Source: Ligustrum vulgare | Taxonomy: Eukaryota > Streptophyta > Magnoliopsida > Lamiales > Oleaceae | Reading direction: 5' to 3' | Assembly: GCA_963555705.1 (NCBI GenBank) | Contig: OY743180.1 | Span: forward strand, 35,248,129 to 35,312,128 | Length of the DNA stretch: 64,000 bases | In this document: piece by piece, positions 1 to 64,000 of the stretch | Layout of the letters: each line of letters opens with the position of its first letter | Position numbering within the stretch: position 1 is the first letter of the stretch | Program-made: the position numbers and the translations under genes | The notes under the pieces: model-generated | Told to the model about the DNA's origin: nothing | What the model saw: only the letters and a program-made list of their open reading frames with translations | Database searches by the model: none

Positions 1-471
1 TAACCGCTCCAACCTATTGTTGCTCTTACCCCCATTCCTTAAATTTAGTGTCTACTTCAGCTATTACTCCAATTGTGACTTACCAACTTCTACAACATCC
101 CGTACTCGTATAAAAGTTATTACTCACTTCACTCCTACTCCGACTCCTATTAACTCAAGTAATCTACGTCAAACATACACTAATTATAAATTCAATATTA
201 AAAACTAAATCGAACTGGCCATAATAAACATTTCACTAAAAGAATTAATTCCCTTATAAGCAACTAGGTTGTCGGCATATCAAGTGTGTAGCGTTAAAAC
301 AATTCCAAAAGACCAGTATTCTGAGAGCACGTCTTCTGCAATCAATACGAATATTTACTCATTGTCAAGCAAATCTTAAATAATATTTTAAAGTATACAA
401 AAATAAACTTTACAATAATAAATCTATTGCAATACTAAAATATGAAATTTCATAAACTTGTCTTACTCCAA

Positions 472-952
472 ATAAAAGTTATCAACTTCTTCAACTCCCG
501 GTCCGACTCCTATTAACTCAGGAAGTCTACTTCAAACATGCAATAATAATGAATTCAAAACTGAAAACAAAAGCTAAAAGACCATAAGAATTTAAATAAA
601 TAAACTACTTCCTTTACGAGAAGTACGGTTGTAGCTAGTCCAAGCGTCCATATTGAAAAGCATCCCGAAATGACAAGTATTCTACGAGAACAGCTTATGT
701 AATCGTTAATAACAATCTTTCTCAAGCAAATCTTAACAAATATTTTAAAGAAAATAATAGTAAACAATGTAAAAATACATATACAGGAATACAAGAAGAT
801 GAAACTTCATACACTACTCTTACTTCTACTTATGAAATTTTAATAACCGCTCGAACCTATTGTTGCTCTTACCCCCATTCGTTAAATTTAGTGTCTACTT
901 CAGCTATTACTCCAACTGTGACTTACCAACTCCTACAACATCCCGTACTCGT
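472..952. repeat. Example of satellite half-unit B (481 bp)
   Basis: B aligns with A along its length. Both contain a shared TCCTATTAACTCA block near the start, an AATATTTTAAAG block in the middle, and a GAAA(C/T)TTCATA block. The last ~120 bp of B (about 830-952) has its counterpart only in full-length A halves such as 41211-41345. The 843-bp dimer is therefore 362 bp of shortened A plus 481 bp of B, and full-length A is about 489 bp. Confidence 0.85.
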
Positions 953-2545
953 ATAAAAGTTATTACTCACTTCACTCCTACTCCGACTCCTATTAACTCA
1001 AGTAATCTACGTCAAACATACACTAATTATAAATTCAATATTAAAAACTAAATCGAACTGGCCATAATAAACATTTCACTAGAAGAATTAATTCCCTTAT
1101 AAGCAACTAGGTTGTCGGCATATCAAGTGTGTAGCGTTAAAACAATTCCAAAAGACCAGTATTCTGAGAGCACGTCTTCTGCAATCAATACAAATATTTA
1201 ATCATTGTCAAGCAAATCTTAAATAATATTTTAAAGTATACAAAAATAAACTTTACAATAATAAATCTATGGCAATACTAAAATATGAAATTTCATAAAC
1301 TTGTCTTACTCCAAATAAAAGTTACCAACTTCTTCAACTCCCGGTCCGACTCCTATTAACTCAGGAAGTCTACTTCAAACATGCAATAATAATGAATTCA
1401 AAACTGAAAACAAAATCTAAAGGACCATAAGAATTTAAATAAATAAACTACTTCCTTTACGAGAAGTACGGTTGTAGCTAGTCCAAGCGTCCATATTGAA
1501 AAGCATCCCGAAATGACAAGTATTCTACGAGAACAGCTTATGTAAACGTTAATAACAATCTTTCTCAAGCAAATCTTAACAAATATTTTAAAGAAAATAA
1601 TAGTAAACAATGTAAAAGTACATATACAGCAATACAAGAAGATGAAACTTCATACACTACTCTTACTTCTACTTATGAAATTTTAATAACCGCTCGAACC
1701 TATTGTTGCTCTTACCCCCATTCGTTAAATTTAGTGTCTACTTCAGCTATTACTCCAACTGTGACTTACCAACTCCTACAACATCCCGTACTCGTATAAA
1801 AGTTATTACTCACTTCACTCCTACTCCGACTCCTATTAACTCAAGTAATCTACGTGAAACATACACTAATTATAAATTCAATATTAAAAACTAAATCGAA
1901 CTGGCCATAATAAACATTTCACTAGAAGAATTATTTCCCTTATAAGCAACTAGGTTGTCGGCATATCAAGTGTGTAGCGTTAAAACAATTCCAAAAGACC
2001 AGTATTCTGAGAGCACGTCTTCTGCAATCAATACAATTATTTACTCATTGTCAAGCAAATCTTAAATAATATTTTAAAGTATACAAAAATAAACTTTACA
2101 ATAATAAATCTATTGCAATACTAAAATATGAAATTTCATAAACTTGTCTTACTCCAAATAAAAGTTACCAACTTCTTCAACTCCCGGTCCGACTCCTATT
2201 AACTCAGGAAGTCTACTTCAAACATGCAATAATAATGAATTCAAAACTGAAAACAAAATATAAAGGACCATAAGAATTTAAATAAATAAACTACGTCCTT
2301 TACGAGAAGTACGGTTGTAGCTAGTCCAAGCGTCCATGTTGAAAAGCATCCCGAAATGACAAGTATTCTACGAGAACAGCTTATGTAAACGTTAATAACA
2401 ATCTTTCTCAAGCAAATCTTAACAAATATTTTAAAGAAAATAATAGTAAACAATGTAAAAGTACATATACAGCAATACAAGAAGATGAAACTTCATACAT
2501 TACTCTTACATCTACTTACGAAATTTTAATAACCGCTCGAACCTA

Positions 2546-5500
2546 TTGTTGCTCTTACCCCCATTCGTTAAATTTAGTGTCTACTTCAGCTATTACTCCA
2601 ACTGTGACTTACAAACTCCTACAACATCCCGTACTCGTATAAAAGTTATTACTCACTTCACTCCTACTCCGACTCCTATTAACTCAAGTAATCTACGTCA
2701 AACATACACTAATTATAAATTCAATATTAAAAACTAAATAGAACTGGCCATAATAAACATTTCACTAAAAGAATTAATTCCCTTATAAGCAACTAGGTTG
2801 TCGGCATATCAAGTGTGTAGCGTTAAAACAATTCCAAAAGACCGGTATTCTGAGAGCACGTCTTCTGCAATCAATACAAATATTTACTCATTGTCAAGCA
2901 AATCTTAAATAATATTTTAAAGTATACAAAAATAAACTTTACAATAATAAATCTATTGCAATACTAAAATATGAAATTTCATAAACTTGTCTTACTCCAA
3001 ATAAAAGTTACCAACTTCTTCAACTCCCGGTCCGACTCCTATTAACTCAGGAAGTCTACTTCAAACATGCAATAATAATGAATTCAAAACTGAAAACAAA
3101 ATATAAAGGACCATAAGAATTTAAATAAATAAACTACGTCCTTTACGAGAAGTACGGTTGTAGCTAGTCCAAGCGTCCATATTGAAAAGCATCCCGAAAT
3201 GACAAGTATTCTACGAGAACAGCTTATGTAAACGTTAATAACAATCTTTCTCAAGCAAATCTTAACAAATATTTTAAAGAAAATAATAGTAAACAATGTA
3301 AAAGTACATATACAGCAATACAAGAAGATGAAACTTCATACATTACTCTTACTTCTACTTACGAAATTTTAATAACCGCTCGAACCTATTGTTGCTCTTA
3401 CCCCCATTCGTTAAATTTAGTGTCTACTTCAGCTATTACTCCAACTGTGACTTACAAACTCCTACAACATCCCGTACTCGTATAAAAGTTATTACTCACT
3501 TCACTCCTACTCCGACTCCTATTAACTCAAGTAATCTACGTCAAACATACACTAATTATAAATTCAATATTAAAAACTAAATAGAACTGTCCATAATAAA
3601 CATTTCACTAAAAGAATTAATTCCCTTATAAGCAACTAGGTTGTCGGCATATCAAGTGTGTAGCGTTAAAACAATTCCAAAAGACCAGTATTCTGAGAGC
3701 ACGTCTTCTGCAATCAATACAAATATTTACTCATTGTCAAGCAAATCTTAAATAATATTTTAAAGTATACAAAAATAAACTTTACAATAATAAATCTATT
3801 GCAATACTAAAATATGAAATTTCATAAACTTGTCTTACTCCAAATAAAAGTTACCAACTTCTTCGACTCCCGGTCCGACTCCTATTAACTCAGGAAGTCT
3901 ACTTCAAACATGCAATAATAATGAATTCAAAACTGAAAACAAAATCTAAAGGACCATAAGAATTTAAATAAATAAACTACTTCCTTTACGAGAAGTACGG
4001 TTGAAAAGCATCCCGAAATGACAAGTATTCTACGAGAACAGCTTATGTAAACGTTAATAAATTTCTTTCTCAAGCAAATCTTAACAAATATTTTAAAGAA
4101 AATAATGGTAAACAATGTAAAAATACATATACAGCAATACAAGAAGATGAAACTTCATACACTACTCTTACTTCTACTTATGAAATTTTAATAACCGCTT
4201 CAACCTAATGTTGCTCTTACCCCCATTCGTTAAATTTAGTGTCTACTTCAGCTATTACTCCAACTGTGACTTACCAACTCCTACAACATCCCGTACTCGT
4301 ATAAAAGTTATTACTCACTTCACTCCTACTCCGACTCCTATTAACTCAAGTAATCTACGTCAAACATACACTAATTATAAATTCAATATTAAAAACTAAA
4401 TAGAACTGGCCATAATAAACATTTCACTAAAAGAATTAATTCCCTTATAAGCAACTAGGTTGTCGGCATATCAAGTGTGTAGCGTTAAAACAATTCCAAA
4501 AGACCGGTATTCTGAGAGCACGTCTTCTGCAATCAATACAAATATTTACTCATTGTCAAGCAAATCTTAAATAATATTTTAAAGTATACAAAAATAAACT
4601 TTACAATAATAAATCTATTGCAATACTAAAATATGAAATTTCATAAACTTGTCTTACTCCAAATAAAAGTTACCAACTTCTTCAACTCCCGGTCCGACTC
4701 CTATTAACTCAGGAAGTCTACTTCAAACATGCAATAATAATGAATTCAAAACTGAAAACAAAATATAAAGGACCATAAGAATTTAAATAAATAAACTACG
4801 TCCTTTACGAGAAGTACGGTTGTAGCTAGTCCAAGCGTCCATATTGAAAAGCATCCCGAAATGACAAGTATTCTACGAGAACAGCTTATGTAAACGTTAA
4901 TAACAATCTTTCTCAAGCAAATCTTAACAAATATTTTAAAGAAAATAATAGTAAACAATGTAAAAGTACATATACAGCAATACAAGAAGATGAAACTTCA
5001 TACATTACTCTTACTTCTACTTACGAAATTTTAATAACCGCTCGAACCTATTGTTGCTCTTACCCCCATTCGTTAAATTTAGTGTCTACTTCAGCTATTA
5101 CTCCAACTGTGACTTACAAACTCCTACAACATCCCGTACTCGTATAAAAGTTATTACTCACTTCACTCCTACTCCGACTCCTATTAACTCAAGTAATCTA
5201 CGTCAAACATACACTAATTATAAATTCAATATTAAAAACTAAATAGAACTGTCCATAATAAACATTTCACTAAAAGAATTAATTCCCTTATAAGCAACTA
5301 GGTTGTCGGCATATCAAGTGTGTAGCGTTAAAACAATTCCAAAAGACCAGTATTCTGAGAGCACGTCTTCTGCAATCAATACAAATATTTACTCATTGTC
5401 AAGCAAATCTTAAATAATATTTTAAAGTATACAAAAATAAACTTTACAATAATAAATCTATTGCAATACTAAAATATGAAATTTCATAAACTTGTCTTAC

Positions 5501-5869
5501 TCCAAATAAAAGTTACCAACTTCTTCGACTCCCGGTCCGACTCCTATTAACTCAGGAAGTCTACTTCAAACATGCAATAATAATGAATTCAAAACTGAAA
5601 ACAAAATCTAAAGGACCATAAGAATTTAAATAAATAAACTACTTCCTTTACGAGAAGTACGGTTGAAAAGCATCCCGAAATGACAAGTATTCTACGAGAA
5701 CAGCTTATGTAAACGTTAATAAATTTCTTTCTCAAGCAAATCTTAACAAATATTTTAAAGAAAATAATGGTAAACAATGTAAAAATACATATACAGCAAT
5801 ACAAGAAGATGAAACTTCATACACTACTCTTACTTCTACTTATGAAATTTTAATAACCGCTTCAACCTA
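2546..5869. repeat. Tandem duplication of a 1662-bp two-unit block
   Basis: Units 2546-4207 and 4208-5869 each consist of one 843-bp and one 819-bp unit and share private variants. GAACTGGCC then GAACTGTCC follows the coding-like stretch in successive units (2743 and 3585; 4405 and 5247). ACCGGTATT occurs at about 2841 and 4503. A 24-bp deletion next to GTACGGTTG occurs at about 4003 and 5665. This shows unequal exchange at the two-unit level. Confidence 0.9.
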
Positions 5870-6079
5870 ATGTTGCTCTTACCCCCATTCGTTAAATTTA
5901 GTGTCTACTTCAGCTATTACTCCAACTGTGACTTACCAACTCCTACCACATCCCGTACTCGTATAAAATTTATTACTCACTTCACTCCTACTCCGACTCC
6001 TATTAACTCAAGTAATCTGCGTCAAACATACACTAATTATAAATTCAATATTAAAAACTAAATCGAACTGGCCATAATA

Positions 6080-7000
6080 AACATTTCACTAAAAGAGATA
6101 ATTCCCTTATAAGCAACTAGGTTGTCGGCATATCAAGTGTGTAGTGTTAAAACAATTCCAAAAGACCAGTATTCTGCGAGCACGTCTTCTGCAATCAATA
6201 CAAATATTTAATCATTGTCAAGCAAATCTTAAATAATATTTTAAAGTATACAAAAATAAACTTTACAATAATAAATCTATTGCAATACTAAAATATGAAA
6301 TTTCATAAACTTGTCTCACTCCAAATCAAAAAAATTTCAGTAGCAGTTCCTAATAATTGTTACTCGTACATCGACATACCTACCCCAGGTCCTTACCCTA
6401 TCCGAATAAAAGTTACCAACTTCTTCAACTCCCAGTCCGACTCCTATTAGCTCAGGAAATCTACTTCAAACATACAATAATAATGAATTCAAAACTGAAA
6501 ACAAAATCTAAAGGGCCATAAGAATTTAAATAAATAAACTACTTCCCTTACGAGAAGTACGGTTGTAGCCAGTCCAAGCGTCCATATTGTAAACCATCCC
6601 AAAAAGAGAAGTATTCTACGGAAACAGCATATGTAATCGTTAATAACAATCTTTCTCAATCAAATCTTTTAAAATATTTTAAAGAAAATAATAGTAAACA
6701 ATGCAACAATACATATATAGCAATACCAGAAGATGAAATTTCATACACTACTCTGACTTCTACTTATGAAATTTTAATAACCGCTCCAACCTATTGTTAC
6801 TCTCACCCCCATTCCTTAAATTTAGTGTCTACTTCAGCTATTACTCCAACTGTGACTTACCAACTCCTACAACATCCCGTACTCGTATAAAAGTTATTAC
6901 TCACTTCACTCCTACTCCGACTCCTATTAACTCAAGTAATCTACGTCAAACATACACTAATTATAAATTCAATATTAAAAACTAAATCGAACTGGCCATA
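6080..7000. repeat. 924-bp-class unit, duplicated at 10377-11297
   Basis: This stretch contains the 81-bp segment (about 6328-6408) missing from 843-bp units. It shares AAGAGATAATTCCC, a GTGTAGTGTT variant and CTCTCACCCCC with 10377-11297, offset 4297 bp. A third related but shorter block lies at about 8230-8500. Confidence 0.8.
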
Positions 7001-9018
7001 ATAAACATTTCACTAAAAGAATTAATTCCCTTATAAGCAACTAGGTTGTCGGCATATCAAGTGTGTAGCGTTAAAACAATTCCAAAAGACCAGTATTCTG
7101 AGAGCACGTCTTCTGCAATCAATACAAATATTTACTCATTGTCAAGCAAATCTTAAATAATATTTTAAAGTATACAAAAATAAACTTTACAATAATAAAT
7201 CTATTGCAATACTAAAATATGAAATTTCATAAACTTGTCTTACTCCAAATAAAAGTTACCAACTTCTTCAACTCCCGGTCCGACTCCTATTAACTCAGGA
7301 AGTCTACTTCAAACATGCAATAATAATGAATTCAAAACTGAAAACAAAATATAAAGGACCATAAGAATTTAAATAAATAAACTACGTCCTTTACGAGAAG
7401 TACGGTTGTAGCTAGTCCAAGCGTCCATATTGAAAAGCATCGCGAAATGACAAGTATTCTACGAGAACAGCTTATGTAAACGTTAATAACAATCTTTCTC
7501 AAGCAAATCTTAACAAATATTTTAAAGAAAATAATAGTAAACAATGTAAAAGTACATATACAGCAATACAAGAAGATGAAACTTCATACATTACTCTTAC
7601 TTCTACTTACGAAATTTTAATAACCGCTCGAACCTATTGTTGCTCTTACCCCCATTCGTTAAATTTAGTGTCTACTTCAGCTATTACTCCAACTGTGACT
7701 TACAAACTCCTACAACATCCCGTACTCGTATAAAAGTTATTACTCACTTCACTCCTACTCCGACTCCTATTAACTCAAGTTATCTACGTCAAACATACAC
7801 TAATTATAAATTTAATATTAAAAACTAAATCGAACTGGCCATAATAAACATTTCACTAAAAGAATTAATTCCCTTATAAGCAACTAGGTTGTCGGCATAT
7901 CAAGTGTGTAGCGTTAAAACAATTCCAAAAGACCAGTATTCTGAGATCACGTCTTCTGCAATCAATACAAATATTTAATCATTGTCAAGCAAATCTTAAA
8001 TAATATTTTAAAGTATAAAAAAATAAACTTTACAATAATAAATCTATTGCAATACTAAAATATGAAATTTCATAAACTTGTCTTACTCCAAATAAAAGTT
8101 ACCAACTTCTTCGACTCCCGGTCCGACTCCTATTAACTCAGGAAGTCTACTTCAAACATGCAATAATAATGAATTCAAAACTGAAAACAAAATCTAAAGG
8201 ACTATAAGAATTTAAATAAATAAACTACTTCCCTTACGAGAAGTACGGTTGTAGCCAGTCCAAGCGTCCATATTGAAAACCATCCCAAAAAGAGAAGTAT
8301 TCTACGGAAACAGCATATGTAATCGTTAATAACAATCTTTCTCAATCAAATCTTTTAAAATATTTTAAAGAAAATAATAGTAAACAATGCAACAATACAT
8401 ATATAGCAATACCAGAAGATGAAATTTCATACACTACTCTGACTTCTACTTATGAAATTTTAATAACCGCTCCAACCTATTGTTACTCTCACCCCCCATT
8501 CCTTAAATTTAGTGTCTACTTCAGCTATTACTCCAACTGTGACTTACCAACTCCTACAACATCCCGTACTCGTATAAAAGTTATTACTCACTTCACTCCT
8601 ACTCCGACTCCTATTAACTCAAGTAATCTACGTCAAACATACACTAATTATAAATTCAATATTAAAAACTAAATCGAACTGGCCATAATAAACATTTCAC
8701 TAAAAGAATTAATTCCCTTATAAGCAACTAGGTTGTCGTCATATCAAGTGTGTAGCGTTAAAACAATTCCAAAAGACCAGTATTCTGAGAGCACGTCTTC
8801 TGCAATCAATACGAATATTTAATCATTGTCAAGCAAATCTTAAATAATATTTTAAAGTATACAAAAATAAACTTTACAATAATAAATCTATTGCAATACT
8901 AAAATATGAAATTTCATAAACTTGTCTTACTCCAAATAAAAGTTACCAACTTCTTCAACTCCCGGTCCGACTCCTATTAACTCAGGAAGTCTACTTCAAA
9001 CATGCAATAATAATGAAT

Positions 9019-10330
9019 TCAAAACTGAAAACAAAATCTAAAGGACCATAAGAATTTAAATAAATAAACTACTTCCTTTACGAGAAGTACGGTTGTAGCT
9101 AGTCCAAGCGTCCATGTTGAAAAGCATCCCGAAATGACAAGTATTCTACGAGAACAGCTTATGTAAACGTTAATAACAATCTTTCTCAAGCAAATCTTAA
9201 CAAATATTTTAAAGAAAATAATAGTAAACAATGTAAAAATACATATACAGCAATACAAGAAGATGAAACTTCATACACTACTCTTACTTCTACTTATGAA
9301 ATTTTAATAACCGCTCGAACCTATTGTTGCTCTTACCCCCATTCGTTAAATTTAGTGTCTACTTCAGCTATTACTCCAACTGTGACTTACCAACTCCTAC
9401 AACATCCCGTACTCGTATAAAAGTTATTACTCACTTCACTCCTACTCCGACTCCTATTAACTCAAGTAATCTACGTCAAACATACACTAATTATAAATTC
9501 AATATTAAAAACTAAATCGAACTGGCCATAATAAACATTTCACTAGAAGAATTAATTCCCTTATAAGCAACTAGGTTTTCGGCATATCAAGTGTGTAGCG
9601 TTAAAACAATTCCAAAAGACCAGTATTCTGAGAGCACGTCTTCTGCAATCAATACAAATATTTAATCATTGTCAAGCAAATCTTAAATAATATTTTAAAG
9701 TATACAAAAATAAACTTTACAATAATAAATCTATTGCAATACTAAAATATGAAATTTCATAAACTTGTCTTACTCCAAATAAAAGTTACCAACTTCTTCA
9801 ACTCCCGGTCCGACTCCTATTAACTCAGGAAGTCTACTTCAAACATGCAATAATAATGAATTCAAAACTGAAAACAAAATCTAAAGGACCATAAGAATTT
9901 AAATAAATAAACTACTTCCTTTACGAGAAGTACGGTTGTAGCTAGTCCAAGCGTCCATATTGAAAAGCATCCCGAAATGACAAGTATTCTACGAGAACAG
10001 CTTATGTAAACGTTAATAACAATCTTTCTCAAGCAAATCTTAACAAATATTTTAAAGAAAATAATAGTAAACAATGTAAAAGTACATATACAGCAATACA
10101 AGAAGATGAAACTTCATACATTACTCTTACTTCTACTTACGAAATTTTAATAACCGCTCGAACCTATTGTTGCTCTTACCCCCATTCGTTAAATTTAGTG
10201 TCTACTTCAGCTATTACTCCAACTGTGACTTACAAACTCCTACAACATCCCGTACTCGTATAAAAGTTATTACTCACTTCACTCCTACTCCGACTCCTAT
10301 TAACTCAAGTTATCTTCGTCAAACATACAC
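9019..10330. repeat. Segment duplicated 3456 bp downstream (12475-13786)
   Basis: Private variants are shared at constant offset 3456: CTAGGTTTTCGG at 9571 and 13027, and TTATCTTCGTC at about 10310 and 13767. The match ends where 10377 switches to the 924-bp-class unit. Confidence 0.8.
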
Positions 10331-13300
10331 TAATTAAAAATTTAATATTAAAAACTAAATCGAACTGGCCATAATAAACATTTCACTAAAAGAGATAATT
10401 CCCTTATAAGCAACTAGGTTGTCGGCATATCAAGTGTGTAGTGTTAAAACAATTCCAAAAGACCAGTATTCTGCGAGCACGTCTTCTGCAATCAATACAA
10501 ATTTTTAATCATTGTCAAGCAAATCTTAAATAATATTTTAAAGTATACAAAAATAAACTTTACAATAATAAATCTATTGCAATACTAAAATATGAAATTT
10601 CATAAACTTGTCTCACTCCAAATCAAAAAAATTTCAGTAGCAGTTCCTAATAATTGTTACTCGTACATCGACATACCTACCCCAGGTCCTTACCCTATCC
10701 GAATAAAAGTTACCAACTTCTTCAACTCCCAGTCCGACTCCTATTAGCTCAGGAAATCTACTTCAAACATACAATAATAATGAATTCAAAACTGAAAACA
10801 AAATCTAAAGGGCCATAAGAATTTAAATAAATAAACTACTTCCCTTACGAGAAGTACGGTTGTAGCCAGTCCAAGCGTCCATATTGTAAACCATCCCAAA
10901 AAGAGAAGTATTCTACGGAAACAGCATATGTAATCGTTAATAACAATCTTTCTCAATCAAATCTTTTAAAATATTTTAAAGAAAATAATAGTAAACAATG
11001 CAACAATACATATATAGCAATACCAGAAGATGAAATTTCATACACTACTCTGACTTCTACTTATGAAATTTTAATAACCGCTCCAACCTATTGTTACTCT
11101 CACCCCCATTCCTTAAATTTAGTGTCTACTTCAGCTATTACTCCAACTGTGACTTACCAACTCCTACAACATCCCGTACTCGTATAAAAGTTATTACTCA
11201 CTTCACTCCTACTCCGACTCCTATTAACTCAAGTAATCTACGTCAAACATACACTAATTATAAATTCAATATAAAAAACTAAATCGAACTGGCCATAATA
11301 AACATTTCACTAAAAGAATTAATTCCCTTATAAGCAACTAGGTTGTCGGCATATCAAGTGTGTAGCGTTAAAACAATTCCAAAAGACCAGTATTCTGAGA
11401 GCACGTCTTCTGCAATCAATACAAATATTTACTCATTGTCAAGCAAATCTTAAATAATATTTTAAAGTATACAAAAATAAACTTTACAATAATAAATCTA
11501 TTGCAATACTAAAATATGAAATTTCATAAACTTGTCTTACTCCAAATAAAAGTTACCAACTTCTTCAACTCCCGGTCCGACTCCTATTAACTCAGGAAGT
11601 CTACTTCAAACATGCAATAATAATGAATTCAAAACTGAAAACAAAATCTAAAGGACCATAAGAATTTAAATAAATAAACTACTTCCTTTACGAGAAGTAC
11701 GGTTGTAGCTAGTCCAAGCGTCCATGTTGAAAAGCATCCCGAAATGACAAGTATTCTACGAGAACAGCTTATGTAAACGTTAATAACAATCTTTCTCAAG
11801 CAAATCTTAACAAATATTTTAAAGAAAATAATAGTAAACAATGTAAAAAAAATACATATACAGCAATACAAGAAGATGAAACTTCATACACTACTCTTAC
11901 TTCTACTTATGAAATTTTAATAACCGCTCGAACCTATTGTTGCTCTTACCCCCATTCGTTAAATTTAGTGTCTACTTCAGCTATTACTCCAACTGTGACT
12001 TACCAACTCCTACAACATCCCGTACTCGTATAAAAGTTATTACTCACTTCACTCCTACTCCGACTCCTATTAACTCAAGTAATCTACGTCAAACATACAC
12101 TAATTATAAATTCAATATTAAAAACTAAATCGAACTGGCCATAATAAACATTTCACTAAAAGAATTAATTCCCTTATAAGCAACTAGGTTGTCGGCATAT
12201 CAAGTGTGTAGCGTTAAAACAATTCCAAAAGACCAGTATTCTGAGAGCACGTCTTCTACAATCAATACGAATATTTAATCATTGTCAAGCAAATCTTAAA
12301 TAATATTTTAAAGTATACAAAAATAAACTTTACAATAATAAATCTATTGCAATACTAAAATATGAAATTTCATAAACTAGTCTTACTCCAAATAAAAGTT
12401 ACCAACTTCTTCAACTCCCGGTCCGACTCCTATTAACTCAGGAAGTCTACTTCAAACATGCAATAATAATGAATTCAAAACTGAAAACAAAATCTAAAGG
12501 ACCATAAGAATTTAAATAAATAAACTACTTCCTTTACGAGAAGTACGGTTGTAGCTAGTCCAAGCGTCCATGTTGAAAAGCATCCCGAAATGACAAGTAT
12601 TCTACGAGAACAGCTTATGTAAACGTTAATAACAATCTTTCTCAAGCAAATCTTAACAAATATTTTAAATAAAATAATAGTAAACAATGTAAAAATACAT
12701 ATACAGCAATACAAGAAGATGAAACTTCATACACTACTCTTACTTCTACTTATGAAATTTTAATAACCGCTCGAACCTATTGTTGCTCTTACCCCCATTC
12801 GTTAAATTTAGTGTCTACTTCAGCTATTACTCCAACTGTGACTTACCAACTCCTACAACATCCCGTACTCGTATAAAAGTTATTACTCACTTCACTCCTA
12901 CTCCGACTCCTATTAACTCAAGTAATCTACGTCAAACATACACTAATTATAAATTCAATATTAAAAACTAAATCGAACTGGCCATAATAAACATTTCACT
13001 AGAAGAATTAATTCCCTTATAAGCAACTAGGTTTTCGGCATATCAAGTGTGTAGCGTTAAAACAATTCCAAAAGACCAGTATTCTGAGAGCACGTCTTCT
13101 GCAATCAATACAAATATTTAATCATTGTCAAGCAAATCTTAAATAATATTTTAAAGTATACAAAAATAAACTTTACAATAATAAATCTATTGCAATACTA
13201 AAATATGAAATTTCATAAACTTGTCTTACTCCAAATAAAAGTTACCAACTTCTTCAACTCCCGGTCCGACTCCTATTAACTCAGGAAGTCTACTTCAAAC

Positions 13301-15870
13301 ATGCAATAATAATGAATTCAAAACTGAAAACAAAATCTAAAGGACCATAAGAATTTAAATAAATAAACTACTTCCTTTACGAGAAGTACGGTTGTAGCTA
13401 GTCCAAGCGTCCATATTGAAAAGCATCCCGAAATGACAAGTATTCTACGAGAACAGCTTATGTAAACGTTAATAACAATCTTTCTCAAGCAAATCTTAAC
13501 AAATATTTTAAAGAAAATAATAGTAAACAATGTAAAAGTACATATACAGCAATACAAGAAGATGAAACTTCATACATTACTCTTACTTCTACTTACGAAA
13601 TTTTAATAACCGCTCGAACCTATTGTTGCTCTTACCCCCATTCGTTAAATTTAGTGTCTACTTCAGCTATTACTCCAACTGTGACTTACAAACTCCTACA
13701 ACATCCCGTACTCGTATAAAAGTTATTACTCACTTCACTCCTACTCCGACTCCTATTAACTCAAGTTATCTTCGTCAAACATACACTAATTATAAATTTA
13801 ATATTAAAAACTAAATCGAACTGGCCATAATAAACATTTCACTAGAAGAATTAATTCCCTTATAAGCAACTAGGTTGTCGGCATATCAAGTGTGTAGCGT
13901 TAAAACAATTCCAAAAGACCAGTATTCTGAGAGCACGTCTTCTGCAATCAATACAAATATTTAATCATTGTCAAGCAAATCTTAAATAATATTTTAAAGT
14001 ATACAAAAATAAACTTTACAATAATAAATCTATTGCAATACTAAAATATGAAATTTCATAAACTTGTCTTACTCCAAATAAAAGTTACCAACTTCTTCAA
14101 CTCCCGGTCCGACTCCTATTAACTCAGGAAGTCTACTTCAAACATGCAATAATAATGAATTCAAAACTGAAAACAAAATCTAAAGGACCATAAGAATTTA
14201 AATAAATAAACTACTTCCTTTACGAGAAGTACGGTTGTAGCTAGTCCAAGCGTCCATATTGAAAAGCATCCCGAAATGACAAGTATTCTACGAGAACAGC
14301 TTATGTAAACGTTAATAACAATCTTTCTCAAGCAAATCTTAACAAATATTTTAAAGAAAATAATAGTAAACAATGTAAAAATACATATACAGCAATACAA
14401 GAAGATGAAACTTCATACACTACTCTTACTTCTACTTATGAAATTTTAATAACCGCTCGAACCTATTGTTGCTCTTACCCCCATTCGTTAAATTTAGTGT
14501 CCACTTCAGCTATTACTCCAACTGTGACTTACCAACTCCTACAACATCCCGTACTCGTATAAAAGTTATTACTCACTTCACTCCTACTCCGATTCCTATT
14601 AACTCAAGTAATCTACGTCAAACATTCACTAATTATAAATTCAATATTAAATACTAAATCGAACTGGCCTTAATAAACATTTCACTAAAAGAAATAATTC
14701 CCTTATAAGCAACTAGGTTGTCGGCATATCAAGTGTGTAGTGTTAAAACCATTCCAAAAGACCAGTATTTTATGAGCACGTCTTCTGCAATCAATACAAA
14801 TATTTAATCATTGTCAAGCAAATCTTAAATAATATTTTAAAGTATACAAAAATAAACTTTACACTAATAAATCTATTGCAATACTAAAATATGAAATTTC
14901 ATAAACTTGTCTTACTCCAAATAAAAGTTACCAACTTCTTCAACTCCCGGTACGACTCCTATTAACTCAGGATGTCTACTTCAAACATGCAATAATAATG
15001 AATTCAAAACTGAAAACAAAATCTAAAGGACCATAAGAATTTAAATAAATAAACTACTTCCTTTACGAGAAGTACGGTTGTAGCTAGTCCAAGCGTCCAT
15101 ATTGAAAAGCATCCCGAAATGACAAGTATTCTACGAGAACAGCTTATGTAAACGTTAATAACAATCTTTCTCAAGCAAATCTTAACAAATATTTTAAAGA
15201 AAATAATAGTAAACATAATAAAAGTACATATACACCAATACAAGAAGATGAAACTTCATACACTACTCTTACTTCTACTTATGAAATTTTAATAACCGCT
15301 CGAACCTATTGTTTCTCTTACCCCCATTCGTTAAATTTAGTGTCCACTTCAGCTATTACTCCAACTGTGACTTACCAACTCCTACCACATCCCGTACTCG
15401 TATAAAATTTATTACTCACTTCACTCCTACTCCGACTCCTATTAACTCAAGTAATTTGCGTCAAACATACACTAATTATAAATTCAATATTAAAAACTAA
15501 ATCGAACTGGCCATAATAAACATTTCACTGAAAGAGATAATTCCCTTATAAGCAACTAGGTTGTCGGCATATCAAGTGTGTAGTGTTAAAACAATTCCAA
15601 AAGACCAGTATTCTGCGAGCACGTCTTCTGCAATCAATACAAATTTTTAATCATTGTCAAGCAAATCTTAAATAATATTTTAAAGTATACAAAAATAAAC
15701 TTTACAATAATAAATCTATTGCAATACTAAAATATGAAATTTCATAAACTTGTCTTACTCCAAATAAAAAAATTTCAGTAGAAGTTCCTAACAATTGTTA
15801 CTCTGAATCCCATATTTGTTAAACTTTAGTTCCTATTTCCACTTTTACTCGTACATCGAGATACCTACCC

Positions 15871-15875
15871 AAGGT
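15871..15875. other. Target-site duplication AAGGT, left of copy 1
   Basis: AAGGT lies directly before the first LTR base and again at 26029-26033 directly after the last LTR base. Uninterrupted satellite units (about 41325, 48436) read CCCAAGGTCCTTCCCC, so this is a clean 5-bp duplication. Confidence 0.93.
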
Positions 15876-15876
15876 T

Positions 15877-15939
15877 ATAGCGACCCAGAATTTTATGCAA
15901 TAAATAATTATTTTAATATTTAGAAAATTGAGTCGCTAT
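15877..15939 (+). other. LTR-start stem: ATAGCGAC ... GTCGCTAT
   Basis: Perfect 8-bp inverted repeat (15877-15884 with 15932-15939) enclosing an AT-rich loop. The same arrangement is found at 28854-28911 (copy 2), 34874-34931 and, reversed, 58537-58594 (copy 3), although loop sequences differ. Confidence 0.6.
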
Positions 15940-16470
15940 TGTTTTGAAATTAATGCCGCGACGGATTCGTCTAGCCAAGTCAAGAAATATCGAATTTGTT
16001 CGATTTTAAATTAAATTCCGAATTTCTATAATTATATTATTTTAATTAAAGTATCATTTTCAAAATCATTTTAATTCCAATATTCCTTATTAAATTATTT
16101 TAAGTCCAAAATATGTAATTCAATTTTTATCTCAAAATTCATCCATTCTCAGATTTATTTTCAGTCCAAAATATATCTGTTTTAAATACATTTCTTAATC
16201 AAAGTTAGTCTAATTTTTAGTTGATTACTTCCCACATTTTGCATTCCTCTTTATTCTCCTTTCCACCTCATTTCCAACCTATATCCACCATCAAAGCAAA
16301 CACCATCATTCTCATCATCCTCAGCATCGCCGAAAGCCATTTCCAGTCCCTACTGCCAAGTTGAAACCTTCCATGTGCAGTTTCCCCTTTCCAGCTCCAT
16401 TCTCATATTCCAACCATTCTTTCCAGCAAAGTTATAGCCTCCACTTTGATCACCAACTCCACCTATTTCA

Positions 16471-17103
16471 ATGTTCAACATCACCACCAAATTCATTTCG
16501 GAACCATTCGACAACCACTCAAATCCACCAATCTACCGCCTATCACCATACACTGCCCTCTACCATCGTCACCATCGCCGCTCAATCAAACCACCACCAA
16601 GTTGCATCACAGCTGATCATTTACAACCAGCAGACGATATCACTCCCTCTGATCACCACTACTCAATTTTAAATCACCAAAACCAACCACTGCTAAATTT
16701 CATCAAGCAGCCATTCAATACATTCACCACCACCGAATCAAGCAGCAACCATCATCCACCAACGCTGCTATTTTCAATACCAATCCGCCCCTTTCACCAT
16801 CAGTTCGCCGACCATCAACTAGCTGCCAAACACTGCAGCCGCCGCTTGCAGCCCCAAGTCAACACCCAATGCCATCGCTACCTTCTTCACCATTTCAACC
16901 GCCACCAACTCAGCACCCTCATCACCCATTTTCGAATCAGCCACCTCGAACCCAAAATCAACCCAAACCCAAGAATAAGCCAAACAAAGTACTTACCTCA
17001 CCTCAGACCACCATTGGACAGATTTTGGCCGAAAAGCACAAATCCGATTTCGATTTCCAGCTTTGATTTGGTTTCGGTTTCACACAATAAACCACCCAAA
17101 TAA
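16471..17103 (+). other. Open frame of 210 codons in the C-rich part of the copy 1 LTR (doubtful gene)
   Basis: ATG-initiated frame inside a C-rich, G-poor stretch (about 16230-17220). The product would be rich in His, Pro, Ser and Asn, with no domain I recognise. Overlapping open frames exist in the other phases, as expected where base composition excludes stop codons. The 3' LTR copy at 23304-23936 gives the same protein, because the LTRs are nearly identical. The stretch resembles an untranslated leader in composition. I think it is probably not a gene. Confidence 0.15.
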
Positions 17104-17254
17104 CTTCCTTCAACCACCCCACTGCTACCCTGGCAGCCGCCGCTTGACCACGGCGTTTCACCGGCAAATCGCCGGCAGTACCTCCGCCGGACCCAAACTC
17201 TGCGTTTTTCTCTCGGACTGATTCAGAGAGTATATGAGAGAGAGAGAGGGTAAA

Positions 17255-17275
17255 GATATGATATATTATAAAATC
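17255..17275 (+). promoter_or_regulatory. Possible TATA region of the copy 1 LTR
   Basis: An AT run, GATATATTATAAAATC, follows a GA microsatellite (17234-17249). It is the best TATA-like candidate in this LTR, but the LTR is AT-rich throughout. Duplicate at +6833 in the 3' LTR. Confidence 0.25.
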
Positions 17276-17430
17276 TGATTTATTTTAATACTTTCGGAAA
17301 TTGCTTTTTGGTCCTTGAAGTTTTAAAGATTTCAAATCAGCCCCTCAAGTTTTGAAATGTTTTAATCCAGCCCTTTTAGCTTCAAACTTATCATTTCAGT
17401 CCCTGCTGATTTTATTAATTTGATTTTAAG

Positions 17431-17607
17431 CTCAACTTTCAAAAGTATTCATTTTAATCTCTCAACTTTCAAAATATCTATTTTAGTCCCTCAACTATCA
17501 AAAGTATTCATTTTAATCCCTCAACTTTCAAAATATCTATTTTAGTCCCTGAACTTTCAAAAGTATTCATTTTAGTCCCTCAACTTTCAAAACATCAATT
17601 TTAGTCC
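17431..17607 (+). repeat. Minisatellite in LTR, CTCAACTTTCAAAA-type, ~30 bp units
   Basis: About six units alternate AGTATTCATTTTAAT and ATATCTATTTTAGTCC after CTCAACTTTCAAA. Copy at 24264-24440 in the 3' LTR. Related single motifs begin upstream at about 17310. Confidence 0.85.
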
Positions 17608-18067
17608 TCAAATTATAATTTATCATTTTGAACTATATATTCGATAGACTAAAGTGACTTATTGGCTAAGACGAAGCGTACGGAGAATTTAAAGAAATTG
17701 AAGTCATTCCCGCTCAACTTTGCACTCGTCGGATTTGAGGTAGACTCGCACTTATTAATTGATTTAAATTATGATTTCATATGAATGTCATGTGACTTGT
17801 GAAAGTCAATTTTTAAGAAAAGCAAGTATGTTGTTATGAAAGGTAAATATACCTTATGTTGTTATGAAAAGTAAGTATGTTTTTATGAAAAGAAAATATA
17901 CTTTATGTTTTTACGAGAAAAGTAAGTATACCCTATGCTTCACGAAAATGTTTTTTTTTGGATCATTGCTATGAAATCAATCTACCAAGATTGTTTTGGG
18001 TCCCATATGATAAGTTATGATATGTTAAGGGGACCGGAGTTTTAGTAGCGCTACACATAAGAATTCT

Positions 18068-18370
18068 TGCCACGAAGTTCGGTAACATTCTTGTGTCTCC
18101 TATGTTTATGAGGATTTGCCACGAAGTTCGGTAAAATTCCTGTGTTTCCATATGTTTATGAGGATTTACCACCTAAGTTCGGTAAAATTCCTGTCGCATA
18201 TGTTTATGAGGATTTCGATCCTATCTTATGTTATGATGCAATTGATCCCTATGAATTTCAAAAATTATGCTTGGTATACTTACTGTGATTTTACTGTTAT
18301 TATGATTTTACTGCATAAGAATTCTTGCCACCTAAGTTCGGTAAAGTTCTTGTATGTTTATGAGGATTTA
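18068..18370 (+). repeat. Four degenerate ~48-bp repeats in LTR (AAGTTCGGTAAAATTC)
   Basis: GCCAC(G/CT)AAGTTCGGTAA followed by ATGTTTATGAGGATTT occurs four times. Copies 2 and 3 have a single corresponding unit (about 30320-30370; 57100-57150, reversed). Copy in the 3' LTR at 24901-25203. Confidence 0.8.
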
Positions 18371-18439
18371 AATCCTATCTTATGTTATGCTTTCAAAAGA
18401 AATTATGCTTGGCATAATTAAAATGTTTTTATAAGTATA

Positions 18440-18655
18440 TGGTTTTCAAAGAGATGTTTTCAAAGAGATGTTTTCAAAGAGTTGTTTTCAAAGAGCTGTT
18501 TTCAAAGAGATGTTTTCAAAGAGATGTTTTCAAAGAGCTGTTTTCAAAGAGCTATTTTCAAAAGAGCTGTTTTCAAAGAGCTGTTTTCAAAGAACTATTT
18601 TCAAAGAGATGTTTTCAAAGAGCTGTTTTCAAAGAGCTATTTTCAAAGAGCATAT
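18440..18655 (+). repeat. 14-bp minisatellite GTTTTCAAAGAGMT, ~15 units
   Basis: Fifteen units of TTTTCAAAGAG plus a variable dinucleotide. One unit is 15 bp (extra A). Because 14 is not a multiple of three and the unit lacks stops, all three forward frames are open here, giving repetitive pseudo-proteins. Copy in the 3' LTR at 25273-25488. Confidence 0.93.
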
Positions 18656-19198
18656 GATTTGCAAAATATGTCCCGTGCTGTAATGCACAATATGAGTTTT
18701 ATCAAGAGCCGTTTTATAAAGAAGCTCTATCAATGCCCGTTTTATAAAGAGCCGGGATTTATGTGTTTAATCATCTTATAAATTAAATTAATATGCGATG
18801 AGTCTACTGAGTATTTCCCCCATGAAATACTCACCCTACTTTTTAACAGTTTTGCAGATTTCGGAGACGGTGGCGAGCGATGAATGATGGTGGCAATAAT
18901 CGTTAAACGGTTGAAAGTTTGACGTTAATGATTTCCGTATTTTTCCAAACAATCGAATAATTTAGAGAAGTTCATTTATTTGAGAAATTATGACATTGTC
19001 AATTTCTTTATAAAATTAATGGTTCGATTTACTATTTCAAATGGTTTCATAAATGTTTCAATTTTATCGGCCATTACAGTTTATTTAATGTTGCCAAAAA
19101 TGAATTTCAATTATTTCTTCCACAAAAATATTATTCGAAAAATTTAGACAGAAAATGACGTAGTGAATCGGGTATACGGAACTCGGGGCGCTACAAGT

Positions 19199-19210
19199 TG
19201 GTATCAGAGC
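19199..19210 (+). other. Primer-binding site, initiator-Met tRNA type
   Basis: TGGTATCAGAGC lies 3 bp after the LTR end. It is the standard complement of the plant tRNA-iMet 3' end used by many LTR retrotransposons. Confidence 0.9.
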
Positions 19211-20037
19211 TAGTCTGCGTTTCTGTAGACTGGAAAAATTTTCAAAAAGAATTTTCAAGAAATATTTTCCATTATAAAATTTTATTGATGAAGATTGCCA
19301 CTGCCATCATTCGTTCCACCAACTCCGAGGTAAAGAAGTTTATGATGTTTAAAGTTATTTCAGTATTTCGAATACTCATTTTACTGATTTATGAGAAAGA
19401 ATGAAGAGTATTTCGGATACTTATGATTTATGAGAAATAAGAATGTATTTCTTTGAAAATAATGATGTTGTTATGCTTTGTCATAACTTATATGCTTTAA
19501 TGTATGATTATGAAAAAAAAAAAAAAATTTTTAGAAAGAAAACGAGTGTTGAGCATAATGGGAATAATATGATTTTATTGAGAATTAAGTAATGGATATT
19601 ATGTTGAGTTAATTTATTATGCCTCTATGTTGAAGAGAAATTTATTATGAAGTTTGGCTTTGTGAATAAATTTTGGGAATATGATTTATGGCATATATTT
19701 ATAAGTATGAGTAACTTTTGAGCCAATTAAGGTATGGAAGGAAGTAATATTGTGATATTGAAAAATATGATTTGAAATTTCTATGTTGAGGAATTATGAA
19801 TTGAATTATGGGATATTTTGATGATATTGAAGTGTTGGAATCGTTTTCAATATTTTTAGATCGTTGTGATCAAATGTGGAGTTATTTATTATTGTGAGTT
19901 ATGAAGTATGCTTATGGTTTGGATAAGTCCAAATTACAAGGGAAACTCTGTCCAGAATGTTATCCTTTGGAATTAAGAGCATGATATGATAAGCATCCAC
20001 TAAAGGAATTAAGGTTAGACATGCAAGTACATTTATA
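19211..20037 (+). other. Copy 1 5' internal region, no gene seen
   Basis: AT-rich sequence with no recognisable gag. 19211-19512 has no counterpart in copies 2 and 3. From the A15 tract (19513-19527) onward the sequence is related to copies 2 and 3. The region beyond 19830 (TGTGATCAAATGTGGAG onward) is clearly shared. Confidence 0.6.
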
Positions 20038-20174
20038 TCACAAACGAGATTTGGTTGATGATAGCAGAGATTTTATTATTTTCTCATAAGGAGAACACAC
20101 AAGAGTCACACTGGAAAGGAAATACATGAAACACATGAAAGCATAAGAGAAAAACATGGAAAGATCCTCAGAAT

Positions 20175-20393
20175 GAGAGATGTGTTTCCGGAGTAGCCGT
20201 ATCCTACCACCTCTGATCTTTTGAGGATATAAAGAGAAAACCTTCAAAGAGGTGTGTTTCGAGAGTAAGAATACTCTGTAATCTACCACCTGGAATCTTC
20301 GAAGTACACACAAGATTTAAACATTAAGGAAATCCTAGTAAATGGAGGGGTGTCTCGAGAGTGAGAATACTCCGTACTCTACCCCCACCTATT
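20175..20393 (-). repeat. Three hairpin-forming repeats downstream of LOG (copy 1)
   Basis: Three imperfect repeats, each bounded by AGGTG-like and CACCT-like arms around a GAGTA...TACTC core. In gene sense they follow the LOG stop codon within 60-270 nt. The third is more degenerate. Counterparts lie at 32211-32428 and 61026-61248. Confidence 0.6.
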
Positions 20394-20445
20394 CTAAGAT
20401 TCAAAGAGTTAAGTTTACATTAACCGGACTCCATTTTCGCTTGAT

Positions 20446-21054
20446 TCACCTTCCTTGCGACCAATCTATCTTAACTCCTGCTGGATCTTGTATTGAGATA
20501 TATGACTGCAGCTTATCCAGTAGTTCATCAATAGTAGGAGCAGAAATAAGAAGCCTTCTGGAAAATGGAGAGATGAATCCCTGTTCCACAGCATAATCAA
20601 GAAAGGTTAACAAACCATCAAAGAAATTGTTAACATTCAGAAGCCCAATAGGCTTAGTATGGAGATCTAGTTGAGCCCACGAGGTAATGTTAAAGATTTC
20701 TTCTAAGGTACCAAAACCTCCGGGCAGGGCTATAAAGGCATCAGAACCATATAGCATACAAGTTATGCGTTCATGGATGGATAAGGTTTGAACTTCATGC
20801 CCTCGTGTTTTGCCTGCAACATCCACCAAAGGGACAGGTATGACACCGATTACTTTTGATTTCTCTGCAAGAGCAGATTGGGAAACACAACCCATTAGAC
20901 CACTGCTACCACCCCCATATACAAGAGTGATACCTTTTTCCCCCAGTTTCTTTCCAAGATCTACAGCCGCTTCTAGATAACCGAAGCCTTTCCCTACTTT
21001 TGATCCACAAAATACACAAATAGTTTTGATCTGTCGAAGTTTTGGTGCTTCCAT
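20446..21054 (-). CDS. LOG: LOG-type cytokinin riboside 5'-monophosphate phosphoribohydrolase, copy 1 (C-terminally shortened)
   Basis: 202 aa. Plant LOG enzymes release active cytokinin bases from nucleotide precursors in one cytosolic step. Visible motifs are CVFCGS (13-18), VYGGGSSGLMG (45-55), HER with the catalytic-type Arg96, and PGGFGTLEE (111-119), the PGGxGTxxE signature with Glu119. The frame has no introns, whereas plant LOG genes normally have several, so it is probably a processed copy. Residue 97 is Ile where plant LOGs usually have Lys. A GGA-to-TGA change after residue 202 removes 15 residues present in copies 2 and 3, outside the core. It runs antisense to the retrotransposon, 327 bp downstream of the cysteine-rich gene. 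Against copy 3 I count 3 replacement and 5 silent differences. LOG-family identity is secure. Activity is inferred. Confidence 0.85.
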   Translation of the reverse strand: MEAPKLRQIKTICVFCGSKVGKGFGYLEAAVDLGKKLGEKGITLVYGGGSSGLMGCVSQSALAEKSKVIGVIPVPLVDVAGKTRGHEVQTLSIHERITCMLYGSDAFIALPGGFGTLEEIFNITSWAQLDLHTKPIGLLNVNNFFDGLLTFLDYAVEQGFISPFSRRLLISAPTIDELLDKLQSYISIQDPAGVKIDWSQGR

Positions 21055-21128
21055 CTTTGATAGTAAAGAAGGGAAAACTTACGAAGAAGATGTGATTTTG
21101 GGATGCCTGAACTATGAAATATGTTTGG

Positions 21129-21137
21129 CTATTTAAA
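21129..21137 (-). promoter_or_regulatory. TATA-like box TTTAAATAG upstream of LOG, copy 1
   Basis: TTTAAATAG on the minus strand, about 75 bp before the LOG ATG. It is conserved at 33164-33172 and 60280-60288, and the same nonamer lies before the upstream gene. Confidence 0.55.
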
Positions 21138-21230
21138 GCCGGAAAAATTTACTGTTTTTGATTGATTCTGAAAAAGTAAAGATTCACTTTTTGACAAAAT
21201 CGGCCAACTTTTGACTATTTTATCAAAGAT

Positions 21231-21246
21231 ATCACCTTTCGGTGAT
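21231..21246 (-). other. ATCACC-GAAA-GGTGAT hairpin between the two genes (copy 1)
   Basis: In gene sense, a perfect 6-bp stem with a GAAA (GNRA) tetraloop, identical to 60172-60187. In copy 2 (about 33265-33280) one arm is changed and the stem is weakened. Confidence 0.55.
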
Positions 21247-21330
21247 TTATTTCCAGCTTTATCAAACCTCGAGAAAAGGAAAATATATTTATTTCCAGCT
21301 TTATCAAACCTCGAGAAAGGAAAATATATT
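21247..21330 (-). repeat. 41-bp tandem duplication between the genes, copy 1 only
   Basis: TTTATTTCCAGCTTTATCAA through GGAAAATATA is present twice in tandem with one length difference in an A run. Copies 2 and 3 have one unit. Confidence 0.85.
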
Positions 21331-21381
21331 TTATTTCCAAAACGCGTGAAAGAAAGCAGCAAATATTTTAAAAGATTTACC

Positions 21382-21933
21382 TTATATCATTGCTGAACTG
21401 CCAGAAGCCTCATTTTGTAAAACAGACTGGCAAACAGGATCTTTCGATATTATATTTTGGAGACTATAACGATTTTTGTCCTCGTTAAACTGAGTGTATA
21501 AGGAGAGAAGTTCACGTTGTACATAACCACTTGGGTGCGTCTCAAGAGTCAGCCGAATATCATCCAAAGACTCCTTACTCAGTCCACCCTTTATGAATTC
21601 GATTTTATCATCCCGATTAGTAGAAGAATATCCTACTGATTTGCAACGAGTATTACAGTTCCAACGAGCACATTTGTAGCAACCACCCAGTCTTTTTGCT
21701 CTTCGTTTCTTTGCAAACGTGCTTTTGCCTAAACCAGGCATGTGCTTTGGAAATGTTGATGGTAATTCACCAGATAGTCGAACCTTTGCTTCTATCAACC
21801 AGCGAACATCTTCTGGAATATCATGAGCCATTAGCAACCTCAATCTTTCGAGCCTTATTCTATAGATCTTTCTCAGATCATTCATAGGAAGACTGGAATA
21901 ATACTTGCGAATGTTAGAAAGGATGATATCCAT
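21382..21933 (-). CDS. Cysteine-rich basic protein resembling flexivirus nucleic-acid-binding protein, copy 1
   Basis: 183 aa from the ATG conserved in all three copies; an in-frame TTG 15 nt upstream is not used as the start. Residues 71-82 form a basic stretch (STFAKKRRAKRL), followed by four cysteines at 85, 88, 93 and 97, then NRD-x-KI-x-FI near 106-114. This order (basic patch, CxxC, further cysteines, hydrophobic-basic tail) resembles the 3'-terminal cysteine-rich proteins of carla-, allexi- and vitiviruses, which bind nucleic acid and can act as silencing suppressors or transcription regulators. The protein is longer than those of most viruses (about 90-140 aa), with an extra N-terminal helical part and C-terminal tail. 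Compared with copy 3 I count about 12 replacement and 15 silent codon differences. All cysteines are kept. The viral relationship is from recall of the motif pattern, not a search. Confidence 0.65.
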   Translation of the reverse strand: MDIILSNIRKYYSSLPMNDLRKIYRIRLERLRLLMAHDIPEDVRWLIEAKVRLSGELPSTFPKHMPGLGKSTFAKKRRAKRLGGCYKCARWNCNTRCKSVGYSSTNRDDKIEFIKGGLSKESLDDIRLTLETHPSGYVQRELLSLYTQFNEDKNRYSLQNIISKDPVCQSVLQNEASGSSAMI

Positions 21934-21965
21934 TGTTTGATGATTCAACCTCTTCCCAGCATGAA

Positions 21966-21974
21966 CTATTTAAA
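21966..21974 (-). promoter_or_regulatory. TATA-like box TTTAAATAG upstream of the cysteine-rich gene, copy 1
   Basis: Minus-strand TTTAAATAG lies about 32 bp before the ATG. It is conserved in position at 33978-33986 and 59472-59480. If used, the leader would be very short, so the start site may be just upstream of the ATG. Confidence 0.5.
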
Positions 21975-22695
21975 AGCGCAAGGATATGAATGAATCCGCA
22001 TGATGTTGTGTCCAGCAAGAAAGAGCAGGATTATTTTAATGGAAAAGAGGGAACAAGAGTTTATGCGCCGTTTACTTTATCGATAAAGGAGATTTGATTG
22101 GAGATTTGGAATATTTTCTTGGATTATGGGTACTGATATTTTGTTGTAATAATAATAATCATGGTATAGTGTGATAATACGTGGAAAGTAAAATGAGTAC
22201 CGTATTGAATCAGAATTCATACGTATATACAAGTGAAAGAAATACTTTGCAGGAAATGTGATGATAATTAAGTAAAGAATCTTAGTTTGGGAGATATTTG
22301 TTTAATGAATTTTTGGGTTACAAATATTGGAATGATAAGTTGATGATATTATGTTGATATGTTATTGGGTATATTACGTAGAGAGAATATTCAGGTAATT
22401 CTTTGATTATTTTGAGAATATTCGATGATAAGAAGAAAGGAAAAATTATTATGATATGATATGTCAGTAAAGATTTGTTGAAATTTTAGAGATATATACG
22501 AATATTTGAGGTCACATGATACGATAATAAGTGACAAGTTACATGAATACTACAAGATATGATGAAATTTTTACATACGATTGGGAATTGTTTTGATTAT
22601 TTTGAGAATATTCGATGATAAGAAGAAGAGATTCTGATTAAGTATTCAGAAATTATAAGATTAAGTAAGTTTAATTTCGAGGACGAAATTATTTT
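21975..22695. other. Copy 1 3' internal region, no gene seen
   Basis: AT-rich sequence related to 33987-34858 and 58610-59471, with indels. A 36-bp direct repeat (TTTGATTATTTTGAGAATAT onward) occurs at 22402-22437 and 22592-22627 only in this copy. It replaces a stretch present in copies 2 and 3. Confidence 0.6.
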
Positions 22696-22707
22696 AAGGG
22701 GGTAAGA
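22696..22707 (+). other. Polypurine tract, copy 1
   Basis: AAGGGGGTAAGA abuts the 3' LTR after the conserved TTTCGAGGACGAAATTATTT context. The same tract is at 34859-34869 and reversed at 58599-58609. Confidence 0.88.
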
Positions 22708-22708
22708 T

Positions 22709-25700
22709 TATAGCGACCCAGAATTTTATGCAATAAATAATTATTTTAATATTTAGAAAATTGAGTCGCTATTGTTTTGAAATTAATGCCGCGACGGATT
22801 CGTCTAGCCAAGTCAAGAAATATCGAATTTGTTCGATTTTAAATTAAAATCCGAATTTCTATAATTATATTATTTTAATTAAAGTATCATTTTCAAAATC
22901 ATTTTAATTCCAATATTCCTTATTAAATTATTTTAAGTCCAAAATATGTAATTCAATTTTTATCTCAAAATTCATCCATTCTCAGATTTATTTTCAGTCC
23001 AAAATATATCTGTTTTAAATACATTTCTTAATCAAAGTTAGTCTAATTTTTAGTTGATTACTTCCCACATTTTGCATTCCTCTTTATTCTCCTTTCCACC
23101 TCATTTCCAACCTATATCCACCATCAAAGCAAACACCATCATTCTCATCATCCTCAGCATCGCCGAAAGCCATTTCCAGTCCCTACTGCCAAGTTGAAAC
23201 CTTCCATGTGCAGTTTCCCCTTTCCAGCTCCATTCTCATATTCCAACCATTCTTTCCAGCAAAGTTATAGCCTCCACTTTGATCACCAACTCCACCTATT
23301 TCAATGTTCAACATCACCACCAAATTCATTTCGGAACCATTCGACAACCACTCAAATCCACCAATCTACCGCCTATCACCATACACTGCCCTCTACCATC
23401 GTCACCATCGCCGCTCAATCAAACCACCACCAAGTTGCATCACAGCTGATCATTTACAACCAGCAGACGATATCACTCCCTCTGATCACCACTACTCAAT
23501 TTTAAATCACCAAAACCAACCACTGCTAAATTTCATCAAGCAGCCATTCAATACATTCACCACCACCGAATCAAGCAGCAACCATCATCCACCAACGCTG
23601 CTATTTTCAATACCAATCCGCCCCTTTCACCATCAGTTCGCCGACCATCAACTAGCTGCCAAACACTGCAGCCGCCGCTTGCAGCCCCAAGTCAACACCC
23701 AATGCCATCGCTACCTTCTTCACCATTTCAACCGCCACCAACTCAGCACCCTCATCACCCATTTTCGAATCAGCCACCTCGAACCCAAAATCAACCCAAA
23801 CCCAAGAATAAGCCAAACAAAGTACTTACCTCACCTCAGACCACCATTGGACAGATTTTGGCCGAAAAGCACAAATCCGATTTCGATTTCCAGCTTTGAT
23901 TTGGTTTCGGTTTCACACAATAAACCACCCAAATAACTTCCTTCAACCACCCCACTGCTACCCTGGCAGCCGCCGCTTGACCACGGCGTTTCACCGGCAA
24001 ATCGCCGGCAGTACCTCCGCCGGACCCAAACTCTGCGTTTTTCTCTCGGACTGATTCAGAGAGTATATGAGAGAGAGAGAGGGTAAAGATATGATATATT
24101 ATAAAATCTGATTTATTTTAATACTTTCGGAAATTACTTTTTGGTCCTTGAAGTTTTAAAGATTTCAAATCAGCCCCTCAAGTTTTGAAATGTTTTAATC
24201 CAGCCCTTTTAGCTTCAAACTTATCATTTCAGTCCCTGCTGATTTTATTAATTTGATTTTAAGCTCAACTTTCAAAAGTATTCATTTTAATCTCTCAACT
24301 TTCAAAATATCTATTTTAGTCCCTCAACTATCAAAAGTATTCATTTTAATCCCTCAACTTTCAAAATATCTATTTTAGTCCCTGAACTTTCAAAAGTATT
24401 CATTTTAGTCCCTCAACTTTCAAAACATCAATTTTAGTCCTCAAATTATAATTTATCATTTTGAACTATATATTCGATAGACTAAAGTGACTTATTGGCT
24501 AAGACGAAGCGTACGGAGAATTTAAAGAAATTGAAGTCATTCCCGCTCAACTTTGCACTCGTCGGATTTGAGGTAGACTCGCACTTATTAATTGATTTAA
24601 ATTATGATTTCATATGAATGTCATGTGACTTGTGAAAGTCAATTTTTAAGAAAAGCAAGTATGTTGTTATGAAAGGTAAATATACCTTATGTTGTTATGA
24701 AAAGTAAGTATGTTTTTATGGAAAGAAAATATACTTTATGTTTTTACGAGAAAAGTAAGTATACCCTATGCTTCACGAAAATGTTTTTTTTTGGATCATT
24801 GCTATGAAATCAATCTACCAAGATTGTTTTGGGTCCCATATGATAAGTTATGATATGTTAAGGGGACCGGAGTTTTAGTAGCGCTACACATAAGAATTCT
24901 TGCCACGAAGTTCGGTAACATTCTTGTGTCTCCTATGTTTATGAGGATTTGCCACGAAGTTCGGTAAAATTCCTGTGTTTCCATATGTTTATGAGGATTT
25001 ACCACCTAAGTTCGGTAAAATTCCTGTCGCATATGTTTATGAGGATTTCGATCCTATCTTATGTTATGATGCAATTGATCCCTATGAATTTCAAAAATTA
25101 TGCTTGGTATACTTACTGTGATTTTACTGTTATTATGATTTTACTGCATAAGAATTCTTGCCACCTAAGTTCGGTAAAGTTCTTGTATGTTTATGAGGAT
25201 TTAAATCCTATCTTATGTTATGCTTTCAAAAGAAATTATGCTTGGCATAATTAAAATGTTTTTATAAGTATATGGTTTTCAAAGAGATGTTTTCAAAGAG
25301 ATGTTTTCAAAGAGTTGTTTTCAAAGAGCTGTTTTCAAAGAGATGTTTTCAAAGAGATGTTTTCAAAGAGCTGTTTTCAAAGAGCTATTTTCAAAAGAGC
25401 TGTTTTCAAAGAGCTGTTTTCAAAGAACTATTTTCAAAGAGATGTTTTCAAAGAGCTGTTTTCAAAGAGCTATTTTCAAAGAGCATATGATTTGCAAAAT
25501 ATGTCCCGTGCTGTAATGCACAATATGAGTTTTATCAAGAGCCGTTTTATAAAGAAGCTCTATCAATGCCCGTTTTATAAAGAGCCGGGATTTATGTGTT
25601 TAATCATCTTATAAATTAAATTAATATGCGATGAGTCTACTGAGTATTTCCCCCATGAAATACTCACCCTACTTTTTAACAGTTTTGCAGATTTCGGAGA

Positions 25701-26028
25701 CGGTGGCGAGCAATGAATGATGGTGGCAATAATCGTTAAACGGTTGAAAGTTTGACGTTAATGATTTCCGTATTTTTCCAAACAATCGAATAATTTAGAG
25801 AAGTTCATTTATTTGAGAAATTATGACATTGTCAATTTCTTTATAAAATTAATGGTTCGATTTACTATTTCAAATGGTTTCATAAATGTTTCAATTTTAT
25901 CGGCCATTACAGTTTATTTAATGTTGCCAAAAATGAATTTCAATTATTTCTTCCGCAAAAATATTATTCGAAAAATTTAGACAGAAAATGACGTAGTGAA
26001 TCGGGTATACGGAACTCGGGGCGCTACA
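22709..26028 (+). repeat. 3' LTR of copy 1 (3320 bp)
   Basis: Same length as the 5' LTR. I noticed single-base differences at about 16009/22848, 17300/24132, 17888/24721, 18879/25712 and 19122/25955. Internal repeats recur at +6833. Confidence 0.93.
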
Positions 26029-26033
26029 AAGGT
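26029..26033. other. Target-site duplication AAGGT, right of copy 1
   Basis: Partner of 15871-15875. Satellite continues with CCTTCCCCTATGCG, exactly as in uninterrupted units. Confidence 0.93.
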
Positions 26034-28846
26034 CCTTCCCCTATGCGAATAAAAGTTACCAACTTCTTCAACTCCCGGTCCGACTCCTATTAACTCAGGA
26101 AATCTACTTCAAACATGCAATAATAATGAATTCAAAACTGAAAACAAAATCTAAAGGACCATAAGAATTTAAATAAATAAACTACTTCCTTTACGAGAAG
26201 TACGGTTGTAACCAGTCCAAGCGTCCATATTGAAAAGCATCCCCAAATGATAAGTATTCTACGAGAACAGCTTATGTAATCGTTAATAACAATCTTTCTC
26301 AAGCAAATCTTAACAAATATTTTAAAGAAAATAATAGTAAACAATGTAATAATACATATACAGCAATACAAGAAGATGAAATTTCATACACTACTCTTAC
26401 TTCTACTTATGAAATTTTAATAACCGCTCCAACCTATTGTTGCTCTTACCCCCATTCCTTAAATTTAGTGTCTACTTCAGCTATTACTCCAACTGTGACT
26501 TACCAACTTCTACGACATCCCGTACTCGTATAAAAGTTATTACTCACTTCACTCCTACTCCGACTCCTATTAACTCAAGTAATCTACGTCAAACATACAC
26601 TAATTATAAATTCAATATTAAAAACTAAATCGAACTGGCCATAATAAACATTTCACTAAAAGAATTAATTCCCTTATAAGCAACTAGGTTGTCGGCATAT
26701 CAAGTGTGTAGCGTTAAAACCATCCCAAAAGACTAGTATTCTACGAGCACGTCTTCTGCAATCAATACAAATATTTAATCATTGTCAAGCAAATCTTAAA
26801 TAATATTTTAAAGTATACAAAAATAAACTTTACAATAATAAATCTATTGCAATACTAAAATATGAAATTTCATAAACTTGTCTCACTCCAAATCAAAAAA
26901 ATTTCAGTAGCAGTTCCTAATAATTGTTACTCGTACATCGACATACCTACCCAAGGTCCTTCCCCTATGCGAATAAAAGTTACCAACTTCTTCAACTCCC
27001 GGTCCCACTCCTATTAACTCAGGAAATCTACTTCAAACATGCAATAATAATGAATTCAAAACTGAAAACAAAATCTAAAGGACCATAAGAATTTAAATAA
27101 ATAAACTACTTCCTTTACGAGAAGTACGGTTATAGCCAGTCCAAGCGTCCATATTGAAAAGCATCCCGAAATGATAAGTATTCTACGAGAACAGCTTATG
27201 TAATCGTTAATAACAATCTTTCTCAAGCAAATCTTAACAAATATTTTAAAGAAAATAATAGTAAACAATGTAAAAATACATATACAGCAATACAAGAAGA
27301 TGAAACTTCATACACTACTCTTACTTCTACTTATGAAATTTTAATAACCGCTCGAACCTATTGTTGCTCTTACCCCCATTCGTTAAATTTAGTGTCTACT
27401 TCAGCTATTACTCCAACTGTGACTTACCAACTCCTACAACATCCCGTACTCGTATAAAAGTTATTACTCATTTCACTCCTACTCCGACTCCTATTAACTC
27501 AAGTAATCTACGTCAAACATACACTAATTATAAATTCAACATTAAAAACTAAATCGAACTGGCCATAATAAACATTTCACTAAAAGAATTAATTCCCTTA
27601 TAAGCAACTAGGTTGTCGGCATATCAAGTGTGTAGTGTTAAAACCATTCCAAAAGACCAGTATTCTACGAGTTCGTCTTCTGCAATCAATACAAATATTT
27701 AATCATTGTCAAGCAAATCTTAAATAATATTTTAAAGTATACAAAAATAAACTTTACAATAATAAATCTATTGCAATACTAAAATATGAAATTTCATAAA
27801 CTTGTCTTACTCCAAATAAAAAAAAATTCAGTAGCAGTTCCTAACAATTGTTTCTCGTACATCGACATACCTACCCCAGGTCCTTACCCTATCCGAATAA
27901 AAGTTACCAACTTCTTCAACTCCCAGTCCGACTCCTATTAGCTCAGGAAATCTACTTCAAACATACAATAATAATGAATTCAAAACTGAAAACAAAATCT
28001 AAAGGGCCATAAGAATTTAAATAAATAAACTACTTCCCTTACGAGAAGTACGGTTGTAGCCAGTCCAAGCGTCCATATTGAAAACCATCCCAAAAAGACA
28101 AGTATTCTACAGAAAAAGCATATGTAATCGTTAATAACAATCTTTCTCACGCAAATCTTTTAAAATATTTTAAAGAAAATAATAGTAAACAATGCAACAA
28201 TACATATATAGCAATACCAGAAGATGAACTTTCATACACTACTCTTACTTCTACTTATGAAATTTCAATAACCGCTCCAACCTATTGTTACTCTCACCCC
28301 CATTCCTTAAATTTAGTGTCTACTTCAGCTATTACTCCAACTGTGACTTACCAACTTCTACCACATCTCGTACTCGTATAATAGTTATTACTCACTTCAC
28401 TCCTACTCCGACTCCTATTAACTCAAGTAATCTGCGTCAAACATACACTAATTATAAATTCAATATTAAAAACTAAATCGAACTGGCCATAATAAACATT
28501 TCACTAAAAGAAATAATTCCCTTATAAGCAACTAGGTTGTCGGCATATCAAGTGTGTAGTGTTAAAACAATTCCAAAAGACCAGTATTCTGCGAGCACGT
28601 CTTCTGCAATCAATACAAATTTTTAATCATTGTCAAGCAAATCTTAAATAATATTTTAAAGTATACAAAAATAAACTTTACAATAATAAATCTATTACAA
28701 TACTAAAATATGAAATTTCATAAACTTGTCTTACTCCAAATAAAAAAATTTCAGTAGAAGTTCCGAACAATTGTTACTCTGAATCCCATATTTGTTAAAC
28801 TTTAGTTCCTATTTCCACTTTTACTCGTACATCGACATACCTACCC

Positions 28847-28851
28847 AAGGT
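28847..28851. other. Target-site duplication AAGGT, left of copy 2
   Basis: Matches 36738-36742 after the 3' LTR. This is the same satellite position and the same five bases as the copy 1 insertion. Confidence 0.93.
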
Positions 28852-29149
28852 TGTAGCGACCAAGAATTTTTACGCGATTAATAATTATTTTAATAGAAAA
28901 TCGTGTCGCTACTATTTCACCCATTTTTATTAAGTTAACGCCGCGACGTATTCGTATAGCCAAGTCAAGAAATAATCGAGATCGTTCGATTTTAAATTAA
29001 ATTCCGAAATTCTAAAAATATCTCCATTCTCTTGATTTAAAGTATATTAAGTCCAAGTACTTAATTCAATGTTATCCCAATATTTATTTATACAAAAATT
29101 ATTTTTATTATTGAAATTAAGAAAATATATGCAAGCATGAGAGGTTCCA

Positions 29150-29486
29150 TTATATATAATAATTATGAGAATCTTAATTTAATAAATATGGAAAAGTATA
29201 TGAATGAATTATATACTCCATTATATATAATCATGAAGAGCATAATATTGTATAAATATGGAAAAGTATATGAATGAATTATATACTCCATTATATGTAA
29301 TCATGAAGAGCATAATATTTGTATAAATATGGAAAAGTATATGAATGATTGATAAGACTCCATTATATGTAATCATGAAGAGCATAATATTTGTATAAAT
29401 ATGGAAAAGTATATGAATGAATTATATACTCCATTATATATAATCATGAAGAGCATATTATTTGTATAAATATGGAAAAGTATATG
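29150..29486 (+). repeat. 70-72 bp tandem repeat in LTR, ~5 units
   Basis: Unit carries GGAAAAGTATATGAATGA, ATTATATATAATCATGAAG and AGCATAATATTTG. GGAAAAG recurs at about 29190, 29260, 29331, 29403 and 29474. Also at 35170-35506 and, reversed, at about 57810-58310, where there are seven or so units. Confidence 0.9.
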
Positions 29487-30200
29487 AAAGGTAAATACAC
29501 CTTATATTTTTATGAAAAGTAAGTATGTTTTTATGACAAGTAAGTATATCTTATGTTTTTATGAAAAGTAAGTATATTTTTATGAAAGGTAAATACACCT
29601 TATGTTTTTATGAAAAGTAAGTATGTTTTTATGACAAGTAAGTATATCTTATGTTTTTATGAAAAGTAAGTATGTTTTTATGAAAGGTAAATACACCTTA
29701 TGTTTTTATGAAAAGTAAGTATGTTTTTATGACAAGTAAGTATATCTTATGTTTTTATGAAAATTAAGTATGTTGTTATGAAATGTAAGTATATCTTATG
29801 TTTTTATGAAAATTAAGTATGTTGTTATGAAATGTAAGTATATCTTATGTTTTTATGAAAATTAAGTATGTTGTTATGAAATGTAAGTATATCTTATGTT
29901 TTTATGAAAAGTAAGTATGTTTTTATGAAAGGTAAATACACCTTATATTTTTATGAAAAGTAAGTATGTTTTTATGACAAGTAAGTATATCTTATGTTTT
30001 TATGAAAAGTAAGTATGTTTTTATGAAAGGTAAATACACCTTATATTTTTATGAAAAGTAAGTATGTTTTTATGACAAGTAAGTATATCTTATGTTTTTA
30101 TGAAAAGTAAGTATGTTTTTATGAAAGGTAAATACACCTTATGTTTTTATGAAAAGTAAGTATGTTTTTATGACAAGTAAGTATATCTTTATGTTTTTAT
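29487..30200 (+). repeat. ~98-bp composite tandem array in LTR
   Basis: Short modules (GAAAAGTAAGTATGTTTTTAT, GACAAGTAAGTATATCTTAT, GAAAGGTAAATACACCTTAT) are arranged in ~98-bp super-units. GAAAGGTAAATACACC recurs at about 29486, 29584 and 29682. Also at 35507-36220, 57265-57590 (reversed) and from about 63815 to the window end. Copy 1 LTR has three diverged modules at 17816-17935. Confidence 0.9.
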
Positions 30201-31235
30201 GAAAATATTTGGATCATTGCTATGAAATCAATCTCACAAGATTGTTATGGGTTCCATATGATATGTTTATGATTATGCTAAGGGGACCGGAGTTTAGTAG
30301 CGCTACACATAAGAATTCTTGCCATTTAAGTTCGGTAAAATTCTTGTGTCTCCCTATATTTATGAGTATTTCGATCCTATCCTATGTTATGATGAAAATG
30401 ATCCATATGCTTTCAAAAGAAAATTTATGCTTGGTATACTTACTGGGATTTTATAAATCTCACTCTACGATATTTACCATTTTCAGATAATTGAAGGTTC
30501 GAGGCGGTCAACATGGAAGTGGCAAAAGTGGTTAAGATTGATGAGATAATTATGTTGAACTTTATGTAAGAAAATTATGTTCTATTTATATTCACAAATA
30601 AAATTATGGGATTCTAATTATTCTTTTGAATAATTTTACATTACTATTTAAGTCTCGATAATATGATATGAGTCACTTTTAGTGGCACTCGAATGGTCAA
30701 GATTTCGGGTCGTCACAGTTGGTGATATGATGTTTATATTGATGTCTTTGATAAATTTCTAGAAGTTCGGGGACTAAAGGAAAATAAGATTTGACGATAA
30801 ATTTTTATTTGGGTTAATTAGGCCCAATCTTATGTAAAGATGCGAAATGATTAATAATTATTATTTTTTTTTGAAATATTTTAACTCATCACTCTACTAT
30901 GTCACTCTCCACGTATTGACTCCTCGAACCAGGTATGTTATATGCTTTGCAGGTCATTTACGATTTTATTAAGACATGTTAAGTATGAAATATTCATATG
31001 TTATGAATCTTTAAGTGAAATATACATGTTGAGTATGATATGAATTGATAGAAGCCTAAATTTTAAATTTATTCCTTTTAATGTAGAATCATGAGACATA
31101 GAGGATATTGATATGAATTTTGGTTCATATTAAGCTTAGTAAGACTGACTAAATTAGAAAAATAAGTTGGTTCGTAACTTTTGCCAAAAATATATGGAAT
31201 AATATATTACAAACAAAATTAATAATGAATTCGTA

Positions 31236-31415
31236 CAATAATTTATCCCTTTATCACTACCTTTGTGTAAAAACAAGGGAAAAACTGTGGATGGTTATTA
31301 GTACTTCCTCTTCAAGTTTCAATTTTCGGTTCAATAATTTATCCCTTTATCACTACCTTTGCTTAAAAGCAAGGAAAAACTGTGGATGATTATTGGTACC
31401 ACTCTTCAAGTTTCT

Positions 31416-31420
<5 letters not shown>
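31236..31420 (+). repeat. 96-bp direct duplication with a hairpin in each unit, before a poly-A tract
   Basis: Each unit starts CAATAATTTATCCCTTTATC and contains a potential stem: CCTTTGT/ACAAGGG in the first, CCTT(T)GCTT/AAGCAAGG in the second. Conserved reversed at about 62207-62390 in copy 3. Not found in copy 1. Confidence 0.7.

Positions 31421-31456
<36 letters not shown>
31421..31456 (+). repeat. Homopolymer A36
   Basis: Uninterrupted A run. Equivalent runs are A15 at 19513-19527 in copy 1 and T22 at 62174-62195 in copy 3. It marks the edge of the region shared by copy 1 with copies 2 and 3. Confidence 0.95.
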
Positions 31457-31458
<2 letters not shown>

Positions 31459-32210
31459 CAGAAAGAAAGAACGAGTGTTTAGTATAATGAAAAAAATATG
31501 ATTTACGAATGATTTTCAAAATAATCTTTGTCGTCAAGTTTAGAAATGATGAGCCCTAAATGGACTTTGCATAATTGATTTTAGACATGGCACTAAGTAT
31601 GAGAAGTCAACAGAAAGGACTAGATAATATTTTCGAATTATTCATCGTTTAGATTAAACGAGAAATAGAAAGTCAGTTTTATGAAGTTATGATGAGATGT
31701 TGAGATTATAAGTGATATGATTTTATTGAGATTTTTATGAGAAGAATTATGAAGTTGGAGATTTAAAGTTTAGGCTCTTAATTATTGAGAAATAAGGACT
31801 TGATATGGTGATATTAGAAATTATGATTTGAAATTTCTATGTTGAGGAATTATGAATTGATTTTCTGGAATATTTATGATGATATTGAAGTTTGATGAAA
31901 TTGTGATCAAATGTACAATTAGTTATTATTGTGAGTTATGAAGTATGCTTACGATTTGGATAAGTCCAAATTTCAAAGGAAAACTGCCTAGAATTTTATC
32001 GTTTGGAGTTAAGAGCATAGTATGGTATGCAATCACTAAGAGAATTGAGGTTAGACATACAAGTTCATTTACATCACAAACGAGATTTAGTAGATGATAA
32101 CAGAGATATTATTATTTTCTCATAAGGAGAACACATAAGAGTCACCCTAGAAAGGAAATACATGAAACACGCAAAAGCAAAAGAAAGCAACATGGGAAAT
32201 TCCTCAAATT

Positions 32211-32428
32211 GAGAGATGTGTTTCCGGAGTAGCCGTATCCTACCACGTCTGACCTTTTGAGGAAATAAAGAAACCTTCAAAGAGGTGTGTTTCGAGAGTA
32301 AGAATACTCCGTAATCTACCACCTGGAACCTTTGAGGTACACACAAGATTTAAACATTAAGGAAAATCCTAGGAAATTAGAGGGGTGTCTCGAGAGTAAG
32401 AATACTCCGTACTCTACCCCCACCTATT
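32211..32428 (-). repeat. Three hairpin-forming repeats downstream of LOG (copy 2)
   Basis: Same layout as 20175-20393 and 61026-61248. Two units keep GAGTA-AGAA-TACTC. The unit farthest from LOG has a shorter GGAGTAGCCGTATCC core. Confidence 0.6.
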
Positions 32429-32435
32429 CTAAGAT

Positions 32436-33089
32436 TCATAAAGTTAAGTTTACATTAACCGGACTCCATTTTCGCTTGATTCCCCTTCCTTGCGACCAAT
32501 CTATCTTAACCCCTGCTGGATCTTGTATTGAGATATATGACTGCAGCTTATCCAGTAGTTCATCAATAGTAGGAGCAGAAATAAGAAGCCTTCTGGAAAA
32601 TGGAGAGATGAATCCCTGTTCCACAGCATAATCAAGAAAGGTTAACAAGCCATCAAAGAAATTGTTAACATTCAAAAGCCCAATAGGCTTAGTATGGAGA
32701 TCTAGTTGAGCCCATGAGGTAATGTTAAAGATTTCTTCTAAGGTACCAAAACCTCCGGGCAGGGCTATAAAGGCACCAGAACCATATAGCATACAAGTTA
32801 TGCGTTCATGGATGGATAAGGTTTGAACTTCATGCCCTCGTATTTTTCCTGCAACATCTACCAAAGGGACAGGTATGACACCGATTACTTTTGATTTCTC
32901 TGCAAGAGCAGATTGGGAAACACAACCCATTAGACCACTGCTACCACCCCCATACACAAGAGTGATACCTTTTTCCCCCAGTTTCTTTCCAAGATCTACG
33001 GCCGCTTCTAGATAACTGAAGTCTTTCCCCACTTTTGATCCACAAAATACACAAATAGTTTTGATATGTCGAAGTTTTGGTGCTTCCAT
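32436..33089 (-). CDS. LOG: LOG-type cytokinin riboside 5'-monophosphate phosphoribohydrolase, copy 2
   Basis: 217 aa, single open frame, with the full C-terminal tail. It keeps CVFCGS, VYGGGSSGLMG, Arg96 and PGGFGTLEE. Two changes are notable: Asp105, just before the substrate-loop motif FIALPGG, is Gly here, and Thr83 is Ile. Against copy 1 I count 5 replacement and 9 silent differences over the shared 202 codons, plus the copy 1 stop. As replacement sites outnumber silent ones roughly three to one, this points to past purifying selection. The D105G change could impair this copy. It lies 310 bp downstream of the cysteine-rich gene on the same strand, with a TTTAAATAG box 75 bp before the ATG. 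Confidence 0.85.
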   Translation of the reverse strand: MEAPKLRHIKTICVFCGSKVGKDFSYLEAAVDLGKKLGEKGITLVYGGGSSGLMGCVSQSALAEKSKVIGVIPVPLVDVAGKIRGHEVQTLSIHERITCMLYGSGAFIALPGGFGTLEEIFNITSWAQLDLHTKPIGLLNVNNFFDGLLTFLDYAVEQGFISPFSRRLLISAPTIDELLDKLQSYISIQDPAGVKIDWSQGRGIKRKWSPVNVNLTL

Positions 33090-33163
33090 CTTTGATAGTA
33101 TAGAAGAGAAAACTTACGAAGAAGATGTGATTTTGGGATGCCTGAACTATGAAATATGTTTGG

Positions 33164-33172
33164 CTATTTAAA
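33164..33172 (-). promoter_or_regulatory. TATA-like box TTTAAATAG upstream of LOG, copy 2
   Basis: Same nonamer and spacing as in copies 1 and 3, within a conserved block running from the box to the ATG. Confidence 0.55.
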
Positions 33173-33399
33173 GCCGGAAAAATTTACTGTTTTTGATTGA
33201 TTCTGAAAAAGTAAAGATTTACTTTTGACAAAATCAGCCTACTTTTGACTATTTTATCAAAGCTTTCATCTTTCGGTGATTTAGTTTCCAGCTTTATCAA
33301 ACCTCGAGAAAGGAAAATATATTTTTACTAACCTTTATCAAAACGCGTGAAAGGAAACAGAAGAATATTTTAAATATGTATCAAGAGATTTACCTTATA

Positions 33400-33945
33400 T
33401 CAATGCTGATTTGCCACAACCTCATTGTGTAAAACAGACTGGCAGACATGATCTTTTGCAGTTATATTTTTGAGACTATAACGATTTTTGTCTTCGTTAA
33501 ACTGAGCGTATAAGGAGAGAAGTTCACGTTGCACATAACCACTTGGGTGCGTCTCAAGAGTCAGTCGAATATCATCCAAAGGCTCCTTACTCAGTCCACC
33601 CTTTATGAAATTGATTTTATCATCCCGATTAGTAGAAGAATATCCTACTGTTTTGCAACGAGTATCACAGTTCCAACGAGCACATTTGTAGCAACCATTC
33701 AGCCTTTTTGCTCTTTGTTTCTTTGCGAAGGTGCTTTTGCCTAAACCAGGCATGTGCTTTGGAAATGTCATAGGTAATTCACCAGATAATCGAACTTTTG
33801 CTTCGATCAACCAGCGAACATCTTCTGGAATACCATGAGCCATCAGCAACCTCAACCTTTCGAGCCTAATTCGATAAATTTTTCTCAGATCATTCATAGG
33901 AAGATTGGAATAATACTTGCGAATGTTTGAAAGGATGATATCCAT
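33400..33945 (-). CDS. Cysteine-rich basic protein resembling flexivirus nucleic-acid-binding protein, copy 2 (altered C-terminus)
   Basis: 181 aa from the conserved ATG. The four cysteines (85, 88, 93, 97) and most of the basic patch are intact, with Arg77 changed to Gln. The last eight residues differ from those of copies 1 and 3 because of a small deletion near the stop that shifts the frame, and it then ends at a nearby TGA. The core is unaffected. The gene is first in the antisense cassette, followed by LOG. Family assignment rests on the same motif pattern as in copy 1. Confidence 0.63.
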   Translation of the reverse strand: MDIILSNIRKYYSNLPMNDLRKIYRIRLERLRLLMAHGIPEDVRWLIEAKVRLSGELPMTFPKHMPGLGKSTFAKKQRAKRLNGCYKCARWNCDTRCKTVGYSSTNRDDKINFIKGGLSKEPLDDIRLTLETHPSGYVQRELLSLYAQFNEDKNRYSLKNITAKDHVCQSVLHNEVVANQH

Positions 33946-33977
33946 TTTTGATGGATCTAACCTCTTCCCAACATGAT

Positions 33978-33986
33978 CTATTTAAA
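33978..33986 (-). promoter_or_regulatory. TATA-like box TTTAAATAG upstream of the cysteine-rich gene, copy 2
   Basis: Conserved in all copies about 32-35 bp before the ATG. Confidence 0.5.
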
Positions 33987-34858
33987 GGTATAAAGGAACT
34001 AAGTGGATCCATCTGATATTGATTTCAGCAAGAAAACGCGGAATAGAATAATGAAAAGAAGAGACAAGAATTAATGCGCTGTTTAATTTTATCGATAAAG
34101 GAAGATTTGATGATAAGATTTTGAGATACAGAATATTTTCTTGGATTTGGTACTGATATTTTTGGTATAATAATAAGTAATTAAGGTATGGTGTGATGAT
34201 ACGGGAATACGTGAAAGTGAAATAAGGACCGTATCGAATCAGAATTCATAAGTATGTACAAGTGAAAGAAATACCTTGCGGGAAATGTTGTGACAATTAA
34301 GTGAAGAATTTTAGTTATTTGGGAGCTAATTATTTATTTGCATTTTGCAGAACGTTTTGGTTACAAATATGGGAAAAGATAAGCTGATGATATTATGTTG
34401 ATTGATGAATAATATGTTTGGATATATTACATAGGGAATATTCAGGTAACCATTTTATTTACTTTGGGATATTTGGTGATAAGAAGAAATGACTAATTAT
34501 TATGGTATGATATGTTAGTAAAGATTTATTAAAATTTTAGAGATATTAATACGAATATTTGAGGTCACATGATACGATGATAAGTGACAGGTTACATGAG
34601 TACTACAAGACATGATGAAATATCACATACGATTGGGAATTTTCCTTTTGAGTCAGAATTTATGAGTAGACACATATGTCTATTATTGATAGAAAAGTCC
34701 ATGTTTTTAAGAAAAACAAAGATATGCATTTAGTCAAAGTCCAGTGGGTTAAATATAGTAGCAATGATACTACCTAAGAGAAGAAGAGAAGAGATTCTGA
34801 TTAAGTGTTCAGAAATCATAAGATCAAGTAAGTTTAATTTCGAGGACGAAATTATTTT
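33987..34858. other. Copy 2 3' internal region, no gene seen
   Basis: AT-rich, related to copy 3 (58610-59471) over its length and to copy 1 with gaps. It would contain whatever upstream control the antisense genes have. I see no further genes. Confidence 0.6.
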
Positions 34859-34869
34859 AAGGGGGTAAG
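34859..34869 (+). other. Polypurine tract, copy 2
   Basis: AAGGGGGTAAG directly precedes the 3' LTR. Confidence 0.88.
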
Positions 34870-34871
34870 TT

Positions 34872-36737
34872 TGTAGCGACCAAGAATTTTTACGCGATTA
34901 ATAATTATTTTAATAGAAAATCGTGTCGCTACTATTTCACCCATTTTTATTAAGTTAACGCCGCGACGTATTCGTATAGCCAAGTCAAGAAATAATCGAG
35001 ATCGTTCGATTTTAAATTAAATTCCGAAATTCTAAAAATATCTCCATTCTCTTGATTTAAAGTATATTAAGTCCAAGTACTTAATTCAATGTTATCCCAA
35101 TATTTATTTATACAAAAATTATTTTTATTATTGAAATTAAGAAAATATATGCAAGCATGAGAGGTTCCATTATATATAATAATTATGAGAATCTTAATTT
35201 AATAAATATGGAAAAGTATATGAATGAATTATATACTCCATTATATATAATCATGAAGAGCATAATATTGTATAAATATGGAAAAGTATATGAATGAATT
35301 ATATACTCCATTATATGTAATCATGAAGAGCATAATATTTGTATAAATATGGAAAAGTATATGAATGATTGATAAGACTCCATTATATGTAATCATGAAG
35401 AGCATAATATTTGTATAAATATGGAAAAGTATATGAATGAATTATATACTCCATTATATATAATCATGAAGAGCATATTATTTGTATAAATATGGAAAAG
35501 TATATGAAAGGTAAATACACCTTATATTTTTATGAAAAGTAAGTATGTTTTTATGACAAGTAAGTATATCTTATGTTTTTATGAAAAGTAAGTATATTTT
35601 TATGAAAGGTAAATACACCTTATGTTTTTATGAAAAGTAAGTATGTTTTTATGACAAGTAAGTATATCTTATGTTTTTATGAAAAGTAAGTATGTTTTTA
35701 TGAAAGGTAAATACACCTTATGTTTTTATGAAAAGTAAGTATGTTTTTATGACAAGTAAGTATATCTTATGTTTTTATGAAAATTAAGTATGTTGTTATG
35801 AAATGTAAGTATATCTTATGTTTTTATGAAAATTAAGTATGTTGTTATGAAATGTAAGTATATCTTATGTTTTTATGAAAATTAAGTATGTTGTTATGAA
35901 ATGTAAGTATATCTTATGTTTTTATGAAAAGTAAGTATGTTTTTATGAAAGGTAAATACACCTTATATTTTTATGAAAAGTAAGTATGTTTTTATGACAA
36001 GTAAGTATATCTTATGTTTTTATGAAAAGTAAGTATGTTTTTATGAAAGGTAAATACACCTTATATTTTTATGAAAAGTAAGTATGTTTTTATAACAAGT
36101 AAGTATATCTTATGTTTTTATGAAAAGTAAGTATGTTTTTATGAAAGGTAAATACACCTTATGTTTTTATGAAAAGTAAGTATGTTTTTATGACAAGTAA
36201 GTATATCTTTATGTTTTTATGAAAATATTTGGATCATTGCTATGAAATCAATCTCACAAGATTGTTATGGGTTCCATATGATATGTTTATGATTATGCTA
36301 AGGGGACCGGAGTTTATTAGCGCTACACATAAGAATTCTTGCCATTTAAGTTCGGTAAAATTCTTGTGTCTCCCTATATTTATGAGTATTTCGATCCTAT
36401 CCTATGTTATGATGAAAATGATCCATATGCTTTCAAAAGAAAATTTATGCTTGGTATACTTACTGGGATTTTATAAATCTCACTCTACGATATTTACCAT
36501 TTTCAGATAATTGAAGGTTCGAGGCGGTCAACATGGAAGTGGCAAAAGTGGTTAAGATTGATGAGATAATTATGTTGAACTTTATGTAAGAAAATTATGT
36601 TCTATTTATATTCACAAATAAAAGTATGGGATTCTAATTATTCTTTTGAATAATTTTACATTACTATTTAAGTCTCGATAATATGATATGAGTCACTTTT
36701 AGTGGCACTCGAATGGTCAAGATTTCGGGTCGTCACA
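34872..36737 (+). repeat. 3' LTR of copy 2 (1866 bp)
   Basis: Differs from the 5' LTR at positions I noticed near 36316 (G to T), 36092 (G to A) and 36624 (T to G). Array copies lie at +6020 relative to the 5' LTR. Confidence 0.93.
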
Positions 36738-39700
36738 AAGGTCCTTCCCCTATGCGAATAAAAGTTACCAACTTCTTCAACTCCCGGTCCCACTCCTATT
36801 AACTCAGGAAATCTACTTCAAACATGCAATAATAATGAATTCAAAACTGAAAACAAAATCTAAAGGACCATAAGAATTTAAATAAATAAACTACTTCCTT
36901 TACGAGAAGTACGGTTGTAGCCAGTCCAAGCGTCCATATTGAAAAGCATCCCGAAATGATAAGTATTCTACGAGAACAGCTTATGTAATCGTTAATAACA
37001 ATCTTTCTCAAGCAAATCTTAACAAATATTTTAAAGAAAATAATAGTAAACAATGCAAAAATACATATACAGCAATACAAGAAGATGAAACTTCATACAC
37101 TACTCTTACTTCTACTTATGAAATTTTAATAACCGCTCGAACCTATTGTTGCTCTTACCCCCATTCGTTAAATTTAGTGTCTACTTCAGCTATTACTCCA
37201 ACTGTGACTTACCAACTCCTACAACATCCCGTACTCGTATAAAAGTTATTACTCACTTCACTCCTACTCCGACTCCTATTAACTCAAGTAATCTACGTCA
37301 AACATACACTAATTATAAATTCAACATTAAAAACTAAATCGAACTGGCCATAATAAACATTTCACTAAAAGAATTAATTCCCTTATAAGCAACTAGGTTG
37401 TCGGTATATCAAGTGTGTAGTGTTAAAACCATTCCAAAAGACTAGTATTCTGAGAGCACGTCTTCTGCAATCAATACAAATATTTAATCACTGTCAAGCA
37501 AATCTTAAATAATATTTTAAAGTATACAAAAATAAACTTTACAATAATAAATCTATTGCAATACTAAAATATGAAATTTCATAAACTTGTCTTACTCCAA
37601 ATAAAAGTTACCAACTTCTTCAACTCCCAGTTCGACTCCTATTAACTCAGGAAATCTACTTCAAACATACAATAATAATGAATTCAAAACTGAAAACAAA
37701 ATCTAAAGGGCCATAAGAATTAAAATAAATAAACTACTTCCCTTACGAGAAGTACGGTTGTAGTCAGTCCTAGCGTCCATATTGAAAAGCATCCCGAAAT
37801 GACAAGTATTCTACGAAAACAGCTTATGTAATCGTTAATAACAATCTTTCTCAAGCAAATCTTAACAAATATTTTAAAGAAAATAATAATAAACAATGTA
37901 ATAATACATATACAGCAATACAAGAAGATGAAATTTCATACACTACTCTTACTTCTACTTATGAAATTTTAATAACCGCTCCAACCTATTGTTGCTCTTA
38001 CCCCCATTCGTTAAATTTCGTGTCTACTTCAGCTATTACTCCAACTGTGACTTACCAACTAATACAACATCCCGTACTCGTATAAAAGTTATTACTCACT
38101 TCACTCCTACTCCGACTCCTATTAACTCAAGTAGTCTACGTCAAACATACACTAATTATAAATTCAATATTAAAAACTATATCGAACTGGCCATAATAAA
38201 CATTTCACTAAAAGAATTAATTCCCTTATAAGCAACTAGGTTGTCGGCAAATCAATTGTGTAGCGTTAAAACCATTCCAAAAGACCAGTATTCTACGAGC
38301 ACGTCTTCTGCAATCAATACAAATATTTAATCATTGTCAAGCAAATCTTAAATAATATTTTAAAGTATACAAAAATAAACTTTACAATAATAAATCTATT
38401 GCAATACTAAAATATGAAATTTCATAAACTTGTCTCACTCCAAATCAAAAAAATTTCAGTAGCAGTTCCTAACAATTGTTACTCGTACATCGACATACCT
38501 ACCCCAGGTCCTTACCCTATCCGAATAAAAGTTACCAACTTCTTCAACTCCCAGTCCGACTCCTATTAGCTCAGGAAATCTACTTCAAACATACAATAAT
38601 AATGAATTCAAAACTGAAAACAAAATCTAAAGGGCCATAAGAATTTAAATAAATAAACTACTTCCCTTACGAGAAGTACGGTTGTAGCCAGTCCAAGCGT
38701 CCATATTGAAAACCATCCCAAAAAGACAAGTTTTCTACAGAAAAAGCATATGTAATCGTTAATAACAATCTTTCTCACGCAAATCATTTAAAATATTTTA
38801 AAGAAAATGATAGTAAACAATGCAACAATACATATATAGCAATACCAGAAGATGAACTTTCATACACTACTCTTACTTCTACTTATGAAATTTCAATAAC
38901 CGCTCCAACCTATTGTTACTCTCACCCCCATTCCTTAAATTTAGTGTCTACTTCAGCTATTACTCCAACTGTGACTTACCAACTTCTACCACATCCCGTA
39001 CTCGTATAATAGTTATTACTCACTTCACTCCTACTCCGACTCCTATTAACTCAAGTAATCTGCGTCAAACATACACTAATTATAAATTCAATATTAAAAA
39101 CTAAATCGAACTGGCCATAATAAACATTTCACTAAAAGAAATAATTCCCTTATAAGCAACTAGGTTGTCGGCATATCAAGTGTGTAGTGTTAAAACAATT
39201 CCAAAAGACCAATATTCTGCGAGCACGTCTTCTGCAATCAATACAAATTTTTAATCATTGTCAAGCAAATCTTAAATAATATTTTAAAGTATACAAAAAT
39301 AAACTTTACAATAATAAATCTATTACAATACTAAAATATGAAATTTCATAAACTTGTCTCACTCCAAATCAAAAAAATTTCAGTAGCAGTTCCTAATAAT
39401 TGTTACTCGTACATCGACATACCTACCCAAGGTCCTTCCCCGATGCGAATAAAAGTTACCAACTTCTTCAACTCCCGGTCCGACTCCTATTAACTCAGGA
39501 AATCTACTTCAAACATACAATAATAATGAATTGAAAACTGAAAACAAAATCTAAAGGGCCATAAGAATTAAAATAAATAAACTACTTCCCTTACGAGAAG
39601 TACGGTTGTAGCCAGTCCTAGGGTCCATATTGAAAAGCATCCCGAAATGACAAGTATTCTACGAAAACAGCTTATGTAATCGTTAATAACAATCTTTCTC

Positions 39701-42573
39701 AAGCAAATCTTAACAAATATTTTAAAGAAAATAATAGTAAACAATGTAAAAATACATATACAGCAATACAAGAAGATGAAACTTCATACACTACTCTTAC
39801 TTCTACTTATGAAATTTTAATAACCGCTCCAACCTATTGTTGCTCTTACCCCCATTCGTTAAATTTAGTGTCTACTTCAGCTATTACTCCAACTGTGACT
39901 TACCAACTAATACAACATCCCGTACTCGTATAAAAGTTATTACTCACTTCACTCCTACTCCGACTCCTATTAACTCAAGTAATCTACGTCAAACATACAC
40001 TAATTATAAATTCAATATTAAAAACTATATCGAACTGGCCATAATAAACATTTCACTAAAAGAATTAATTCCCTTATAAGCAACTAGGTTGTCGGCATAT
40101 CAAGTGTGTAGTGTTAAAACCATTCCAAAAGACCAGTATTCTACGAGTTCGTCTTCTGCAATCAATACAAATATTTAATCATTGTCAAGCAAATCTTAAA
40201 TAATATTTTAAAGTATACAAAAATAAACTTTACAATAATAAATCTATTGCAATACTAAAATATGAAATTTCATAAACTTGTCTTACTCCAAATAAAATAA
40301 AATTCAGTAGCAGTTCCTAACAATTGTTTCTCGTACATCGACATACCTACCCCAGGTCTTTACCCTATCCGAATAAAAGTTACCAACTTCTTCAACTCCC
40401 AGTCCGACTCCTATTAGCTCAGGAAATCTACTTCAAACATACAATAATAATGAATTCAAAACTGAAAACAAAATCTAAAGGGCCATAAGAATTTAAATAA
40501 ATAAACTACTTCCCTTACGAGAAGTACGGTTGTAGCCAGTCCAAGCGTCCATATTGAAAACCATCCCAAAAAGACAAGTATTCTACAGAAAAAGCATATG
40601 TAATCGTTAATAACAATCTTTCTCACGCAAATCTTTTAAAATATTTTAAAGAAAATAATAGTAAACAATGCAACAATACATATATAGCAATACCAGAAGA
40701 TGAACTTTCATACACTACTCTTACTTCTACTTATGAAATTTCAATAACCGCTCCAACCTATTGTTACTCTCACCCCCATTCCTTAAATTTAGTGTCTACT
40801 TCAGCTATTACTCCAACTGTGACTTACCAACTTCTACCACATCCCGTACTCGTATAATAGTTATTACTCACTTCACTCCTACTCCGACTCCTATTAACTC
40901 AAGTAATCTGCGTCAAACATACACTAATTATAAATTCAATATTAAAAACTAAATCGAACTGGCCATAATAAACATTTCACTAAAAGAAATAATTCCCTTA
41001 TAAGCAACTAGGTTGTCGGCATATCAAGTGTGTAGTGTTAAAACAATTCCAAAAGACCAGTATTCTGCGAGCACGTCTTCTGCAATCAATACAAATTTTT
41101 AATCATTGTCAAGCAAATCTTAAATAATATTTTAAAGTATACAAAAATAAACTTTACAATAATAAATCTATTACAATACTAAAATATGAAATTTCACAAA
41201 CTTGTCTTACTCCAAATAAAAAAATTTCAGTAGAAGTTCCTAACAATTGTTACTCTGAATCCCATATTTGTTAAACTTTAGTTCCTATTTCCACTTTTAC
41301 TCGTACATCGACATACCTACCCAAGGTCCTTCCCCTATGCGAATAAAAGTTACCAACTTCTTCAACTCCCGGTCCGACTCCTATTAACTCAGGAAATCTA
41401 CTTCAAACATGCAGTAATAATGAATTCAAAACTGAAAACAAAATCTAAAGGACCATAAGAATTTAAATAAATAAACTACTTCCTTTACGAGAAGTACGGT
41501 TGTAGCCAGTCCAAGCGTCCATATTGAAAAGCATCCCGAAATGATAAGTATTCTACGAGAACAGCTTATGTAATCGTTAATAACAATCTTTCTCAAGCAA
41601 ATCTTAACAAATATTTTAAAGAAAATAATAGTAAACAATGTAAAAATACATATACAGCAATACAAGAAGATGAAACTTCATACACTACTCTTACTTCTAC
41701 TTATGAAATTTTAATAACCGCCCGAACCTATTGTTGCTCTTACCCCCATTCGTTAAATTTAGTGTCTACTTCAGCTATTACTCCAACTGTGACTTACCAA
41801 CTCCTACAACATCCCGTACTCGTATAAAAGTTATTACTCACTTCACTCCTACTCCGACTCCTATTAACTCAAGTAATCTACGTCAAACATACACTAATTA
41901 TAAATTCAACATTAAAAACTAAATCGAACTGGCCATAATAAACATTTCACTAAAAGAATTAATTCCCTTATAAGCAACTAGGTTGTCGGCATATCAAGTG
42001 TGTAGTGTTAAAACCATTCCAAAAGACCAGTATTCTGAGAGCACGTCTTCTGCAATCAATACAAATATTTAATCATTATCAAGCAAATCTTAAATAATAT
42101 TTTAAAGTATACAAAAATAAACTTTACAATAATAAATCTATTGCAATACTAAAATATGAAATTTCATAAACTTGTCTTACTCCAAATAAAAGTTACCAAC
42201 TTCTTCAACTCCCAGTTCGACTCCTATTAACTCAGGAAATCTACTTCAAACATACAATAATAATGAATTCAAAACTGAAAACAAAATCTAAAGGGCCATA
42301 AGAATTAAAATAAATAAACTACTTCCCTTACGAGAAGTACGGTTGTAGTCAGTCCTAGCGTCCATATTGAAATGCATCCCGAAATGACAAGTATTCTACG
42401 AAAACAGCTTATGTAATCGTTAATAACAATCTTTCTCAAGCAAATCTTAACAAATATTTTAAAGAAAATAATAATAAACAATGTAATAATACATATACAG
42501 CAATACAAGAAGATGAAATTTCATACACTACTCTTACTTCTACTTATGAAATTTTAATAACCGCTCCAACCTA

Positions 42574-45500
42574 TTGTTGCTCTTACCCCCATTCGTTAAA
42601 TTTAGTGTCTACTTCAGCTATTACTCCAACTGTGACTTACCAACTAATACAACATCCCGTACTCGTATAAAAGTTACTACTCACTTCACTCCTACTCCGA
42701 CTCCTATTAACTCAAGTAATCTACGTCAAACATACACTAATTATAAATTCAATATTAAAAACTATATCGAACTGGCCATAATAAACATTTCACTAAAAGA
42801 ATAAATTCCCTTATAAGCAACTAGGTTGTCGGCATATCAAGTGTGTAGTGTTAAAACCATTCCAAAAGACCAGTACTCTACGAGTTCGTCTTCCGCAATC
42901 AATACAAATATTTAATCATTGTCAAGCAAATCTTAAATAATATTTTAAAGTATACAAAAATAAACTTTACAATAATAAATCTATTGCAATACTAAAATAT
43001 GAAATTTCATAAACTTGTCTTACTCCAAATAAAATAAAATTCAGTAGCAGTTCCTAACAATTGTTTCTCGTACATCGACATACCTACCCCAGGTCCTTAC
43101 CCTATCCGAATAAAAGTTACCAACTTCTTCAACTCCCAGTCCGACTCCTATTAGCTCAGGAAATCTACTTCAAACATACAATAATAATGAATTCAAAACT
43201 GAAAACAAAATCTAAAGGGCCATAAGAATTTAAATAAATAAACTACTTCCCTTACGAGAAGTACGGTTGTAGCCAGTCCAAGCGTCCATATTGAAAACCA
43301 TCCCAAAAAGACAAGTATTCTACAGAAAAAGCATATGTAATCGTTAATAACAATCTTTCTCACGCAAATCTTTTAAAATATTTTAAAGAAAATAATAGTA
43401 AACAATGCAACAATACATATATAGCAATACCAGAAGATGAACTTTCATACACTACTCTTACTTCTACTTATGAAATTTCAATAACCGCTCCAACCTATTG
43501 TTACTCTCACCCCCATTCCTTAAATTTAGTGTCTACTTCAGCTATTACTCCAACTGTGACTTACCAACTTCTACCACATCCCGTACTCGTATAATAGTTA
43601 TTACTCACTTCACTCCTACTCCGACTCCTATTAACTCAAGTAATCTACGTCAAACATACACTAATTATAAATTCAACATTAAAAACTAAATCGAACTGGC
43701 CATAATAAACATTTCACTAAAAGAATTAATTCCCTTATAAGCAACTAGGTTGTCGGCAAATCAATTGTGTAGCGTTAAAACCATTCCAAAAGACCAGTAT
43801 TCTACGAGCACGTCTTCTGCAATCAATACAAATATTTAATCATTGTCAAGCAAATCTTAAATAATATTTTAAAGTATACAAAAATAAACTTTACAATAAT
43901 AAATCTATTGCAATACTAAAATATGAAATTTCATAAACTTGTCTTACTCCAAATAAAAGTTACCAACTTCTTCAACTCCCAGTTCGACTCCTATTAACTC
44001 AGGAAATCTACTTCAAACATACAATTATAATGAATTCAAAACTGAAAACAAAATCTAAAGGGCCATAAGAATTAAAATACATAAACTACTTCCCTTACGA
44101 GAAGTACGGTTGTAGCCAGTCCAAGCGTCCATATTGAAAAGCATCCCGAAATGATAAGTATTCTACGAGAACAGCTTATGTAATCGTTAATAACAATCTT
44201 TCTCAAGCAAATCTTAACAAATATTTTAAAGAAAATAATAGTAAACAATGTAATAATACATATACAGCAATACAAGAAGATGAAATTTCATACACTACTC
44301 TTACTTCTACTTATGAAATTTTAATAACCGCTCCAACCTATTGTTGCTCTTACCCCCATTCGTTAAATTTAGTGTCTACTTCAGCTATTACTCCAACTGT
44401 GACTTACCAACTAATACAACATCCCGTACTCGTATAAAAGTTATTACTCACTTCACTCCTACTCCGACTCCTATTAACTCAAGTAATCTACGTCAAACAT
44501 ACACTAATTATAAATTCAATATTAAAAACTATATCGAACTGGCCATAATAAACATTTCACTAAAAGAATAAATTCCCTTATAAGCAACTAGGTTGTCGGC
44601 ATGTCAAGTGTGTAGTGTTAAAACCATTCCAAAAGACCAGTACTCTACGAGTTCGTCTTCCGCAATCAATACAAATATTTAATCATTGTCAAGCAAATCT
44701 TAAATAATATTTTAAAGTATACAAAAATAAACTTTACAATAATAAATCTATTGCAATACTAAAATATGAAATTTCATAAACTTGTCTTACTCCAAATAAA
44801 ATAAAATTCAGTAGCAGTTCCTAACAATTGTTTCTCGTACATCGACATACCTACCCCAGGTCCTTACCCTATCCGAATAAAAGTTACCAACTTCTTCAAC
44901 TCCCAGTCCGACTCCTATTAGCTCAGGAAATCTACTTCAAACATACAATAATAATGAATTCAAAACTGAAAACAAAATCTAAAGGGCCATAAGAATTTAA
45001 ATAAATAAACTACTTCCCTTACGAGAAGTACGGTTGTAGCCAGTCCAAGCGTCCATATTGAAAACCATCCCAAAAAGACAAGTATTCTACAGAAAAAGCA
45101 TATGTAATCGTTAATAACAATCTTTCTCACGCAAATCTTTTAAAATATTTTAAAGAAAATAATAGTAAACAATGCAACAATACATATATAGCAATACCAG
45201 AAGATGAACTTTCATACACTACTCTTACTTCTACTTATGAAATTTCAATAACCGCTCCAACCTATTGTTACTCTCACCCCCATTCCTTAAATTTAGTGTC
45301 TACTTCAGCTATTACTCCAACTGTGACTTACCAACTTCTACCACATCCCGTACTCGTATAATAGTTATTACTCACTTCACTCCTACTCCGACTCCTATTA
45401 ACTCAAGTAATCTACGTCAAACATACACTAATTATAAATTCAACATTAAAAACTAAATCGAACTGGCCATAATAAACATTTCACTAAAAGAATTAATTCC

Positions 45501-47874
45501 CTTATAAGCAACTAGGTTGTCGGCAAATCAATTGTGTAGCGTTAAAACCATTCCAAAAGACCAGTATTCTACGAGCACGTCTTCTGCAATCAATACAAAT
45601 ATTTAATCATTGTCAAGCAAATCTTAAATAATATTTTAAAGTATACAAAAATAAACTTTACAATAATAAATCTATTGCAATACTAAAATATGAAATTTCA
45701 TAAACTTGTCTTACTCCAAATAAAAGTTACCAACTTCTTCAACTCCCAGTTCGACTCCTATTAACTCAGGAAATCTACTTCAAACATACAATAATAATGA
45801 ATTCAAAACTGAAAACAAAATCTAAAGGGCCATAAGAATTAAAATACATAAACTACTTCCCTTACGAGAAGTACGGTTGTAGCCAGTCCAAGCGTCCATA
45901 TTGAAAAGCATCCCGAAATGATAAGTATTCTACGAGAACAGCTTATGTAATCGTTAATAACAATCTTTCTCAAGCAAATCTTAACAAATATTTTAAAGAA
46001 AATAATAGTAAACAATGTAATAATACATATACAGCAATACAAGAAGATGAAATTTCATACACTACTCTTACTTCTACTTATGAAATTTTAATAACCGCTC
46101 CAACCTATTGTTGCTCTTACCCCCATTCGTTAAATTTAGTGTCTACTTCAGCTATTACTCCAACTGTGACTTACCAACTAATACAACATCCCGTACTCGT
46201 ATAAAAGTTATTACTCACTTCACTCCTACTCCGACTCCTATTAACTCAAGTAATCTACGTCAAACATACACTAATTATAAATTCAATATTAAAAACTATA
46301 TCGAACTGGCCATAATAAACATTTCACTAAAAGAATAAATTCCCTTATAAGCAACTAGGTTGTCGGCATATCAAGTGTGTAGTGTTAAAACCATTCCAAA
46401 AGACCAGTACTCTACGAGTTCGTCTTCCGCAATCAATACAAATATTTAATCATTGTCAAGCAAATCTTAAATAATATTTTAAAGTATACAAAAATAAACT
46501 TTACAATAATAAATCTATTGCAATACTAAAATATGAAATTTCATAAACTTGTCTTACTCCAAATAAAATAAAATTCAGTAGCAGTTCCTAACAATTGTTT
46601 CTCGTACATCGACATACCTACCCCAGGTCCTTACCCTATCCGAATAAAAGTTACCAACTTCTTCAACTCCCAGTCCGACTCCTATTAGCTCAGGAAATCT
46701 ACTTCAAATATACAATAATAATGAATTCAAAACTGAAAACAAAATCTAAAGGGCCATAAGAATTTAAATAAATAAACTACTTCCCTTACGAGAAGTACGG
46801 TTGTAGCCAGTCCAAGCGTCCATATTGAAAACCATCCCAAAAAGACAAGTATTCTACAGAAAAAGCATATGTAATCGTTAATAACAATCTTTCTCACGCA
46901 AATCTTTTAAAATATTTTAAAGAAAATAATAGTAAACAATGCAACAATACATATATAGCAATACCAGAAGATGAACTTTCATACACTACTCTTACTTCTA
47001 CTTATGAAATTTCAATAACCGCTCCAACCTATTGTTACTCTCACCCCCATTCCTTAAATTTAGTGTCTACTTCAGCTATTACTCCAACTGTGACTTACCA
47101 ACTTCTACCACATCCCGTACTCGTATAATAGTTATTACTCACTTCACTCCTACTCCGACTCCTATTAACTCAAGTAATCTACGTCAAACATACACTAATT
47201 ATAAATTCAACATTAAAAACTAAATCGAACTGGCCATAATAAACATTTCACTAAAAGAATTAATTCCCTTATAAGCAACTAGGTTGTCGGCAAATCAATT
47301 GTGTAGCGTTAAAACCATTCCAAAAGACCAGTATTCTACGAGCACGTCTTCTGCAATCAATACAAATATTTAATCATTGTCAAGCAAATCTTAAATAATA
47401 TTTTAAAGTATACAAAAATAAACTTTACAATAATAAATCTATTGCAATACTAAAATATGAAATTTCATAAACTTGTCTTACTCCAAATAAAAGTTACCAA
47501 CTTCTTCAACTCCCAGTTCGACTCCTATTAACTCAGGAAATCTACTTCAAACATACAATAATAATGAATTCAAAACTGAAAACAAAATCTAAAGGGCCAT
47601 AAGAATTAAAATAAATAAACTACTTCCCTTACGAGAAGTACGGTTGTAGCCAGTCCTAGCGTCCATATTGAAAAGCATCCCGAAATGACAAGTATTCTAC
47701 GAAAACAGCTTATGTAATCGTTAATAACAATCTTTCTCAAGCAAATCTTTTAAAATATTTTAAAGAAAATAATAATAAACAATGTAATAATACATATACA
47801 GCAATACAAGAAGATGAAATTTCATACACTACTCTTACTTCTACTTATGAAATTTTAATAACCGCTCCAACCTA
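42574..47874. repeat. 1767-bp higher-order repeat, three copies
   Basis: 42574-44340, 44341-46107 and 46108-47874 each hold a 924-bp then an 843-bp unit. They share private variants: AAAGAATAAATTCCC, CAGTACTCTACGAGTTCG, and CGGCAAATCAATTG in the second unit. I saw very few differences between them. Confidence 0.88.
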
Positions 47875-48843
47875 TTGTTGCTCTTACCCCCATTCGTTAA
47901 ATTTAGTGTCTACTTCAGCTATTACTCCAACTGTGACTTACCAACTAATACAACATCCCGTACTCGTATAAAAGTTATTACTCACTTCACTCCTACTCCG
48001 ACTCCTATTAACTCAAGTAATCTGCGTCAAACATACACTAATTATAAATTCAATATTAAAAACTAAATCGAACTGGCCATAATAAACATTTCACTAAAAG
48101 AGATAATTCCCTTATAAGCAACTAGGTTGTCGGCATATCAAGTGTGTAGTGTTAAAACAATTCCAAAAGACCAGTATTCTGCGAGCACGTCTTCTGCAAT
48201 CAGTACAAATTTTTAATCATTGTCAAGCAAATCTTAAATAATATTTTAAAGTATACAAAATAAACTTTACAATAATAAATCTATTGCAATACTAAAATAT
48301 GAAATTTCATAAACTTGTCTTACTCCAAATAAAAAAATTTCAGTAGAAGTTCCTAACAATTGTTACTCTGAATCCCATATTTGTTAAACTTTAGTTCCTA
48401 TTTCCACTTTTACTCGTACATCGACATACCTACCCAAGGTCCTTCCCCTATCCGAATAAAAGTTACCAACTTCTTCAACTCCCGGTCCGACTCCTATTAA
48501 CTCAGGAAATCTACTTCAAACATGCAATAATAATGAATTCAAAACTGAAAACAAAATCTAAAGGACCATAAGAATTTAAATAAATAAACTACTTCCTCTA
48601 CGAGAAGTACGGTTGTAGCCAGTCCAAGCGTCCATATTGAAAAGCATCCCGAAATGATAAGTATTCTACGAGAACAGCTTATGTAATCGTTAATAACAAT
48701 CTTTCTCAAGCAAATCTTAACAAATATTTTAAAGAAAATAATAGTAAACAATGTAAAAATACATATACAGCAATACAAGAAGATGAAACTTCATACACTA
48801 CTCTTACTTCTACTTATGAAATTTTAATAACCGCTCGAACCTA

Positions 48844-51800
48844 TTGTTGCTCTTACCCCCATTCGTTAAATTTAGTGTCTACTTCAGCTATTACTCCAAC
48901 TGTGACTTACCAACTCCTACAACATCCCGTACTCGAATAAAAGTTATTACTCACTTCACTCCTACTCCGACTCCTATTAACTCAAGTAATCTACGTCAAA
49001 CATACTCTAATTATAAATTCAACATTAAAAACTAAATCGAACTGGCCATAATAAACATTTCACTAAAAGAATTAATTCCCTTATAAGCAACTAGGTTGTC
49101 GGCATATCAAGTGTGTAGTGTTAAAACCATTCCAAAAGACCAGTATTCTGAGAGCACGTCTTCTGCAATCAATACAAATATTTAATCATTGTCAACCAAA
49201 TCTTAAATAATATTTTAAAGTATACAAAAATAAACTTTACAATAATAAATCTATTGCAATACTAAAATATGAAATTTCATAAACTTGTCTTACTCCAAAT
49301 AAAAGTTACCAACTTCTTCAACTCCCAGTTCGACTCCTATTAACTCAGGAAATCTACTTCAAACATACAATAATAATGAATTCAAAACTGAAAACAAAAT
49401 CTAAAGGGCCATAAGAATTAAAATAAATAAACTACTTCCCTTACGAGAAGTACGGTTTTAGCCAGTCCTAGCGTCCATATTGAAAAGCATCCCGAAATGA
49501 CAAGTATTCTACGAAAACAGCTTATGTAATCGTTAATAACAATCTTTCTCAAGCAAATCTTAACAAATATTTTAAAGAAAATAATAATAAACAATGTAAT
49601 AATACATATACAGCAATACAAGAAGATGAAATTTCATACACTACTCTTACTTCTACTTATGAAATTTTAATAACTGCTCCAACCTATTGTTGCTCTTACC
49701 CCCATTCGTTAAATTTAGTGTCTACTTCAGCTATTACTCCAACTGTGACTTACCAACTAATACAACATCCCGTACTCGTATAAAAGTTATTACTCACTTC
49801 ACTCCTACTCCGACTCCTATTAACTCAAGTAAACTACGTCAAACATACACTAATTATAAATTCAATATTGAAAACTATATCGAACTGGCCATAATAAACA
49901 TTTCAATAAAAGAATTAATTCCCTTATAAGCAACTAGGTTGTCGGCAAATCAATTGTGTAGCGTTAAAACCATTCCAAAAGACCAGTATTCTACGAGCAC
50001 GTCTTCTGCAATCAATACAAATATTTAATCATTGTCAAGCAAATCTTAAATAATATTTTAAAGTATACAAAAATAAACTTTACAATAATAAATCTATTGC
50101 AATACTAAAATATGAAATTTCATAAACTTGTCTCACTCCAAATCAAAAAAATTTCAGTAGCAGTTCCTAACAATTATTACTCGTACATCGACATACCTAC
50201 CCTAGGTCCTTACCCTATCCGAATAAAAGTTACCAACTTCTTACCCTCCCAGTCCGACTCCTATTAGCTCAGGAAATCTACTTCAAACATACAATAATAA
50301 TGAATTCAAAACTGAAAACAAAATCTAAAGGGCCATAAGAATTTAAATAAATAAACTACTTCCCTTACGAGAAGTACGGTTGTAGCCAGTCCAAGCGTCC
50401 ATATTGAAAACCATCCCAAAAAGAGAAGTATTCTACGGAAACAGCATATGTAATCGTTAATAACAATCTTTCTCAAGCAAATCTTTTAAAATATTTTAAA
50501 GAAAATAATAGTAAACAATGCAACAATACATATATAGCAATACCAGAAGATGAAATTTCATACACTACTCTGACTTCTACTTATGAAATATGAATAACCG
50601 CTCCAACCTATTGTTACTCTCACCCCCATTCCTTAAATTTAGTGTCTACTTCAGCTATTACTCCAACTGTGACTTACCAACTTCTACGACATCCCGTACT
50701 CGTATAATAGTTATTACTCACTTCACTCCTACTCCGACTCCTATTAACTCAAGTAATCTACGTCAAACATACACTAATTATAAATTCAATATTAAAAACT
50801 AAATCGAACTGGCCATAATAAACATTTCACTAACAGAAATAATTCCCTTATAAGCAACTAGGTTGTCGGCATATCAAGTGTGTAGTGTTAAAACAATTCC
50901 AAAAGACCAGCATTCTGCGAGCACGTCTTCTGCAATCAGTACAAATTTTTAATCATTGTCAAGCAAATCTTAAATAATATTTTAAAGTATACAAAAATAA
51001 ACTTTACAATAATAAATCTATTGCAATACTAAAATATGAAATTTCATAAACTTGTCTTACTCCAAATAAAAAAATTTCAGTAGAAGTTCCTAACAATTGT
51101 TACTCTGAATCCCATATTTGTTAAACTTTAGTTCCTATTTCCACTTTTACTCGTACATCGACATACCTACCCAAGGTCCTTCCCCTATCCGAATAAAAGT
51201 TACCAACTTCTTCAACTCCCGGTCCGACTCCTATTAACTCAGGAAATCTACTTCAAACATGCAATAATAATGAATTCAAAACTGAAAATGAAATCTAAAG
51301 GACCATAAGAATTTAAATAAATAAACTACTTCCTTTACGAGAAGTACGGTTGTAGCCAGTCCAAGCGTCCATATTGAAAAGCATCCCGAAATGATAAGTA
51401 TTCTACGAGAACAGCTTATGTAATCGTTAATAACAATCTTTCTCAAGCAAATCTTAACAAATATTTTAAAGAAAATAATAGTAAACAATGTAAAAATACA
51501 TATACAGCAATACAAGAAGATGAAACTTCATACACTACTCTTACTTCTACTTATGAAATTTTAATAACCGCTCCAACATATTGTTGCTCTTACCCCCATT
51601 CGTTAAATTTAGTGTCTACTTCAGCTATTACTCCAACTGTGACTTACCAACTCCTACAACATCCCGTACTCGTATAAAAGTTATTACTCACTTCACTCCT
51701 ACTCCGACTCCTATTAACTCAAGTAATCTACGTCAAACATACACTAATTATAAATTCAACATTAAAAACTAAATCGAACTGGCCATAATAAACATTTCAC

Positions 51801-54800
51801 TAAAAGAATTAATTCCCTTATAAGCAACTAGGTTGTCGGTATATCAAGTGTGTAGTGTTAAAACCATTCCAAAAGACCAGTATTCTGAGAGCACGTCTTC
51901 TGCAATCAATACAAATATTTAATCATTGTCAAGCAAATCTTAAATAATATTTTAAAGTATACAAAAATAAACTTTACAATAATAAATCTATTGCAATACT
52001 AAAATATGAAATTTCATAAACTTGTCTTACTCCAAATAAAAGTTACCAACTTCTTCAACTCCCAGTTCGACTCCTATTAACTCAGGAAATCTACTTCAAA
52101 CATACAATAATAATGAATTCAAAACTGAAAACAAAATCTAAAGGGCCATAAGAATTAAAATAAATAAACTACTTCCCTTACGAGAAGTACGGTTGTAGTC
52201 AGTCCTAGCGTCCATATTGAAAAGCATCCCGAAATGACAAGTATTCTACGAAAACAGCTTATGTAATCGTTAATAACAATCTTTCTCAAGCAAATCTTAA
52301 CAAATATTTTAAAGAAAATAATAATAAACAATGTAATAATACATATACAGCAATACAAGAAGATGAAATTTCATACACTACTCTTACTTCTACTTATGAA
52401 ATTTTAATAACCGCTCCAACCTATTGTTACTCTCACCCCCATTCCTTAAATTTAGTGTCTACTTCAGCTATTACTCCAACTGTGACTTACCAACTTCTAC
52501 GACATCCCGTACTCGTATAATAGTTATTACTCACTTCACTCCTACTTCGACTCCTATTAACTCAAGTAATCTGCGTCAAACATACACTAATTATAAATTC
52601 AATATTAAAAACTAAATCGAACTGGCCATAATAAACATTTCACTAAAAGAAATAATTCCCTTATAAGCAACTAGGTTGTCGGCATATCAAGTGTGTAGTG
52701 TTAAAACAATTCCAAAAGACCAGTATTCTGCGAGCACGTCTTCTGCAATCAATACAAATTTTTAATCATTGTCAAGCAAATCTTAAATAATATTTTAAAG
52801 TATACAAAAATAAACTTTACAATAATAAATCTATTACAATACTAAAATATGAAATTTCATAAACTTGTCTTACTCCAAATAAAAAAATTTCAGTAGAAGT
52901 TCCTAACAATTGTTACTCTGAATCCCATATTTGTTAAACTTTAGTTCCTATTTCCACTTTTACTCGTACATCGACATACCTACCCAAGGTCCTTCCCCTA
53001 TCCGAATAAAAGTTACCAACTTCTTCAACTCCCAGTCCGACTCCTATTAACTCAGGAAATCTACTTCAAACATGCAATAATAATGAATTCAAAACTGAAA
53101 ACAAAATCTAAAGGACCATAAGAATTTAAATAAATAAACTACTTCCTTTACGAGAAGTACGGTTGTAGCCAGTCCAAGCGTCCATATTGAAAAGCATCCC
53201 GAAATGATAAGTATTCTACGAGAACAGCTTATGTAATCGTTAATAACAATCTTTCTCAAGCAAATCTTAACAAATATTTTAAAGAAAATAATAGTAAATA
53301 ATGTAAAAATACATATACAACAATACAAGAAGATGAAACTTCATACACTACTCTTACTTCTACTTATGAAATTTTAATAACCGCTCGAACCTATTGTTGC
53401 TCTTACCCCCATTCGTTAAATTTAGTGTCTACTTCAGCTATTACTCCAACTGTGACTTACCAACTCCTACAACATCCCGTACTCGTATAAAAGTTATTAC
53501 TCACTTCACTCCTACTCCGACTCCTATTAACTCAAGTAATCTACGTCAAACATACACTAATTATAAATTCAACATTAAAAACTAAATCGAACTGGCCATA
53601 ATAAACATTTCACTAAAAGAATTAATTCCCTTATAAGCAACTAGGTTGTCGGCATATCAAGTGTGTAGTGTTAAAACCATTCCAAAAGACCAGTATTTTG
53701 AGAGCACGTCTTCTGCAATCAATACAAATATTTAATCATTATCAAGCAAATCTTAAATAATATTTTAAAGTATACAAAAATAAACTTTACAATAATAAAT
53801 CTATTGCAATACTAAAATATGAAATTTCATAAACTTGTCTTACTCCAAATAAAAGTTACCAACTTCTTCAACTCCCAGTTCGACTCCTATTAACTCAGGA
53901 AATCTACTTCAAACATACAATAATAATGAATTCAAAACTGAAAACAAAATCTAAAGGGCCATAAGAATTAAAATAAATAAACTACTTCCCTTACGAGAAG
54001 TACGGTTGTAGCCAGTCCTAGCGTCCATATTGAAAAGCATCCCGAAATGACAAGTATTCTACGAAAACAGCTTATGTAATCGTTAATAACAATCTTTCTC
54101 AAGCAAATCTTAACAAATATTTTAAAGAAAATAATAGTAAACAATGTAAAAATACATATACAGCAATACAAGAAGATGAAACTTCATACACTACTCTTAC
54201 TTCTACTTATGAAATTTTAATAACCGCTCCAACCTATTGTTGCTCTTACCCCCATTCGTTAAATTTTGTGTCTACTTCAGCTATTACTCCAACTGTGACT
54301 TACCAACTAATACAACATCCCGTACTCGTATAAAAGTTATTACTCACTTCACTCCTACTCCGACTCCTATTAACTCAAGTAATCTACGTCAAACATACAC
54401 TAATTATAAATTCAATATTAAAAACTATATCGAACTGGCCATAATAAACATTTCACTAAAAGAATTAATTCCCTTATAAGCAACTAGGTTGTCGGCATAT
54501 CAAGTGTGTAGTGTTAAAACCATTCCAAAAGACCAGTATTCTACGAGTTCGTCTTCTGCAATCAATACAAATATTTAATCATTGTCAAGCAAATCTTAAA
54601 TAATATTTTAAAGTATACAAAAATAAACTTTACAATAATAAATCTATTGCAATACTAAAATATGAAATTTCATAAACTTTTTTTACTCCAAATAAAAAAA
54701 AATTCAGTAGCAGTTCCTAACAATTGTTTCTCGTACATCGACATACCTACCCCAGGTCCTTACCCTATCCGAATAAAAGTTACCAACTTCTTCAACTCCC

Positions 54801-56130
54801 AGTCCGACTCCTATTAGCTCAGGAAATCTACTTCAAACATACAATAATAATGAATTCAAAACTGAAAACAAAATCTAAAGGGCCATAAGAATTTAAATAA
54901 ATAAACTACTTCCCTTACGAGAAGTACGGTTGTAGCCAGTCCAATCGTCCATATTGAAAACCATCCCAAAAAGACAAGTATTCTACAGAAAAAGCATATG
55001 TAATCGTTAATAACAATCTTTCTCACGCAAATCTTTTAAAATATTTTAAAGAAAATAATAGTAAACAATGCAACAATACATATATAGCAATACCAGAAGA
55101 TGAACTTTCATACACTACTCTTACTTCTACTTATGAAATTTCAATAACCGCTCCAACCTATTGTTACTCTCACCCCCATTCCTTAAATTTAGTGTCTACT
55201 TCAGCTATTACTCCAACTGTGACTTACCAACTTCTACCACATCCCGTACTCGTATAATAGTTATTACTCACTTCACTCCTACTCCGACTCCTATTAACTC
55301 AAGTAATCTGCGTCAAACATACACTAATTATAAATTCAATATTAAAAACTAAATCGAACTGGCCATAATAAACATTTCACTAAAAGAAATAATTCCCTTA
55401 TAAGCAACTAGGTTGTCGGCATATCAAGTGTGTAGTGTTAAAACAATTCCAAAAGACCAGTATTCTGCGAGCACGTCTTCTGCAATCAATACAAATTTTT
55501 AATCATTGTCAAGCAAATCTTAAATAATATTTTAAAGTATACAAAAATAAACTTTACAATAATAAATCTATTACAATACTAAAATATGAAATTTCATAAA
55601 CTTGTCTTACTCCAAATAAAAAAATTTCAGTAGAAGTTCCTAACAATTGTTACTCTGAATCCCATATTTGTTAAACTTTAGTTCCTATTTCCACTTTTAC
55701 TCGTACATCGACATACCTACCCAAGGTCCTTCCCCTATCCGAATAAAAGTTACCAACTTCTTCAACTCCCGGTCCGACTCCTATTAACTCAGGAAATCAA
55801 CTTCAAACATGCAATAATAATGAATTCAAAACTGAAAACAAAATCTAAAGGACCATAAGAATTTAAATAAATAAACTACTTCCTTTACGAGAAGTACGGT
55901 TGTAGCCAGTCCAAGCGTCCATATTGAAAAGCATTCCGAAATGATAAGTATTCTACGAGAACAGCTTATGTAATCGTTAATAACAATCTTTCTCAAGCAA
56001 ATCTTAACAAATATTTTAAAGAAAATAATAGTAAACAATGTAAAAATACATATACAGCAATACAAGAAGATGAAACTTCATACACTACTCTTACTTCTAC
56101 TTATGAAATTTTAATAACCGCTCGAACCTA
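48844..56130. repeat. 2737-bp higher-order repeat (843+924+970)
   Basis: 48844-51580 and 53394-56130 have the order 843, 924, 970. The block between (51581-53393, 1813 bp) lacks the 924-bp member. This is the expected product of unequal exchange. Confidence 0.8.
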
Positions 56131-56751
56131 TTGTTGCTCTTACCCCCATTCGTTAAATTTAGTGTCTACTTCAGCTATTACTCCAACTGTGACTTACCAA
56201 CTCCTACAACATCCCGTACTCGTATAAAAGTTATTACTCACTTCACTCCTACTCCGACTCCTATTAACTCAAGTAATCTACGTCAAACATACACTAATTA
56301 TAAATTCAACATTAAAAACTAAATCGAACTGGCCATAATAAACATTTCACTAAAAGAATTAATTCCCTTATAAGCAACTAGGTTGTCGGCATATCAAGTG
56401 TGTAGTGTTAAAACCATTCCAAAAGACCAGTATTCTGAGAGCACGTCTTCTGCAATCAATACAAATATTTAATCATTATCAAGCAAATCTTAAATAATAT
56501 TTTAAAGTATACAAAAATAAACTTTACAATAATAAATCTATTGCAATACTAAAATATGAAATTTCATAAACTTGTCTTACTCCAAATAAAAGTTACCAAC
56601 TTCTTCAACTCCCAGTTCGACTCCTATTAACTCAGGAAATCTACTTCAAACATACAATAATAATGAATTCAAAACTGAAAACAAAATCTAAAGGGCCATA
56701 AGAATTAAAATAAATAAACTACTTCCCTTACGAGAAGTACGGTTGTAGAAC

Positions 56752-58596
56752 TGTGACGACCCGAATTCTCTTCCATTCGAGTGCCACTAAAAGTGACTCA
56801 TATCATATTATCGAGACTTAAATAGTAATGTAAAATTATTCAAAAGAATAATTAGAATCCCATAATTTTATTTGTGAATAAAAATAGAACATAATTTTCT
56901 TACATAAAGTTCAACATAATTATCTCATCAATCTTAACCACTTTTGCCACTTCCATGTTGACCGCCTCGAACCTTCAATTATCTGAAAATGGTAAATATC
57001 GTGGAGTGAGATTTATAAAATCCCAGTAAGTATACCAAGCATAAATTTTCTTTTGAAAGCATATGGATCATTTTCATCATAACATAGGATAGGATCGAAA
57101 TACTCATAAACATAGGGAGACACAAGAATTTTACCGAACTTAAATGGCAAGAATTCTTATGTGTAGCGCTACTAAACTCCGGTCCCCTTAGCATAATCAT
57201 AAACATATCATATGGAACCCATAACAATCTTGTGAGATTGATTTCATAGAAATGATCCAAACATTTTCATAAAAACATAAGATATACTTACTTGTCATAA
57301 AAACGTACTTACTTTTCATAAAAACATAAGGTGTATTTACCTTTCATAAAAACATACTTACTTTTCATAAAAACATAAGATATACTTACTTGTCATAAAA
57401 ACATACTTACTTTTCATAAAAACATAAGGTGTATTTACCTTTCATAAAAACATACTTACTTTTCATAAAAACATAAGATATACTTACTTGTCATAAAAAC
57501 ATACTTACTTTTCATAAAAACATAAGGTGTATTTACCTTTCATAAAAACATACTTACTTTTCATAAAAACATAAGATATACTTACCTTTTAAAAGATTAA
57601 AATGAAGTGTAGTAGTAAATGGACCAAAACTTTCTTGACCACCTTGAATTTCTCTTACTTGTGGATTTTGTCAAGAGATTGGAAATAAGTGTATATGTGT
57701 AGAGTTGTGTGTAAAAGAGATGGGTTTAAATAGATGTATAAAGTTGGCATATTGTAAACATAATCATTCAATTCTATTAATTTTAACACATCCTTTTCTT
57801 AAAGTAAAGCACCATTCATATACTTTTCCATATTTATACAAATAATATGCTCTTCATGATTATATATAATGGAGTCTTATCAATCATTCATATACTTTTC
57901 CATATTTATACAAATATTATGCTCTTCATGATTATATATAATGGAGTCTTATCAATCATTCATATACTTTTCCATATTTATACAAATATTATGCTCTTCA
58001 TGATTATATATAATGGAGTATATAAATCATTCATATACTTTTCCATATTTATACAAATATTATGCTCTTCATGATTATATATAATGGAGTATATAAATCA
58101 TTCATATACTTTTCCATATTTATACAAATATTATGCTCTTCATGATTACATATAATGGAGTCTTATCAATCATTCATATACTTTTCCATATTTATACAAA
58201 TATTATGCTCTTAATGATTATATATAATGGAGTATATAAATCATTCATATACTTTTCCATATTTATACAAATATTATGCTCTTCATGATTACATATAATG
58301 GAACCTCTCATGCTTGCATATATTTTCTTAATTTAAATAATAAAAGTAATTTTTGTACAAATAAATATTGGGATAACATTGAATTAAGTACTTAGACTTA
58401 ATATACTTTAAATCAAGAGAATGGAGATATTTTTAGAAATTCGGAATTTAATTTAAAATCGAACGATCTCGATTATTTCTTGACTTGGCTATACGAATAC
58501 GTCGTGGCGTTAACTTAATAAAAATGGGTGAAATAGTAGCGACACGATTTTCTATTAAAATAATTATTAATCGCGTAAAAATTCTTGGTCGCTACA
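56752..58596 (-). repeat. 3' LTR of copy 3 (1845 bp)
   Basis: Reads TGTGACGACC...GGTCGCTACA on the plus strand, the reverse of TGTAGCGACC...GGTCGTCACA. It has a shorter ~98-bp array (57265-57590), a unique segment (57587-57815) and a longer ~70-bp array (57810-58310). Confidence 0.92.
57587..57815 (-). promoter_or_regulatory. Likely core promoter segment of the copy 3 LTR
   Basis: Unique sequence between the two tandem arrays, missing from copy 2. On the element strand it has CTATTTAAACC (57724-57734) followed by a CA-rich pyrimidine stretch (ACACACAACTC, about 57700), typical of a plant TATA and start region. Inferred from sequence only. Confidence 0.45.
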
Positions 58597-58598
58597 AA

Positions 58599-58609
58599 CT
58601 TACCCCCTT
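58599..58609 (-). other. Polypurine tract, copy 3
   Basis: CTTACCCCCTT on the plus strand, i.e. AAGGGGGTAAG on the element strand, next to the 3' LTR. Confidence 0.88.
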
Positions 58610-59471
58610 AAAATAATTTCGTCCTCGAAATTAATCTTACTTGATCTTATGATTTCTGAACACTTAATCAGAATCTCTTCTTCTTCTTCTTATGTAGCAT
58701 CATCGCTACCATATTTAACCCACTGGACTTTGACTAAATGCATCAATTTGTTTTCTTAAGACATGGACTTTTCTATCAATAATAGACATATGTCTACTCA
58801 TAAATTCTTCTGAATCAAAATGAAAATTCCCAATCGTATGTGATATTTCATCATATCTTGTAGTATTCATGTAACTTGTCATTTATCATCGTATCATGTG
58901 ACCTCAAATATTCGTATTAATATCTCTAAAATTTCAATAAATCTTTACTAACATATCATACCATAATAATTTGTCATTTCTTCTTATCACCAAATATCCC
59001 AAAATAATTAAAACGATTACCTGAATATTCTCTATGTAATATACCCAAACATGTTATTCACATATCAACATAATCATCAGTTTATCTTTCCAATATTTGT
59101 AACCCAAAATTTCTGCAAAATTCAATAAACAAATATCTCCCAAATAATTAAAATTCTTAACTCAAATATCATAACATTTCCCGTAAGGTATTCCTTTCAC
59201 TTGCACAAACTTATTAATCCTGATTCAATACAGTCCTTATTTCACTTTCACGTATCCCCGTATTATTTCTATACCTTGATTATTATATCAAAATATCAGT
59301 ACCCAAAATCCAAGAAAATATTCCATATCTCAAATCCCGTCATCATCAAATCTTCCTTTTATCAAGAAAGTAAACGGCGCATAAACTCTTGTTCCCTCTT
59401 TTCCATTATTCTATTCCGCGCTTTCTTGCTGGAATCAATATCACGAAAAATTCCCTCCGATCCTTAATGCT
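58610..59471. other. Copy 3 3' internal region, no gene seen
   Basis: AT-rich, equivalent to 33987-34858. Upstream of the cysteine-rich gene, an in-frame open stretch from 59389 starts at TTG and is not conserved as coding. Confidence 0.6.
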
Positions 59472-59480
59472 TTTAAATAG
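59472..59480 (+). promoter_or_regulatory. TATA-like box TTTAAATAG upstream of the cysteine-rich gene, copy 3
   Basis: Ends 34 bp before the ATG at 59515. The flank GTTCATGCTGGGAAGA is conserved with copy 1. Confidence 0.5.
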
Positions 59481-59514
59481 TTCATGCTGGGAAGATGTTA
59501 GATCCATCAAAAAC

Positions 59515-60066
59515 ATGGATATCATTCTTACAAACATTCGCAAGTATTATTCCAGTCTTCCAATGAATGATCTGAGGAAAATTTATCGAATAAGACTCGA
59601 AAGATTGAGGTTGCTGATGGCTCATGGTGTTTCAGAAGATGTTCGCTGGTTGATCGAAGCAAAGGTTCGACTATCTGGTGAATTACCTATGACATTTCCA
59701 AAGCACATGCCTGGTTTAGGCAAAAGCACCTTCGCAAAGAAACGAAGAGCAAAAAGGCTGAATGGTTGCTACAAATGTGCTCGTTGGAACTGTGATACTC
59801 GTTGCAAAACAGTAGGATATTCTTCTACTAATCGGGATGATAAAATCAAATTCATAAAGGGTGGACTGAGTAAGGAGTCTTTGGATGATATTCGACTGAC
59901 TCTTGAGACGCACCCAAGTGGTTATGTGCAACGTGAACTTCTCTCCTTATACGCTCAGTTTAACGAGGACAAAAATCGTTATAGTCTCCAAAATATAATA
60001 GCAAAAGATCCTGTTTGCCAGTCTGTTTTACAAAATGAGGCTTCTGGCAGTTCAACAATGATATAA
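59515..60066 (+). CDS. Cysteine-rich basic protein resembling flexivirus nucleic-acid-binding protein, copy 3
   Basis: 183 aa, intact. The start is the ATG shared by all copies; an upstream open extension begins at a non-ATG codon. The N-terminal ~65 residues are rich in Arg and Leu and probably helical. Then come the basic patch (71-82), Cys85, Cys88, Cys93 and Cys97, and a Ser/Asn-Arg-Asp-Lys segment to about 116. The tail after 120 is polar. No signal peptide or membrane segment is apparent. In flexiviruses such proteins bind nucleic acid, and some act in the nucleus as transcription regulators. Here a nucleic-acid-binding role is inferred from the motif only. It could instead be a plant zinc-ribbon-like protein with convergent spacing. 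LOG follows 296 bp downstream on the same strand. Confidence 0.66.
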   Translation: MDIILTNIRKYYSSLPMNDLRKIYRIRLERLRLLMAHGVSEDVRWLIEAKVRLSGELPMTFPKHMPGLGKSTFAKKRRAKRLNGCYKCARWNCDTRCKTVGYSSTNRDDKIKFIKGGLSKESLDDIRLTLETHPSGYVQRELLSLYAQFNEDKNRYSLQNIIAKDPVCQSVLQNEASGSSTMI

Positions 60067-60171
60067 GGTAAATCTCTTGATACACATTTAAAATATTTTG
60101 CTGTTTTCTTTCACGCGTTTTGGAAATAAAATATATTTTCCTTTCTCGAGTTTTGATAAAGCTGGAAATAA

Positions 60172-60187
60172 ATCACCGAAAGGTGAT
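60172..60187 (+). other. ATCACC-GAAA-GGTGAT hairpin between the two genes (copy 3)
   Basis: Perfect 6-bp stem with GNRA-type loop, 106 nt after the cysteine-rich gene stop and 92 nt before the LOG TATA-like box. Could lie in the 3' untranslated region of the first gene. Confidence 0.55.
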
Positions 60188-60279
60188 ATCTTTGGTAAAA
60201 CAGTCAAAAGTTGGCCGATTTTGTCAAAAGTAAATCTTTACTTTTTCATAATCAATCAAAAACAGTAAATTTTTTCGGC

Positions 60280-60288
60280 TTTAAATAG
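60280..60288 (+). promoter_or_regulatory. TATA-like box TTTAAATAG upstream of LOG, copy 3
   Basis: Lies 74 bp before the LOG ATG. Two TCAAAAGT motifs (about 60205 and 60224), whose complements contain TTGAC cores like W-boxes, lie upstream. Conserved in all copies. Confidence 0.55.
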
Positions 60289-60362
60289 CCAAACATATTT
60301 CATAGTTCAGGCATCCCAAAATCACATCTTCTTCGTAAGTTTTCTCTTCTATACTATCAAAG

Positions 60363-61016
60363 ATGGAAGCACCAAAACTTCGACATATCAAAACTATTTG
60401 TGTATTTTGTGGATCAAAAGTGGGGAAAGGCTTCAGTTATCTAGAAGCGGCCGTAGATCTTGGAAAGAAACTGGGGGAAAAAGGTATCACTCTTGTGTAT
60501 GGGGGTGGTAGCAGTGGTCTAATGGGTTGTGTTTCCCAATCTGCTCTTGCAGAGAAATCAAAAGTAATCGGTGTCATACCTGTCCCTTTGGTAGATGTTG
60601 CAGGCAAAACACGAGGGCATGAAGTTCAAACCTTATCCATCCATGAACGCATAACTTGTATGCTATATGGTTCTGATGCCTTTATAGCCCTGCCCGGAGG
60701 TTTTGGTACCTTAGAAGAAATCTTTAAGATTACCTCGTGGGCTCAACTAGATCTCCATACTAAGCCTATTGGGCTTCTGAATGTTAACAATTTCTTTGAT
60801 GGTTTGTTAACCTTTCTTGATTATGCTGTGGAACAGGGATTCATCTCTCCATTTTCCAGAAGGCTTCTTATTTCTGCTCCTACTATTGATGAACTACTGG
60901 ATAAGCTGCAGTCATATATCTCAATACAAGATCCAGCAGGGGTTAAGATAGATTGGTCGCAAGGAAGGGGAATCAAGCGAAAATGGAGTCCGGTTAATGT
61001 AAACTTAACTTTATGA
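60363..61016 (+). CDS. LOG: LOG-type cytokinin riboside 5'-monophosphate phosphoribohydrolase, copy 3 (most intact)
   Basis: 217 aa, the usual length for plant LOGs. It has the Rossmann-like start with CVFCGS (13-18), the nucleotide-binding loop VYGGGSSGLMG (45-55), Arg96 in the HER motif, DAFIALPGGFGTLEE (105-119) with Glu119, and the plant-typical SWAQL and KPIGLLNV blocks (125-141). Asn122 of copies 1 and 2 is Lys here. Ile97 replaces the usual Lys. There are no introns. Known LOG enzymes convert cytokinin ribotides to free bases and control meristem activity. Expression of a mobile copy could raise local cytokinin, but that is inference. It lies downstream of the cysteine-rich gene, and hairpin repeats follow. 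Confidence 0.88.
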   Translation: MEAPKLRHIKTICVFCGSKVGKGFSYLEAAVDLGKKLGEKGITLVYGGGSSGLMGCVSQSALAEKSKVIGVIPVPLVDVAGKTRGHEVQTLSIHERITCMLYGSDAFIALPGGFGTLEEIFKITSWAQLDLHTKPIGLLNVNNFFDGLLTFLDYAVEQGFISPFSRRLLISAPTIDELLDKLQSYISIQDPAGVKIDWSQGRGIKRKWSPVNVNLTL

Positions 61017-61025
61017 ATCTTAGAA

Positions 61026-61248
61026 TAGGTGGGGGTAGAGTACGGAGTATTCTTACTCTCGAGACACCCCTCTAATTTCCTAGGATTTTCCTTAATGTTT
61101 AAATCTTGTGTGTACCTCAAAGGTTCCAGGTGGTAGATTACGGAGTATTCTTACTCTCGAAACACACCTCTTTGAAGGTTTCTTTATTTCCTCAAAAGGT
61201 CAGAGGTGGTAGGATACGGCTACTCCGGAAACACATCTCTCAATTTGA
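61026..61248 (+). repeat. Three hairpin-forming repeats downstream of LOG (copy 3)
   Basis: First unit: GAGTA (61045-61049), loop TTCT, TACTC (61054-61058), with an outer GGGGT/ACCCC pairing. Second: AGGTG...CACCT around the same core. Third: AGAGGTG...CATCTCT around a shorter core. They start about 10 nt after the LOG stop and so probably lie in its 3' untranslated region. Confidence 0.62.
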
Positions 61249-61249
61249 G

Positions 61250-62173
61250 GAATTTCCCATGTTGCTTTCTTTTGATTTTGCGTGTTTCATGTATTTCTTT
61301 CCAATGTGACTCTTGTGTGTTCTCCTTACGAGAAAATAATAAATATCTCTGTTATCATCTACTAAATCTCGTTTGTGATGTAAATGAATTTGCATGTCTA
61401 ACCTCAATTCTCTTAGTGATTGCATACCATACTATGCTCTTAATTCCAAACGATAAAATTCTAAGCAGAGTTTCCTTTGAAATTTGGACTTATTCAAACC
61501 GTAAGCATACTTCATAACTCACAATAATAAATAATTCCACATTTGATCACAACGATCTAAAAATTGACCACAATTTCATCAAACTTCAATATCATAAAAA
61601 AAATATTCCAGAAAATCAATTCATAATTCCTCAACATAGAAATTTCAAATCATAGTCGTCAATATCACAATATCACTTCCTTCAATACCTTAATTGGCTC
61701 AAAAGATTACTCATACTTATATTTATAAGTCATAAATCATATTCCCAAAATTTAATCACAAGGCCAAAGTTCATAATAAATTTCTCTTCAATATAGAGGC
61801 ATAATTCACTTACTCAACATAATATCCATTACTTAATTCCCAATAACCAAATCTTTAAATCTCTAACTTCATAATGCTTCTCATAAAAGTCTCATTAAAA
61901 TCATATCACTTATAATCTTAACATCTCATAAAAATTCATAAAATTGGCTCGCTATTTCTCATTAAATCTAAATGATAGATAATCTGAACATATTTCTAAT
62001 CATTTCTGTTGACTTCTCATACTTAATGCCATGTCTAAAATCAATTATGCAAAGTCCATTTAAGGTTTATCATTTCTAAACTCGAGGACAACAATTATTT
62101 TGAAAATCATTCTTAAGTCATATTATTCCCATTATGCTCAACACCCGTTCTCTTTCTTTCTTTTCTTTCTGAA
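61250..62173. other. Copy 3 internal region between the hairpins and the T tract, no gene seen
   Basis: AT-rich, related to 31457-32210 (reversed) and partly to 19528-20174. A 67-codon frame over the hairpins (61106-61309) starts at TTG and is shorter than its counterparts in the other copies because of a frame change, so I do not call it a gene. Confidence 0.6.
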
Positions 62174-62195
62174 TTTTTTTTTTTTTTTTTTTTTT
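62174..62195 (-). repeat. Homopolymer T22 (A-run on the element strand)
   Basis: Positional equivalent of the A36 of copy 2 and A15 of copy 1, followed by the duplicated 96-bp hairpin block (about 62207-62390). Confidence 0.93.
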
Positions 62196-62390
62196 CATAA
62201 TTGAAACTTGAAGAGTGGTACCAATAATCATCCACAGTTTTTCCTTGCTTTTAAGCAAAGGTAGTGATAAAGGGATAAATTATTGAACCGAAAATTGAAA
62301 CTTGAAGAGGAAGTACTAATAACCATCCACAGTTTTTCCCTTGTTTTTACACAAAGGTAGTGATAAAGGGATAAATTATTGTACGAATTC

Positions 62391-63278
62391 ATTATCAATT
62401 TTGTTTGTTTAATATATTATTCCATATATTTTGGGCAAAAGTTACAACCCAACTTAATTTCTAATTGAGTCAATCTTACTAAGCTTAATATGCACCAAAA
62501 TTCATATAAATATCCTCTCTGTCTCATGATTCTACATTGAAAAGAATAAAAAAATTGAGTCTTCTATCAATTTATATCATACTTGACATGTATATTATGT
62601 GTAACACATAAAGATTCATAACATATGAAGATTTCATACTTAACATGTCTTAATAAAATCGTAAATGACTTGCAAAGCATATAACATACCTGGTTCGAGG
62701 AGTCAATACGTGGAGAGTGACATAGTAGAGTGATGAGTTAAAATATTTCATATAATCTTATTTTCCTTTAATCAACAATAATTTAATGTGGTTGTATCCA
62801 AATCAACATTTTCTTGAATCATAATTCCTAATTAATCACAGTCTTCAAAACAAATCCAATATCGATATAGTAATTATCTCCCCATCAATAATTAATAACT
62901 TAACCCAAATAAAATTTATCGTCAAATCTTATTTTTCCTTTAGTCCCCGAACTTCTAGAAATTTATCAAAGATATCAATATAAACATCATATCACTAACT
63001 AATTATATTCCATAAAATTTTCAGGACATTACAAACTCCCTTACTTAAAATGAATTTTGTCCTTGAAATTCGCACATCAAATTTCATCATGCTTTTCAAA
63101 ATCATAACCATACTTGACATGTGAAAATTCAACTTTTTTTTTTTATAATGAATAGTGATTTCGTTCACTGTTCATCATGAATAGCACGTCGTTTTACTGT
63201 TCACGTGAATAGTGATTTTTTTTTTTTTTTAAAGAAATAAAATTTCAAAAATCTACAGAATCGTTTTTAAAACTCTTT
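62391..63278. other. Copy 3 5' internal region, no gene seen
   Basis: Equivalent to the start of the copy 2 internal region, plus ~300 bp next to the PBS that copy 2 lacks. Includes inverted GAATAGTGA / TCACTGTTC motifs and the near-palindrome ACTGTTCACGTGAATAGT (63196-63213), which has a CACGTG core. Confidence 0.6.
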
Positions 63279-63290
63279 GCTCTGATACCA
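63279..63290 (-). other. Primer-binding site, initiator-Met tRNA type, copy 3
   Basis: GCTCTGATACCA on the plus strand, i.e. TGGTATCAGAGC on the element strand, 2 bp from the LTR. Confidence 0.9.
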
Positions 63291-63292
63291 AC

Positions 63293-64000
63293 TGTGACGA
63301 CCCGAATTCTCTTCCATTCGAGTGCCACTAAAAGTGACTCATATCATATTATCGAGACTTAAATAGTAATGTAAAATTATTCAAAAGAATAATTAGAATC
63401 CCATAATTTTATTTGTGAATAAAAATAGAACATAATTTTCTTACATAAAGTTCAACATAATTATCTCATCAATCTTAACCACTTTTGCCACTTCCATGTT
63501 GACCGCCTCGAACCTTCAATTATCTGAAAATGGTAAATATCGTGGAGTGAGATTTATAAAATCCCAGTAAGTATACCAAGCATAAATTTTCTTTTGAAAG
63601 CATATGGATCATTTTCATCATAACATAGGATAGGATCGAAATACTCATAAACATGGGGAGACACAAGAATTTTACCGAACTTAAATGGCAAGAATTCTTA
63701 TGTGTAGCGCTACTAAACTCCGGTCCCCTTAGCATAATCATAAACATATCATATGGAACCCATAACAATCTTGTGAGATTGATTTCATAGAAATGATCCA
63801 AACATTTTCATAAAAACATAAGATATACTTACTTGTCATAAAAACATACTTACTTTTCATAAAAACATAAGGTGTATTTACCTTTCATAAAAACATACTT
63901 ACTTTTCATAAAAACATAAGATATACTTACTTGTCATAAAAACATACTTACTTTTCATAAAAACATAAGGTGTATTTACCTTTCATAAAAACATACTTAC
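63293..64000 (-). repeat. 5' LTR of copy 3, partial
   Basis: Matches 56752-57459 with about two visible differences and continues past the window end. Confidence 0.92.

What the first reader, a model, noticed from the sequence alone, without database searches (positions are those of the whole stretch)
59472..61248. A two-gene cassette (virus-like nucleic-acid-binding protein plus LOG cytokinin enzyme) carried antisense in three retrotransposons
All three LTR elements lack gag/pol but keep the same gene pair in the same order and orientation, opposite to the element: 21933 to 20446, 33945 to 32436, and 59515 to 61016. LOG is a host hormone-activating enzyme, and the partner resembles plant RNA-virus cysteine-rich proteins. 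Some of those viral proteins, for example in chrysanthemum virus B, are known to act as transcription regulators that cause tissue overgrowth. An element that makes cells proliferate or persist in meristems would raise its chance of germline transmission. I know of no described retrotransposon with this pair. The selfish-proliferation role is speculation.
Basis: partly seen in the sequence, partly recalled or inferred. Interest (0 to 1): 0.93.

Follow-up and report, generated by a model that had tools for sequence, protein, structure and literature searches.

The report
Two-gene cassette shared by plant retrotransposons
A pair of genes, one resembling a plant-virus nucleic-acid-binding protein and one a cytokinin-activating enzyme, rides backwards inside a great many copies of several otherwise unrelated kinds of jumping DNA in a plant genome and bears the mark of natural selection, which suggests that the jumping DNA gains something from it.

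Summary
Three LTR elements without detectable gag/pol carry the same two genes (NABP, then LOG), antisense to the element by PBS/PPT. It reaches beyond the window: first-look scans of the window's own 1.385-Gb genome gave 7,995-9,116 candidates per query (150 scored each). All 50 loci first fetched hold both genes in one order and strand. A 2.0-kb cassette recurs in three LTR backbones that otherwise show no match: the window type, a copia type with gag, and a short-LTR type with a half-tRNA-Ile-like PBS. It is antisense in all nine elements inspected. Median dN/dS between subfamilies is 0.18 (NABP) and 0.10 (LOG). Of 120 nearest LOG relatives, 92 end in LxLxL, the EAR corepressor motif; 0 of 120 host LOG3-type proteins do; the window copies have a relaxed form or none. 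The LOG half was already known in LTR elements of Citrus and Populus. The pair, the shared cassette and the tail I found in no paper searched. Best reading: a selected accessory cassette acting on the host cell in favour of the element. Silencing control, corepressor recruitment and cytokinin activation are inferred, not shown.

The parts
15876..19195 (+). Element A, 5' LTR (3.3 kb); target-site duplication AAGGT at 15871-15875
19199..19210 (+). Element A, primer binding site, tRNA-Met type
20138..22168 (-). Element A, cassette core shared with the copia-type and short-LTR-type elements
20446..21054 (-). Element A, LOG (202 aa, lacks the C-terminal tail)
21382..21933 (-). Element A, NABP (183 aa)
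22692..22708 (+). Element A, polypurine tract
22709..26028 (+). Element A, 3' LTR; target-site duplication AAGGT at 26029-26033
28852..30717 (+). Element B, 5' LTR (1.87 kb); target-site duplication AAGGT at 28847-28851
32167..34176 (-). Element B, cassette core
32436..33089 (-). Element B, LOG (217 aa, tail ...NVNLTL)
33400..33945 (-). Element B, NABP (181 aa)
34855..34871 (+). Element B, polypurine tract
34872..36737 (+). Element B, 3' LTR; target-site duplication AAGGT at 36738-36742
56752..58596 (-). Element C, 3' LTR
58597..58613 (-). Element C, polypurine tract
59270..61251 (+). Element C, cassette core
59471..59480 (+). TATA-like box upstream of NABP (TTTTAAATAG); TTTAAATAG kept in 20 of 25 aligned copies by my reading
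   Evidence: promoter function inferred
59515..60066 (+). Element C, NABP (183 aa) with basic patch and C-x2-C-x4-C-x3-C
60226..60245 (+). Palindromic block upstream of LOG, exact in B and C, near in A, half-sites vary in other copies
   Evidence: function unknown
60280..60289 (+). TATA-like box upstream of LOG (TTTAAATAGC); TTTAAATAG kept in 20 of 25 aligned copies by my reading
   Evidence: promoter function inferred
60363..61016 (+). Element C, LOG (217 aa), tail KRKWSPVNVNLTL
63279..63290 (-). Element C, primer binding site, tRNA-Met type
63293..64000 (-). Element C, 5' LTR (runs past the window end; genome match to C13:35313266)

Best explanation
The pair is an accessory gene cassette of LTR retrotransposons. 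It is about 2.0 kb, holds two genes that each appear to have their own promoter (inferred from TATA-like boxes), and is carried antisense, so that it travels in the element's genomic RNA without (inferred) its own termination signals cutting that RNA short. SHOWN: it sits in three LTR backbones that match each other nowhere else, in one genome; both proteins are under purifying selection between subfamilies; related proteins of both kinds occur in other eudicots. INFERRED: it was captured long ago and has moved to new backbones by recombination or template switching between co-packaged RNAs. INFERRED, less sure: the products act in trans on the host cell. NABP, akin to carlavirus cysteine-rich proteins (silencing suppressors or transcription regulators), would bind nucleic acid and dampen silencing or alter transcription. 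LOG would release active cytokinin and, in relatives with the KRK-LxLxL tail, could bind a TOPLESS-type corepressor in the nucleus. The net effect would be a cell state that favours transcription of the elements and their passage to the germline. Rough odds: selected mobile cassette 0.9; moved between backbones in this lineage 0.85; acts on the host in favour of the element 0.6; the particular molecular steps 0.3-0.4 each.
For: Both genes, same order and strand, in 50 of 50 fetched gene-selected loci and both present in 10 of 10 LTR-selected elements. dN/dS medians 0.18 for NABP (170 pairs with dS>0.1, of 210; 21 of 23 rows) and 0.10 for LOG (170 of 231 pairs; 22 of 23 rows); within the window 0.21-0.38 and 0.17-0.31. 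With a foreign LOG as query, 143 of the 150 scored genome places have no stop. The cassette core is 77-86% identical between backbones; no other match over 150 bp (L051-L053 against the window) or 300 bp. Types: window A/B/C and L054; copia gag type L051 and L055 (gag E 4.9e-24); short-LTR type L052, L053, L056 with a GTTATCAGCACGA PBS in L056. In the copia type 61 of 130 gag places have a listed LOG place 0-2.6 kb downstream on the opposite strand and none on the same strand; 69 have none listed. Two related copia units without the cassette lack one block of 2.25 or 2.77 kb around it. Mobile-type LOGs fall on one side of a branch with support 100. Tail LxLxL in 92 of 120 against 0 of 120 host LOG3-type. 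NABP and LOG hits share contig lengths beyond chance (4 at 1.5-50 kb, expected 0.43); two Orobanche gene models hold both domains.
Against: No transcript, protein or activity data. Purifying selection shows that the proteins matter to whoever propagates them, not what they do; selection for a host benefit is not excluded. The one very young pair in view (L009 and C, dS about 0.01, below the dS cut) had ratios of 0.56 and 0.79. The intergenic stretch is as conserved among A, B and C (93-95%) as NABP itself, so recent common descent or exchange of the whole cassette also plays a part. The strict LxLxL is relaxed in this genome (VNVNLTL or VNVNLSL) and lost in element A, L002, L003 and L015, so the corepressor step may not hold here. 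The antisense rule rests on few independent captures (three backbones). No autonomous element carrying the cassette was found. dS of LOG is lower than dS of NABP among A, B and C, which gene conversion could explain. The AlphaFold model of NABP is poor (mean pLDDT 59.5).
Confidence: 0.62

Rival explanations
1. Passive passengers: the genes were transduced once, and amplification alone spread them; their open frames are merely young.
For: LTR pairs of most elements inspected are 98.8-99.9% identical, so these copies are young; gene capture by plant LTR elements is well known (PMC7264820, first of three parts read).
Against: dN/dS 0.10-0.18 across subfamilies with median dS 0.46-0.64; the family recurs across eudicots; the same cassette sits in three backbones.
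Confidence: 0.08
2. The LOG acts mainly as a corepressor bait or nuclear regulator (LxLxL tail after a KRK cluster) and its enzymatic fold is a scaffold.
For: LxLxL at the C end in 92 of 120 related LOGs against 0 of 120 host LOG3-type, 1.7% expected by shuffling the tails; the 120 are dominated by a few genera, so they are not independent.
Against: The catalytic-type motif PGGxGTxxE is kept in 108 of 120, about as often as in the host list (109 of 120); the tail is relaxed or lost in the window's genome and in some other relatives.
Confidence: 0.25
3. The LOG acts as a cytokinin-activating enzyme that keeps carrier cells dividing.
For: Closest solved relatives are plant LOGs, At2g37210 first; PGGFGTLEE and GGGSSGLMG are kept in the window copies; dN/dS is lower for LOG than for NABP.
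Against: No expression or activity data; LOG needs a supply of cytokinin nucleotides; with many copies a strong effect on growth should harm the host, so expression must be limited in time or place.
Confidence: 0.4
4. The pair is a host locus or host-domesticated gene pair that merely received LTR insertions.
For: LOG is a host enzyme family.
Against: The pair lies between LTRs with PBS, PPT and target-site duplications in several elements; 150 of 150 scored NABP places encode an identical protein, spread over contigs C1-C8; the mobile-type LOGs lie apart from the host LOGs sampled.
Confidence: 0.02

Closest known systems
LTR elements with a LOG/YgdH extra ORF (Steinbauerova et al. 2011, two Athila-like elements with LOGL4 similarity - recalled, paper not held; Citrus and Populus consensuses in PMC9289625, passages read)
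   Same: A LOG-family gene as an extra ORF in plant LTR retrotransposons; Populus is also among my hits.
   Different: Here NABP accompanies LOG, pol is gone and gag is gone or alone, and the same cassette sits in several backbones; the passages read mention no NABP and no tail motif.
Retand antisense ORFs with TRP28 domain (PMC11963269, passages read); antisense aORFs of Grande, RIRE2, PvRetro13 (PMC7264820, first of three parts read)
   Same: Antisense extra ORFs, one probably DNA-binding, some elements non-autonomous.
   Different: Different proteins (no TRP28); two genes; found in more than one backbone; in the window elements no pol.
Carlavirus cysteine-rich proteins, e.g. chrysanthemum virus B p12 (PMC12172455, passages read)
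   Same: Pfam Viral_NABP/Carla_C4 match over a basic patch and zinc-finger-like cysteines.
   Different: 183 aa, C-x2-C-x4-C-x3-C, N- and C-terminal parts predicted helical at low confidence, encoded in LTR elements; no other viral gene was seen beside it.
Non-autonomous LTR elements: LARD and TR-GAG types (recalled)
   Same: No pol; LTR-pair spacing 6.3-7.5 kb in the A and C families among the 40 copies scored of each; gag-only form in the copia type.
   Different: Conserved coding cassette under purifying selection.

Membership tests
LTR retrotransposon (element level) | Two near-identical LTRs, PBS, PPT, target-site duplication | tested here: met
   A complete; B complete except a degenerate PBS; C cut by the window end; L051, L054, L055, L056 complete; L052 and L053 only in part
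LTR retrotransposon (element level) | gag and pol (autonomy) | tested here: not met
   No gag/pol domain in ten scanned frames of A-C; copia-type L051/L055 keep gag, no pol seen
Ty3/gypsy Tekay or Athila lineage for the window type | RT/RH/INT phylogeny | not testable with these tools
   No pol in the elements; the termini and PPT resemble Tekay/Del by recall only; the PBS is tRNA-Met type
Ty1/copia for L051/L055 | copia-type gag | tested here: met
   Retrotran_gag_2 E 4.9e-24 in L055, 1e-12 plus zf-CCHC in L051; no RT to place the lineage
Bianca lineage of Ty1/copia for L052/L053/L056 | PBS complementary to the edited half tRNA-Ile | tested here: inconclusive
   GTTATCAGCACGA next to the 5' LTR of L056, close variant in L053, not looked for in L052; the match to half tRNA-Ile was judged by recall; that Bianca uses it is in PMC6317226 (passages); no RT
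LOG cytokinin phosphoribohydrolase | PF03641 fold and PGGxGTxxE, GGGxxGLMG motifs | tested here: met
LOG cytokinin phosphoribohydrolase | Phosphoribohydrolase activity on cytokinin nucleotides | not testable with these tools
   Needs recombinant protein
Carlavirus NABP / Viral_NABP | Pfam match above curated cut-off | tested here: met
   32.7 bits vs 23 (PF05515), 23.1 vs 20.9 (PF01623) for copy C
Carlavirus NABP / Viral_NABP | Encoded by a viral genome next to coat protein (recalled) | tested here: not met
   Downstream neighbour is LOG in 50 of 50 fetched loci
EAR-motif protein | LxLxL (motif recalled) | tested here: inconclusive
   Met in 92 of 120 related LOGs; window copies B and C have VNVNLTL, A has none
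EAR-motif protein | Binding to TOPLESS-type corepressor | not testable with these tools
   Needs an interaction assay

The most novel reading that the evidence does not exclude
A transferable helper cassette of retrotransposons: a virus-related nucleic-acid-binding protein and a nuclear, corepressor-recruiting cytokinin enzyme that travel together, in reverse, from one LTR lineage to another, probably across superfamilies, and that manipulate host hormone state and silencing for whichever element carries them, much as accessory genes do for viruses.
Probability: 0.35. Interest if true: 0.9.

Novelty: new variant of a known kind. Interest (0 to 1): 0.78.

Why it matters
Extra antisense ORFs of plant retrotransposons have no established function (PMC7264820, first of three parts; PMC11963269, passages). 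Here is a case with a clear enzyme family, a viral kinship, a recognisable regulatory tail in relatives, measured purifying selection and presence in unrelated backbones. That makes it a testable example of a retrotransposon that may act on host hormones or silencing, and it gives two small proteins that can be assayed directly.

Tried and rejected
Host locus with nested LTRs: rejected by PBS, PPT, target-site duplications and copy number. Neutral passengers: disfavoured by dN/dS. Viral contigs as a source of related loci: 6 stretches matched a pattern, none confirmed. Fold of NABP: the model was too poor, so no fold search was run. PDB search with NABP: six hits, the best at E 0.24, none an evident relative. 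Autonomous partner: no LTR pair wider apart than 6.3-7.5 kb among the 40 scored places of the A LTR (of 8,313 candidates) and of the C LTR (of 1,057). Among the 40 scored for the copia LTR (of 4,067) the pairs found lie 4.0-6.1 kb apart. So autonomous copies may exist lower in the ranking. A chromodomain search did not complete. My regular expressions for the arginine motif were badly written (0 hits in both lists), and the combined 'strict' one (70 of 120 related, 108 of 120 host) mixes substitutions and cut sequences; none of them is used as evidence.

Literature: 9 searches. None of the papers listed showed, in what I saw of them, the NABP-LOG pair or an NABP in an LTR element; most subscription journals are not held, and Steinbauerova 2011 is not held.

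Full report
WHAT IS THERE. The window is plant DNA (inferred from the genes and their relatives): a satellite array of 843- and 924-bp units with three inserted LTR elements. Element A runs 15876-26028 (+), B 28852-36737 (+), and C starts at 56752 and runs past the window end on the - strand. LTR pairs are 99.85% (A), 99.84% (B) and 99.7% (C, 709 bp in view) identical. A and B have the flanking duplication AAGGT. PBS of tRNA-Met type and PPT fix the orientation: A and B on +, C on -; B has only a degenerate PBS. The gene pair runs the other way in all three. Ten reading frames from the elements gave no gag/pol match.

THE GENES. LOG (217 aa; 202 in A) matches PF03641 at E 1.1e-33 to 2.3e-32, its nearest solved relative is Arabidopsis At2g37210 (E 4.7e-58), and it keeps PGGFGTLEE and GGGSSGLMG. 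NABP (181-183 aa) matches Viral_NABP and Carla_C4 above their cut-offs. In an alignment of 40 rows two of the four finger cysteines are invariant and the other two nearly so; C-x2-C-x4-C-x3-C is found in 106 of 120 listed relatives. The AlphaFold model is mostly helical but of low confidence.

COPY NUMBER. The window's genome (1.385 Gb, 51 contigs) gave 7,995 first-look candidates for PF03641, 8,801 for NABP and 9,116 for the foreign LOG P0125; 150 of each were scored, and unscored candidates are not confirmed copies. 149 of 150 PF03641 places have no stop in the match; 150 of 150 NABP places encode a protein identical to the query, all on C1-C8. These lists are the best matches and so are biased to intact copies. 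With P0125 as query, 143 of 150 had no stop. All 50 loci fetched hold both genes in the same order and strand. Among the 30 chosen for NABP, LOG is full length with its ATG in 27; among the 20 chosen for PF03641, NABP has 176-183 residues in 18 and is broken in 2, and LOG itself is full length in 16, three others lacking the tail and one cut by a stop. Ten elements chosen by their C-type LTR pairs (all pairs but the window's own) all hold both genes; each gene has a full-length frame with its ATG in 8 of 10, both together in 7 of 10.

SELECTION. Between A, B and C dN/dS is 0.21-0.38 for NABP and 0.17-0.31 for LOG. Coding identity is 92-95% (NABP) and 98-99% (LOG), outer flanks are 83-91% where they align, but the intergenic stretch is 93-95% and the first 230 bp after LOG 95-99.6%. 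Across L001-L020 and the window copies, with broken rows left out (2 of 23 for NABP, 1 of 23 for LOG; tail-less LOGs kept) and pairs with dS above 0.1, the medians are 0.18 (range 0.12-0.38; 170 of 210 pairs) for NABP and 0.10 (0.05-0.23; 170 of 231 pairs) for LOG. The young pair L009-C, below the dS cut, had 0.56 and 0.79. Pairs are not independent.

ONE CASSETTE, THREE BACKBONES. Full contexts were fetched for six more copies. L054 is of the window type (LTRs 99.8%, duplication ACTAA). L051 and L055 are copia-type: LTRs of about 1.8-1.9 kb (TGTTGACC...GGTCAACA), tRNA-Met PBS, Retrotran_gag_2 gag (intact in L055, interrupted in L051), no pol seen, duplications GACTT and CATAT. L052, L053 and L056 have short LTRs (about 190-250 bp where both are seen, L053 and L056), the PBS GTTATCAGCACGA in L056 and a close variant in L053, and duplication TTATC in L056. 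The three types share only the cassette, at 77-86% (C 59270-61251; B 32167-34176; A 20138-22168); no other match over 150 bp or 300 bp was reported. In all nine elements (A, B, C, L051-L056) the genes are antisense; L052 and B rest on the PPT alone. In the copia type, 61 of 130 gag places have a listed LOG on the opposite strand 0-2.6 kb downstream, none on the same strand, and 69 have none listed, partly because my LOG list was partial. Two tandem gag-only units of that type (L067, L068) lack the cassette: the missing block is 2,766 or 2,247 bp with one common edge, and about 90-150 bp without a match stands in its place. Capture or later loss are both possible. NABP and LOG trees place all 12 cassettes of this genome that were used in one clade, together with one near relative from an unnamed contig in each tree (support 99/98 and 100/99). 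Within it the copia type is a supported group in both trees, the short-LTR type only in the NABP tree and the window type only in the LOG tree. The change of backbone thus most likely happened within this lineage.

OTHER PLANTS. NABP relatives (343 at E<=1e-3, 120 listed) include Orobanche, Populus, Xanthoceras and Acer; LOG relatives (7,226, 120 listed) include Reevesia, Diplodiscus, Populus, Xanthoceras and Diospyros. That a listed relative lies in a mobile element is mostly inferred from similarity. That the pair is linked elsewhere rests on two Orobanche gene models with both domains, the LOG part incomplete (P0017, P0019), and on shared contig lengths (4 at 1.5-50 kb, 0.43 expected, 3 of 5,000 simulations as high). 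Forty mobile-type LOGs (37 of the 120 listed relatives and 3 window copies) form one side of a branch with SH-aLRT support 100 and length 0.93 against 22 host rows (21 of 120 LOG1/3-type and LOG8). The two sets came from two searches with different queries, which favours such a split, and other host LOG subfamilies were not in the tree.

THE TAIL. 92 of 120 listed LOG relatives end in LxLxL (within three residues of the end), 88 of them with a basic cluster before it; 0 of 120 host LOG3-type proteins do; shuffled tails give 1.7%. This is the form of the EAR corepressor motif (recalled). A few genera supply many of the 120. In this genome the tail reads KRKWSPVNVNLTL or near it, a relaxed form, and some copies, A among them, have lost it.

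EXPRESSION SIGNALS. TTTAAATAG stands upstream of each gene in 20 of 25 aligned copies by my reading; a palindromic block upstream of LOG is exact in B and C and varies elsewhere. Promoter function is inferred.

HOW IT MAY WORK. Viral proteins of the NABP kind suppress silencing and, for chrysanthemum virus B p12, act as a transcription factor that causes hyperplasia (PMC12172455, passages). LOG releases active cytokinin bases (established for the family, recalled). A nuclear LOG with an EAR tail could recruit a corepressor. The antisense placing, with separate promoters, would let the cassette ride in the genomic RNA without ending it early. These steps are inference. What is measured is presence, selection and occurrence in several backbones.

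KNOWN AND NEW. Antisense extra ORFs are known in plant LTR elements (PMC7264820, first of three parts; PMC11963269, passages), and a LOG domain in Citrus and Populus elements is in print (PMC9289625, passages, citing Steinbauerova 2011, which I recall as reporting LOGL4 similarity in two Athila-like elements but could not read). I found no paper with NABP in an LTR element, with the pair, with one cassette in several backbones, or with the tail (only open-licence PubMed Central papers; listings and passages, not whole texts).

Noticed in passing
15871-15875, 26029-26033, 28847-28851, 36738-36742: Elements A and B, with different LTRs, sit at the same point of the satellite monomer with the same duplication AAGGT: a preferred site or exchange between elements.
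   Followed up: partly
window 1-15870 and 36743-56751: Satellite array of 843- and 924-bp units (44 copies of one 300-nt stretch, 96-100% alike for the 30 shown) that hosts the insertions.
   Followed up: no
G000:C2:24821734, C11:7518362, C22:1301668 and following: Whole elements in tandem at constant steps (about 6.1, 6.06 and 6.6 kb), probably by unequal exchange between LTRs.
   Followed up: no
15876-19195: The LTR of element A looks composite: other matches cover its first or its last part or are less alike, and only its own pair matches in full at once among the 40 places scored.
   Followed up: no
LOG and NABP of A, B, C: Synonymous divergence of LOG (0.03-0.06) is well below that of the neighbouring NABP (0.13-0.24); gene conversion or another constraint.
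   Followed up: no
61030-61250: Imperfect repeats of a GGTGGTAGA..TACGG..CTCTCGAAACACACCTCT motif follow the LOG stop within the cassette (read).
   Followed up: no
L067, L068, C16:40316456 and following: Copia-type gag units at steps of 3.4-4.0 kb in tandem, without the cassette in the two units fetched.
   Followed up: partly
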